NCBI GenBank assembly: GCA_030248065.1
Contig: JASAMV010001689.1
Location: forward strand, 83,181 to 147,180
Length of the DNA stretch: 64,000 bases
Direction of reading: 5' to 3'
DNA from: Rhynchonema sp. JSB1_4
Lineage: Eukaryota; Nematoda; Chromadorea; Monhysterida; Xyalidae
Part shown: piece by piece, positions 1-64,000 of the stretch
Layout of the letters: the number at the start of each line of letters is the position of its first letter
Numbering within the stretch: the first letter of the stretch is position 1
Program-made: the position numbers and the translations under genes
The notes under the pieces: model-generated
The model's input: the letters and a program-made list of their open reading frames with translations, nothing else
What the model was told of the DNA's origin: nothing
Database searches by the model: none

Positions 1-213
1 TGTATTTAGGTTTTTACGGTATACCAGACAACTGAACTTGCTTCTCAAATGATAGAAGAGCACTTTCAATCATCATTTTAAACGACCAAAAAGTCAAAAT
101 TTTTCCCTAGCAGTGATTGCTAGAACCCCCGGAATAGAGCCCCTCCCCGGAATAGGGACCCCCTAAATGGGGTCAGTGATTAATAGAGCCCCCTTCTATT
201 TAGGTTTTCACGG
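1..213. repeat. transposon-derived flank, no gene
   Basis: No coding signal is visible. From about 120 the sequence carries C-rich runs of the type 'aatagagcccc' that recur at 6.8 kb and 7.3 kb inside the TA-flanked elements, so this is probably the remnant of a related element cut by the window edge. It directly abuts the target duplication of the hAT-type element that starts at 214. Confidence 0.5.
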
Positions 214-343
214 CAGTGATGTGGTTGGGAGGCAGGGTAGTACTTGGGGGGGTCCCCCCAAATTCATCTATCTATAGTCAACACTTTTTGATTTCATCTA
301 TCTATCGTCAACACTTATGGGCTACGGCTAATCTATCTATCGT

Positions 344-799
344 CAGTGGTGTCGTTGGGAAATCAAAAAGTCAGGATACCGGATACCCAAAATCCAAAAT
401 TTTCGGATACCGGATACCCAAACTGAAAAATCTCGGATACCAGGGGGGGTTGCTCCCTAAAATAAAAAATCTCGGATACCCAGGGGGGGTTTAAAAAATT
501 GACCTTCTTTGAACAACCCCCGGGGGGTTGTTCAAAGAAGGTCAATTTTTTAAGAGGAAAATCGAGCAAAATCGGTGTTGAAAGCGCAAAAAATGGTCAT
601 TTTGGGGGTTATGCTTGCGCTAGCAAGCGATTTTGAGCATTTTGGAGGTAAAAATGGGCGATTTTTACGGTTTTCGGAAAAATTTTAGGGTAGGATACCC
701 CTGGACAAAAAGTCAGGATACCGGATACCCCTGGGTGAAAAAAATCAAGATACCGGATACTAGGGGGGTAACCCCCCTTCCCCCCCAACCACACCACTG
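344..799. mobile_element. nested hAT-type MITE
   Basis: The left end reads CAGTGGTGTCGTTGGG and the right end CCCAACCACACCACTG. The flanking 8-bp duplication TCTATCGT lies at 336-343 and 800-807 and is perfect. The element interrupts one ATCTATCTATCGTCAACA unit of the outer element, so it is younger than that element. The interior has repeats of 'GGATACCGGATACCC' and a long palindrome, and no coding region. Confidence 0.88.
491..553. repeat. near-perfect 63-bp palindrome
   Basis: Two 31-base arms, TTAAAAAATTGACC...CAACCCCC and its reverse complement, surround a single G at 522. No mismatch is seen. It sits inside the nested hAT MITE and would extrude as a cruciform or fold as a hairpin in RNA. 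It could be a tiny fold-back insertion or a recombination product. Confidence 0.9.
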
Positions 800-1376
800 T
801 CTATCGTCAACAAATTTTGGGAACAATCTATCTATCGTCAACACATTTCGTACCCAAAATTGACATTTTTGACTCAAAATGGCTCAAAATCCGTATTTTT
901 CACCCCAAATAGGCAAAAAATCGCGCGCTACGCGCAGATTTAGTGCATCTAAGTACATTTTCATTAATATTTACACATTATTAATTGCTTAGTACACTAT
1001 ACTATACCTTGATTTTTCGCGACCCCCCACCATCTATCTATCGTCAACAAGTTTGGGTCGACCCCCCCCAGATTTCGGACTTGGGTCATCTATCTATCGT
1101 CAACACATTTCGGGTCCTAATCTATCTATCGTCAACACCCTGACAAAGTACTACACTGGGGGGTTTGGGGGTATTACCCCCAACTGCTGGGTAGCTTTCT
1201 TGCTCCGAAACCCATATACCCCCCAAACTGGCTAGCTAGCTTTCTTGCTCGGACCAACTACATCACTGTTTCACGGTATATGTAGGTCCCTAGCTATTTA
1301 GTTACGGGTTGGTTGGTTGGTTTTACACCTTGCGGTGCAGCAGTCAAAGCGGAGAATAATGGTTTGAGTTTTATAA

Positions 1377-4762
<3,386 letters not shown>

Positions 4763-5740
4763 GTGTAGGATGTAAAACAGCTCTATATCTTGGCCGAGAA
4801 AGTCTGTTGCCGCCCAGAAATCGATTGTAGCTGGTTCCTACTGGCGGACGAAAAAAGCCGTTTTTTTTCGAGGCCGGGATGTTTTTTTGTATATTTTTCA
4901 AAGTAGTCGTAAAGGGTTCTTCATCGGTTTTTCTTATCTTTAAGTTTCCAAACAATAATGCAAAACCGATTAGTTTTTTCCTGAACTTTGGGCTCGATGT
5001 TCGGACGGAACTGTTGATGTAACCCTACTGTTGTGTGAAGTGCACATATTTTGTACCCCAAACACCTAACTTTTTCGACCGGACAATCTTAAGTACAGGA
5101 AAAGTATTTGAAAAAAAGCGATTTTTTTCGAAAAAAAAACGGTTTCTTCAACGAAAAGTAAAGAACGGTACTTTATGCCAGCATAACCTGATATCAATAG
5201 ATAACATCAGGGTCTATACGTCAGTATAGCACCGGAATTAGGCAACAGCAAAACAAAGAAGACATCCTGGCATTAGGTTATTGGCGACATATTCACAAGA
5301 TAGCTTACGTATTCAATAGTGTTTGTGTGGGGAAAAAAAATTCGCAGTGCAGAATGAAACATCAACAGGTCAGATTATCGGAAATTTTGCTATACCTGTA
5401 GTGTTAAAATCGGGGGTGCTGGCGTGAGCGCGTGTGTTGGGCTTTTGCCAATTTTATTATTGCGATAATGTCGTATACCCGCCGACACAAAACGCTGAAA
5501 AAATCAGCTCGATCGGTGCAGCAGAAAGTGGTTTTCCAGACACCCGAGAAATCGTGATGTCCGCGTTCCCAAAAAAGTGGCCATTTTAGTTTTAAGTTAA
5601 CTCCTCTTAGGAAACTGAATGAAGTGGGGCAAATTACATATCAATCGACGCGTCTTGTCATGGCGGTGGCCCCTGCGGAGCCCGATTTTTGAAACATCAC
5701 TTCTATCGCGAGAAATCGGTGATTAGGCGCATTAACATGT
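4763..5740. other. no convincing gene
   Basis: This AT-rich spacer between the last KAP3 exon and the promoter-like region of the giant gene contains runs of T/A (4858-4870, 5110-5145) and short GT-rich tracts. A 29-codon reading frame at 5468-5557 (MSYTRRHKTLKKSAR...) is basic and has a reasonable start, but nothing else supports it. No KAP3 homology was recognised. Confidence 0.6.
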
Positions 5741-5890
5741 TCTGAATTCTGATTGGCTGCATGACGTCATTGCGGAGCTAGCTGCTGATTGGCTGTTGTT
5801 GACGCGCGCGTGTGTGTGTTGCTTTCCGCGTGTTTTATGCTCCTTTTTTGGCCTTGTTTTTTGGCAGAAACAGCAGCGAGTTGATTGTAA
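5740..5890 (+). promoter_or_regulatory. CCAAT/CRE promoter-like region and 5' UTR exon
   Basis: Two CCAAT boxes in reverse orientation (GATTGGCT at about 5752 and 5788) flank a consensus cyclic-AMP response element, TGACGTCA, near 5763-5770. They are followed by a GC/GT-rich stretch and then a donor-like site, GATTG/GTAAGT-type (TTGTAAGTAT), near 5887. This is just where a promoter and non-coding first exon of the gene starting at 6637 would sit, with the acceptor AACTTCAG immediately before CAAAAATG. Assignment to that gene is inference. The motifs are seen directly. Confidence 0.5.
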
Positions 5891-5964
5891 GTATAAACTT
5901 CGTTCAATTCAGCAAAAGCCCAAGCCTAAGCTTAAGCCTAAGGAAAACTTAAGCAGTCGGCAAA

Positions 5965-6594
5965 AATTCCGGCCCGGCCCCGCCCCGGGTGAGCGCTCTA
6001 GGTCAGAGATCGCAATTGACGGGTTTTGCCGGCCTGGCCCGGCCCAGCCCAATGTGACAAGACAAAACGGGCAGAAATCGGAAACGGGCTGGGTTGAGTC
6101 GGCCCTGCCTGGCTGCCCGGCATGTCAAAAATGCCAGCCTGACCCGTTTCCGATCCGTTTTTTTTCAGATTTATCTTCCTCAAGAGAATTCTTCTACTAA
6201 TTGAGTTCACCAATCTTAATTACAGAAGTCGCAATCGACCCGGCCGACCCGATCATTAAATCTGCGGCCCGGCCCGGCCCGAGCGCCCGCGGTGTCCGGC
6301 CCGAGCTGGCCAAAGCGCGGTCCGGCCCGGGCCGAATTTTTGGGCCCGCTTTTTTGCTCGATTTTCTCAACCTATTTTCTGGTACAAAAATAATTGCTTT
6401 ACTGATCGCTTACATGCCGATACCGCTGGAAATTCTATTACTTTTTTGACAAAAAATCCCTATGGTTAAGTAAAATAGGTCACTTCAGAGGCTTCGGGTG
6501 GGGTGGCCGGCCCGGCCCGGCCCGATCCTCCAAATTCCTGCCCGGGCCGGGCCGAACCGAGAGCTCAAAATAGCGGGACGGCCTGGCTCTGCGA
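5965..6594. repeat. cluster of GGCCCGG-rich hAT-type MITE copies
   Basis: Several partial copies lie in the presumed 5' UTR intron. Left-end-like motifs CAGAGATCGCAATTG (about 6004) and CAGAAGTCGCAATCG (about 6224) resemble the CAGAGGTCGCAATC terminus of the element at 44,673. The stretch 6487-6594 begins CAGAGGCTTCGGG and ends GCGACTTCTG, with near-identical flanks (GGTCACTT / GGTTACTT). The cores are long runs of GGCCCGG. Confidence 0.6.
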
Positions 6595-6636
6595 CTTCTG
6601 GTTACTTGTTGTCAACAAATCGCAACTTCAGCAAAA

Positions 6637-9600
6637 ATGCCGAAAAAGAGGACATTATGTAAAGGTGCAGGCCTGACGCGCGACAAGAAGAATAGAACGG
6701 TAAGGCTGTTTTTACTTTATTTGCTTTTCCCACCAGGAAGCCTAACAATTCTTGCCCCTTTTTGGAAAAAATTCTCCATAAAAAGGGTGCCGTATTGTCG
6801 GAAATAGAACCCCCATTAATTGAACCCCACCCAAATGGCTCGAAATCAAAAATAGAGCCCCCCCCATTAATTGACCCCCATTAATAGAACCCCACCTCCA
6901 ACCTTCACCGTACCACTGATTAGTGGTATGATAAGGCTGTGTTGTTGTGTCAAACGTTGTTTAAGCTTGCGTTTTCAGCAGAATACGGCTTTTTAAACAT
7001 AATTAACGCCGTTAAAGGCAGAAAATACCCTCAACAGGCCATTTTTAGGGGTATTAAAAGTGATATTTTTGGTCGAGAGGCCAAATGAAAAATATAGCCC
7101 CCCCCAATAATTGACCCCCCCATAAATTGAACCCCCCAAAATGACCCCAGTGAAAAAATAAACCCCCGGGTTCTATTTCCGACAATACGGTATTTTGGCG
7201 ACTTTTGACATCATTGACCTAGAAATCACCCATTTTAGGCCTAAAAATGCCCATTCTAGGTCTAAAAATGCCGATTTTAGGCAAAAATTGAGGCGGTTAG
7301 TGTACCTGGTACGGCGGTTAGTGTACTAGTGTACCGTATTGTCGGAAATAGAACCCCCCATTAATTGACCCCCCATTAATTGAACCCCCCCTAAATGGCT
7401 CGAAATCATAAATAGAACCCCCCATTAATTGACCCCCCATTAATAGAACCCACCCCCAACCTTCACCGTACCACAGATTAGTGGTATGGTAAGGCTGTGT
7501 TGTTGTGTCAAGCGTTGTTTAAGCTTGCGTACACAACAGAATACAGCTTTTTAAGCAGAATTGCCGCTGTTAAAATTAGAAGATACCGAAAACAATCCTT
7601 TTTTATGGGCATTATTAACACAGATTTTTTTCGTCGGGGGGGCAGATGAAAAATATAACCCCCAATAATTGACCCCCCTCATAAATTGAATCCCCCAAAA
7701 TGACCCCCAGTGAAGAAAATGGGACCCCCAGGGTTCTATTTCCGACAATACGGTAGCTAAAAACATCGGGGAGGGCTAGGCAGGCCGGGTTTTGGCCAAC
7801 TCGGGCCCGGCCGGGCGAGGTTAGCTTAGAGTTAACCTTTATGAGAGGCTTAGGCTATCTATTTATGGCATTTTATTTTATATATTTTTTAATTTTATGT
7901 CCGCCGACAAGCATAAAATCAGTCGTTTTTTGTTTTAGAATCGACGACAAGACAAAGGAACAAATGCCGGCAAAGAAGAGAGTAAAACGACGACAGCCAA
8001 AAGTGGTATGGAATCAGAAGAACGGGTGGTGGCGAGGAGAGAGAATTCGGTTTGTGCATTTATTTTAACGGTTTTGTTTTGTGGTGAGTTCCTTCTCGCT
8101 CTCTAGCCAATTTTGCGATTTTCTTTGCCGTCCGTTTTAGTTATGGGTTTTTATTCGTCAGTGATAAAAAAAATTTTATTTTTCGTTTTTCAGAATCGAC
8201 AAGACGAACGGGCAAATGTCGGCAGAAAAGTGAAAGAAAAACGGATGACAGCCAAACCAAAAAATGTCCCAGTCAGTGACGCTGTGAGCCAGGTTTGTTT
8301 ACAGTTTGCGATATCATTCAATTCTTATCTGGTGAATTTTTCTAAAAGCGTTGTTTGGTAGCATAAATCAGATATATTTCGGTTGTTTAACCGAAAATTT
8401 ATTGGCGCTAATTACAGACAATCGAAGAACTCGGTGAAGAGCGGGCAAAGTACCTGCACTCACGAAAACGAAAACCAAGGAAACCAAAAGGGGTGTCGCG
8501 TTTGCAGGCAATAGATAAGGTTAGATTTTCTGTCTTTTTTGTGTGGGCATCCGAGATTAGGATCGTGCCGGGTAACTCGGCGCGTCCCGGCACGACTGAC
8601 CAAAACTTAGGCTCAGCCCGATTTAAAAGTCCAAAATCCCGGCCCGGCCGGAGCCAAAGGTCGGCCCGGCCCGATTTTAGGGTCAAAGGAAAAAATTGTC
8701 CAAAAAGCCTAAATTTGCAAAATTTTCTTGAGGAACCATGTTTGTGTGTTTGTGATTCGCTTTCTGTGAATCGGGTCCATTTGGGTCCCACAAAAAATGT
8801 GCTTTGTTCTGCGCGAAGTGCGATTTTTTGGAGATTTTTGGTGCAAAACACTGGTTTCGGCTCGAAGTTTGAGCAATTCAGGCCGTGTCGGGCCGGCAAG
8901 TCCGGCCGGCCCGGCCCAAACCTTCAAATCTCCGGGCCAGCTCGGCCCAATCCTAATCTCTGGTGGGCATTATGTTCACTTTTGATTTCGATCTTGCTTC
9001 GAATTAGATATTGGAAACTATCCGTCCGGGGACGGGATTTTTGACATGGTCGACCGGGCCGGGCCGGAGATCTGGGAGGACCGTGTCGTGCCGGGTCGAG
9101 GAGCCAAAATTCTAAGGAAATTTCCATTTTTGTAAACACTATTGCTGCGCAACCCAAATCCAAACGCAAGCACGTGTTTATTGTAGAATCGACGTCAAGA
9201 AGAGTTAGCGAAAAATGCCGCCAGAAAACAGAAAACGACGATCATGACTTCATCGTCAGAATCAGAAGAAATGAACCAGACGGATGGTGGAAACACTGTG
9301 ATTGAAACGGTTGGCAAATTTTTATCATTTTTTTCATGTTTCTGATTCGCTTTGTAAAAGTTTTTACGTAAAGTAACACTACGCCAACACGAGCCCGATT
9401 TCGGAGCTGGCAAAATGGTGAAACATTCAGACGTGGCTGCTGATTTGGGAAACGTTACACGTTGTGGAATACAACGTGGAGCATGATGATTTTCTCTTTC
9501 TTTGCGTTTTGCAAGTTCACCACCTCCGAAATAGGGCTCGTGCTGGCGTAGTTTGCCCATACATACGTATTTTTATATAACGTATATTAGTGTATTCCCA

Positions 9601-12600
9601 TATGCTTTCATACTAGGTAAATTAATGTAAAGGCAAACTACGCCAACATGAGCCCGATTTCGGAGCTGGCAAAATAGTGAAACATTCTGACGTGGCTGCT
9701 GATTTGGGAAATGTTACACGTTGAAGAATACAAAGTTGAGCATGATGATTTTCGCTTTCTATTCGTTTTGAATGCACACCACCTTCGAAATCGGGCTCGT
9801 GTTGGCGTATTTTGCCTTTAATTGATTTCAGTGTGTGTGTGTTGTTTTTACTAACAGAACAGTACAGCGTGATTAAATTCAGCATCCAAAATGACAGTAA
9901 AAAGTAGTCGATCCAAAATTTTGCATCGAGCATTCTTGGTCAAGTACTGTTGCTTGAGGGCGATACAAAATTTGGCCCATATAAACATCTAACTTTGAAA
10001 AAAACAAATGTGCAGGAATTATGTCGCGACAACGATGGCGACTTGACTAGTGACAGCGATTCGCTATCAACTGAGCAAGACGGTGATGTCGTTTCAACAA
10101 ACGTTCAGGTAAAGGTCACAGGTTTTGCTTTGGGACAGGCTGATCTATAGATTGTATATAATAATACTAATAATTTAGGAAACGTCAGAATGCAGTGATT
10201 CCAACAACAATGACAATGAGTGGCGATGGCAGCCAAGAACAAGTGGCGCCGTGCAAACAGAAGTGCAAATTGTGCGCAGTATTGGTTTTTTAGATTCCTT
10301 TTTGATTGAAAATATTGAAAAAAGTCATTTCATATAGGAACAAGCAGTCAGACAAAGGAAACAGCACACGGCAGCAGGTAGAATGCAGCCGCACAATGTA
10401 CCGTCAAAGGCAAACCAACTTGCAACGGTTACTGTTTGAACTATGATTTTTTTCACACGTTTATTTATGTTAATGGTTGTTGCCAAGTATTAAAATTATT
10501 TTCCAGATTCGATGCGGTGTGTTTGGCTGCAAGAAGAAGGCGTGCGCCAAATTTTATCCGCGGCTGCAGATGAGCGCGACGCGACTCGAAATGGGGGCAG
10601 GAATGGCTGTGGAAGTGTGTGCCGATCATCATTCTACAATTTCATGCAATCATAAGCAAGAACAGGTGAATCAAACTTTTCAGTTTGGAAATATTTTATC
10701 AATAATATTTTTATATCGAGTGAATTTCATCAAATACAAATATTGTCTGAGACATCAAAACATCAAACAAAAGAGAATATATGAAGAACTTTAGTGAAAA
10801 AAATTTCTGCCTGAAAATTTGCGAGCAAGGTGTTCAGACAAAGTTTTACCATGGTGGACGCAAATGTCAGATTTTGTAGCATTCTTGCGAACCAGTGGTG
10901 CAGCGTTGTCGTGGCTGCGGTGAGGCCATGTTGTTTTCTCGCAACAAATGTGACAACCACACGTACAAGCCCAGCAGCGGTAACTGCGAGCTGATCATGT
11001 CTTGTCCGAACTACAACGAACAGATATTGGAACAATACGCCACTGTTAGTTGAATAACAATAGATGGTGGTTTTTTGACTAAATAGCATATCTTTTCCAG
11101 CTTTTGGGTGACGGCTGCAATCGTGGCGGATTCGTGCAGACAATGTACGTGTGTGGCAAATGTCACAACTTTTCGGATGAGCGGCGCAGGAATTTGCGTG
11201 AAGAGGTTGGTTGTATTTAGTTTTTTGCTGGTGTAAGTTCATGAAAAATACCACACATTTGGTCCTTTCTGATTTTACAGAAGCGATGCAGTGTGAAAGA
11301 TTGTTGCAAGTGGGGTGATTGCAACTTTGACGGTGTCGAACATTCAGCAGTGATGTTGAAGCCGACATTTCGAGTCGGTTCACGCAAAGTTCTTTGTGTC
11401 GAACATCGAAAGAAATTGGAGGACACAAAGCATTGTGATTATGATGATGATGATTCTCAGGTTGGTTTAATTCTGTTTGTTTTGTTGTTGTTTTGTTCTG
11501 ATTATGTATTGTTGGCTGCTACGATGTGGAAGAAAAACTAAAATGGAAGGTCGAGACAAATTTGAACTGTAATTGCTGCAGTGCAGAAAATAGGCGGCTG
11601 GGAAAAACATTTGAATTATGTTTGTGAACTAGCGCGATCACAACGCGACACTGGAAGCATGTGCTTTAGCGACTAGATCGTGGATCCAAGATTGTGAACT
11701 GTCACGGCTGCGCTCTCAAAATGGTCATGTCGGGCCACAGCTGTCCAACGCATCGATTTTTGGCCAGCAATGACTCCACTGAGATCGTGATGTCATGTCT
11801 CACACAAGATGACGGCAGATTACAGCGCTACAGAGACGTAAGCTTTATTTTTAGAATGTTTGTGTTTTTGGCAATACAGAAAAAAGAGTATAGTATATCT
11901 ATATTTTTGCATTAATTTTTCCTCAATGACTGCTTCGAATTCAAAATTATTTATCAGATACTTCGTGTTGCCAACGGTGAGCAAATCGTGTATGTTTGTG
12001 GGGAGTGTTGCTACTGGACTGAAGACCAAAGATTCGAGGCTCAAAGGCATTCCACGTTCGTGGCACGTGTGAAAGACAATCGAGAGAAGGTTTCAGTATT
12101 TAATTCAAATCAGTATTTAATTACGCGTGGGCAAAAAATAGGAATTAATTGTTGCTTGCAGTGCTGCGTCAAAAAATGTAAATTCAACGGGAACTGTGAA
12201 AATCGATTGTCACGGCTGAACGGTGATTGTGTCGTGGAGCTGAAACAAAATGCAACTGAAAATTCTGTGGTATGTGGCAAGCACGGTCGTCAAATGAGTG
12301 GTCCGTGGTTCGATTATGGACGTGTTCTCCAGGTTACATTTTGGTGACGATGCATGCACAGGTTTCTTAGACACTTTTTGGGTGCAATTTGCAAATTAAA
12401 TTTCAGAATTGCACTTAGAAATTGGATGGTTAGGTGCAAGTTGCACCTAGATTTTTGAACACGAAAGTGCTCCTCACTGTGGTTGTCGCCCGTTTTTTCA
12501 GCTCAAAAGCGTAAAAACTTGCAAAAATGCTTCTACAGTCGAAGTTTCAGCTTGAAAACCAGTTTTGTGGTCAGTAATACCCCTATTTTGCTGTGTGTTT

Positions 12601-15600
12601 GCTTTATTGTGGCGTTGTAAGCAAACACAAACTGCGTGGAAACACAGCACCAAAAAAACAATGAATTTGTGCTTTTTTGGCAGAACTTGACCTTGCACCT
12701 AAAACTTCACACTTACACCTAAAAATCAAGGCGTTAGGTGCAAATTGCACCTGGAAAATTTTGAAAAATAAACCCTCGATGCATGGATCCATTTTGAGAT
12801 GCGGAAAAAAAGAACAATTTTCTAGGAGGCCAATCGAGGCGCGATCCGGTCGACTTGTGATGGCTGCGGTGCTGCATTGGTTCTCAATAGGAAGCGTTGT
12901 CGTCAACATCATCACCTTGGACGAGGCAATGACAAGAGCGGTGCCCCACACACCTTTTCAACGCCGTGTGATGTTTTTGTGGAGTGCTGCGAAAAATACC
13001 AACAGGTAGCTGTTTGTTTGTTGTGGAGCTTGCTCGAAACCCATGGCTTCAAACTCGTTTCAGATAATTGGGCGGACTGAGTTTACGAATCAACATGTAT
13101 TCTTTTGCGGCTGTTGTCATTTGTGGTCCGACACTCAACGGTTGTCCGCTAGTGCGGGAAAGCGGCCGTATTCGACGCCAGAGTTGTCACACAAGCGGGA
13201 GACAGTCAAAAAAAAAGACGATTGTCCGCTGGTTCGTCGGAGTGTGCAAGACGTGCAGCTCGAGCAAAGAGTCAGCGAACTCCGGACACTGCTCGACGGC
13301 TGCTACGACGCTCCATCCACTGGTCCAGGTCAGGGTTACGATTTCGTATGTTACAAAACTTTATATCTGCTTTAGGCCGTAGTCGTTGACCATGAATGCT
13401 CGATGTAAAATTTCATTTTATCGTCCTCAAGTACTAGTTTTTTCGTATATACATGTTTTCACATAACTTACATGTAGCCATACATGTTTTAACACCAGGC
13501 AAATTGATGTAACTGGTTTTAATGTGTTTATTGTTTTTACTTAATTATATTGGCCTAAAGCAGTGTTTTTTGAAAAGTAAGTGCTCGATATAAAATTTTA
13601 TTTTGGCTTCAAACAATAGTTTTCTTTAAAAAAGTGCTCGATGTATAAATTGTATATCCACCTGAAGCAGCAGTTTTTTCGCAGGTATATATTTTTACAT
13701 AACATTAGTGTGGCCATACATGTTCTGACAGTAGCTAAATTAATGTAACTGGATTTAGCGTGTGTTGTCTTGTTTTATATTTATTAAATAGGTTTTCGTA
13801 GAATATCAACTAAATTTTCAGTGAAAAGCGAAGACAACGAGTCTATCGTAAGCGGCTTCGAGGCGATGACACTCTGGTGGAAGAAGGCTGTGAAACAAGG
13901 GACCCGAAGTTGGTTTTCTGTAAAGAAGTTATGCTACTAGTTAGTTATGCTACGCGGTTATCGGACAGTTACATGTGCATTCATATAACTAGAACAATTA
14001 CCGCAGGGAATGTCATCCAGAGTCTGGCGAAATCGGCAATAACATCTATTGGACAGTAGCGAAGCGACGAAAGCAAGGCGTGACGATGTATGTCAAGGAC
14101 GCCCAGGAATTCAGTGACGACGAATTGGAGTACGATGAAAAAAGTTTGTTTTTTCTTTCAATATTTATTGTAATTTTCGACAATCTGTGAGGCTGGTCAA
14201 ACTACTTAGTTTGTTCGTTGTATTATTTATCTCGATAATAATGGTTAGCGCATGTGTATGGCAAATCCTTCGTGAACAAAACAACACTTTCTTCAACTGG
14301 GATCGAACTTAAGTCTACCGTCTAACCGGGGCTGTTGCCCACATAGCAAACGTTGTGTTACTTATTAATTTCGACTATGCTAGTGTCGGTATTTAGTGGG
14401 TACTAATCGTGGGCTGAAGCCTATGTCTTGCTGCAATCATTGGCTTGTGTGTTACGAAAAGAATTTTTGACACAGAAAAGCCAGCGTCACGTCGAGATCG
14501 AGTGGGTGTGCGAACAAAGAAAGCTGCAGCTGCGTTCAATCGGTGGAACTACACAAAGTTGAAGCAGAAAGGCGACAGCAGGGTGTCACCAAGAGGACTG
14601 GTCGCCAATTTGATTGCCAATGTAATGAGCAATCTTGATAGTGAAGAATCGATTGTGGATTTAAATGTCAGTCCTATTTGGTTGTGAATTTTTCGATATT
14701 CATTCTAGGGATTGGTGATTAAGATAGCGTTAGAAATATTCATTATTTTTGTATTGTGAGGGTTCCACAACAACGAGCGTCCAAATCAAAGGTAGACTGT
14801 AATTATATTTGCAGGGTGATCCCCGTCAACCAACTATTCATGACGTTGAGGTCCTTGCGGAGGACATACTTCGACTCAAATCGGAAAGCGTGAAGCGGTT
14901 GTGGGGCCTGTGGTTCAAGATCAAAGACGATTTCTATGAATTGGGGGACAACGCATTGGCTGAAGAGGGGCTGACTACTCAGGAACGCGCTGAGGCGTTT
15001 ATGAGTATCTACGGTGGCCGTCAAATTCACGAACAGGCTTATGTCTACCACGAAGCCGGCGCTCAGCGATTCCGTCGAAAGGCGCTACGGGAAATGCAAC
15101 GGCGGAAGAATGCTGCTGAATTGCAGTGCGCGAATCAAGCTGGATTTGTCACGCCAGATGGGGGTTAGCTGATTGTCAAGCGGTCCTTTAATTTTTTTAA
15201 TTTTATTACTGTCTTACCACTGGTGGTTGAATCGGTGAATATTTATTTGCTTCAGCCGCAGCATACAACGCCATAATCGGACGAAACAACGAAGAGTGTA
15301 TTACGGATCGGAGAGGTGAATTTCTTTCGTATTGTTGTTTAGTGTGGTGTTGTTATTGTTATTGCTTGTGTCGCGTTTTACATAGCAGTTTGTTGTTTAA
15401 GGGGCTCGCGTCAAGCGAAGTCTGCTGTCGACAGCCCACGAAACTGATGCAGACGTAGGGTCACAAGAACAAGAAGTGCCGAACAAGAAATCAAGAGCGA
15501 GTGTGAGACCGGAACGTTGGTGAAGGCTGTCAATTTTTTAGTTTTATTTTGTTTGACGATGAAGCTGTCCAGAAAATAGCTGCTACCAATGAATTTATGA

Positions 15601-18600
15601 AGACATTAAGAACAACAATAGCGCAGAACTATTTAGATATATCTGAAAACAAACAATATATGCATGTACTAAAAGCAGTTACATTAATTTACTTAGCGTT
15701 AAAACATGTGTGGCCACACTCATATGCATTATGTAAAAATATGTATGTACGTTGTGACACAACATTGTGAATATAGACAACATTCGTCACAACAAATTTT
15801 CATAACGATAGCTTTCTTTGTTCTAAAATGTTGTAATTTATTTTTTCGTTCTTTTCTCACCATTTTAGGTTCGACTGCGAACGAGTTCCTGGCTAATGAA
15901 GCGGAATGTGACGATGGGAGTGGTGACGAAAGTTTGTTTGTGTTTTTGATTATCAGTTTGTGTATCTGGGTCTGTATTGATGAAATTATGAACATTATTA
16001 TTTTTAATAAAATAATACATTCAGGTGAAGCTGACGTTCCTACAGCGGAAGATCTGGCGTTTTGTGTATCAGATGATGATGACGTTGCTGATGTTGACGT
16101 GTACCACGCCTACGACAATCAGGAAGCGCGTCGGCGTCTTGCTGGAGGTAGGTTTAGCAGCTTGGGACAGTTGTTGATGAATTCAAAGCACATTTCTCTT
16201 GCGTGTTTCAGAGGGCTGCGATGGGCCAATTCAAGACGATGACGGTGGACCGGACGTTTCCTTGGACGATGATGAACAATCTATCGCTTCGGTCAGCGAA
16301 TGCTCAGGTTCGCCATTCATAACAGTTGGTCAAAAACTGCATCGTTGTGTAGTTTGATATCGAGCATGCTTCTTCTAAAGAAGCTTGGTCAAGGCAATAC
16401 GTAATATAAAGTTTTAAATCGTGTTCGTCAAAACGGGTATTTGGTGGCGGATAGAAAATTACGTTCCATGTGAAGTTTAATTGCAGAAGCACTGCTGTTG
16501 AAATACTGATAGTTTGCGGTTAGTGCATGGGTTTTATTCAGGCTCAGCCCCGGCGCTTGATCGAGACGAGGAATGTGGCGATGGCGAACAATCGAAATCA
16601 GAAATGGAAGCCGAAGGCGCAGTAATTTCCTCCGATGAAGAGTTGGATGAAGATGTTAGATATGTGACAAGTCAGTTGTTGAATATTTATTATTATTGTT
16701 ATTGAATTGAATGTTGTTAACTCATAGTTGAATAGATTTTTTAAATCATCATAATCAATTGTTTCAGAGTGTCCGTTCATGTACACCATCCACGTTAAAT
16801 TGTTCGGTGGGGTAGACGATGCAAATCAGGAATTGCGATTTGAAGGGGATATAACGGAAGAATGTTTAGGTTTGACTAGTTTTGTATGTTATGTTATTAT
16901 TGTAGTTGCACATTATTAGAGGGCATTAATGATATTCTTATGTGAATCACAACATTCTATCAACATTGTATTACTACCTTGAATTCTTGAAGTCTTGTGT
17001 TCGCATTTGAGTGTCAGCTAATCTGACTATTTAAAGAACTTTTGACCATCGCCTACTGCATTTAATTTAACATCTGTGTTTATGAATTTTTCATAGCCGG
17101 CCAGTTGCATGCTGCTGCCGTCGTAAACCTGTGTGATGCGTTTTGTGGTGCTCGGATAAAAGCTTGATTTGAATGTGTAACAGTGTCATTAATTCCAGTT
17201 GCGAATCGAGGACCATACGAGGACAACAAACTGTCTTGTGACAATGATTGCGATGACAGTTGCCCTGACAACTGGCCCACTAGATTGCACCAATTTCTGG
17301 CGGTTGTCGACGAGGCGGTGACAACGAAGCAAGGTACTTTCTACCTGCGAAAGGCGTTACAGCAAATCCAATGGTGCAAGAAATGTGCGCTGGGGAATAA
17401 TCACGATATTCAACAGTGCACGGATGTGTTCGAATGGCTGACGAAACTGCGGCCCCACTACACGTATGTCACTTCTATTTTGTTTGCTGTGCTTTTGTTT
17501 GTTTGTTTTTTGTGGTTTGCTACATTTTGTGTTATTTTGTTTTTCAGAAATGTCCGATTGTTGACTTTCACTCTGTATTCTATGCGTCGTGTCGCCCTCT
17601 GGTTGCAAACATTCTATCGCTGTTGTAGCGTGGCAAAAGGGGGGCGTACAACTCTCACAATGTTGCGGCAATTGCAAGAAGAAATCGTAAAGGCGCTGCA
17701 TAGTAGAACGGTTCGTTTACAAACATACGTGTTAGGGTTAATTGACGGTTAATCAGCGTAACGTACATACGTGTTTTAACATATTGTACATTGGTGTAGC
17801 CATTTATAAATTGAAACTATGTAAATTTATGTATGTAGTTTAAAAGTATTAGCGTGTTTACGGAGGTGTTTTATGCTGTAATTAGTTTTTCAGGGCGACT
17901 CAGAACCGCAAACTGTCGTGGATGAGTCAGAAAGCGACGTGGTTTGTCGTCCTGCTGTCGATGAGAAGGAGATTCTGGCAGTACATGGAGATGAAGAAAG
18001 AAAATTCAGGAAGAAAATTTTCGAAATACCAACGTGCCCGTGTGCAGTATGCAGACGACGGCATCACGAGGACATGCTGCGCATTTGCATCGCGGAGCGC
18101 TTCGAACCGTCACGTCAAACTAGAAATTCGGACGCCCGTGATGAAATTCGTCTTCGCTTCTACAAATACGTGAAATGTTCGATCGACGATTGTGACTGTG
18201 AACATAAGGTTCAGGTGGATTTGAACAAAGAAGAAGATCCCTGCTTTCAACATGATGTGGAAGAAAGCGATGACGAACGAAATATGAATGATGAGCCTGA
18301 ACTGGAGGACGATGAGCAAGAAGTGTTCGACGCCGTGAATCGCTCACGGAGAGTCAAGCTGAAGAAGATGCGTAAGGAAATGTTGATCCCTGGTCACTAT
18401 TGGCAAGACCTCTCTACTCGCATGTCGGCGACGGTGTTGCAGTTGGGGAAGCCATTTGCCATCTGTGTCTCCCATCGTGGCTGTGTGACTTGCATTGACA
18501 ATCAACAGGTGCCGTTGTTTTCACCAGGAAATAATATGGGTAGGTTATGTCTTTTTTGTTTCTTTATTCGTTCTCTCATTCAGTTATGTGATTTCTTATG

Positions 18601-21600
18601 TGCGGAATTTTCCAACGGCGGGCGGCATTTCATCTTAATTGGCATTGTTAGTGCCATGCAAGTTTTATTTAGAGAATCACTGTGGATTTTGTTCTTTGTA
18701 GGCTTGGATGACGTTGTGCCTGAAATGGACAAACTCAACTACATTGAGCAGTTGTTGATTGCGCCGAGTGCTTGTTTCATCAATTGTATCGAGTTGAAGC
18801 CATACAAGAACGTGAGGGGAGGAGTGACAAATCGAGCCATGAAAGGTATTTGATCTATTGGTTGTGTTGATCGTTATTATGAACTGTGATTGCAAGATTC
18901 CGCGTTATCGAGTGGATTATGTGATTTTCACTTCAGGTAACGCAATACACATACCTGCTCCCCGTATCGAAACACTGCGTCACGTCAACGAAACACGCAC
19001 GGAGTTGTCGCGGGACCATCGCATTGCTGTGATCAATGTGCCATCGAATGTTCAGCGCGGTGTGGGGAGCGCGGTCAAAGCCTTGCGCAAACTCGTTCGC
19101 TTGGACATGGTCCGTCGTGTAATTTCGAGGCTGAAAGCTCTCGATAATCGGTAATTTGTTCGTGTTTTGTTTTTTTGTGTTTTGTTCTGTTTTGAAAGGT
19201 GTTGTCATTATTTATCATTGTACAGGTACTTCACCGACGTGGACGTTGATCGTCTTTTCGACGGCCTGGAAAATCGTGTGGTCATCGAAAGCGTGGGATG
19301 TGACGAGGATGGGGGATCGATGAGCGAGAACAACACAGATGAAAATCAAGGTATTTTAGACAGCGTATTTTGTTGTTTTTCTGTTGCTTTCGGAATGTTG
19401 CTATTTGTTCACGAGTGACGCTCATAACGGACATATTGATTTAAACATCGTTATACAAAATTTTATATCCGCACTCAAGGTAGAGTTTTTAACGAAACAC
19501 TTATTTTTTAGTTGAATAATTTTTTCCCTTTTTCATTGCAGATGGGGATGGATGCTCGTGGCTCGAGTACCTTGAAGGGGGCATCAGCTCTGTGGCTGAC
19601 AGCACGATTAGCCAGACTGAGTTGCTAAGTGACCAGACAGAAAGTGACATTTATCTGTAAGTATATTTTTATTTTTTATATTTTAATGGTTTTTTAACGT
19701 TTGTCGGGTTTGTGCGTGCAAATATGCTTCCTTGTTTTTCAGGAAGAATCGCATCAACGGCCAGCCATTGGGAGAGCATTATGCCAACTTGGATATTGAA
19801 ATTTATCCCGCATTGTTCCCCAAGGCTCGATACGGCATGGCTGATGAGCGAACGATACGGCTGACCAAGATCGAGTACACAAAAGCGCGCTTGCTTCACT
19901 TCGACGAGCGATTTCGGGCACGTGTTCAGTGGTTGTTTTTCATGCACAATTTGATATGTCACCAAGAATTGCAAAACGGTCAGTTGTTGTTAATTGTTTT
20001 TGTTTTTTTCGCAAGTTTTACTGACGAATATTTGGTTGAATTTGCGTATTTATTTCTTTGCTTATTGATTTCTTCACTTTTAGGAATGTACGCCATGTTC
20101 AACGTCTCGCAGTTCAAAAAGGGTGGCGGGGACCCGCGGGTGAATGCGGAAGCGTTTTTAAGGCTGCTTCGTGACAACGATAAAAGTGTATTGAAGAATT
20201 TGTGCAATATGATGGCAAAGGTGAGGTTTGTGTTGGTTGACCTTTTTTGTCTGAGAACCGAATGTGTAAAAAATGGTATTGGTGTACGGTTTAACGTGAA
20301 AGATTGTGTAATTCAGGTCCGCGGGTCGATGCAGTATTGGTGTAAGGTGCTTGGCGACTTACTAGCAATTTGCGGTCAAATTGGACCTCCCACGTTGTTT
20401 GTGACGTTGTCCTGCGCCGGTGTGTTTCTCAAATTGTTTGATGGCAGATTCTGCGTCACGTTTATGGATTACAGAAAAAGTGTAAAAACATCCATTGCAG
20501 AATATTCGTGGGCCGACATGGCTGAGGCTATTCGCGTCATGGACAAGCGTGTGGGCAACGTCGAGGACATAGGGTTGGGCAATGCATGTAACTTGGCGCC
20601 TGTCACGGTGGCATCGCAGTTCCACAGGCGCTGGGATGCACTGAAGAGCGTGCTGATGCCGAAAAAACGACGATCAATTTTGGGCTACTACGTGGACCAT
20701 TACTTTGTCAGGATGGAAAGTCAACATCGGTGAGTTTAAGGATAAGAGTTGTTCGTTAGCTTAGCAGTGTTGGGTTTAGCTTGGGATGGGATAGTAATAG
20801 TATTAGATAGAAAGTAATCAAACAATGCGAGTGTGTTTATTATAGCGGCGCACCACATTTGCACATGCTTCTGTGGCTGCGTGACGCGCCCAAGGTCGGC
20901 GTGGATAGTCCAGCAGCGGTTGCCAACTTCGTTGATTCGCTGATAACATGCGAGGTGCCGGATCGAAACGAAAATCCGCGACTGCATGAATTGGTAACCA
21001 AGTATCAGGTGAGTGATTGTGTTGCGCGATGTTTTTTCGTTTTCTGTTGCCTTCAGTTTGCATTTGGGTCACATAATTTTTCTATCTTAATGTTCAGGTA
21101 CACACATGTGGTCCGAGTTGCATGAGACATCGGTCCACTCGGAACATGAAACACTGCACAACTGACGACAACGGGCAAGGGACAGAAATCAGTAAGGTGT
21201 CTTGTCGGTATGGATTCCCAAAGAAGCCACGTCGCCGTACAGTCGTTCACACTGTTGAGCATGCGTTGGCAAAGGATAAAATGGGACGTCGGCAAAAGCT
21301 GGTCGATCTTGCTAGGCGGCCAGGTGTGCTGCGTTGTTTATTTAGAGACCACTGTCGCATGATTTAGTGAAAATAGGTTGATTTTATTCGCATTTGTATT
21401 GCAGAAGAAGAGAGGATAAACGCATACAATGCAACGGTGCTGTTGTTGTGGGAAGCTAATATGGACATCACATTTGTTGGTGAATCGTCACACGCAGTAT
21501 TGAGGTGGGTATTTTTACGCTTTTTTGTTTTTGTTTGGTGTGTTACTATGCGTATTTGCATTCCCTATGAAAATTTAAATTAATTTACGGTATGTAAATT

Positions 21601-24600
21601 AATGTAGGTGGTTTTAATATATATTTTATACGTGAATACAGGAATTGTTGCATTGTAAATTAATGTGGCTGGTTTTAATATATATTTTATACGTGAATAC
21701 AGGAATTGTTGAAAGTGGCTTTTTTGAAACGACAGAATAATGTGTGTATTGTTTTTTACTTCTGTTTCTATAGTTCTACGCTGTTGAATCCGTTTTTTCG
21801 TAGACTTATCGCATGGTTGATGTAATGAATTTGCATTGTTCTTTAGGTATGTCGCTAAATATGCGACAAAGGCCGAAAATTCTGGACCCGCCGATTCTGC
21901 GCTGAGCAAGTTGATGGACGGCGACTTGACTTTGCGTCAACGGGCTTATCGTTATGGTTTGGCAGCTTTGCAATCACGTGTAATTGGTGCGCCGGAGGTA
22001 GCTTGGCATCGGCTGGGATTTCGGGTGAGTTTTGGATGGCCATTTTTTCATCAGAGATATCGTGTGAGGCATGATTGGTGATACTGCATACGTAGCGTTA
22101 TTCTTATATAAAGCTTGATGAATTCTTATTAAGCTTTGCGAGCTGCAGTTCAGGAATTGAAAAGATGTTTATTGTAAATTTCAGCTGTATGAGACATCCG
22201 AAACAATACAGTTTGTCAACACCAACTTGCCGGAATCGCGATGTCAACGATTGAAGAAACCAAAGGATCTTGTAGATGGTGAGGCGACGACCAACATTGA
22301 AGAGCTGCTGTATCACAACGTTGTGGTTTGTGTTTTTGTCTGATAATTAGTTTTCTGTCGTGAATGTGTGTGTATTTTTGTCTTGAAATATTTTTCAGGA
22401 AAACTACTATCCGAATCGTCCGGTTGGGGACACATTTGGAGCCATGTCGTTGTTCGAATTCGTTCGTGATTATGCAATCGTCAAGGCTCCTAAAAACACG
22501 GATCGTGTCATAAAATGGTGAGTGTTGGGTGGTTGTTGTTTTGTTATGTTTTTTTGCCTGTTGTCTAAGTGACATTTTGATTTCCGCGTGTCACTTAGTA
22601 ATTTGATTGTACGTACAAATTTGAGGAAAGTCGGCAGAGAGCGTGAGGAGACTGTGGGATTGCGACGTCGCCTGAAACCAGCAATCTTGAAAACGCCGAA
22701 ATTCACTGAATCCGGCGAAAACGCAGAGCGGTATTTCCATCATCTGCTAATGTTATATTTTCCGTGGAGAAACGAAGTGCCGGATCTCAAAGGTGAGTTT
22801 TATCGGTTTAGATTGTGTTTTAATGGCCATGGTAAACGAAAAACAATTGAACTTTGGACGGTTTTGACAGGCGATTTTGCAACCTACGTTGAGTCATTCG
22901 CCGCAAAGGTCAGTAGAATGCGCCAGAATCCTGTGTTTGTGCAATACGAAACAACGAGATCCAATATCGAACGTGGGCAGCGTCTTGTGGAGAAGCTGAT
23001 GCGCAGCGACCGATCAATTGCTGAGTATCGTTCATCTGTTGTGGATCTGCCAGCTGACGATGAGGTATACTTGGGATGATCGGTTTGAACGGGTTTTGTA
23101 GTTTATCACGAAGTGTGGGATGGCTAACCATTGATGCTCCTCAGTGGTGTTGTTGGTTTGGGGGTGTGGGTTTGGGAGCAAGAAAGCTACCTATCATATC
23201 CCCCCCTAACCATATCGCTGATGCTGGACTTTATGTATAAAACTGGTTTTTGTGTTTAGTCAACGCGATGTGTTGGATCGGTTTCGGCGCATGAACTCGA
23301 TGGCGTCATCAATTCGTTGAACAGTGGTCAAACGAAATGCTTCCAGAAGATAGTTGGCCAACTAGAGTTACAAGATGGACATCCTAACGCACCGCCAATC
23401 CGAGAATTTGTGAGCGGTATTGGAGGCAGTGGTTAGCTTTTTTGTGATAATGGCAAACATTATGCTGGAAAAAATCTTTCAAGTAGTTGTTTGATTTCAT
23501 GTTTATTAGATTTAACGGTTTTTAAAGAATATTTGTTTATTGAACAGGAAAAACAGTACTGATTGCTGCACTCGTCAAGTGGGTGCATTTCACCTACGGG
23601 ACGTCCCCCGATCAGCCAGCAGTGGTGATGCTTGGGCCCACGGGGTTGTCCGCTTTCTCCATTGCTGGCCAAACCATTCATCGGTTTTTCGGGCTTCGGG
23701 TGACGAGCGGCGGTGAGGCGGCGTATCGCAGATATTCGACGCAGAAGAAAGTAGAGTTGAGGGAGCGGCTGTCGAACGTGCGGTTGATAATAATAGGTGA
23801 GTAACTGAGTAGTTTGATTTAGGTTTGTATTTTTGGAGCAAAAAATACGCGGTACTCTCTGGTAAATGTGTTTTTATTATTTGCAGATGAAATCAGTATG
23901 GTCTCGAACGTCACGTTACGAAAAATTCATGAATGTCTGTATGAGATCTTCACGCCCTCTTACGTGGACGACAATCCTCGTCATTTGTTCGGTGGCCGAA
24001 ATTTGGTGGTCTTCGGTGATTTGTTGCAGCTGCCACCCGTCGGCGCGACGGACAAGGTGGCAAAAGTTGGCTGCGTTTTCGAAGAATTGCGTGGACAGAT
24101 GCTAACCAAAGCATTTGGCAACGTTGTGCCGATGCCACTAGATCTATGGCCAGGTGTGTTTGGGGGCTTGTCATTTGGCGAAAAGCGTGAATCATAAAAC
24201 CCGAATTTTAGAACATCAACACGGTGTACCTGGGTTTGTGTGCGTATTTTAGATGCTACATTGCTTGCATAAATAAATAAATGATATTGCAAAAGATGTG
24301 TGGATACATCAATTAACAATATGTGAAAACATGTACCTACGTCTCACATTCAGTACGTATAAGTGGTAAAACCGATCTCGCTTGCCTCTAAACACGAATA
24401 TTAAAACATAGATCGGTCGAGTTTCAACAGCAATACCAAGTTTTGACTCATCAGTGTTTGTGTGAGAGGGACATAAGATTTGTTATCCAACATATTTCGT
24501 TCCATTTGTGAATGAGATGGGTTCTTGTTGGTTTGTGTGTGATGCTTTTGTTACACAGGTATCTTCGGCTACACTGAATTGACGCAGAACATGCGACAGG

Positions 24601-27600
24601 GGGCAGGCGAATGGAGCGACATGTTGAATCGTATCCGCGTCGGTGAGATTTGGGACTCGGACATGCAGACCTTGGAGACGAGGCTGATTGCTTCGCCTGA
24701 GGACGATGAGTTCGAAATGATGTCCATCGGAGCAGAGAGGTTTGATGATGGGCAATATAATTGCATACAATTTAATTTGGGTTTCATTTATACGGTGAAG
24801 TTCCTGGTTTTGTTGTTAAATTTCGTGTTAAGGGTGTTGTGCGTTTGTGTTTATTAAAAATGTGCTTTGTTGAAGATTTCTACAATTGCGGAGTACCACT
24901 TCGAATGTGCTCGCGTTGATGGGGACACATGACCTCGTGGACGATATGAACGAATTAGTGTTGGAGAAAATGCAAGAACGCAATCCATCCGACAACGTAT
25001 ACGAGTTATGCGCGATTGACACTGCGAAGGGACGGGTCTGTGAGATTAGGATGGATCTTTGTTTTTTTGTGGAACTTAAGTCTTAAAACTGTGTCAAATC
25101 GTTCATGGACATGGGGTTAGCAAAATTTGACTCTGCATGCAATTCAGGTAGAATTCGGGTCGGACGGTAGTAATAAACCCAGATACATCAATTTACATAG
25201 TGCCAAAACATGTAGCGCATAAATGTACAATATGTAAAACCATGTATGTACGTTATAACTGGGTTTTTGCTCGCACTTGTGTTGGTAATCAGTAATGACG
25301 TCAAAGTCAAGCGTAAGTGAAAGCCAAGTTGTGGAAAAGCGTAATCTAGAATGTCAGTGTAGTCCATAAAGATGAATGGTAACTCGATTAATTTTTGCGT
25401 AGAGGGCCCAGAAGCGGTTGGCACTGGCGTCAAGATGCAAGCAGCGTTCAAAATATGGACGGAAGGAAAGTCGATTGGTCACGTCTGAGCGCGTGAGCAA
25501 CAGGGGTGGCTTGGCGGCGATCGTTCGTATTATGGTCAACTCGCGTGTCATGATACGGCGTAATTTGGACGTCGAACGAGGTCTGTTTTTGTTGTCAATA
25601 AGCTGGACTTTGTTGTGTTAAAGTTGGCATCGATACCCCAGTGTGATTATGTGTTTAGGAATTGTCAACGGCGCTCTTGGAACAGTGATGATGGTGGTTG
25701 CCGATCCCGTCGAAGGCGTGACGACTGTACGCATAAAGTTCGACAACATTCGCGAAGAGTACGATTGCCGACGGGTAACTGGCTTGTTCGAAGTCGCGAG
25801 TGGGCTCTACGCTACCAGATTTCAATTCCCTTTCGTGGAAGCATTTGCAATGACTGTTCACAAGTGTCAAGGTGCGCTTTAAGGTGGAAAGTTTTGAGAT
25901 TAGATATTTTCGAAAAGCATTTCTGTAATGAAATCTCTGTGTAGATGTGGTCATTCGTTGAGCTTCAGGGTTGTCGGTCGATCACGCGATCATTTGTGCC
26001 GACAATCGTATGTTCTGTGATGGCATGGTCTATGTGGCGTTGTCACGCGTCCGATCGCTTGATGGGGTCCACTTGTTGCGTCTCTACTGCCATCGAATCA
26101 CGGCGCACAAAGCAACATTAAAGGAATACAATCGATTGAGGGCAACATTGGACCCGCCGCTGCCCATGCTTTGTGAGGATCCCAAACAGGTGCGGATACA
26201 TTGGCGTTTGATGGTGGACATAAAAAAATTATTTCATATGAAGTTATCGTGATAAAATACTGATTGCTAAAAGTGAATATACGCGGAAAGAAATTCAAAT
26301 TAGCAGTTTGTAATTAAGAGTGTCATGTTGAAGCAAAGGTGTTGTGTGGAGAGATCGTTTTTTGTTTGCAGACAGCCTACGGTTTCCATCTGCTGTCGAA
26401 GAAGGACGCTGCACATTGTGGCATTACAAATAGATTGATGCCGAGGGTGCTAAAGAACAGAGCGACTCCACAGATGCGCAAGGGTGGCAATATCGATACG
26501 CCGTCAAATAGTGAGGATGAATCGGTATGGTTTGGACTGCTTAACGTTTCGTATGGCATTCAAAGAACCCGAAATTCATTTTTATTTGAAGGTTGGTGAC
26601 ACAACTGTGCGCTCGACATATGCGACTCCTCGGGTGCGGAGTGATGGTAATATTGACACACCAGATGACAGTGGGGATGACGATACGGTACGGTTTATCG
26701 TATTGCACCCTAATGCTGTTATCTGTGACTGAAAAAAAATACTAATCATGTTACATTAATTTACATAGTGCCAAACATGTGTAGATATACTAATGTACGT
26801 TATGTAAAAATATTTATGTACGTTAAAACTACTGTTTTCGGCGATATTAGTTGTTAAAGTTTCATATCGAGCATTCTTGGTCAAAAACCACTGGTTGATG
26901 TCGATATAAAGTTTTGTATCGATATTCTTGGTTAAACACTGTTGCTTGAGTCGATATAAAATTTTATGTGAAGCATTCTTGGTGAAAAAGTATTGTACTG
27001 GTTTGAACTTTTTTTAATATTCAGTTCGGTTTACAGGCAATGATGGACGAATGTGATTATTATCAAGAAATGTGGCATAAACATCCTGAATATTTCGATG
27101 ATCCCAGCAATCCCAACATCGATTGGGAAGCAGTTTTTACGGATATGGAACAATGGTTGGTTGGTTTGACGCAGATTTTTCGATCATAATAAGACTGCTT
27201 CATGATAAGTGATCTGTAGCACAACGGTGCCGATTACGGGACGATTCATTGGGTGTGACGATCCGCGCGGTTTGACCAATATCGGAAACTCGTGCTACGT
27301 GAATGGCATGCTGCAGTGCATTTCTACATGTGATGGTTTCATTGCGTTGGCACCTGCAGCCGTGTCGGCACTTGATCGTCATGCAAAGTTTGTGGAAGAA
27401 ATGCACATTATGTTTTTATGTTAAAAGTATTGTTTTAAATTTCAAAACAGTGTTGGTTTCAGGCCCGAAGATCGGTACATGTGGAATCTGATGAATCAGA
27501 TACTTGTACATTGCTACTACGTTGGGACAGAGTACAATACGAATTTGTTTGACAAAACGACTGTTGGCAAAGTAGACCTGTTGCACTTCAAGGTTCGTTA

Positions 27601-28891
27601 CGGTTTTAATCATTTTTTGTTGTTGTGGTTTAAATCCGTAATTTTGTGTTGTTAAATGTTGTTAATTTATTTATTATTGTTTGAGGAAGCGCTGGCGTTG
27701 CGACATCCTAGATTTAGAAACAGCGACGCACAGGACGCCGATGAACTGTGGCAGGAAGTTCTGAAACCTTTGCTGATTGAAACGTATCGGACATCAGAAG
27801 ATCCGAAGTTTTATCAGGTGATTATTTTTGTATTTTTTGATCATACGCACCTATGTGAAACAACAATTTGTTTGCGTTTGTTTTTCAGATGGTGGTGCAC
27901 ACTCAGCGTGTCTGCGCGTGTTGTGGAAACAAAATGAACGAGTTTATTCGCACAGAAGACTCCGAAATTTGTGTTGCAGTGGCGCCCGGCACGCAGGATG
28001 GCGTCGAATTACAGGTTCGTGAATTGAATGTTGCACACTTTGGCAGTAGGGTGCGGGGTTTGGGATTATGTCGATTCTCGACACCAGGGACTAGGATCGA
28101 GCCGGGTAACCTGGGCCGGGCACGACTGACCAATACTTTGGCTCGGCTCGGTCTGGTCCGGTATGAAAGTTCAAAGTTTTTGAGCAATGCGGGCTGGGCT
28201 AGATTTGGTCCGAGTCAAAAGTCGAAAATCTCGGCCCGGTCCCAGCTGTGTTCGATACCTACACTTTTTATATTTGTCTAGGATTTGATTGCAACGCAGT
28301 TTGCCCATCAAACCAACGAACAAGAGTGCGACGTTTGTGGTCGCTTCGAAATCGATGAGACAAGGCGGATTGGTGAATGTTACAAGCATCTGTTTGTTAT
28401 GATGTCCAGGTGTGACATTTGTTGAAACATTTTTATCTTTATTGGTGATTTATCTGTATGCTGTTATATTTTGTCAGGGCTGTGTACGACCAACAACTGA
28501 AGATCATTAGTGGCGTTACGGAGGCGCGTGTTGTTGTGCCCAGATTTATTTCTTTGCCGACCACTGATGACCAACTGATGCCATTGACATTCGAGCTGCG
28601 AGCTGTTTTGGTGCGTAATTTTGTGTTTATTTTGAACATTTATATATCGATTATTTTAAACATAAACATTTATTGATTGTTGCAACGTAGGTTTACCATC
28701 GTTCGTTGCGACACTACGTGGCATACGCGTACAACTACTATATTAGGGCATGGATTCACGTGGATGATTATCAAATATCCGTGGTACAAAATTTTTACAA
28801 GCCCAACCATGACAAACAGAAGGCAAATGATTATGTGCAAAGTGAAGATTGTTGCAAGCGTGGAACAGTGTACATCTATTGTCTCCAGTAG
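6637..28891 (+). CDS. giant Helitron-type Rep/helicase fused to a USP
   Basis: About 67 exons can be joined in phase from ATG at 6637 (MPKKRTLCKGAGLTRDKKNR) to TAG at 28891, giving about 3,500 residues with no in-frame stop. Order: basic exons starting NRRQD/NRQDE/NRRQE (7939-8049, 8194-8292, 9187-9309); a coiled/basic exon at 8418-8519; three zinc-type modules (10507-13345); basic and acidic linkers (13829-16869); a DUF6570-like part (17894-19150); Rep (19743-22024); PIF1 helicase (23270-26189); an acidic linker with the duplicated motif GNIDTP (26372-26687); USP (27220-28891). Many of the early introns are phase 0. Introns are packed with MITEs while the coding frame stays open. Rolling-circle transposons normally encode Rep-helicase of roughly 1,400-1,900 residues, so this is unusually large. 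It could be two or more adjacent genes; in-frame splicing and linker exons argue for one, and only cDNA would settle it. Small exons at 25148-25166 and 25293-25312 are the weakest links. Confidence 0.8.
6790..7190. mobile_element. TA-flanked TIR element, copy 1
   Basis: The termini are perfect 23-bp inverted repeats starting CCGTATTGTCGGAAATAG. The right flank is TA and the left is TG, consistent with a decayed TA target. The interior has C-rich 'AATTGACCCCC' repeats and a conserved block, CCGTACCACTGATTAGTGG. No transposase is encoded. It lies in the first coding intron of the giant gene. Confidence 0.8.
7334..7753. mobile_element. TA-flanked TIR element, copy 2
   Basis: It has the same CCGTATTGTCGGAAATAG termini as the copy at 6790, here with intact TA on both sides (7332-7333, 7754-7755), as expected of Tc1/mariner-type insertion. 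The internal block CACAGATTAGTGGTATGGT and the following 60 bases match copy 1 closely. The two copies are in the same orientation in one intron, only 143 bases apart. Confidence 0.85.
8551..8962. mobile_element. hAT-type MITE with GGCCCGG core
   Basis: The ends are CCGAGATTAGGATCG and CAATCCTAATCTCTG. A perfect 8-bp target duplication GTGGGCAT is at 8543-8550 and 8963-8970. Both sub-ends are GGCCCGG-rich and the middle holds unique AT-rich DNA. It is inserted in the intron between exons 8418-8519 and 9187-9309 of the giant gene. Confidence 0.85.
9370..9557. mobile_element. small TIR MITE, copy A
   Basis: Inverted ends resemble CACTACGCCAACACGAGCCC and GGGCTCGTGCTGGCGTAG, with arms of about 35 bases. 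The interior carries GTGAAACATTCAGACGTGGC, shared with copy B at 9632. It is 188 bp long with no coding capacity and is located in the intron after exon 9187-9309. Confidence 0.75.
9632..9812. mobile_element. small TIR MITE, copy B
   Basis: It begins GGCAAACTACGCCAACATG and ends CGTGTTGGCGTATTTTGCC. It is about 90 percent similar by eye to copy A, in the same orientation and in the same intron. It is flanked by AAA/TTT, so the exact target duplication is unclear. Confidence 0.8.
10507..13345 (+). other. triplicated three-exon Cys-rich (zinc-type) module
   Basis: Nine consecutive exons form three copies of an a-b-c cassette. Exon a (10507-10665, 11281-11460, 12162-12332) has Cys/Lys-rich motifs such as CGVFGCKKKAC, CSVKDCCKWGDC and CCVKKCKFNGNC, and ends in a C-x2-H pair. 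Exon b (10880-11044, 11670-11837, 12826-13005) has a C-x2-C turn then C-x2-H or C-x3-H (RCRGCGEAM...CDNH; NCHGCALKM...CPTH; TCDGCGAAL...CRQHHH). Exon c (11101-11205, 11958-12089, 13064-13345) has VCGKCHNFSDERR, VCGECCYWTEDQR or FCGCCHLWSDTQR. All introns are phase 0, which permits duplication by exon shuffling. Zinc binding and nucleic-acid contact are inferred from spacing; I do not recognise a named family. Confidence 0.8.
14250..14345 (-). other. possible tRNA-derived repeat
   Basis: On the minus strand the stretch reads ...GTAGACTTAAGTTCGATCCC, which matches a polymerase III B box (GTTCGATCCC). There is no convincing acceptor stem or full cloverleaf. It could be a fragment of a tRNA-derived SINE in an intron of the giant gene. 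Confidence 0.25.
15869..16869 (+). other. acidic linker exons of the giant protein
   Basis: Five short exons (15869-15931, 16025-16147, 16212-16307, 16542-16670, 16768-16869) are joined by phase-1 introns and encode strongly acidic, low-complexity sequence: SDDDDVADVDVYH, DDDGGPDVSLDDDEQ, SSDEELDEDV. They separate the basic/zinc N-terminal part from the catalytic part. A flexible or chromatin-contacting linker is the plain reading; no domain is recognised. Confidence 0.6.
17894..19150 (+). other. DUF6570-like region preceding Rep
   Basis: Exons 17894-18539, 18702-18845 and 18937-19150 encode CPCAVCRRRHHEDML, then an acidic stretch, then PEMDKLNYIEQLLIAPSACF...LKPYKN, ending with IAVINVPSNVQRGVGSAVKAL. 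The pattern L-x-x-IE-x-LI-P with a following conserved glycine and a VPxxV motif resembles the DUF6570 domain that commonly stands just before the Helitron Rep domain. Identification rests on recalled pattern, not on a search. Confidence 0.6.
19743..22024 (+). other. Helitron Rep (HUH/Y2) nuclease domain
   Basis: Exons 19743-19978, 20084-20220, 20317-20419, 20501-20729, 20846-21008, 21098-21323, 21405-21504 and 21847-22024. Seen in order: LFVTLSCAEYSWADM (Rep motif 1); RMESQHR/GAPHLHMLLWL, the metal-binding HUH motif, split by an intron at 20729/20846; a Cys/His stretch HTCGPSCMRH; and LRYVAKYATKAE, carrying the two tyrosines of the Y2 active site spaced as YVAKY (codons near 21850-21862). 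These residues are expected to nick and rejoin single-stranded DNA in rolling-circle transposition. All catalytic positions are present. Confidence 0.92.
23142..23220. mobile_element. very short hAT-type relic in helicase intron
   Basis: The left end is CAGTGGTGTTGTTGG and the right end CCCCTAACCATATCGCTG. The flanks ATGCTCCT and ATGCTGGA agree at five or six of eight positions. At 79 bp it looks like an internally deleted copy of the family at 214-1268. It sits in the intron between exons 22871-23064 and 23270-23431. Confidence 0.55.
23270..26189 (+). other. PIF1-type SF1B helicase domain
   Basis: Exons 23270-23431, 23548-23796, 23887-24153, 24559-24739, 24876-25035, two tiny exons near 25148 and 25293, then 25403-25580, 25659-25871 and 25969-26189. 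Motifs: Walker A SGIGGS/GKTVLI, split by an intron; MLGPTGLSAFSIAGQTIHR (Ia); Walker B LIII/DEISMV, again split; VVFGDLLQLPPVG (III); ELTQNMRQG (IV); NGALGTVMMV; AFAMTVHKCQ/GLSVDHAII; and VYVALSRVRSLDGVHLL (VI). This is the 5'-3' helicase that drives strand displacement in Helitrons. All motifs appear intact. Confidence 0.92.
26840..26992. repeat. tandem ~55-bp repeat, three units
   Basis: Units share 'TCGATATAAAATTTT ... GAGCATTCTTGGTCAAAAAC'. Diverged single copies appear at about 9900, 13395, 16350 and 42420. They are intronic or intergenic, AT-rich and non-coding. Confidence 0.6.
27220..28891 (+). other. ubiquitin-specific protease (USP, C19) domain
   Basis: Exons 27220-27387, 27463-27592, 27686-27817, 27889-28014, 28282-28409, 28478-28610 and 28691-28891. 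The Cys box reads GLTNIGNSCYVNGMLQC, with the nucleophile Cys codon at 27293-27295. Next is NSDAQDADELW, equivalent to the QQDAxE box. A zinc ribbon of two C-x2-C pairs follows (VCACCGNK and ECDVCGRF), as in the fingers subdomain of classical USPs. The His box is LRHYVAYAYNYYIRAWIHVDD, with catalytic His near 28712 and Asp in the VDD motif. About 330 residues is normal for a USP core. The predicted reaction is removal of ubiquitin or a ubiquitin-like protein from lysines. A USP fused to a Helitron Rep-helicase is not something I know; OTU-type cysteine proteases are known in Helentrons. Confidence 0.87.
28040..28260. repeat. GGCCCGG-rich MITE relic in USP intron
   Basis: GC-rich blocks (CTAGGATCGAGCCGGGTAAC near 28090 and GGCCCGGTCCCAGC near 28235) match the hAT-type MITE at 8551. 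It lies between the two zinc-ribbon exons of the USP. Termini are decayed and no clean target duplication is visible. Confidence 0.6.
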
Positions 28892-29288
28892 CATTGATAA
28901 CTAGACAAATATTTGTCATTACGACTGCCAAATTTTGCAGTGTCCGTGCACTTTATTACTGTGCATTGTCATTTTGTGTTGGTTAAAAGTTATGGATTTT
29001 CTTATAATTTCTAGTCTATTGATTGTTATCTGATCCGAAATTTTTGTGCATTATGAATGTGCATGAATTACTATTGTGCATTATATAGTTGTGATTTGAG
29101 ATTATATTTATTATTATATAAAAATAATATATTAAGATTGTAAATTTTAGTTGTTGTGGTTTGTTTGCAGCACAATTTATTCATGAAATTATGATAACAA
29201 AACGAAGAAATAGTAGTTGCTCGTGCTGAAACCAGACAACGTATATAAGAGAACAAAATTAGCTGGTGTTTTTCAAAGCTGAGCAATT
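28892..29288. other. convergent intergenic spacer
   Basis: This 397-bp AT-rich spacer lies between the stop of the plus-strand giant gene and the stop of the first minus-strand gene. It has a GTGCATTAT-type repeated motif (28950-29090) and polyadenylation-like AATAAA-type sequence on both strands. No coding sequence, and no Helitron-type 3' hairpin that I could recognise with confidence. Confidence 0.5.
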
Positions 29289-30869
29289 TTATTTTTTATC
29301 GTTGTGCGAATTAGTTTCCAGTGAAGGGATGTGTCCTGGTGGATTGTTTATTCTGGAAGATGAGGAATCGGATGTCGCGGACGCGTTCAGCTTTCCACTG
29401 AAAGTATTGTGAAGTGTTTTTAGTCGATTTTCGTGACGGTTTTGGGGTAAGTTATAATGTATTGGCACTGACCGTCATTGGTTCACCGTGAATAATGACA
29501 TCGAACTCGCCGTACTCGTTGTTAGTGCACTCCAACATGAAGTGTGCGTCGACTGATGACATGAATTCGATTTGAATGAATGTTCTGTGAGCATGGTACT
29601 GCATGTTGGTGGATGGTCGCAATACGGAGACTAGCTGAAAAGTGTCAGATGTGTGAACAGGTCTTGGCCGTAAGCTTAGAAGATCAGATCGGGTTGGACT
29701 TGCTGTGTCGAAAGGGTTTGATATATAATATAATAAATTGAGATTAAAAATGGCGATTTTTTTTGTCAAACTCTGCTTAAAGCATTGAGCATACATGTTT
29801 TTACATATTGTACATTAGTGTGATCATATATCTTTTGATAATATGTGAATTGATGTAGCTGAGTTTATTTCTAACGCTCGAGCAGCATTTCAGCAACTTT
29901 CACGCAGACTGGTTTGGTCGGAAATTCGGGTTATTGGGCCGGTATGGTGAGCTTCAGATTCGTGTGACAGTCAGAACAGGGTTGGGGTGCTTGTTTGATA
30001 AAAAAAATGAATGTAACAGAAATTGTGCAAACCGTGCCAAACTGCGAGAAAATAGCCCAGATTTGTGAGTCAGGTGTTTCGGCTACTTGTGGCCCACTAA
30101 TCAGTATGATTCTTGTTTGTAGTGCTTCGAGATTGCGCGGGAGACACGGTTCGAGTGTAAATTGAGCGCCCGATGTTGACACAAACAAGTGCTGTGCGAG
30201 GGCCTGAAATGGAATTAGATACTTTTCATTGTGGGGGATTGTGTGGGGTTTTAGGATTATTGGTGAAGAAATTTGCGAACCAGTTGTTGGTCGCGTCTTG
30301 TGCGAAATTCGATAACGTGTTCGAATTTGGTATTTGCATAAGACCCTTCGAATTCGATACCGGCGAAGTACGTGGATACATGTTGAACTGGTTGGGGTGA
30401 ACCGCCTTGTTGTCGATAATCGATGTTTAGTGCTGACGTGATGGTGTCGTTGTTGAGGTGTTGTGTGTTGGGGCTGATGAACGCTGATCTGTGGTACAGT
30501 GTATTTTAGTACAGTGTACTGTCTGCCAGGTCACGAAGATATTCTCGTTACCGCACCATGAAATTCACTTATGCGTGCCGTCAGTACAGTGCGCAATTTT
30601 TTGTGCCGTTTGCGTGTTGAATCAGAACTTCAGTTTAGCTTTTTCGCATTACTTTTAGGGAGACAGTGGGTCTAATTCTCGAACGTGAATTGCGTGTAAT
30701 TATTGTGCGTACGCGAAATGGAATTCTGTTGCAATTCGCTTGTTACAAAGAGCTGGCTAGAGACGGTAAACATAATGTGAACGAACCGCGTCAGTTGTTC
30801 TGGATCATCACATCGTTGTCGCTCTCGGATTTCCATGTAGTTCAGTTTCCTGCCAGGGTTTGACATCAT
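29289..30869 (-). CDS. unidentified beta-rich protein
   Basis: Candidate start ATG at 30869 (MMSNPGRKLNYMEIRERQ), stop TAA at 29289. Likely exons: about 30672-30869, about 30260-30420 (best frame includes FAGIEFEGSYANTKFEH), 30012-30205 (ALAQHLFVSTSGAQFTLEP, phase 0), 29471-29633 (LVSVLRPSTNMQYHAHR...FDVIIHGEPM) and 29289-29397 (GKLNASATSDSSSSR tail). Joins between the middle exons are not resolved. Alternating hydrophobic/polar strands and a serine-rich tail after a final strand ending in G-x-PM resemble, weakly, the RAD9-type clamp of the 9-1-1 complex, but I would not name it. It lies next to two RPA-like genes on the same strand. Confidence 0.5.
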
Positions 30870-31527
30870 AAAATTTGGTATGGTGTTGTTGTCCGTTCTG
30901 TAAGTCGTTAAATGTGTTTAGGGTTCATTGCTCTTGATTGTTCATGTTTGTGTATTGTTTATGACTTCGGCTACTTGATACTACTGGTCTTTTAGCACTG
31001 AGTCCTCAACCTTTCAGGTTGTTTTATTTTTGCTGACGATATATTTTGAAAATAGTACTCAAAAGTAGTGCTTCTGTGAATCACAGACAGCGTGGAAACG
31101 CTTTTTGTGGTCATGGAGTAGAATATACAGCTATTGCGCAATGAAAAGAATTTTATCAATTTTCGTAGAAAATACATTTGTGGCTCGCGATAGAATGATC
31201 ATGACGTTACAATAGAAAAATGTGCTGCTGAATGAAAAATTGTATTGCGACGAACAGATAATATGTTGTGAGCATGGCAATGATGAACCAGTGGTGACAT
31301 TATTTGGACAAAATGAAAAATAACATTGCATTAATTTTTAGTTCATAGATTGGATGGCGAAGTTGAATTAAAAAATTCGAGTCGAACTCTTACACATGGA
31401 AATAAATGAAATGTAATCGAGATATGCTGCTGGGTGTAATAAGTGGGATAAAATGGCAATGACACAAAAAAACAAAAAAAAAGTAATAGTTCGTGGACAA
31501 AATGGTACTGCACTGGAATCACGAGCT

Positions 31528-34500
31528 TCACTTCAAGTTCATCACTACTTCATTGTACTTTTTTGCTGAGTATTGCAGTTCGTTTGAATGGATTTTTTTC
31601 TTCAGTGATTTGGCGAATTCTTCCCAGTTAACATCCGTAACGTCCACAATGTTGTGAACGACGCGCTGTAAAGAGTACAACTGATGGATGAACTGTAACT
31701 TATAATGCCATCAATAAAGGTGAAGCAATAACGAAATAAATAGTAAATTACCGTGGTAATATTTTTGGTTTGAATTTTGATCAGTTTCGTGTTGTTAGAT
31801 GACACTGCGATTTTGAGACGCTGCAGTGCATTCTGATTAGAAAAGAATGATAGATGATGTCTTTTTTATTATTAGGGTGGTAGTTTTTTGTAAATTATCG
31901 CAATTTTTTCCTATTGTGAAGTGGGCTGGGCGCGGTAACTAGGCATCAAAGTGAGCACTGAACTGGACTCGAAGCCCGCATTTTTTTCTTGCTTTTACGA
32001 TGCACACGCGAGCGGGCTGAGATTTGCGGGTTGCGGGTTTGGTCCATTTAGAAATTCTGATCCGCAACGCGCATTTTGCGGTGAAAGGTAATGTGTATTC
32101 AGTTTTTTGCGGCCCGCATTTCCTGAATTGCAACGCGCAACCCGCAGGCTATGTGAAAGACCCCTTAAAAATGTCAGTTTAAAGATAAGTGGAACTTTTT
32201 ACCGGGCTATCGAAGTCGTTGTTTTTCATTGTGTCGCCACTCAGTTTCGTCCAAAGTTTCAGATCAATGGATGTGAGGTCCAGCGATGTGGTTGCGTCAT
32301 ATGCGGTTATCTGTGTTGTGTTCGAATGTGAGGCGCGTTACACAGGATTAAATAGCATTGTGAAATGTTTTATGATACAATTATACATAATGAATTGATA
32401 AATAATAAGTAATAACCATTAATCGTTTGTATCCAGCACTGGGTAGAATGTCGCGTATGTCAATAGTGACAACGGCTGTGGCGTACGTGATCTCGTTAGT
32501 GTCAGGTTTCATTTCAGCGATTTCAAACAGAGTGTGAAAAATGGCTGAAAAATTATGCATTGTAATATTTCTACTTGGTTTTTTTAGGTGAAATATGAAG
32601 CTGTCGGCGTGGATGAAAATGAGAAATGCTCACCAAAATTGTTGCCTAAGGGCGAATGAACTTGTAATATTGTCGTTGAGACTGCTTCAAAGCGATAAAG
32701 TAATAAATTTAAAAGAAAAATATACAAAACAAATATACAAGTTTTATTATACCGAAATCAGTGGGAGGTTGCGACTGCTGAGATTTGATTTTCGTCTGTT
32801 GTCCTTCGTTGCTGTACCACGAAGTGATGTCGATGACTTCTTTGAAGCTCGGATCGGCAATGTTCATGAATCCATATGAAGTGTTGATGCCTTGACCTGG
32901 TCAGTGTGACTGATAGTTTTTATTATTGCGGATCGGAATCTACGAGATCACATTCACATTCTGCAGTTTTGACAATTCACAACCTACTGTATATATTTCG
33001 ACGTCTGCTCGGATGAAATTTACGTATTACATATTCTGTATCTATACATGTTTTGACAGTTCATAAATTGATGTACATATTTTGTATATATACATGTTTT
33101 GACACTACATAAATTGATGTAACTGAGTTTATTACTAACGATCGACCCGGATTCCAACAAATTTGTCATAAAACAATTGAGCTCATTGTGAACCATACTG
33201 AACCAGTAAGTTTGCGGACGACGTAATTTTAAATTGTTATTATTAGTAGAAGCATTGGGAAAAACGTACCAAAAGCAGTTGGGGCTCGTTTTGACGCATT
33301 CACAATGTAGAACGCTTTGTGCAGACGATTGTCTCGATCGCTGTCCCAGTACGCGGCCTGTGAATGAATGGGAATTTTTTGAGTTGTGGTTTGCCTGTAG
33401 TAGTTGTTCTGTGAATTGGTTAAACATGTTTTTTGACCGGTGAAAACAAAGAAAAATGTAATCGAAACCGTTAAAAATATACTTCTGTTCCGAAAAAGCG
33501 CATGTTGATTTGGCCAGTTTTGTCAATCAAGACGACGTCGATACAATCGATGTCTTTGTTCGAGTCACGTACTGAGCATGTTGTCAGCAGGGAAATGGAA
33601 CGGACCACAGTCAATAGGCCGTCTGAAAATAAGAGCTTGCTGCAGCTTATTTGCTTTTTCGTGTTGTACAAAATCGTTGTTACAATATGTAAATTTGTAT
33701 GTACCAATTGTGGCATCCACAGCCATGGCATCCAAGCAGTTGATGGTTTTGTGTGTCAGTCGTTGGTTCCAGCACTTGATGTGATCATCAGCTGCACCGA
33801 GTTCCGAACAGGTGAAGTTGTTGGTGAATTCCCACAGCTTGCTGCTTCGGGTGGGGTCGATGGCGTCGTTGGTTTTCGTGATCGGCGTTCGAATCGAGCC
33901 ACCGCTGAAAGTTTAATTACAATATAATTGTTGAAAACATATTTGAGAGCGGCAAACAGCCATTATTGCCTGTGACAAGTGGTTTGGTGTGCAAGTGCGG
34001 CTTACGTTAGCAAATAGGCGACCCCCATTTTCATCGTGTTCAGTTCTTGCGCGGAATTGCCACTTGCGTTCACAACCATCGACATACAACCGTCAGTGAT
34101 TAGGGCAGAGCGAAGTGGTGATTTTTCTTTGCCTGTCTTTTTCTCGTGGTCGGCGATCAGTATTGGGGTGCATTTGACGGCGATTTTTGTGCTGAAATCA
34201 AGGTAGACGACCATCAGCGACTTCAGTATCGAGGAGACATGACCAGAAATTGTCCTCATGGATCGTATACTGCTGCGTCTTACGTGCGCGGTACTGTGCG
34301 TAACCCGCGTCTTATGCGTTTTGTGTGCCGCCCGAGTTGGTTTCGTATTTTGGCACTAATAAAACCGTTTCACTAAAGTTACTTACCAATCTGTGAGAAG
34401 CGACAAGTCAGACAGTTGCACTAGAGTGATCTCTTCTTCGTTGTTTGTGCATGTTTGTGTGCCATTGGGGTCGATTTCGAGTGACAACTCGGTGTCACCG

Positions 34501-35307
34501 AATGCTGTGGTTTTGTGGTGAGTGAGACTGTCATCTGAATGACAAAGGCAGAATGTAAAGTTTCTGAAAAAAAAGTAACGGTTATGTATAGTGAAAAATC
34601 TATTTGAAGTTAAAAACAAGTATGATTCTGACCATTCTGTGTTGTCATTCTGTTGTATGGTTTGTTGTGGTAGGAAATCAAAGAACATTCGTTGATCGTG
34701 ATGACCGAGACGTGAGTTCCGTCGTTGAGACTGGAACAGTAGTTTTTTTTTGTATTATCATCGTTTTCATTCTGCAAAGAGAGTTATGTATATTGCAGAA
34801 AGTGAAAATAACTAACGTCTTTGACTTGTGTGTGATGTTTTTCAAGTGCACAAACGGATATTTCGTCATGTCGATGTCTTTGATAGCACTTGGCAATAGT
34901 ATGGCTCCTTTAAGTATTTTTAAGGGCTATGAGTGATAAAATCAAACATTGTTATGTCAGTAATTGATTCAGTAAATGTAATTATTCGAAGAAAAAAAAT
35001 GTAACGACATGGGGAAGAGCGTACTTTCACTGCTTTCTCCGTCGCTGCACGTGATCAAAACTTTGTCTCGCAGCTTGGCATGGTCCTGGGATTATTTTGT
35101 TCATAAGTTATTATGCGTTTAAGCGGCATGTCAATTGAGCAGTTTTCATACAAGTTTTAACCTTGTGGCAAATGGCAAAAAAAATTGGCAACAAAAAATA
35201 ATGAATGAAAGTGAAATAACCACAATCTGCAGTGTGCATTCTTCTCCACGTCGTAGATTCGCGATGGCATTATCCATGTCTGGGACGTTGTTGCTTGATG
35301 ACGCCAT
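31528..35307 (-). CDS. RPA70-like (replication protein A large subunit)
   Basis: Fifteen exons give about 600 residues, close to the usual ~620: 35224-35307 (ATG at 35307), 35025-35085, 34817-34907, 34633-34730, 34387-34534, 34006-34269, 33705-33904, 33483-33622, 33266-33357, 33140-33197, about 32753-32897, about 32445-32544, 32203-32310, 31752-31832 and 31528-31665. Seen: an N-terminal OB fold (KVLITCSDGESSERAIL, TLNDGTHVSVITINECSL); DBD-A (MRTISGHVSSILKS ... LITDGCMSMVVNASG ... SSKLWEFTNNFTCSEL); DBD-B (DGLLTVVRSISLL ... IDVVLIDKTGQINMRFFG ... DITSWYSNEGQ); and a C-terminal OB (LKIAVSSNNTKLIKIQTKN ... WEEFAKSLKKKI). The four-Cys zinc ribbon expected in DBD-C was not found. Predicted role: single-stranded DNA binding. 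The joins around 32.2-33.2 kb are approximate. It may be element-borne, as in plant Helitrons, or a divergent host copy. Confidence 0.82.
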
Positions 35308-35723
35308 TGTTTTGATGTGCGGCTGTTGCGTCTTATTGCGATCCCAGTTAAATACAAAAACAAATGGTTTGCTATTCGTCATGATTAATAGTGGATTAAA
35401 ATGTAAGTCGCAACATTTTTTTTGCGACTGGATAAAAACCAATCGGAGACCGGTTTCGTATTCACTTTGAGACAAATAACCAGTAATTTTATATCAAAAA
35501 AGTGACCAGCAACATGTACTTAGTGTGTTACATATCCTTTAGCAATAGCAATCAACGTAGCGATAGATGGAAGAATTATAAATTTCAGAACAATTTATTA
35601 TTAATCACAAGTTACGTAACGCGTTTTAGCCGCTTGATATTCCCAAAATAAAATAGGATGTGTTCCCTGAGACAACAATAAGTGTGCTATTATATCCATT
35701 TCAGTGCGACAAATATTACCATG

Positions 35724-36762
35724 TTAAATGACAAAGAATTTGCCGTCTGTGTTAGGGATTGGGATCAAGAAGTTTACGGCCTGAAGAGTTTGACACACGT
35801 TCTCGCACATTGTCTCATCGCATGCCAACGCGTCCATGATCGCTTTTTTTGTGATTTCTTCCTTGTTGTTGAACAGCTCCTTCACCTGTAATAAGAAATT
35901 GTTAGTTGGAAATAGAAGTCATTAGTGCTATCTTCATGAAGGAATGGACGGTGTGGTCAATGTGTGGGGTTTGTGATAATTTATGTTCAAGGGCGAACCT
36001 TCGATGCGTTTTTGTTTATTGCAGTCGTGTTCACAGCCGTAGAGGCGCTTGCACGTTTGGTTGGGGCCGATCGCAGACGTGTGAATTGCTGAAAACATGT
36101 AGGATTTAGCGTCGGCCAATCGTGATTTTTCAGGTAAGAGATGAGTAGTGCTAAAAAGTACTTTAGGTTTTGTCACTTTTTTCTGGCTAAAAGCGGGGTT
36201 TGATAGTGGTGTTTACCTTGTTTGCCTGTGCGTTGCTTGAGGCACGCCAAATGCCACACTGTAGTGCGAAGCAGTCTTTTTCTGCGTCTGTCGACACTTC
36301 GTGCGCGTGTTCAACGTCTAGAGTTGGGATGCCTTGCTTGATCTTCATCAGTCCATTGATGGCCAGATACTGGTCTTTCTCCGAGTTGTTGGTCAGCGTT
36401 TCTATTGCTTTGGCCTGTGTATGTGGTCAATTTATGAGTCGGTGCTTGTTTGCGATTTGTTAGGCATGTAAATCGAGCTATCTAATCCCATGATCCAGAG
36501 GCCGCTAGCGATTCAAAAGAGTTAAAAAACGTGTTTTGCCTGTGTATTTTGGCAGCAATTTTGTCAATATCCCCAAAAGTTAGGTAGCTAGCTTGATGTG
36601 GTATGACTCCTGGCTCTCCTTATTTTGTCGAACTAAACTAACGTGCACGTTGTTGACTTCAATGGCGATCTCATTTTCTTCGTTGTCTTTCAGTTTGCCC
36701 TTGTATGTGATCGCGTTTTGTCGTTCGAATTGTGTGACTTTTCCGCATGTGTAAGTGAATAC
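35724..36762 (-). CDS. RPA32-like (replication protein A middle subunit), 5' end undetermined
   Basis: Four phase-0 exons: 36649-36762 (VFTYTCGKVTQFERQNAITY), 36217-36414 (EKDQYLAINGLMKIKQG ... DCFALQCGIWRA), 35999-36088 (basic/Ser/Thr linker) and 35724-35885 (VKELFNNKEEITKKAIMDAL ... FLIPIPNTDGKFFVI, stop). The order, an OB-fold half with a 'YLxINGLMKIK' strand pair, a low-complexity linker and a C-terminal winged-helix-like segment, matches RPA32. 187 residues are accounted for; RPA32 is about 250-270. Upstream exons should lie beyond 36762, where a GCAGCAGC low-complexity patch intervenes; ATG at about 37042 (MGNQRIAALIIFQNF) is one candidate. Homology is inferred by pattern and is less certain than for the RPA70-like neighbour, 417 bp downstream on the same strand. 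Confidence 0.62.
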
Positions 36763-37897
36763 CTGCGGGCAATAGAGTGGCTGGTGGGACTTCCTCCCTC
36801 TCTTGCGGGCGTACTTTTAGAAGGTGGTACCATCTTTCAAGCAGGGTTAATGGTACGTTGCAGCCAGACATGCACGAGCAGCTGCAGCAGGTACAGCCCG
36901 GCAGTAGCTGAATGGGGCCTGCTGCAGCAGAAGAGTGTTCAAGTGCGGCACAGCTGCAGCAGCTGCAGCAAAAGTTTTTGATACAACCGGTAAGGTCGAA
37001 ATTTTGGAAAATTATCAATGCAGCGATTCGTTGATTTCCCACGAAAAAAATTCGCGCTCTAGCGCGATGTCCGTGTTTATGAGTATAATTGCTTCTTAAT
37101 TGTGTAACACTATGATAAGAAAGTGGAGGTGTGCAAGTCCCTGTATGTGTGTGTGTGGTACCCGCCCCGATTTTTTGCCCTCAAAATGCCCATTTATATT
37201 TGCGGATTATAGCACATAAAAATAGGCACTCAAAAAAACTTGTATTGTACCCTACACGTCCCGAAAAATCTTGTTGGGTACCTTGTTGATGAAGATGAAT
37301 GGTTGAAACAAACCTCTTTGGGTGGTGTTTGTTGTTGGCCGGGCGGCAGCAAGGTCCATATGTCAGCATACATTCCGTCGTTTTGTTTCGTTTGGTTTTC
37401 TGCGGCTAAAGTTTTTGATCGAAAATCACCTGTGTGGTGGCTAATATTGTGGCCAGAGCCTATAATCGCGATCGCAATTATCAACCTGATGCCGATTCAG
37501 ATTTTAATCTCGTTGAGAGATCTTGATCCCGATTAACTATTCGGATCCCTGGCCCGTTAAGCAATCCCGTTCGAGTACTGGCCGTGTGTGATTCGTAGAA
37601 ACAATTGAATAATTGAATAAAAGCACAAAAAATGAGTTAAATATGTGAAAGTAACCTTGATGACGATTCAGGCTGGTTCTATTTTTCAATAGTACCGTAA
37701 GAAGCGTTATTGCAATGAAAGAGAAAATGCATTGATAATAATAATAATTTTATTTCTTCAGCAAAACCATTTGTATTTCTTTCTTTTACATCGAAGTTCT
37801 TTGATCATCGAGACATTTGTTACCAGAATAATTCATCGTAAAACGCAAATAACGCAAAAATAATCTTGTTTTCTCTTCAATCTTGCGGGTGTCTAGC
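36763..37897. repeat. low-complexity and repeat-derived intergenic DNA
   Basis: A GCAGCAGC/GCTGCTGC patch at 36875-36972 gives spurious Cys/Ser-rich frames. At 37145-37270 the sequence 'CCCGCCCCGATTTTTTGCCCTCAAA ... CTTGTATTGTACCCTAC' repeats the interior of the hAT-type element at 48201-48620, so it is a decayed relative. No convincing exon was seen apart from the possible RPA32 start near 37042. Confidence 0.55.
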
Positions 37898-39111
37898 TTA
37901 ATAATCAACATCATCACTGTCGTCATCTTTGTTGTTACCGTCCTTGTTCTGGCTGTCGTGATTTTCTTGATCATCGCTCTCATTTTCCGAAGCGCATTGG
38001 TCTTTGTTGTTGCTCTTTGTGGGCGTTGTTGCAAGCTGGAACAGAGATCGGAATTGGCGAATTGGCTAGTACAGTTGGCGCACAGCAGCCCAGCAGATGG
38101 TTGGGCACTGGTACAATTGGCGCACAGAAGCCCAGCAGGTGGTTGGGTACTGGTGCAGCCACAAGCCCACAACACACGCACAGCAGCCCAGCAGATGGTT
38201 GGGCACTGGTACAATTGGCGCACAGAAGCCCAGCAGGTGGTTGGCTACTGGTGCAGTTGGCGCACAGAGGCCCAGCAGATGGTTGGGCACTGGTGCAGTT
38301 GGCGCACAGAAGCCAAGTAAACGCTTGGGCACTGGTACAGCTGGCGCACAGAAGTCCAGCATGCGGTTGGGCACTTGCAATTTATCTGTTTTTTAATGAT
38401 TTGTTCCCATATAATTTTTGATGTGCGACCTATTCATTCAAAGTAGTTGGGGTACCTCGTTATCATCATCCTCCTGTTCGTATAGCATCATTAGTTGTTC
38501 GTCTAGTTTCAGTTGCTCATTTTTGAAATGCGACAGTTTTGCATTCAAAACTGAAATGGAGATAATGCATAATAATAAGGTGGCCGTGTTCGCCCGCTAG
38601 GTTGCGTGTTGGTGACCAAATTCATAATTATTTCACTAAAAACATAAAGTAAAAGTTTGTGAGTGCTTGAACCTGAGAGTTTTTCATTCAGTTGTTGCAG
38701 CGATTTTTTGTAGCGTTCATTTTCCTCCTTGATTTGTTGTTCGATGGCATCGATTTTTTCACGTGTACCTGAAATGTTTTTTGAATGGACACATGCTGTG
38801 GTAGTTTGCGGGGATTTCAGTTTGGGACGAGCTTAAACTTTTTTACACGTTGCAAAAAACGGTAAAGCAATAGTTTAATAATTAAGTAACTAGTTCTGCG
38901 CGTCGTGTGGCACACAGCCGGGTCCCAACAACTGAACGCTCATCAGAACTGACGGAATCAAAAGGTAAACTCTACCCTAACCAGGCTTTGTACGCATATG
39001 TCTGCATGTCACAGTTATCACAACAATATTAACGGCAAGTACAACAACAACTAGAACATAATTGGAGGATCTACCTGTTATGGCCTTTGTGAGTGCTTCA
39101 TGCGCTTCCAT
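37898..39111 (-). CDS. small acidic coiled-coil protein
   Basis: Proposed start ATG at 39111 (MEAHEALTKAIT). Exons: 39075-39111 (perhaps extended upstream to about 39178), 38678-38768 (REKIDAIEQQIKEENERYKK), 38457-38549 (LSHFKNEQLKLDEQLMMLYE) and 37898-38040 (LATTPTKSNNKD, then ENESDDQENHDSQNKDG, ending DDDSDDVDY, stop). The middle two exons form a heptad-patterned coiled coil of about 60 residues, and the C-terminus is very acidic. The intron before the last exon contains a 42-bp minisatellite. Dimerisation, and histone or basic-protein binding through the acidic tail, are inferred. No family is recognised. Confidence 0.65.
38075..38370. repeat. minisatellite, ~42-bp unit, about seven copies
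   Basis: The unit is built on GCCCAGCAGATGGTTGGGCA followed by CTGGTACAATTGGCGCACAG. Copies differ at a few positions (cagtt/caatt, gcagatgg/gcaggtgg). All reading frames stay open through it, which makes long Cys- or Trp-rich frames on both strands; these are artefacts of the 42-bp (14-codon) period. It is intronic to the coiled-coil gene. Confidence 0.9.
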
Positions 39112-39619
39112 CGTTGTTGCTTGTCCGTCCAGTGTTAGTTTGGGTGGGCGCCGTTCGTTTGGCTTTTCGAAGCTGCTGTTTTTATAAAAAAAAATGAATC
39201 TAAATATCTGTCGGTTTCTTGTGTCTGTTGTACTGTTTCTAGATGAATTACAGCAGAATATCGTTGCAACGGAAAATCCGTGAGAGGTATTGAAAAAGAA
39301 TAATAAATAAACAGAACGGAAATTTTATCGGGTGAACAAACACAAGAATCAATTACTGAATTTAATAATGATGATAATGAGGTACCTAGAGAGCAATATT
39401 TGGTGGTGCAACACAAGAAACAAGTAGAGGGGGTGGCGGACCCTTGAACAAGCAGATCAATTTTCCATGTTTTTTAATTTGACGTCACAAAATTACGCAG
39501 TGTCTGTTTCGCACACGAGGTTACATGTTGTGAAAGAAAGGGTGATAAATGAGGAGAAAACGAAAAGTGTGACACAAGAAGGATCAAAATAGTACATCAT
39601 GGTTAAATTTTGTAGATCA

Positions 39620-40430
39620 AATGCATTCAAAGGCATTTGAATGGTGAAATGGCAACCAAAAAAAACAGAAAAGGTTTGATTTCGGCCTCAAGCATCGTTG
39701 TTTGCCCAACTTTGCTCGACACAAAATTTTGATGAAAAGTAAAATACGATGCAAACAAACAACACCAAATAGTGCATCATGATTAAATGCGGCATCAAAC
39801 ATCTCCTCAAAAAAGTAGAGAGCAGCCAGAAAATCAAAATAGTACATCATGATTAAATTCTGCATACCAAATGTTTCCAACGACGAGAGGGCAACCAATA
39901 ATGGTGCAGCAAGTTTGATATCGGCCTCAAGAACCAATGTTTGACCGAGATTGTCCCATGTAAAATTTTGCATCGGCCTCAAGCACCGTTGTTTGCCCAA
40001 GTCTGCTGGACACGAAATTATGAAAACTAAAATACGATACAAACAAAGAACACCAAATAGTACATTATGATTAAATGCGGCATCGAACATCTCCTAAAAA
40101 ATAAAGAGTAACCAGAAAAAAACAAAATAGTGAATCATGGCTAAATTCTGCACACCAAATGTTTTCCAAGACGAGAGGGTAACTGGAAGTGGTGCAGCAA
40201 GTTTGAATATCGGCCTGAAGCACCGTTGTTTGACCAAGATTGCCTGATGAAAAATTTTGCATCGGCGTCAAGCACCGTTGTTTGCCCAGCTCTGCTCGAC
40301 ATAAAATTATTAGCTAAATGTAAAATGCGATACAAACAAACGGCAACAAATAGTACATCATGATTATTCGGCATCCAACATCTCAAAAACAATAGAGAGC
40401 AACCAGAAAAAAAAATGTTGAACATTTCAT
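39620..40430. repeat. tandem ~290-bp repeat, nearly three units
   Basis: 'GGCCTCAAGCACCGTTGTTT' recurs at about 39684, 39975 and 40264, each followed by 'GCCCAACTTTGCTCGACAC' and, about 60 bp on, 'AATAGTACATCATGATTAAA'. Units differ by many substitutions. There is no gene; minus-strand frames through it (e.g. 39617-40090) reflect the repeat. Confidence 0.8.
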
Positions 40431-40572
40431 TCACGAGCCATTATTTTCGCAGATAATTTTTGCCAAACCCGTAGTAGCTTCCATTTTTGGCCCTGACATT
40501 CAAAAAAAAGACAAAAGTACATAACGATCAAAGGGGAATGTGGAAAAAAATAAGGTTGAGCATCCTAAAGGC

Positions 40573-43275
40573 TTAGGTGGCACCGGCGAGTTGTTGTTTG
40601 ATGATCGTTTCGACGTCTTTGACCTTGCGTTGCGAATGGAAGTTCCAATTTGGATGCGTGCGCAGCCATTCGTCGCGCTGTCGTGTGTAGAACGTGTTGT
40701 TCAACATTGCTTCTTGCAGCGCGTTTTTGGTGCCGAGTCTTTCAGCGCCTGAATAGAATGTGGTGTAACCATACATATTTTTACACTATGTAAATTAATG
40801 TACCTGGTTTTAATTTAAATTTTTTTCAGGGATACAGGAATTATTGTAAGTTACTTTTTGAAACGACAGATTAATTACTTTTGCTTATATTGTTCTGCGT
40901 TGTTGTTTTTTATGCCTCGCTACGTGTATTGGTGGCTATTCTCTGTTTTTTTGCTGTATTATGGCCATTGTTTTCTGGAAAGCTTAACCGCCAAGCAAAT
41001 AAATTTTTCACCTTTTCACTCCCTAACTATTACACAACTGTTAGAATTATTTTGTTTTCTTTTTCTCAAAGTTACCGTAAACTTACGATGCACGAGATGT
41101 TCGGACAGCGTCATCATGATGATGTACTTGTGCTTCGTGTGGAACTTGTCGGCGCCGACAAGAGCGCAGACATAATCGACTGCCTTCTGAAAATGAATGT
41201 AGTGGGTAGAAGAAAATAATATAAAATGTTTTTCGGGGATAAATGTTGTGGATGTTTTCTGCACCTAGACCATACTTGGGCAAACTTGTTGAACAGCAAA
41301 AATAGATGTTGGATGCAAACGAGGACTTGAAAGAAAGCACTAACGTAATGTGCCTGACAATGTGGCTTCCACACCCCGCCCTGACGTTTGAAGTCGTTGT
41401 GGTGTCGAAATCCAAGGTCGCTTTTGAACGCGAATGTCTGGGGTGCGTCGCCGAAACCGTGGAAATACGCAATCGTGCAAATGTTGCAGATGTTCTGTAA
41501 TTATATCAAGCACATAATTTGCTGCGATTTTAATGAAAAAAAACTGGTATGCTTTGGAATGTACTTGCAGACCAAAAAACTGGTTTTTTTTCGACAAAAA
41601 AACGGTTCTAGGCCCGTAATTGGTGTGTCTCGAGACGTTTTTCACGTAGAATAATGTTGTCATCAAAGCCGTAGTAAGTCGGACTCAAATAATCATCAAC
41701 TATTATATGCATAAAATTGGCTAACCGGAAGCTTGGGGTTGTGGTTGGCTTCGTGTGAATTCAGTTCAAACGGATATGTGCACACCTGGGCACACATTCG
41801 GGCTTCGCGAGCATTTTCCCCAGTGCCTTGTAGTGTGGCTTATCGTTCTGGTTGTCCAGCCAGTTCCAGAAGCCGTACGTCTGAAAGAAGGAAAGAAGTT
41901 CTACATTCGTTGGGTGCTGAGTATTGTTGCGGGGTTTACGCCTTGGCGTTGTGGTAAATTCTCGATTTCGTTGCTAAGTGCGGTCATACAAACGCAGGGA
42001 AACTGCCGTTCGAAGTTGATGCATGTAACAATATCAAAACGGTCAACAAGCCACGCTGTTGACAGGTACAGCTTGTGTGACTGAAACATTCGAAACATGC
42101 AGAAAACATGGGCAGCGCACCGCGTCTTGTGGCAGCAGATGATGACACACAAATGTGTTCGGGTGTGTGTACTTGGTGTGACTTTGTTTCGCAGATTCAC
42201 TAGCGAACATGACGCCGTGGATGTTGTTCGGCACGTCAATGCCCATGTCTCTGGCTGTTGTGCAGATGCATAGCGGACCCCAGCACTTGATCGCGCCGTC
42301 GTCATCGATTGAGCACATGATGCATGCCAAATTCTGGAAATGAATAATTCGCATTCAGGCACAGGTATTATTTTATCAAGAAATCGTTGTTTAAAATCAG
42401 TTTTTTAAGAAAACATGAAATATCGTCGTCAAATACAGGTTTTGACCAATATTGTTTGATTTACAATTTTATATTGTCTTGAAGCACCAGTATAGAATAT
42501 CGCTCTCAAGAACTAAATGTCAGCTAACCATCAGACACTGCTTTTTTTCAGCCTGCACCACCTGTTTGTTTGTCGAGTACAAATCCGTGTGGCCGTATGC
42601 ATTGCTGCAAATAATTTAATTGAATGGATCACTTCCCATGTTTCGTGCGATTGTTGTTGCTCGGAGACCTGGCTGATCATCTTCTTATATGAAGTCACGT
42701 AACATACTCTGTTTCTATTAGAATTGAGTCGATTGATCATCAAGTTTGATATCGCTCATCATGTTTACAGTATGAATGAATGAATATGACAGTATGAAAA
42801 ACTACTCGCCTGAAGTTCAACACGAAACCTTCGTTCACCACCAGGCCTTCTTGGTCGTTTTTTCCACCGTAACCCGGCCATAACGACGCGAACATGCCAA
42901 CTCTTTCCAGTGGGAAGCGAATTTTGTCCAGTCGTTCTTTCGGATCGGCGGCTTCACCGTTTTTCGTTGTGACACTTGGCCCTGTTGCCGTGTCCATGGC
43001 GTACTGGAAATAAGTGTGAAAAATATGGATTTTTCAGATGAAATGCATTAGTGTGGTCTTTTTGGGAAATTTGAGGACACGTGGGCAACCGATTTGAGTG
43101 AGCTTAATTCGTGCGTTGAGATTAAGGGCTGTTTGTGAAAACTGTGTTAATATGAAACGGCAAACTTAACCAAGTGTTGCTTGTAATTTGGATTATTGCT
43201 CACCTCGATCATTGTTGATGCCATCATCATTCCATTTGTTGCTGCCCGAGCCCTTTTTTGCTGAGGTGGTGGCAT
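40573..43275 (-). CDS. unidentified Cys-rich protein, 395 aa
   Basis: Nine exons join in perfect phase: 43204-43275 (MPPPQQKRARAATNGMMMAS), 42810-43003, 42529-42604, 42151-42333, 41940-42080, 41785-41880, 41345-41494, 41087-41186 and 40573-40748 (ends QQLAGAT). Recognisable pieces are FASLWPGYGGKNDQEGLVV, CIMCSIDDDGAIKCWGPLCIC, WLVDRFDIVTCINFERQF, TYGFWNWLDNQNDKPHY, NICNICTIAYFHGFG and a basic C-terminus, WNFHSQRKVKDVETI. Two C-x2-C pairs and a CWGPLCIC knot suggest metal binding. The intron after 42810 uses a GC donor (TTCAG/GCGAGT). I do not recognise the family. Its consistent phase and lack of stops show it is a real gene, and a short basic N-terminus could be a nuclear signal. Confidence 0.78.
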
Positions 43276-44453
43276 TTTGTTGTCAGGATAATGTTTTGCG
43301 TGAGATTGTTGTTAAAACGAGAGACGAGACGCTGAAAAAAACACGAAAATTCATTGATGCAGATGCATAGAAAAAAAATAGTCATTTTAGGCTGTTTTTC
43401 ACGGCTTGTAATACAAAAAAATGACTGTTATGTAAGTTTGCAAAGCGGAAATCACGCGCAGCAATAACAGTTCAGCGCAACGCACCGAACCAGTGGATAG
43501 GGGACCAAGAAATGAGATAATGAAATTACCACTACATCAATAGTTTTATCAGCGAAAAATCACGTAGTTACACCAAATCAGTAAATCACGTTATTACACC
43601 AAAAGTTTCATCATAACAGCAGCGAAAAAAATGTAATCAGCAGTTCATTTAAAGTACGGTAAGCACTGATCATCATATAAGGGTGTATTTCAGCGGGGCA
43701 GGTGCGTGACCATACAGTTACAACCATTTCTGAGAAACGCAAACACGGGATTATTATGGACTATTACACGATTTGTCTGGTAATGTTTTCGCGTTTCACG
43801 AGAAAGTAGGCCATGTAGAAAGTGTGGGAATCATCACGGGCCTAACATCGTTTTCGACAGTAGAATGAAATACGATAACGGCAGTGCAGTAAATGTAGCA
43901 AAATTGACAGGCAAAAATACAGGCAGGCAAATGACAGGCAAAATTGACAAAATCACAAATACAAGAACATTACACGTTCAGGAAACTGCAAAATAACAAC
44001 CATAACACTATACTTAACAGACGTAATGACATTGTTGTTGGTGACAAATAACGCCTCGAACAGTGTAGAGCCTTCTGTACTATTGTCGCAGAATCAGTTT
44101 TCAGATAGATAGAATATATAAAATGCCACCCTTCAGTTCCAGTTCTTGACTGAGAATCCGGCCTATAACATAATCTATCGCGCGTTTTTTGTCAACTATT
44201 GAGGGTGACAGAAAATACATTTTCGGATGGTATATAAAAATTTATATTGCGCATTTTTATTGTCTAAACTGAGGCCACGGATGATATACAGTTGTATGCC
44301 GTACATTCTTGTGAGGAAATTTTTTCCAGAGAATTTAATATAACGCATTCTTGGCCAAAATTGCAGGTAAAGGGTGAAATTTATATATTCTAAAATGGTT
44401 GAGGCTCCATTTGCCAGAATCGTTACATGAAATATGAAAATGAATGCACTTTA
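43276..44453. other. upstream region of the Cys-rich gene; no gene seen
   Basis: AT-rich, with a 'CAGGCAAAAATACAGGCAGGCAAATGACAGG' type short repeat around 43905-43945 and scattered TATAAA-like sites (for example near 44115). No exon with good splice sites and phase was found. It probably contains the promoter of the minus-strand gene that starts at 43275. Confidence 0.5.
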
Positions 44454-47400
44454 TCAATCAGAGTCACTGCTCGAACCTGGCGATGTTTTACCGACATGGT
44501 CTTCGTTCGATTCGCATTCGTCCAAACCGTCGATTTGTAATCCCATCGCTCTGATCCCATCGACAATGTCATCCATTGTCAACTCGTTGCGGGATGCGAC
44601 CGCATGTGCGAACGTAACCGGCGACAGATCTGAATTCGTAGACATTAAGTCATAATGTTTGATCTAATGTACCAGAGGTCGCAATCGGGTGGGGTTTGGC
44701 CGGCCCGGCCCGGCCCGAGCCCCCAAATCTCCGGCCCGGCCCGGCCCGACCCGTACCCCCAAATCTCCGGCCCGGCCCGAGCCCCCAAATCTCCGGCCCG
44801 GCCCGAGCCCCCAAATCTCCGGCCCGGCCCGACCCGTACCCCCAAATCTCCGGCCCGGCCCGGCCCGAACCCCCAAATCTCCGCCCTGCCCGGCCCGAAT
44901 TTTTGGCTCAGATTTTAACCCAATTTTTGTCATAATTTTTGCGATTTTTTTGAACCTATTTGTTTGGTTGAAAACAACGGTGTTGCAGGGGGGGGTGGGG
45001 GCTGGGGGTCCCCCTAGGTACAGTAGGTAGGTAGGTTGACGCTCCATCTTGGTACATAACAGTAGGTAGGTCGCCGCCCGGCGGCTGGTACAGTAAGTTG
45101 CGATCTTTGGCTCAAATGGCATAAAATCGGCATATTTCACTCCAAATATGCGAAAAATCGCGCGCTACGCCCGAAATGAGCGTTTTAGAGCGCATTTTCA
45201 TCAATATTTAGACCTAAAAATTTTTATCCGCCCCCACCCCTGAGTCCGGCACAGATTGCGACCTCTGTAATGTACTAAATATGAAAAAACTGAGCGTAAG
45301 AAATTGAAAATATGAAATATGAAAATATGAAAATATTGAAAACAAAAACAACAGGAACCAACTTTTCGGGAATTCATTCCCGAGCCCCAATTTTTGGGAC
45401 ATTGTCCAATCGGCTGATGGGCCGCGATTTTTTTGCCGCATTTTCGTTGCCTCCTCGATGTGCACCTTTGTGATGACGCTGTGGAATGAGCGTTCGTGCC
45501 TCTTGCGGCCTGCGGCGTCTTTGTAGTATTTGCCACACACCTTGAAGAATAGAAAACGTTATGCTCGTCACTGAAATAAATGGGACTCGCATAAATTCGA
45601 AATCGGGTTACGTTGGGTGTTGTGTAGATAATCCGTGGATGATATGCGTGTCACTGAAGTAAATTGGAATCACAAAAATTTGGAATCGGGAAAACGTACT
45701 TGGCACATTGGTTGGGGATCAAACGTGTGGTCTGTGGCATCCAACATTGCCTGCACCGCTGCAGCCAACTTGCAGCCGCTGTGACCAGTATTTTCGTACA
45801 CACCCAAAGTGTTTTGAAACTGGCATGACGTCACTGGGTTCAGGAATCCCTGTAAATGCGGCGGAAAACATTTATTTTGTGAAAAAAAAGCGTATCATAT
45901 TACATGCAGCTTAATTATGTGATAATAACATTGAATGAAATGCACAAATGTTTGTAAGGTAATAATATAATAATAATAAAATAATCATCACATACCAAAC
46001 ATGTCAATGTTGGACCATCGTGCCCTCCAATTCGTTTCTTGGCCAGTGGAAGCACTTTGGCCGCAAACTTTTTGTAGAACACAACCTCGCCGCTCTCCGT
46101 CATGCTTTTATGCAGTTCTTTTACGGCCGTTACCATGGGATCTTCGCGTTTGGGCTTTCCGTGACGAAAATTGGGACGCACTAAAAGGCGTTAAACTTCT
46201 TATTAAACGAGAATCAGAATAAGAAAAAAACGATAACAAATAACATTTTAAAACAGATAGTACAATAGTAAATAAAAAGCAAAAGTTACAGATACTGTTT
46301 TACTTACACGTTTTCCCGTTTTTGGTACGCGGCTGCCCGTCTCGGCTCTCTGTCATGCTTTTGTGTGGTTTTTTCACGGCTGTTGCTATGGGATCGTCGC
46401 GTGTGGGATTGTGTCGAAAATTGGGACGCACTAAAAGGCGTTAAACTTCGTATTAAACGAGAAGAACAGAAGAAGAAAAAAACCTAATAACAGATAACAC
46501 TTTAAAACTGACAGTACAATAGTTAAAAAAAGAGAAGTCACAGATACCGTTTTATACTTACACGTTTTCCCGGCTTTGGTGCGTGGCTGGCGGTCAACAG
46601 TGTCGTCCACTGGCGTCGGGGAGCGTGTGTCTAAGGAAAAGGGGCAAACATTCTGGTAACAAAAAAAATGTTGCTGGGTCACAAAAAAATGGTTTTATTT
46701 AATAAACACGATGAGTGAAAAAGTTTTACAAACCGAGTGTAGCAAGACGTGGTCGTTTCGTGGCGAGCGAAGATGGCGACACCGCTACCGACGTTGCATT
46801 TGAGTGGGTGGGGCGCCAGTGTGTATCTGAAATAAATAAATGGTGAGACAGAGAGTAAAACTGTAAAAAAATGTGTGTAGCAACCGTTGTCTTTCGAACG
46901 ACGAGCAGATGGCCGGCCAACAGATGTTGTTTCAACCTGCTCGTGCCGATCTTTCTGTGCTTTCGTACCGGTCACGTCCGTCGACGACTCTGAAAGTGAT
47001 TTTTGGGATTTGTCTCCCCTCCCCTTGCGTAGGCGTGGCGGAAACTTGCATTCGCCTTTGTGTGTATGTGTTAAATTTGAGAAAGTCATAGTGATTCATC
47101 GATGCAACATATAAAATAAATAAATAAAATAATAATAAAGAATTAAACTCACTCTTGCAGCCTTTACGCGTGTTCGACTGTTTCTTGTGTGAGGCTGCGT
47201 GTTCACCGCTTTTCTTTCTGCCGGCTTTCTCTTTTGTTGGTCTTTTCTTCGGACCAATGTTGTCCCCTGTAGCGGATGATTTTTTCGCGGAATTTATTTT
47301 CGCTCCAAATATCTGATGTGGCTTATTATTCTTTTTTGTCCGCTGCTATAGTTTCATGTTCAAATGCACATGTGTGAAAGAAAATATGAATAAGGACATT

Positions 47401-48076
47401 TCGTGAACAAACCTTTTCCGCTCCGACGTAATTCAATCAGTTTCGTCACGGGCGCAATGCGCGGCATGGCCTTATGCTTGATTTTCACTGCATTGACAGG
47501 GTTTTCCGGCAGATGCGGCGATATTGATGGATGAAAACCCAACTCTGAAATGTGCAAAAATTGTGCTTAAATATTTTTTTGCATATCTAGAGTAGCAAGC
47601 AAATTATTAGGGCTGTTTTAACGATATCGTATTCTCCAAAATAGAATCCCCTCACCTTGATCGAACGAACCGTCATCGTCATCCGTGAGGTCAATGCAAA
47701 TTTGAGGCTCTTTGTTCGGAGAATCATGACCGTCGCATACAATTGAATCGGGCGGGCGAGAACATGAAAAGAGCCCGTCATTGTTTGTTGTTTATTATTT
47801 GTTTGTCCATAGAAGTGGGAATCGGGCCGGCCCGACGTTTCCAGCCTGACTTTTTCTAATGATATTTTTTGGTGCAAAAATTACAGTTTTTTTGTTTAAA
47901 AATACGTGAAAACCATAGAAGTCGGTCCGAAACTGACAACTAAAATGACAACAAATAATAAAAAACGAAATTGATGTGAGATCTACCTGGGGGCAACATT
48001 TGGCGTGTTGCACCGGGGGGCGACTCATCCGACCACGGTTCTGTCTTGATGGTCGGCGTGGGAGACGGACTAGGAC
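44454..48076 (-). CDS. C2H2-finger, basic nuclear-type protein with SIM-like motif; 5' end unknown
   Basis: Exons: 47987-48076 (PSPSPTPTIKTEPWSDESPP), 47656-47709 (EPQICIDLTDDDDGSFD), 47413-47544, about 47156-47340, about 46881-47070 (basic, Ser-rich), 46564-46630, 46310-46430, 45996-46180 (VRPNFRHGKPKREDPM ... GHDGPTLTCL), 45700-45849, about 45380-45540, and 44454-44629 (DLSPVTFAHAVASRNELTMD ... SSSDSD, stop). A classical zinc finger, C-x2-C-x12-H-x4-H (CQVC ... HERSFH), is split by the intron at 45700/45540. ICIDLTDDDD fits a SUMO-interaction motif, and IKTEPW fits a sumoylation consensus (IKxE). Frames of the basic middle exons are ambiguous. The first exon is missing; segments at 49.7-50.1 kb could belong. 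Function is unknown; a chromatin-associated adaptor is an inference. Confidence 0.6.
44673..45267. mobile_element. hAT-type MITE with GGCCCGG minisatellite core
   Basis: The 14-bp termini are perfect inverted repeats (CAGAGGTCGCAATC / GATTGCGACCTCTG). A perfect 8-bp target duplication TAATGTAC is at 44665-44672 and 45268-45275. The left third is a tandem array of 'GGCCCGGCCCGAGCCCCCAAATCTCC' units (44700-44900); the rest is AT-rich with 'CAGTAGGTAGGTAGG'. It is inserted in the last intron of the C2H2 gene. Plus- and minus-strand frames through the array (Pro/Arg- or Gly-rich) are artefacts. Confidence 0.93.
46131..46563 (-). repeat. tandem duplication of an exon plus intron (~250 bp)
   Basis: The exon ending at 46180 (VRPNFRHGKPKREDP...AVKELHKSMTES) and the one ending at 46430 (VRPNFRHNPTRDDP...AVKKPHKSMTES) share most of their length, and the following introns match ('TAAACTTCTTATTAAACGAG' and 'ACAGTACAATAGT'). 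A third exon at 46564-46630 shares the RQPRTKxGKT end. The duplication keeps the reading phase of the C2H2 gene. Confidence 0.8.
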
Positions 48077-48200
48077 CTGCAATTATAATGGCGGGTGAAA
48101 AAAAATGTTTTTTAAAGAAAAAAACGGAAAAAACGAGAACAAAAAAACGGGACCATCTGGGACGTGAAAAAACCGAAGAAGAAAACTTCAGTATCTGTGG

Positions 48201-48620
48201 CAGTGCTGTGGCTGGGGGGTCCCCCCCCCAACGGTGCCCTACCCGCCCCGCCCTGGCACACTAGCCGCTACCCGCCCCGCCCTGGTACAGTACCCCCAAC
48301 CCGCTCCGCTCTGGTACCCTACTCGCCCCGATTTTTGCCCTCAAAGTGCCCATTTTTTCGGTCAAAAAAAGACCGAATTTCGACCGAAAACCCTTAAGAG
48401 TGCAAAAAATCGCACTTTATAACGTATAGTAAAAAATAGGCACCTAAAAAACTTGTATTGTACCCTACCCGCCTCGAAAAATCTCCCCCCCTCCCCTCCC
48501 CCCCCCCAGACCGGATTCCCCCCCCCCCCCCCCCCAAGATCCCAGGTACACTACCCCCTACACGCCCCGAATTTTCCACCTATGTACCCTACCCGCCCCG
48601 CAAAAGTAGCCACAGCACTG
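48201..48620. mobile_element. hAT-type MITE, CAGTGCTGTGGCT termini
   Basis: The left end is CAGTGCTGTGGCTGG and the right end GTAGCCACAGCACTG. The flanks ATCTGTGG (48193-48200) and ATCTGTGT (48621-48628) match at seven of eight. The interior repeats 'CCGCCCTGGTACCCTACCCG' and contains a poly-C tract at 48485-48535. No coding sequence. Confidence 0.85.
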
Positions 48621-48991
48621 ATCTGTGTGTGGTGACATTATTATGTGTGAAGAATACTTTATTATTTGTGCTTCCCCCATGACATGACCAACCTGACATG
48701 ATATCGTGTTATCGGCACTGGGTTTTCGAACTAAAACGTTGGCGTTGTTTTTTTGTTCTTGATGAATCGTTGATGCCGATGAATAGCAGCTGTTAGAACG
48801 GCAACTAATTGTGCTGGAAGGTGGGAGATGCAGTATAGTGCTTGCTGGAAAATCAGAGGTCAGGATTAGGGATCGGAAACGAGTGTGGATTTCTGATTTG
48901 TCGACCGGGTTGGGCCGGAGATTTTTTGGGGTAGTGTAGATCACGCTGGTTCGAGTAACGGCGCCCAAGAAACAATCACCCTTTAATGGTG

Positions 48992-49665
48992 CAGAGGTCG
49001 TAATCGGGCCGGGTTTGGCCAGCCCCGGCCCGGCCCTAGCCCCCAAATCTCCGGCCAGGCCCGAGCGTTCGGGCCGGGTCAGTGTAGTTCCTGGTCCGGA
49101 GGGGGGGGATAGCGGACCCCCCGTTTTTTCGGATGGGGAGATAGTGTACCCCCGAGGGGGGAAGACTCAAATTCAGGAAAAAGTCACTTTTTGGTGTGGA
49201 AAATTTGACCTATTTTTGCCCCTTTTTAAAAAATCTTCATAAAAATGGTATTTTGGTGACTTTTGACAACATTGACCTAAAAATCACACATTTTTGTCCT
49301 AAAAATGTCCATTTTGGACCTAAAAATGCCTATGTTAGGCAAAAATTGGGGGAGATAGTGTACCGGGAGGGGGAGATAGGGGGATAGTGTACCGAGGGGG
49401 GGACGCCCCCCTCCCCCCAGGAACTACACTGGGCCGCGATGCCCGGCACGGCCCGGGGTGGCCAAAGCTCGGCCCGGCCCGGCCCGACTTTTTTGGGTCA
49501 GATTTTTACCCGATTTTTCTCATGATTTTTGCGATTTTTCTGAAGAACCTATTTTTTGGTGGAAAAAAAATGATTGCTTTTGATGAAAGAAACCTCAAGC
49601 TAAAACGGGCCGGGCCACATTTTTTGCCGACCGGGCCGGGCCGACTTTGTTCGGCTCGTTTCCGA
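48992..49665. mobile_element. GGCCCGG hAT-type element interrupted by another
   Basis: It starts CAGAGGTCGTAATCGGG, nearly the terminus of the element at 44673, followed by the same GGCCCGG / CCCCAAATCTCC units, and is cut at 49080 by a second TIR element. The GC-rich sequence resumes after 49431 and runs to about 49660. A clean right terminus was not found, so the right end is approximate. Confidence 0.65.
49080..49431. mobile_element. nested hAT-type MITE
   Basis: The ends are CAGTGTAGTTCCTGG and CCAGGAACTACACTG, a perfect 15-bp inverted pair. The flanks GGCCGGGT and GGCCGCGA agree at six of eight positions, in a GGCCCGG background where exact duplications are hard to judge. The interior is G-rich at the ends (GGAGGGGGGG) with 'TGACATTGACCTAAAAATCAC'-type sequence also seen near 7200. 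Confidence 0.8.
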
Positions 49666-49689
49666 TCTTTGGTCATGACCGGGATGCCC

Positions 49690-50090
49690 GTCGTCAGTCC
49701 GATCGTCCAAATCATCGATGTGGCTCGAACTAAAAGCTCAAAATCGCAGTCGGATTGCGAGCTCTGCTCTGCAGCAGTGAATAAATGGAAGAACTGCAAT
49801 GAGAGAAATTTTCTTTTCTTCCTCAAAATAACATGACGGTTGGCCCATCGTGCACAGTTTATTGAGCCGTTTCCGTATTTTACTTGTTTTAACAAACTGT
49901 AAAAAAAGACAATGCAGATTTCTTTCTTAACAAATTAAAACTCGAAGTGGAAACTGGAACTTGTACTGTATTGAAAAAAATGGGTACCTTAATTATGGAA
50001 GTGCAGCTGGACGAAATATTCAGCGAATTGTAAATCGGGTACCCTGATCACCAGTGCATTCAGGTACGTATCACCATTGGCTACCTGTAA
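49690..50090 (-). CDS. possible exons of an unassigned minus-strand gene
   Basis: The segment at about 49985-50085 (VANGDTYLNALVIRVPDLQF) has a good acceptor (TTTTACAG) and looks coding, but runs into a stop at the end of the exon unless spliced earlier. A second open segment at about 49690-49900 contains CARWANRHVILRKKRKF in one frame. They lie upstream of the C2H2 gene on the same strand and may be its 5' exons or a separate remnant. The phase linking them was not solved. Confidence 0.3.
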
Positions 50091-50719
50091 AAGATGACAA
50101 CAACGTAGAACATGATAGATATACGTGAAATATAACACACGTCATTCTGTTGTATAAAAAATCACTTACAACAATTCCTTCATGAAAAAAAAATACATAT
50201 ATATAACACCTGGAACAGACGCATGGCGACTAAATGGTTGTTCAATGAGAAGACATGCGTTTGAGCCACGACGCCTTGCATTGGCTGAGCGTGATCGGGC
50301 TGGGGGTCAACGGGGGGGTCAGGAATTAGATTATTCATCATCACAATTTGACTTATTTATTTTAAAAAACGTTGTTATTGTTAGACGGGACAAAACGGCA
50401 CTAGTTGATATTGAAAGTGACACAGAACTATCTGCTACATATACGTAGAAATAACTACTCACCTGAGATACAATAGAACGGCTAAACGATGATTAAAATT
50501 TTTCGTAAACGGCGCACATTCAAAATAACGATGAGAAAGCTGGTTGAAATTTGTGAAAGCACACAAATGTGACACTATGACAATATCGTCCCTCAAGGAC
50601 AAAGACAATATCCCGCTGTGACACGCGCAATGAGGTATATGCGCACCTGCATGCCAGTCAAAACATCGCTATCAATATCATTGGCCCCACCGCCTAGGGT
50701 ACTTGCTACAGTCCGAACC

Positions 50720-51215
50720 ATTTTATGTCAAACTATGCTGTTGGTCGTACACAACGTGACTTTCACACATCGCCGAATTTGTATTTCTATGTATAGAATA
50801 AGGAGCGAATATCATACAAACGTTAACGGCTTGCCGCAGAATATGGTTACGTGCACGTACCTTGTTCCACCAGAATTATTATGGCAATCAAACTATGTTG
50901 TTGGTCTTACAGAATGTGTCTTTCGATATAATTTGAATGTCTGCGTAGAGACAAGTGAGGGAACGTCATGCAAATGTTAACGGTTCACCGGACAATATGG
51001 TGATGTGATGTACAATATGTAAAATTATGTATTTACGTCGTTGCAACAGTATTATGTCAAACTACGCTGCTGCCTTACATAACGTGACTTTTAGCAGAAT
51101 TTGAATTTCTACGTGTACAACAGTGAGTGAGTGTCATGCAAACGTTAACGGCTCACCGCAGAATATGGTCATGTACATGTACAATATGTAAAAACATGTA
51201 TGTACGTTGTTGCAA
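50720..51215. repeat. three tandem ~155-165-bp diverged units
   Basis: 'CAAACTATGCTGTTGGTCGT' starts near 50729, 50889 and 51057. Each unit continues with ACGTGACTTT, GAATTTGxATTTCTA, GTCATGCAAACGTTAACGG and CGCAGAATATGGT. Two copies of the ~80-bp ACATGTATGTAC element are at the ends of units 2 and 3. No coding sequence. Confidence 0.75.
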
Positions 51216-51296
51216 CAGAACGTAGTGAATATAGTGACTATGTGGTTGAGTGTAACGAATGTGGTTGGTGGCGGTGCGCCCTAAAACTGGGAGAAA

Positions 51297-52385
51297 CTAG
51301 GAAAAAAGAGCCTAAACGGCTTACGGAATTAGGCAACATCCGTAACTAAACCTACCCTAGACTTCTGACGGTACAAATGGAAGAAACAAGCATTACCATA
51401 TACTTCTAACGGTACAAATGGAAGAAACAAGTCTAACCGTATGCTTATGACGGTACAATGGGGAGAAACAAGGATTATCGAGCAACAGTTATGCGGTCCG
51501 ACCACGTAATGTAGAAAAAATGGCCTTGCATAGTTCCGGCGCCCGCTCGGGGGAGGCGTAAATGCATAGTGCCGTGTTACATTGGGGGTTAGTCGAAACT
51601 TCGTACAACAGCGCAGAACACTTGTGTGCACTTGCACTTACATTTGTGCTTGTCTGTTACCTGATGGAAAACTATGATATGAAAATGAAAAGAGGAAAGT
51701 GTCAACAAGGGTTGCCTTGTGAAACCGTGTGTTCAACCCAACGCTAGGCCGTGTGTTATTTAATAGCCAGGGATTTTGTACTTTTGTTGTCTGGTCTGAC
51801 AAGCCGCATCATACAAACTAATTAGCTTGTCCAAAAAGACAAAAGCCAACTGATGATTATTAGCGAGTTGAACAGATCGATTCCGTGAAGTTGCATAAGA
51901 ATCGGGATAATAAGACCTAATATACATAGTAAATGTGATAATGGGTGCTATTGCGGGATTATGTGGCGGGTGAAATCATACAGCACTTGGTCCTCACACT
52001 GACTAATGATAAGAAGTAAAATGAAAGGTGTGTAATTGCGCTCGAAGATTGTGCTCTGTTACTGAAAAAAAATGCTACTGAACGAAATGATGAAAACGGA
52101 AATGACCAAAAAACGGACGGGATGCCGAACACCGAGCGGGCGCCGGAACTATGCAAGGCCATTTTTTCTACATTACGTGGTCGGACCGCATAACTGTTGC
52201 TCGATAATCCTTGTTTCTCCCCATTGTACCGTCATAAGCATACGGTTAGACTTGTTTCTTCCATTTGTACCGTTAGAAGTATATGGTAATGCTTGTTTCT
52301 TCCATTTGTACCGTCAGAAGTCTAGGGTAGGTTTAGTTACGGATGTTGCCTAATTCCGTAAGCCGTTTAGGCTCTTTTTTCCTAG
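51297..52385. mobile_element. large fold-back element, ~255-bp arms
   Basis: The left arm 51297-51551 (CTAGGAAAAAAGAGCCTAAA ... GGCGCCCGCTCGGG) returns as reverse complement at about 52132-52385, with very few mismatches. The arms contain two or three copies of 'TTCTGACGGTACAAATGGAAG'. The 580-bp centre is AT-rich and has no transposase. The same protein-like frame read from both arms on opposite strands is an artefact of the inversion. No target duplication was recognised. Confidence 0.9.
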
Positions 52386-53660
52386 TTCAGCTATAAATGC
52401 TTATTGTTAACAGCCATTGTAAATGTGACAGCACCAAACAAAGTACATATCTCGGGAGTAGCTTTCGAATGATATATAACAAGCCCCAATAAATTCTTAC
52501 TCTTAAGGGCAGAGGTCAAAAAATTGCTTTTTTGACGATTCTGGAATGAACCGTCACGTCACCATGTGCGCTTTCGGAATTTTGACCGTTTCTTGTCCAT
52601 AGTAAGAGATAGTATGGGCATGTTATATATCGTTCGATAGCTACGTTAAAGCCGCATCGTTTGATGCTATCAAATGTGCAATAATCTTTAACAGTAACGA
52701 CTTATAGCCAAACATCTTATTCAGGCTGGCATGGCTGCAGCAGCCGGACCATGGGGGCTGAAGTCTTGAAACTTGTCTAGATTGTTGGACTGTGCGTTTA
52801 TCTGACTTTTTCGTTTCCAATGCAATGCAATACGTGGCTTATTTACATCACATTTCCGCCAATGAATGCAACTATGCAGTTTAGTGGCAATTTTTAGGTC
52901 TTTTTCGGACTGTCACGCCGTTATCTAAGTGTTTCCAAATTTAAAATCTTATTTTCTGGTACCTTCGAAAATGCTCTATTTTTTCGTTGCATTTTCATTT
53001 CTGCAACACAAAGCGCGGCCTCAAAATTTAGAGCCAAACTTGTGTTTTCGAAAAATGTGGCCGATTTTTGGTATATTTCACACCCGCACCGAGTGAATCA
53101 ATGCTTTGAGCGACTGAAGTTCTCATGATAAGTTATCCAGAAGCTGTTGTAATCCTATCCACGTGTTACTTGACTTTCAACTCATTTGGGGTTTCTGCAC
53201 CGGTCGTTTCAAGTTGTGAAAAAATTCACTTTTTTCTGGAACGAAAAGTCGCTCTACCAAGAGATAGCGAATCTCAAAGGAGATTAACATTTGTGCGTGA
53301 CATATGCTGTCACAGTGCTTTCCAACGATGTGTAGCACTGCGCATTGCTGCCCTTCTTTCGGTTGTGTCCCGAGCCCTTTAAAAAGGGCGCATTAGGACA
53401 ACTTCCAGCTGGCCGACCTCAATTTATTGCGTATGCTTACTAGCGACCAGTAGAAGTTTTTAGAGCCAAACGAGTGCGCCACCGACGCGGAAAGGTTTTT
53501 TCTGAGAATTGCTTGCGTTGGCACTCCAATTGCTTATGCTTTACACATTGTTTTGAGTTTCAGAAATTCAATGCGCGTAGCGTTTTCCATAGTCGTATTG
53601 GGCGACATGACGTTAGTTGGTCTTACGTAATTGACGTTTACGCATTCAACTTGTGGATTC
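52386..53660. other. no gene seen
   Basis: Mixed-composition intergenic DNA. I searched the minus strand for transmembrane exons continuing the receptor gene and found none with good splice signals. A plus-strand frame around 53125-53382 is open, but lacks supporting splice or domain features. Confidence 0.5.
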
Positions 53661-53663
53661 CAA

Positions 53664-54013
53664 GGGTGACCCAAAAACTATGGAACACCTTTCTGGCTCA
53701 GTCTCGGCCGTGGCGACATGTGAATATTCTTTTAGTCAGACGATCTAGTTTTTTGTGTCATAGTTTGGTCTCTTCACGTGTCTTGGTGAATAACTTACGG
53801 AGCTTTGAAGCCAAATTAGCCAGCTTCCAAACGCGTGCGAAAACATCGTACGAAGCTCTGCTAATTCGTCAAAGCACTTGGCCACGCCAATATTTAACAC
53901 AAAAACTAGGTCGCCTACACTTACGAACTCCATGCAAAAGGGTGTCCACATACTGCACAAGAACGGCCGATGTCAAGCAACAAAAGGATTTCCGTACTTT
54001 TTGGGTCACCCTG
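53664..54013. mobile_element. mariner-like MITE
   Basis: The ends AAGGGTGACCCAAAAACTAT and ACTTTTTGGGTCACCCTG are inverted repeats of about 17 bases of GGGTGACCCAAAAA type, followed on the right by TA. 350 bp, no transposase. A long plus-strand open frame (53474-54145) runs through it and is not a gene. It lies immediately downstream of the last recognised receptor exon and may have separated it from the rest of that gene. Confidence 0.65.
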
Positions 54014-54020
54014 TACGTAC

Positions 54021-56689
54021 CACATGGTAAACGCAGTGACCAGCAGTCGGTCGATGCTCGTCACGCACAACATCAATCCGGTGACCGGGTAGAACAGGCC
54101 CCAAAGTACGTTGTGCGGAAAGAGCGCACAATCAAACGAGGTTAGCCCGAGCTGCAAAGTGGTTGAATATACACCTGTGGGCATGCCTGAACGCCGACGG
54201 GGCCACACTCCCTCACTTACATCACCTTGGTCACCCTTGAGAAATTTGGGTCGGTAGAAAAATTTTGGTGTAAAGTTATGCCGTGCAGCTTGTGTCAGGG
54301 AAATCCGAATCAGCCGGAGTCCAATTGTTCAAGTTCCCCTCAAAAGACCTAAATTGGGTACTATGCTAAGTGTGGTTAAAACTGGATTTCGCTCATGATA
54401 GAAAATACCAAATTTTTCTTTGGTTCCTAATACAGGCTTCATGGTCTATTTTTGATGAAGTGATCATTTTCAGCCTCTTTGCAGCATTTTACAATCACTT
54501 TTGACCAAAATCCATTTTCGGGCCCAAACGGAAAACAACAGAAAAGTGCCATATTTTGGTGCTTGATAGGAACTATTTTGGCAAGTTTACTGTTGAAACG
54601 TTTATAGATGAAAAATCGATGGTACGGGAAAAATAAATCCATTTCGAGCTTCAACGTGCAAAATTTTCCACCTGGAGCATCCCGAGGGCTTTAGTCGCGA
54701 GGAGGCCTTAAGGCCGCTCTCTGACAAAAGCAAAAAGCAAAAAGTTTACTACACACTTTTTGCTTTTTGCTTTTGTCAGAGAGCAAAAGCAAAAAGCAAA
54801 AACTTGAAAAAAAGCAAAAAGTCATCATGACTTTTTATGCCCAAAACTAGGCTGCACAAACCCGAAAATCAAAAATTACACTACATAGGTCTGGAACGAG
54901 CTAGCGCTTGCTGCTTGTGCGCGCTTCACAACTTCTTGCTTTTTGCGTTTGCTCTCTGACAATAGCAAGAACTTTTTGCTTTTTGCTTTTGTCAGAGAGC
55001 GGCCTAAGTGGGAAATTCCGGTACATGAAGCAGTAAATTCTGACTTGCGAAAAGTCACCTGCCTGCGTTCTAGCTCAAATATTTAACTAACCGTGTTACT
55101 CGATGAGCCATACATCATTGTGAGTGGCACACGGTACGCGCCGGCCAAAGTGAATGCCAGCCCGTTGAAAGCATCGGCCACCGCCAGACCTGGGAAAAGA
55201 AAGTGAAGTCATATTGGAAAATGAATGGAAATCAAATTTTTTTCTATGTCCACTTTTTCAAATTCCATTTATCGATAATTACCGCACGCATACTTGAAAA
55301 TGGAAACAAAACATTTCCTGTTTAAATTTTGACCAATCAGGAGTCAAAATTTCAGCGGAACAGAAAATGTTTTTGTCACAGTGGCTGCAGCAGAAAATTT
55401 CATTTCCAGTTTCCGACAAACGTGTGGTTGTATCGGAAAACAGAAATGGGCGCGATGTATTCCACCAAACCTGCCGCTGAGTTTTTTACTCAACTCTCCA
55501 CTCAACCGTTTCGTAAATTGCACACATATGTAGAAATAATTTATTTCCATTTTCCAACTAACGCGGCCTTGTCTTGGTTTTCAAAGACTCTTCACCAGGG
55601 CTGTTCTAAAAATACGCTCATGATTATAATTTGTTCCAATTTCTTTTCAGACCTCAGACTTTTCTTTTTTAATAAAAAGATTTGCCCAACGAGGTGTTGC
55701 TCAAATGTTCAGAAAGGTCCTTTTCCGGGGTAAAAAACTGGCACTTTTCTTCTGTGGACGGACCAATTTTTCCAAGCTTGCGCTTGCGGTGCCTTGTGTT
55801 ATCCTCAAACAAGTATCGGGGGATGCGCGTGGCTGGTCTATTATAGTGATGTGGCTTATATAGTGTACCACTGCGTGCCACTAAAACATTTATAAGTACA
55901 TACGTAGGTCCGGTGCAAAATCATACAGTAGCTGTCGATCAGGCACGCAAGGCTTGGGCTGCAATCGATATTTTTGTGGTCGCACATCAATCATGCGGCA
56001 TTAGATACATGAAAATACACATTACGGTGACATCATTAGTCAACATCAACCTCGGACTGGTCGAAGACCGTAGAATTTGCACAATCTTACCAGACGTCAC
56101 TACAGAAGCTCGGTCTCAGGCGAAAATTTTTGAATTTTTGAAAAAGTGTTGTATCGATTTCATTTCTTATGAAACGTCATTCGCAACACTTTTTCTAACA
56201 AAACAATTTCGTCAAAATGAAATTCAAGAATTTTTTATAAAGGACCGTGGATTAAAAACATTTTTTTCAACCCTGCTCTTCGCATGTCTACTATATCTGA
56301 TTGGTCTCGCTGGATCGATCACATCAGAGTGATTGCACTTGAAGTACAGTGCATGAAATATTGAAGGACTGATCGCCATCTTTGATATTGTCCATGTTTT
56401 GGCGCTTTTGTCGCACTTCTTTTGATAAAAAACCGGAACGTGGTGCTCCTTTTAACTCACCTCCAATAACAATATATTCCTTGCGTGAGCGAAACGCCGT
56501 GTGGTACACAATGGGAAATGCAATGGCCATGTTGCCCACGAATATCAACAATCCGGTGAAGATAAACGCAAACGACGTGAACTGCGCCATAAAGTCGTAT
56601 AGGCCTTGCCACGGGTTCGGTTCGGCCGTGTGCTCGGCCGTGAAATTGCTGATATTGAGCCACGACATTGTGGGCTCTGGCTCAGCCAT
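54021..56689 (-). CDS. rhodopsin-like GPCR, first three transmembrane segments
   Basis: Exon 1 56461-56689: MAEPEPTMSWLNISNFTAEH with N-glycosylation sequons (NIS, NFT), then TM1 with FTGLLIFVGNMAIAF, carrying the conserved GN. Exon 2 55092-55189: TM2 with LAVADAFNGLAFTLAG, carrying the LAxAD motif. Exon 3 54021-54174: TM3 with GLMLCVTSIDRLLVTAF, where IDRL replaces the DRY motif. Phases 1 and 0 join cleanly. The pattern fits Srsx-type chemoreceptors of nematodes, which would be plasma-membrane sensory receptors. TM4-TM7 were not found downstream, where a MITE and repeats follow, so the gene is truncated here or continues in unrecognised exons. Confidence 0.78.
54709..55008. mobile_element. 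MITE with ~37-bp inverted ends in GPCR intron
   Basis: The left end TTAAGGCCGCTCTCTGAC and the right end GTCAGAGAGCGGCCTAAG lead into AAAGCAAAAAGCAAAAAGT tracts. A second, perfect palindrome of two 30-bp arms with a 9-bp loop occupies 54716-54784, so the left part of the element is itself a fold-back. About 300 bp. No target duplication identified. Confidence 0.8.
55190..56460. other. long intron of the GPCR gene
   Basis: 1.27 kb between TM1 and TM2 exons. It contains a short imperfect repeat of GAAAATGGAAATA type near 55240-55560 and no clear transposon ends. Open frames here (for example 55329-55733 and 55913-56332) have no domain or splice support. Confidence 0.55.
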
Positions 56690-57054
56690 ACCGTGCGATC
56701 GTGCCCCGTGCGCGATAATGCCTTATGGGAATCGGGACACGGCTGATCGGGAATACATATAAGCCTGATGAAAGCGGGGTTGTATTATGCAAAAAATTAC
56801 AACCGAAGATTGAAAAAAATACAGTTCCGAATATTCGGACCAACATCTAATTATACATACAGGTACTTCATATACATGTATTGGCTGTATGCCAAATAAG
56901 GCACAATTGGAGCATTGCACAAACAACAGCAAACCGATAAGTGACACACACAATGTCAATCCCGCTAAGAAATCCTGATCCCGATTACATATCTAGCCCT
57001 AGCATCTGTATCAAGACGCAGTGGTCGGATCTAGTCGGTCGGTCGCGAGGCCAA

Positions 57055-57805
57055 ATGGCAATGGCTGAAATTCACAAAACAAAGTCAAGCTCAACGTCAA
57101 TGTTCACCGTCACACTCAAAGTTACGTATAACATTACAGTGAACTTCAACGAGTTCAAAGTCAAGTTCAACGTCAAGCTCACCGTCACATTCAGCAGTTC
57201 AAAGTCAGAGGTTTCGGGCTCACGCTGCCCGATGCAGTAGACGCGGTTTTCCAAACAAAGGGTCATCTACTGTAACACGTTGTTGTGCGTGGTTGGATCT
57301 TGTTCTCACAATAATATACTTTTAAGCATGTAACTCAAGCGCTTTATGAGTCAATTTCCGAGTTTTACCGATTTCTGAAAAGAGGTAAAGAAATAACGAG
57401 GCGACTACCTATGGCGGTGGAAAAAAATTTGACTGCAATCAGTGACCGCAACTTTATTTCATATAAACGACTGGTCAGAAAATTTCAAAACTCAGAAATA
57501 ACGTTTTAAAGCGCTTGCGGTAGGTACGTCCTTAAAATAATTTTGCTGCCAGAAAAATATCCAACCATGCATACCAACGCGTTAGATGACCCTTCGTTTG
57601 GAAAACCGCGTCCACTGCTTCAGCCAACGTGAGCCAGAAACATCTGCTTTGAACTACTATATCTGACGGTCAGCTTGACGTTGAACTTGACTTTGAACTC
57701 GCGGAAGTTAACCGTTATTTTCACGTAACTTTGAGTGTGACGGTGAACTTTGACGTTGAGCTTAACGGTGAGCTTGACTTTGTTTTGTGATTCAAGCCAA
57801 TGGCT
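57055..57805. mobile_element. inverted-repeat element rich in GTCAACGTTCAC motifs
   Basis: The left arm 57055-57127 (GGCTGAAATTCACAAAACAA ... CACACTCAAAGTTACGT) returns inverted at about 57722-57800 (ACGTAACTTTGAGTGTGACGG ...). An inner pair, GCGGTTTTCCAAACAAAGGG (57243) and CCCTTCGTTTGGAAAACCGC (57590), is also inverted. The arms contain repeated 'GTCAAGTTCAACGTCAAG' runs. About 750 bp, no transposase. Confidence 0.75.
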
Positions 57806-59456
57806 GTTTGGCCAATAACTCCCTCAAGCGGAGGTATATTATAAAATTTCCGAATAATTCCCAAGGGATGTTTATTTGGGACAAGCTTATTTTTGGAAAA
57901 ATTACTCATGTTTTGATGTTTATAACTCGCCGTGTAATACTCGCCGACTCAAAAGAAACGATGTAAGGTTTGCCCTAGAATGCGTTGTACGGACAAAAGC
58001 AAGACACAACTACATGTACTCTGCCCGGCTCGGTTAATTGGCATTCTCCGATATGTCTTTACCACGTTTGTGAGCTGGATATTTAGAGTCATAGCAACGT
58101 GCGTTACGTTGCTGCTTTCCAATTTAATGCAAGCTTACTATTGACGCACGAATTGTTTACCACATTCGACGAATCTTCGTTTCTGCTGTAGGCAGCGTAG
58201 GTAGTTCTTGGGTGGGGGTCCACTTGACCCCTTGCCCGTCTCCGAGTACACAAGCTGCCCCAGTTTTGCATAGACAATAAGCCTGTTAAATTTTTGAACA
58301 AATGTGTCCAGTACCCTTCATTGGCACTATACTGCACAGTCCAAAAAGAGGCCATTTCTACCTCATAATTTTTCCTGATTTTGGGTTTTCCCTGCCCCAA
58401 GGGCACGCTTATTCGCCATCTTGGACATGCAGTATAACTGCGCAGTCATACTTTTTGATTAGTTTTGAGGACAACTCTTTTCTTCAATATACTCCAGCCG
58501 TACCAGCTTAAATTACCAAGTCGCAAGGCAGGTGAAAAATATGTATGTATACGTGCATAGGTGACTGGCAGCTGTCGCCAAAAAAGAAACAACAACCCAA
58601 ACAATGCACGAGACGGACGAGAATCTATATCTGTTTCAAGACGCAGCGGCCCACGCGAGACCAATAGCAACGACCAAAGATTTTAGTGCTGCTGCTGGAC
58701 AAGCAATAACGCAACAACGACACCAAAGATGCAAGCCCCATTTACAGGTCTACAAAAGACTTAGAAAATCGAAATGAAATGAGAATAAATAAAAAATAAC
58801 AGTTCATGGGATAACAATACAAATTCGATTGATACAATCGAAACAACATTTGTGTTGTAATTAGAAAGATGAATGAGCCTGCATTCCAGTAATCGTAGCG
58901 GACTTGTCGCATTCGTTGCGTACGTCCAGGGTATTCAATCGTTTGGCCCGAGTGGTCGATTGACCGTAATTGCGGTCCGATTGACCAAATGTTCGGCTCG
59001 ACAGGTCGGAATGACCGTCGGCCTGTTTCGATGGCTGGCCAGTTGGTCCGAAAGGCTAAACGGTTTGCCTGACTGACCTTTTCGTTCGCCCGAATGGTCT
59101 GCGTGACCATTGGCTGATGTCGAATGGAACGCGCCTCCGACGATCGGATCCGTCTTTGACAGCTCGTCTCGTCGAGGAACGGAGGGCGATGTCGAACGGG
59201 GCATGTCAGCAGCGGTCGGATTCGTCTTGGACAACTCGTCGCACTGCTACAGTATATGGCGTACGGCATCTGGGATTAGTTTCTTGAATCTGTAAGCTCT
59301 GGAAAAGCTGAAAGTACAGTCAGGTTGATTAGTACACGGGTTTATGTATGAAGCATGCAATAGGACGTCTCACAAACCAAAAACCAACGTGGGACGAAGT
59401 CAACCTGCGTTAATTGATTGATGGGAGACGTACGGCCTTTTTACAGAGGAGCAAGT
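57806..59456. other. no gene seen; degenerate short repeats
   Basis: 58880-59200 holds diverged ~20-bp repeats of the type 'CGATTGACCGTAATTGCGGTC' and 'CGAATGGTCTGCGTGACCAT', which keep frames open on both strands. The rest is unremarkable AT-rich DNA with no exon that I could support. Confidence 0.5.
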
Positions 59457-60224
59457 CGAGGGTATCGTGAAAAAAATGACCAAGCGCCAAATAATTTTTT
59501 CGAGAAAAACGGGTTTGAAATGTATTTCGCTCTACTTTCAAATTTAGTGCTTTTCAGTGGCTGATTCTTATCAAAGCGACGTAACAGAAGGCACTCTATA
59601 ACTTGCGATGAAAAACTCCACTTGAAACATCAGTTTCAATCGAAAATCAAACAATATGGTGCTTGGTTATTTTTCTTTTTTGTAAAAAGTGGCCATGTCA
59701 CTTGGCGCAGCCGTTCCTCTGGGTAAAAAATGACCAAGCGACATTGCTTCTCTTCCATTCGTTTTCACTTCATGAAAGATTGATGGGCGGAACCCTGACG
59801 ATGTTTTGACATTCACCCATGATCATCAGAATTTCGCAGCATAATTTTGCAGAAAATAAAATGCACCAAAAGTGTGCAAGGCCGATGCTTTTTGGCCAAT
59901 CCCTTGCACGAATGAAACTGCCATTCATTTGCCAATCAATGCGAGAATACGAGCCTAATATTGACGTGGCAGAAACAATACATTTTCATCCAGGATTCAC
60001 ATTAATCAAAAAAAATCTGAAAAAATTAAAAGATGAGTTCCTGGGCGGCGTCGAGCACACTTACTTTAAGTCAGCAGGCCAACATGCAACCGCTGCGCTA
60101 CGTGTCAGCTGGCCAGGCGGGTGATAAACAGTGTGATAAACTTAGCTGTGTGTGTGTGTAGCGCGCGTGGTGCACTCCAGTAATCCACATCCACACACGC
60201 TATGATTCTTTGTGCATGGTGATA

Positions 60225-60790
60225 ACAAGAAAGAAAAATGCCCCAAGGGGCATAAAAGAAATATGGTTCCCTGGCTGACTGGCATAAAAGAACGATACTA
60301 GCTTGCACCACTTTGCTGATGTTTCATTAGGCACTGGAATAAACGTAAGTGTGTTCTGAGCTGTTTGATACCGAAACAGTAGACATTGAACCATATTCCC
60401 GGCGCGTGCTGTCTTGCCACCAGAGACACAGGGCACGGAGATATTGAAAGATTGCAATATTCTCTTTATTTCTCTCCTTGTTGAACCATCGTGCGCAGCC
60501 GAAGACTGCACAGTTACCGTCGTGAGGTTGAAAAGAAGAAACAGTTGCCTAAATATGTGGGTTTGCACGAAAGTTTCGATATCGGCTGGGTGTTGATTCA
60601 AAAGAGTTCGCGCCGGGAATATGGTTCAATGTCTACTGTTTCGGTATCAAACAGCTCAGAACACACTTACGTTTATTCCAGTGCCTAATGAAACATCAGC
60701 AAAGTGGTGCAAGCTAGTATCGTTCTTTTATGCCAGTCAGCCAGGGAACCATATTTCTTTTATGCCCCTTGGGGCATTTTTCTTTCTTGT
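60225..60790. mobile_element. fold-back element nested in the 4-kb element
   Basis: The arm 60225-60406 (ACAAGAAAGAAAAATGCCCC ... TATTCCCGGCGCG) returns inverted at 60609-60790 with essentially no mismatch. The 200-bp centre is unique. The same 60-residue frame read from both arms on opposite strands is produced by the inversion. Confidence 0.88.
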
Positions 60791-60950
60791 GTCGTTCTTT
60801 TATATCGCGCAAGCGCCAAACAGAGAACCCGGGATAAATCAGCCACAGAAAGTTTTCAGTTCCGGCAAGCAATGGTTCTAACTAAGAAAATGTCGACCAT
60901 CAGACTTTTCTCAAGTAATCAACGCACATGAGCGCAATGAGGTGTGGGGG

Positions 60951-61480
60951 TTAGTTTAAGGATGCTGTACTTTTTGGCAGGATATATGAGTCGGTGGTTA
61001 TCGTGACATAAGGCCAATTTTGTGTTTCGATTTCACTATGGGGTTCTAACAATGGAGACACGCTTGTGTCTGCGTCTTCACCCACCACTGAAACAAAACC
61101 AACGCAGTGCCCCACGCGCATGTCCATGCTTTTGAGGAACATGGTAACTTGTCAAGTTATTTATTTTTTTTAATTTACCGCCAGGTATGTATTTGACACC
61201 CTAGGTACCATCATTTATAGCGCACTGATTGCGCATCGTCTCAGAGAATGGCACTTGTTGGTTTAGTACCAAGCAAAGCTGTGCAATGAACTTCCATGCA
61301 ACCTGTCCCTTCAGCTTCAGCAACGAAATAAGTGTCAAACATCAGTCTCCAGATTGCTTTGGTGTTGGCCGCTGCATCTGATCTTGGATTCAATGTTACG
61401 TAAAAACTACTATTTAACTTTCCCACGAAAGTCAAATTATACATGCGGAAAAAGCTTCGAATGTTAGAGAGCAACAGCAA
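60951..61480 (-). CDS. possible exons of unknown protein inside the 4-kb element
   Basis: Two minus-strand open segments look like natural protein: 61241-61480 (SSFYVTLNPRSDAAANTKAI, then AEAEGTGCMEVHCTALLG) and 60951-61142 (HCVGFVSVVGEDADTSVSPL). They could be exons of a cargo gene or of a degraded transposon protein. No motif of a known transposase (DDE, CCHC) is visible, and the splice link between them was not established. Confidence 0.3.
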
Positions 61481-61663
61481 TTTTAATTAACAAGTTGATA
61501 TCTTGTGGGTATTTTATCATGAATGACATCACAGCGCATAAACTGCGAACCGCACCTGTGCTTAATAATTAATCTCAAATAAAAACACGAAAAAAACTGA
61601 AAAATGTTAATCAGAATTCATTAAAAGTTAGTAAGATAAAACAAAGTTAGCTGCGCGCGTGAA

Positions 61664-61737
61664 TGTTTGAACCCGCGGCCTTTCATCTTCAGTGCTGCAC
61701 GTTATACCGCTCGGACATCGCTTCGCCAATCTCCTTC
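61664..61737 (-). ncRNA. tRNA-like sequence, probably a tRNA-derived repeat
   Basis: On the minus strand GATGTCCGAGCGGTATAACG resembles an A box of Ser/Leu-type tRNAs, and CGCGGGTTCAAACATTC contains a B box (GGTTCAAAC). The spacing is tRNA-like. The acceptor stem does not pair well by eye, so a pseudogene or SINE head is more likely than a functional tRNA. Confidence 0.4.
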
Positions 61738-61789
61738 ACAAGCTTTACTACATATGTAACTACGCGTGCATTGCTGCATTGCCTGTTGT

Positions 61790-61860
61790 GCTGGCTGCCT
61801 GTGTGTGTGTGTGCTGGCTGCCTGCCTGTGTGTGTGTGCTGGCTGGCTGGCTGTGTGTTG
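61790..61860. repeat. GTGTG/GCTGGCTGCCTG microsatellite
   Basis: Alternating (GT)n and GCTGGCTGCCTG blocks, about 70 bp, explain the Cys-rich frames in this region. Confidence 0.85.
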
Positions 61861-63416
61861 TGGGTAATACATTGTGCGCTTTATCAATCAGGCAACTGCG
61901 TAGCGTGCACTAATGCATTGTTGTGTGTGTCTGAGCGTCCATTATGGCTCTTTTTGAGCTGAAAAACATTTAACCAATTGGAATTAATATATGTTTGACG
62001 TAACAACGATTAAAAACACATATAACCGCTGATTTTGGCTTTAGAACCATACTTTCTGTACAAAAAGTCATGGTCTGGAACCGTTCATACTAAAAGTTAC
62101 GAACTCGGCGATAGCACCACCGTGTTTCTCGAGTGCGAAAACCACATAAACAACTTTAATAGTTCTGGTAACCCAACTTTTCGGCGAAATTTTACATCGG
62201 GAAGCACACTTTACATACAAAAAGTCGTGGTCATGGTCTGGAACCGGTCTCAGTCGTGGAGTTACGAAGTCAGCGATAGCACCATCGTGTTTCTCGTGTG
62301 CGAAAACCCTATATGCGATATTAACATTTCTGGTGTTCAGTAACGTCTGGGCCCTGACTACTCTTTTGTGGAAAAAAAAAGGGAAAGAACGTTTTTACAA
62401 AAATTTCAACTGTATCTTGCCCGCGATCGCGCGAGTGGGCACGCAGCGGAATGAAATTTTGTGTGGACCTAGAAGTCCACGCCGTACAAGTTGTGTGCAA
62501 GTTTGGGCTTCTCAAGTTAAGTCTTGTGAAAATGGCGTGAGTTTAAATTTTTCAACTCACGCAATATAAGGAATCAACCATATGTCGCTTAGCATTACCA
62601 TGCTAGCTCCGATAGCATTACCATGCTAGCTCCGATACAGTCAACAATGTTGACTCAACACTGTTTCTCCTTGAAAAATCAGGATACTGAGATTGCAGTC
62701 ACAATACAGCCATAGCAGTCGTAGTTCAGTGAAACGAAAATATGAACTGGGGAATTTTTAAACGGACATAAATTAGGTTGTCATAAAAACGTCACTTGCC
62801 AAAAGTGAAAAAAATATGGTGTTGTACCAACATCGGACAAAATTCGTCAACTGTCCACAAGTTCTCAAAAGGCATAATTTAGTGGGTTGTACGGATGTTA
62901 GTGCATTTTTTAATATTTTTGTCCGCTGTTGGTGTCACACCTTATTCTTAAAAATGTTTTTAAAAAGTAACCCAAATTCAAAAAATGCAAGGTTTCAGCG
63001 CATTCGATGACATTGTATTTTTTGTCCGATGTTAGTACAACATCCTAATTTCAGTCCCAATTTGCGAAACACGCCCGGCATCGAAATCAACATGATCGAT
63101 TTTGCATTTTCTTCATTCCCCAGATAAATTCTGCTGAAAACAGGTCAATTTGGCGCTTGGTCATTTTTTGCCCCGAAGAAGGGCTTCGCCAAGTGCCATG
63201 GTCACTTTTCACAAAAAAAGAAAATGTGACCAAGCGCCAAAAATTCTCGGGTGGCGCTTGGTCATTTTTTCAAACGCTCATAACTCTATATTTAAAGGAC
63301 GTTTCCGAGTCAAATTTGTGGTGGGAGACAAGAAGAGGCCCTGAACTAAAATACGTCGTCGTTAGTGGGGGTTGGCCCTTTCGTGGCGCTTGGTCACTTT
63401 TTTCACGATACCCTCG

Positions 63417-64000
63417 AAGTGTCAACTGTGTAGGCGGAGAATTGGAATCTAACTATGAATAATGTTGACTGCTTATGTATATAATTTGGGACGTAGTGCT
63501 AAGGATAAAAACCATACACACATGGTGCAGATTAGAGAAGCTAGATAGCTACAACACGCAAATAGATAAAAGTTTGCCATTCGATATCGATACACGTAAC
63601 GCGGAGGGACTTATAATCTCTTGATAGCGCGGTCGCTAATCAAACAGTAGAAACGGTTTTACGAACACAGTCACGTATGGGAACATGAACCGAACTGCTC
63701 GTTTACGTAAGTTGACTCTGTCTGCAAGCGCGGTGCTTTCCGGACTGAGTTCAAACTGACCAATCAAAGTACCGGTGTACTTATGTTCCTCAGCTGTGTT
63801 TCTTCACGCGATATATACTCAGCGATTCGGATAAGTGCGCGTTTGCGTGAACGCTAACCATGAAGATTCCTGGATATCTTCTTGCTCATGCCGCTAACTT
63901 ACCAAGTTCCAATAAAGAAGAGACTAAGTTCATCGCAAACAATCCTTGAATAACCATCGATGTTCGCCTTTTCATCCACCGGACCAAAAGAGAAACAGCT
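63417..64000. other. no gene seen
   Basis: Right flank of the 4-kb element. A short frame at 63861-63950 (MKIPGYLLAHAANLPSSNKE) starts with ATG and ends near an AATAAAG-like signal. It is too short and isolated to call. Confidence 0.45.

Follow-up and report, generated by a model that had tools for sequence, protein, structure and literature searches.

Does the Helitron at this locus encode a Rep-helicase with a ubiquitin-specific protease (USP) in the same protein, or do a transposase and a USP lie side by side? The window, i.e., the whole stretch of DNA that was analysed (64,000 nucleotides), is the final 64 kb of contig C1037 in the 204 Mb genome assembly of Rhynchonema sp. JSB1_4, and introns mark its DNA as eukaryotic. 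A search for the exact nematode SL1 leader gave no match. A first-pass annotation had read the HUH motif, the Y2 tyrosines, the PIF1 helicase motifs and a C-terminal USP in one phase-consistent chain of exons. In this study, we located these motifs on the plus strand, and the profile check that the annotation had proposed gave Pfam matches for all three domains, with the spliced window protein submitted as two pieces (Helitron_like_N 6.6e-21, PIF1 4e-20, UCH 1.3e-16). The domains follow each other in the order Helitron_like_N, PIF1, UCH in a phase-consistent chain of 29 exons on the plus strand (19743-28891), obtained by three-frame translation, a GT-AG exon-chaining script and Pfam. The script proposed the exons, and its output beyond 19743-28891 was over-fitted and discarded. 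At the linker position it picked something different and shorter; the two linker exons included in the chain were read by eye. The gene start at 6637 that had been annotated is without support. The element starts near 5207, and the most upstream homology detected for the gene, by tblastn to the relative P0003, lies at 18698. The exons and motifs are as follows.

18698..19145, plus strand: upstream exons, transposase N-terminal region (tblastn E 4.8e-5 to residues 471-582 of P0003)
19743-19978, 20084-20220, 20317-20729, 20846-21008, 21098-21323, 21405-21504, 21847-22024, plus strand: Rep (HUH endonuclease) exons of the gene model, with the Helitron_like_N match
20847-20876, plus strand: HUH motif GAPHLHMLLW
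21848-21871, plus strand: Y2 motif YVAKYATK
22185-22325, 22399-22517, 22626-22792, 22871-23064, plus strand: exons connecting Rep and helicase (gene model; tblastn to P0001, P0003, P0009 and P0098 among the relatives)
23260-23431, 23548-23796, 23887-24153, 24559-24739, 24876-25035, 25466-25580, 25659-25871, 25969-26189, plus strand: PIF1-like helicase exons, with the PIF1 match
23416-23433 and 23544-23561, plus strand: Walker A, split
23886, plus strand: helicase motif DEISMVS
24015, plus strand: helicase motif GDLLQLPPV
24582, plus strand: helicase motif TQNMRQ
25856, plus strand: helicase motif VHKCQG
26031-26054, plus strand: helicase motif YVALSRVR
26372-26524, 26592-26687, plus strand: linker exons, both phase 0
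27025-27155, 27220-27411, 27463-27592, 27686-27817, 27889-28014, 28282-28409, 28478-28610, 28691-28891, plus strand: USP exons, with the UCH match
27287-27304, plus strand: USP Cys box NSCYVN
27731, plus strand: USP motif QDADEL
27913, plus strand: USP zinc pair CACC
28327, plus strand: USP zinc pair CDVC
28709, plus strand: USP His box RHYVAYAYN
28757, plus strand: USP motif HVDDYQ
28889-28891, plus strand: stop codon TAG

A genome search with window positions 17800-29000 detected the helicase C-terminus together with the whole USP at 97-98% identity on three further contigs (C3379, C4416 and C3518). In C3379 and C4416 the copy begins at a contig end, and in C3518 it breaks at window 25634; all three copies extend to window 52386-52388, minus the segment 30644-50518. 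C2984 carries a fifth, partial copy, and its contig ends before the USP. For window 17800-25331, short intron repeats aside, this search detected no second copy at the DNA level. Between the helicase C-terminus and the stop, C3379 and C4416 retain 13 exons and C3518 retains 12, with all GT/AG sites intact, no indel and a single stop at the end. The chain goes beyond chance in that splice sites, frame and single stop are kept in each of the three other copies and that relatives have both parts in one protein. In all six copy pairs, pN/pS of the last two helicase exons is 0-0.03, and for the USP exons the six pairs give 0.06, 0.09, 0.13, 0.16, 0.16 and 0.52. The linker exons, with 0.15-0.92, are under weak constraint. 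Exon 25466-25580 in C3379, near the contig end, speaks against constraint with six nonsynonymous and no synonymous codon changes, and when it is added two pairs give 0.31 and 0.44. As the differences are few and one exon is contrary, the values demonstrate constraint without fixing its precise strength. The helicase-USP part is maintained between copies. As a side observation, the intron pieces 21591-21786, 25174-25259 and 26752-26837 match short repeats on many contigs with an identity of ~75-91%, and several of these contigs also carry a terminal unit of the type found at 51295-52387.

The USP lies within the transposon, as the Helitron ends enclose it.

5207..52385, plus strand: Helitron element, 47.2 kb here, with TC at 5207-5208 after A at 5206 and CTAG at 52382-52385 before T at 52386
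30644..50518, unstranded: segment of ~19.9 kb missing in C3379, C4416, C3518 and C2984, through one insertion here or several deletions there
51295-51550 and 52132-52387, unstranded: perfect 256-bp inverted repeat, the right arm of which is the 3' terminus of the element

The 3' edge is common to the window, C3379, C4416, C3518 and C2984, with CTAG followed by T in all five and differing flanks beyond. On the 5' side, identity between the window and C3518 starts at 5204, three bases ahead of the TC, which follows A in both; in L042, the start of a copy that has diverged further is at 5206 or 5212. Since these 5' edges differ slightly, we infer the exact first base from the canonical junction of A with TC. 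The element has several features of canonical Helitrons: a Rep HUH endonuclease with two tyrosines, a PIF1-like helicase fused to it, TC after A at one end and CTAG before T at the other. A possible hairpin (AGCC-GTTTA-GGCT, 52361-52373, plus strand) with a 4-bp stem lies 8 nt before CTAG; its z is -1.36, and 18 of 200 shuffles fold equally well. An AP endonuclease gave no Pfam match at 0.01 in the spliced window protein, of which the USP is the end. A host USP gene that is a mere neighbour of the transposon was considered as well and is ruled out, because the USP is inside the element ends and is repeated together with the helicase.

At the segment 30644-50518, each of the four short copies has its own junction. 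Within this segment lie 42-bp tandem repeats (38069-38375), also found in the repeat loci L041 and L042, which share the 5' region of the element. Other contigs, e.g., C457, C3788, C1293, C2387 and C1780, carry inverted pairs similar to that at the 3' end, with a span of about 1.0-1.1 kb. This suggests that Helitrons of this group have a foldback-like module at their terminus. The inverted-repeat unit 51295-52387 may instead be an independent MITE at the element end; however, copies that reach this unit stop at its right edge, with CTAG and then T. Outside the element, a perfect 182-bp inverted repeat is present (60225-60406 and 60609-60790), the arms of which are about 200 bp apart.

With the whole protein as query, 234 homologues were detected at 1e-10, and 120 of them were listed. 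UCH and PIF1 occur in one protein in 12 of these 120, including the top three matches, and 11 of the 12 also have Helitron_like_N. All 12 have the USP downstream of helicase motif VI and retain its Cys, His and Asp. LOC117970172 of Acipenser ruthenus is one of the 12; P0025, from the same species, has UCH at 1.1e-16. No relative was found encoded in the genome contigs that were searched. The OTU protease is C-terminal in P0004, P0008 and P0037 and N-terminal in P0016, and Ulp1 is C-terminal in P0032. Within the genome, the best Helitron_like_N match is on C166 and belongs to a second, deeply diverged Helitron (C166:96873-106600; L009, L051). Downstream of its helicase, three open frames match the Helitron-USP profile (E 3.4e-12, 7.3e-7 and 3.6e-6 among 152 frames), and stitched together they match Pfam UCH at 2.5e-11, while the C166 USP is not among the matches listed for a genome-wide Pfam UCH search. 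Its Cys-box frame has a long linker and no Met ahead of the box, so that translation has to enter this frame from an exon further upstream. The same helicase-USP arrangement, which the first-pass annotation had advised to seek as a fusion at other loci and in related species, was found on the three further contigs, in C166 and among the listed homologues.

These results bear on whether the two parts form one protein. Potentially, the USP could be a second gene of this Helitron, unfused and starting independently at 27040, where an ATG heads the first USP-side exon. The helicase frame continues to a stop at 26252 when the donor at 26189 is unused, and the weak constraint on the linker exons would also fit two genes. 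Against this, the two phase-0 linker exons, which both carry the motif ATP..R..GNIDTP..S.D, connect the helicase end (26189) to the first USP-side exon (27025), and they bridge the gap with open frames and intact GT/AG in the window and in the three other copies. Both parts are in one predicted protein in the 12 database relatives, and the Cys-box frame of C166 has no upstream Met. Two separate genes are for these reasons improbable.

The window USP has the features of the USP (C19) family, namely Cys and His boxes with the catalytic triad and two CxxC zinc pairs in the fingers. Its catalytic Cys, His and Asp and its CxxC pairs align with the 12 Helitron relatives, and the Cys is kept in 13 of 13 sequences. 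An alignment of ten Helitron USPs shows no variation at the Cys, the four zinc cysteines and the Asp, and hardly any at the His. Used as a profile against PDB, the Helitron-USP alignment matched USP46 at 4.4e-29 and many further USPs more weakly; the top solved-structure match of the window USP alone had E 0.0024. An AlphaFold model of the relative P0121, not of the spliced window protein, covers 355 residues from the helicase end through the USP with a mean pLDDT of 82.5. Foldseek with this model returned USP21, USP2 and USP30 at E 4e-20 to 1.4e-19, and all 50 matches listed are USP-family chains. The window USP shares with the cellular USP family (UCH, PF00443) the catalytic triad, the CxxC zinc pairs and, by the model of a relative, the fold, whereas it is strongly diverged in sequence. 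A protein search with the USP region alone gave no match at 1e-3, and a profile search with the USP found five proteins, i.e., the Helitron fragment P0121 and four UCH proteins without Helitron domains. The window USP scores 44 bits on the Helitron-USP profile against 61 bits on Pfam UCH, and by single-sequence comparison it scores 27 and 24 bits with two UCH proteins without Helitron domains and at most 13 bits with any of 17 Helitron USPs. It may therefore be a separate acquisition.

Helitrons often capture host genes (PMC6431247), and a recently captured host USP without function for the element would fit the slightly greater nearness of the window USP to cellular USPs than to other Helitron USPs. 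Such a passenger is highly improbable, since the USP is constrained between copies and the same arrangement is found in deeply diverged Helitrons; moreover, the eight top UCH loci of this genome include no close relative of the window USP (best 12 bits). It is also conceivable that the USP fold has lost cleavage and serves as a ubiquitin-binding or structural module. Inactive VTD domains have been published (PMC9741609), and the related protein P0083 has an inactive copy. In P0083, two tandem USP-like domains follow the helicase and Ser replaces the catalytic Cys in the first of them, which recalls the inactive VTD copies of insects. Loss of cleavage is unlikely for the window protein, given that Cys, His, Asp and the zinc cysteines are intact in it and in the 12 aligned relatives. 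The exon chain kept in four copies, the intact catalytic residues, the constraint, the place inside the element and the fusion in relatives together argue that a canonical, non-Helentron Helitron very probably encodes a fused Rep-helicase-USP with a catalytically competent USP.

The history of the protease was followed in a tree of 111 Rep-helicases, from which ten of 120 proteins with fewer than 850 query residues covered were left out, P0083 (USP) among them. The clade that contains the window (SH-aLRT 100) has 43 rows, namely 12 USP rows (11 proteins and the window, i.e., all USP-labelled rows), 15 OTU rows, one Ulp1 row and 15 unlabelled rows; AP endonuclease and VTD labels are absent from it. 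On visual inspection, the labels of seven rows were changed, those of P0022, P0024, P0040 and P0042 to USP and those of P0012, P0020 and P0037 to OTU. For these, Pfam matched OTU in P0037 above the cut-off and, below the cut-off, UCH in P0042 (2.7e-4) and P0022 (0.0013) and OTU in P0020 (0.021), and gave no protease match in P0024, P0040 and P0012. P0024 reaches 71.6 bits on the Helitron-USP profile; P0040, in which the catalytic His fails to align, reaches only 15 bits. P0039 was judged degraded and its label was kept as none. After re-labelling, there are 16 USP rows and at least seven changes on the starred branches; forcing the USP rows together is rejected with p-AU 1e-50, a value in which long branches are in play. 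Eight rows of the clade still have no recognised protease after inspection, so either the protease is dispensable in some cases or the sequences of these proteins have parts missing. In a 50-row tree, the window and P0040 (Caenorhabditis auriculariae, weak USP label), both on long branches, stand at an unresolved base, and C166 groups with P0001 and P0003 (84/40) within a clade of ten rows (96/98), nine of them USP and one without a label.

We read the interchange of USP, OTU and Ulp1 in the helicase tree as a probable repeated exchange of the protease module, and the basal position suggests that a USP may have been the first protease of the clade. More than one capture is possible, since the window USP is not nearest to the other Helitron USPs by single-sequence score. 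It is tempting to speculate that canonical Helitrons throughout this clade share a slot for a deubiquitinase at the C-terminus, ancestrally a USP and swapped several times later for OTU or Ulp1. If so, rolling-circle transposition in the clade would generally require that ubiquitin or SUMO be removed, and unrelated enzymes would meet this need convergently. To this scenario we give somewhat less than even weight.

Rep and helicase probably act as in other Helitrons. Rep would nick and join the TC/CTAG ends of the element and the PIF1-like helicase would peel the strand, while the fused USP would most probably strip ubiquitin in cis at the transposition complex. Its likeliest target would be the transposase itself or adjacent proteins, which would spare a large and scarce protein degradation by the proteasome; the chief alternative targets are fork or repair factors. 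That the USP specifically protects its own transposase is a tentative proposal, and the roles in host proteostasis or replication-fork ubiquitin signals that the first-pass annotation had put forward are likewise hypothetical. From the sequence data we infer the single transcript, the USP activity, its target and its benefit. Such a ubiquitin-stripping role agrees with suggestions made for other transposons (Bao et al., PMC2836005; Erven et al., 2022, PMC9741609).

Helentrons carry VTD (herpesvirus-tegument-like) and/or OTU deubiquitinases, of which the VTD activity is reported there as tested and the OTU as untested, and different classes of deubiquitylating enzymes were suggested to benefit Helitrons (Erven et al., 2022, PMC9741609). 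They resemble the window element in the rolling-circle Rep-helicase with a fused deubiquitinase. They differ from it, as described in that source, in having an AP endonuclease and VTD or OTU folds, whereas the window has a USP fold, canonical TC/CTAG ends and no AP endonuclease found. Helraiser/Helibat shares with the window the 5'-TC, the CTAG-3', the A/T target, the Rep-helicase and a hairpin near the 3' end (PMC4778049). The available text of that source mentions no protease for it, and the window differs further in its short, weak hairpin and its 47 kb copy. Among other transposons, Ginger and Mutator transposases were described that carry OTU or Ulp1, as was a transposase_11 protein of Trichomonas that carries Peptidase C19 (Bao et al., PMC2836005). 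These proteins likewise combine a transposase with a ubiquitin or SUMO protease, in one of them of the USP type (C19), but are not rolling-circle Helitrons (PMC2836005). No Helitron with a USP was found among the matches listed for the open-licence literature, a scope outside which Repbase reports and most subscription journals lie. The first-pass annotation had taken the fusion as new. The general idea is not, because deubiquitinases on Helitrons were already published (VTD and OTU; PMC9741609), and what seems new is the USP class on a Helitron and its exchange with OTU and Ulp1.

Unrelated ubiquitin/SUMO proteases on rolling-circle transposases (USP as well as OTU, VTD and Ulp1) would strongly indicate a ubiquitin-based barrier to transposition, and the older suggestion becomes directly testable (PMC2836005; PMC9741609). 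Caution is also needed with annotations, as a USP joined to PIF1 or Helitron proteins can be part of a transposon protein and not a host deubiquitinase. P0001, a USP-Helitron protein and one of the 12 listed homologues with UCH and PIF1, is annotated publicly as an AAA ATPase in a MAG assigned to the gammaproteobacteria, a record that is probably eukaryotic contamination.
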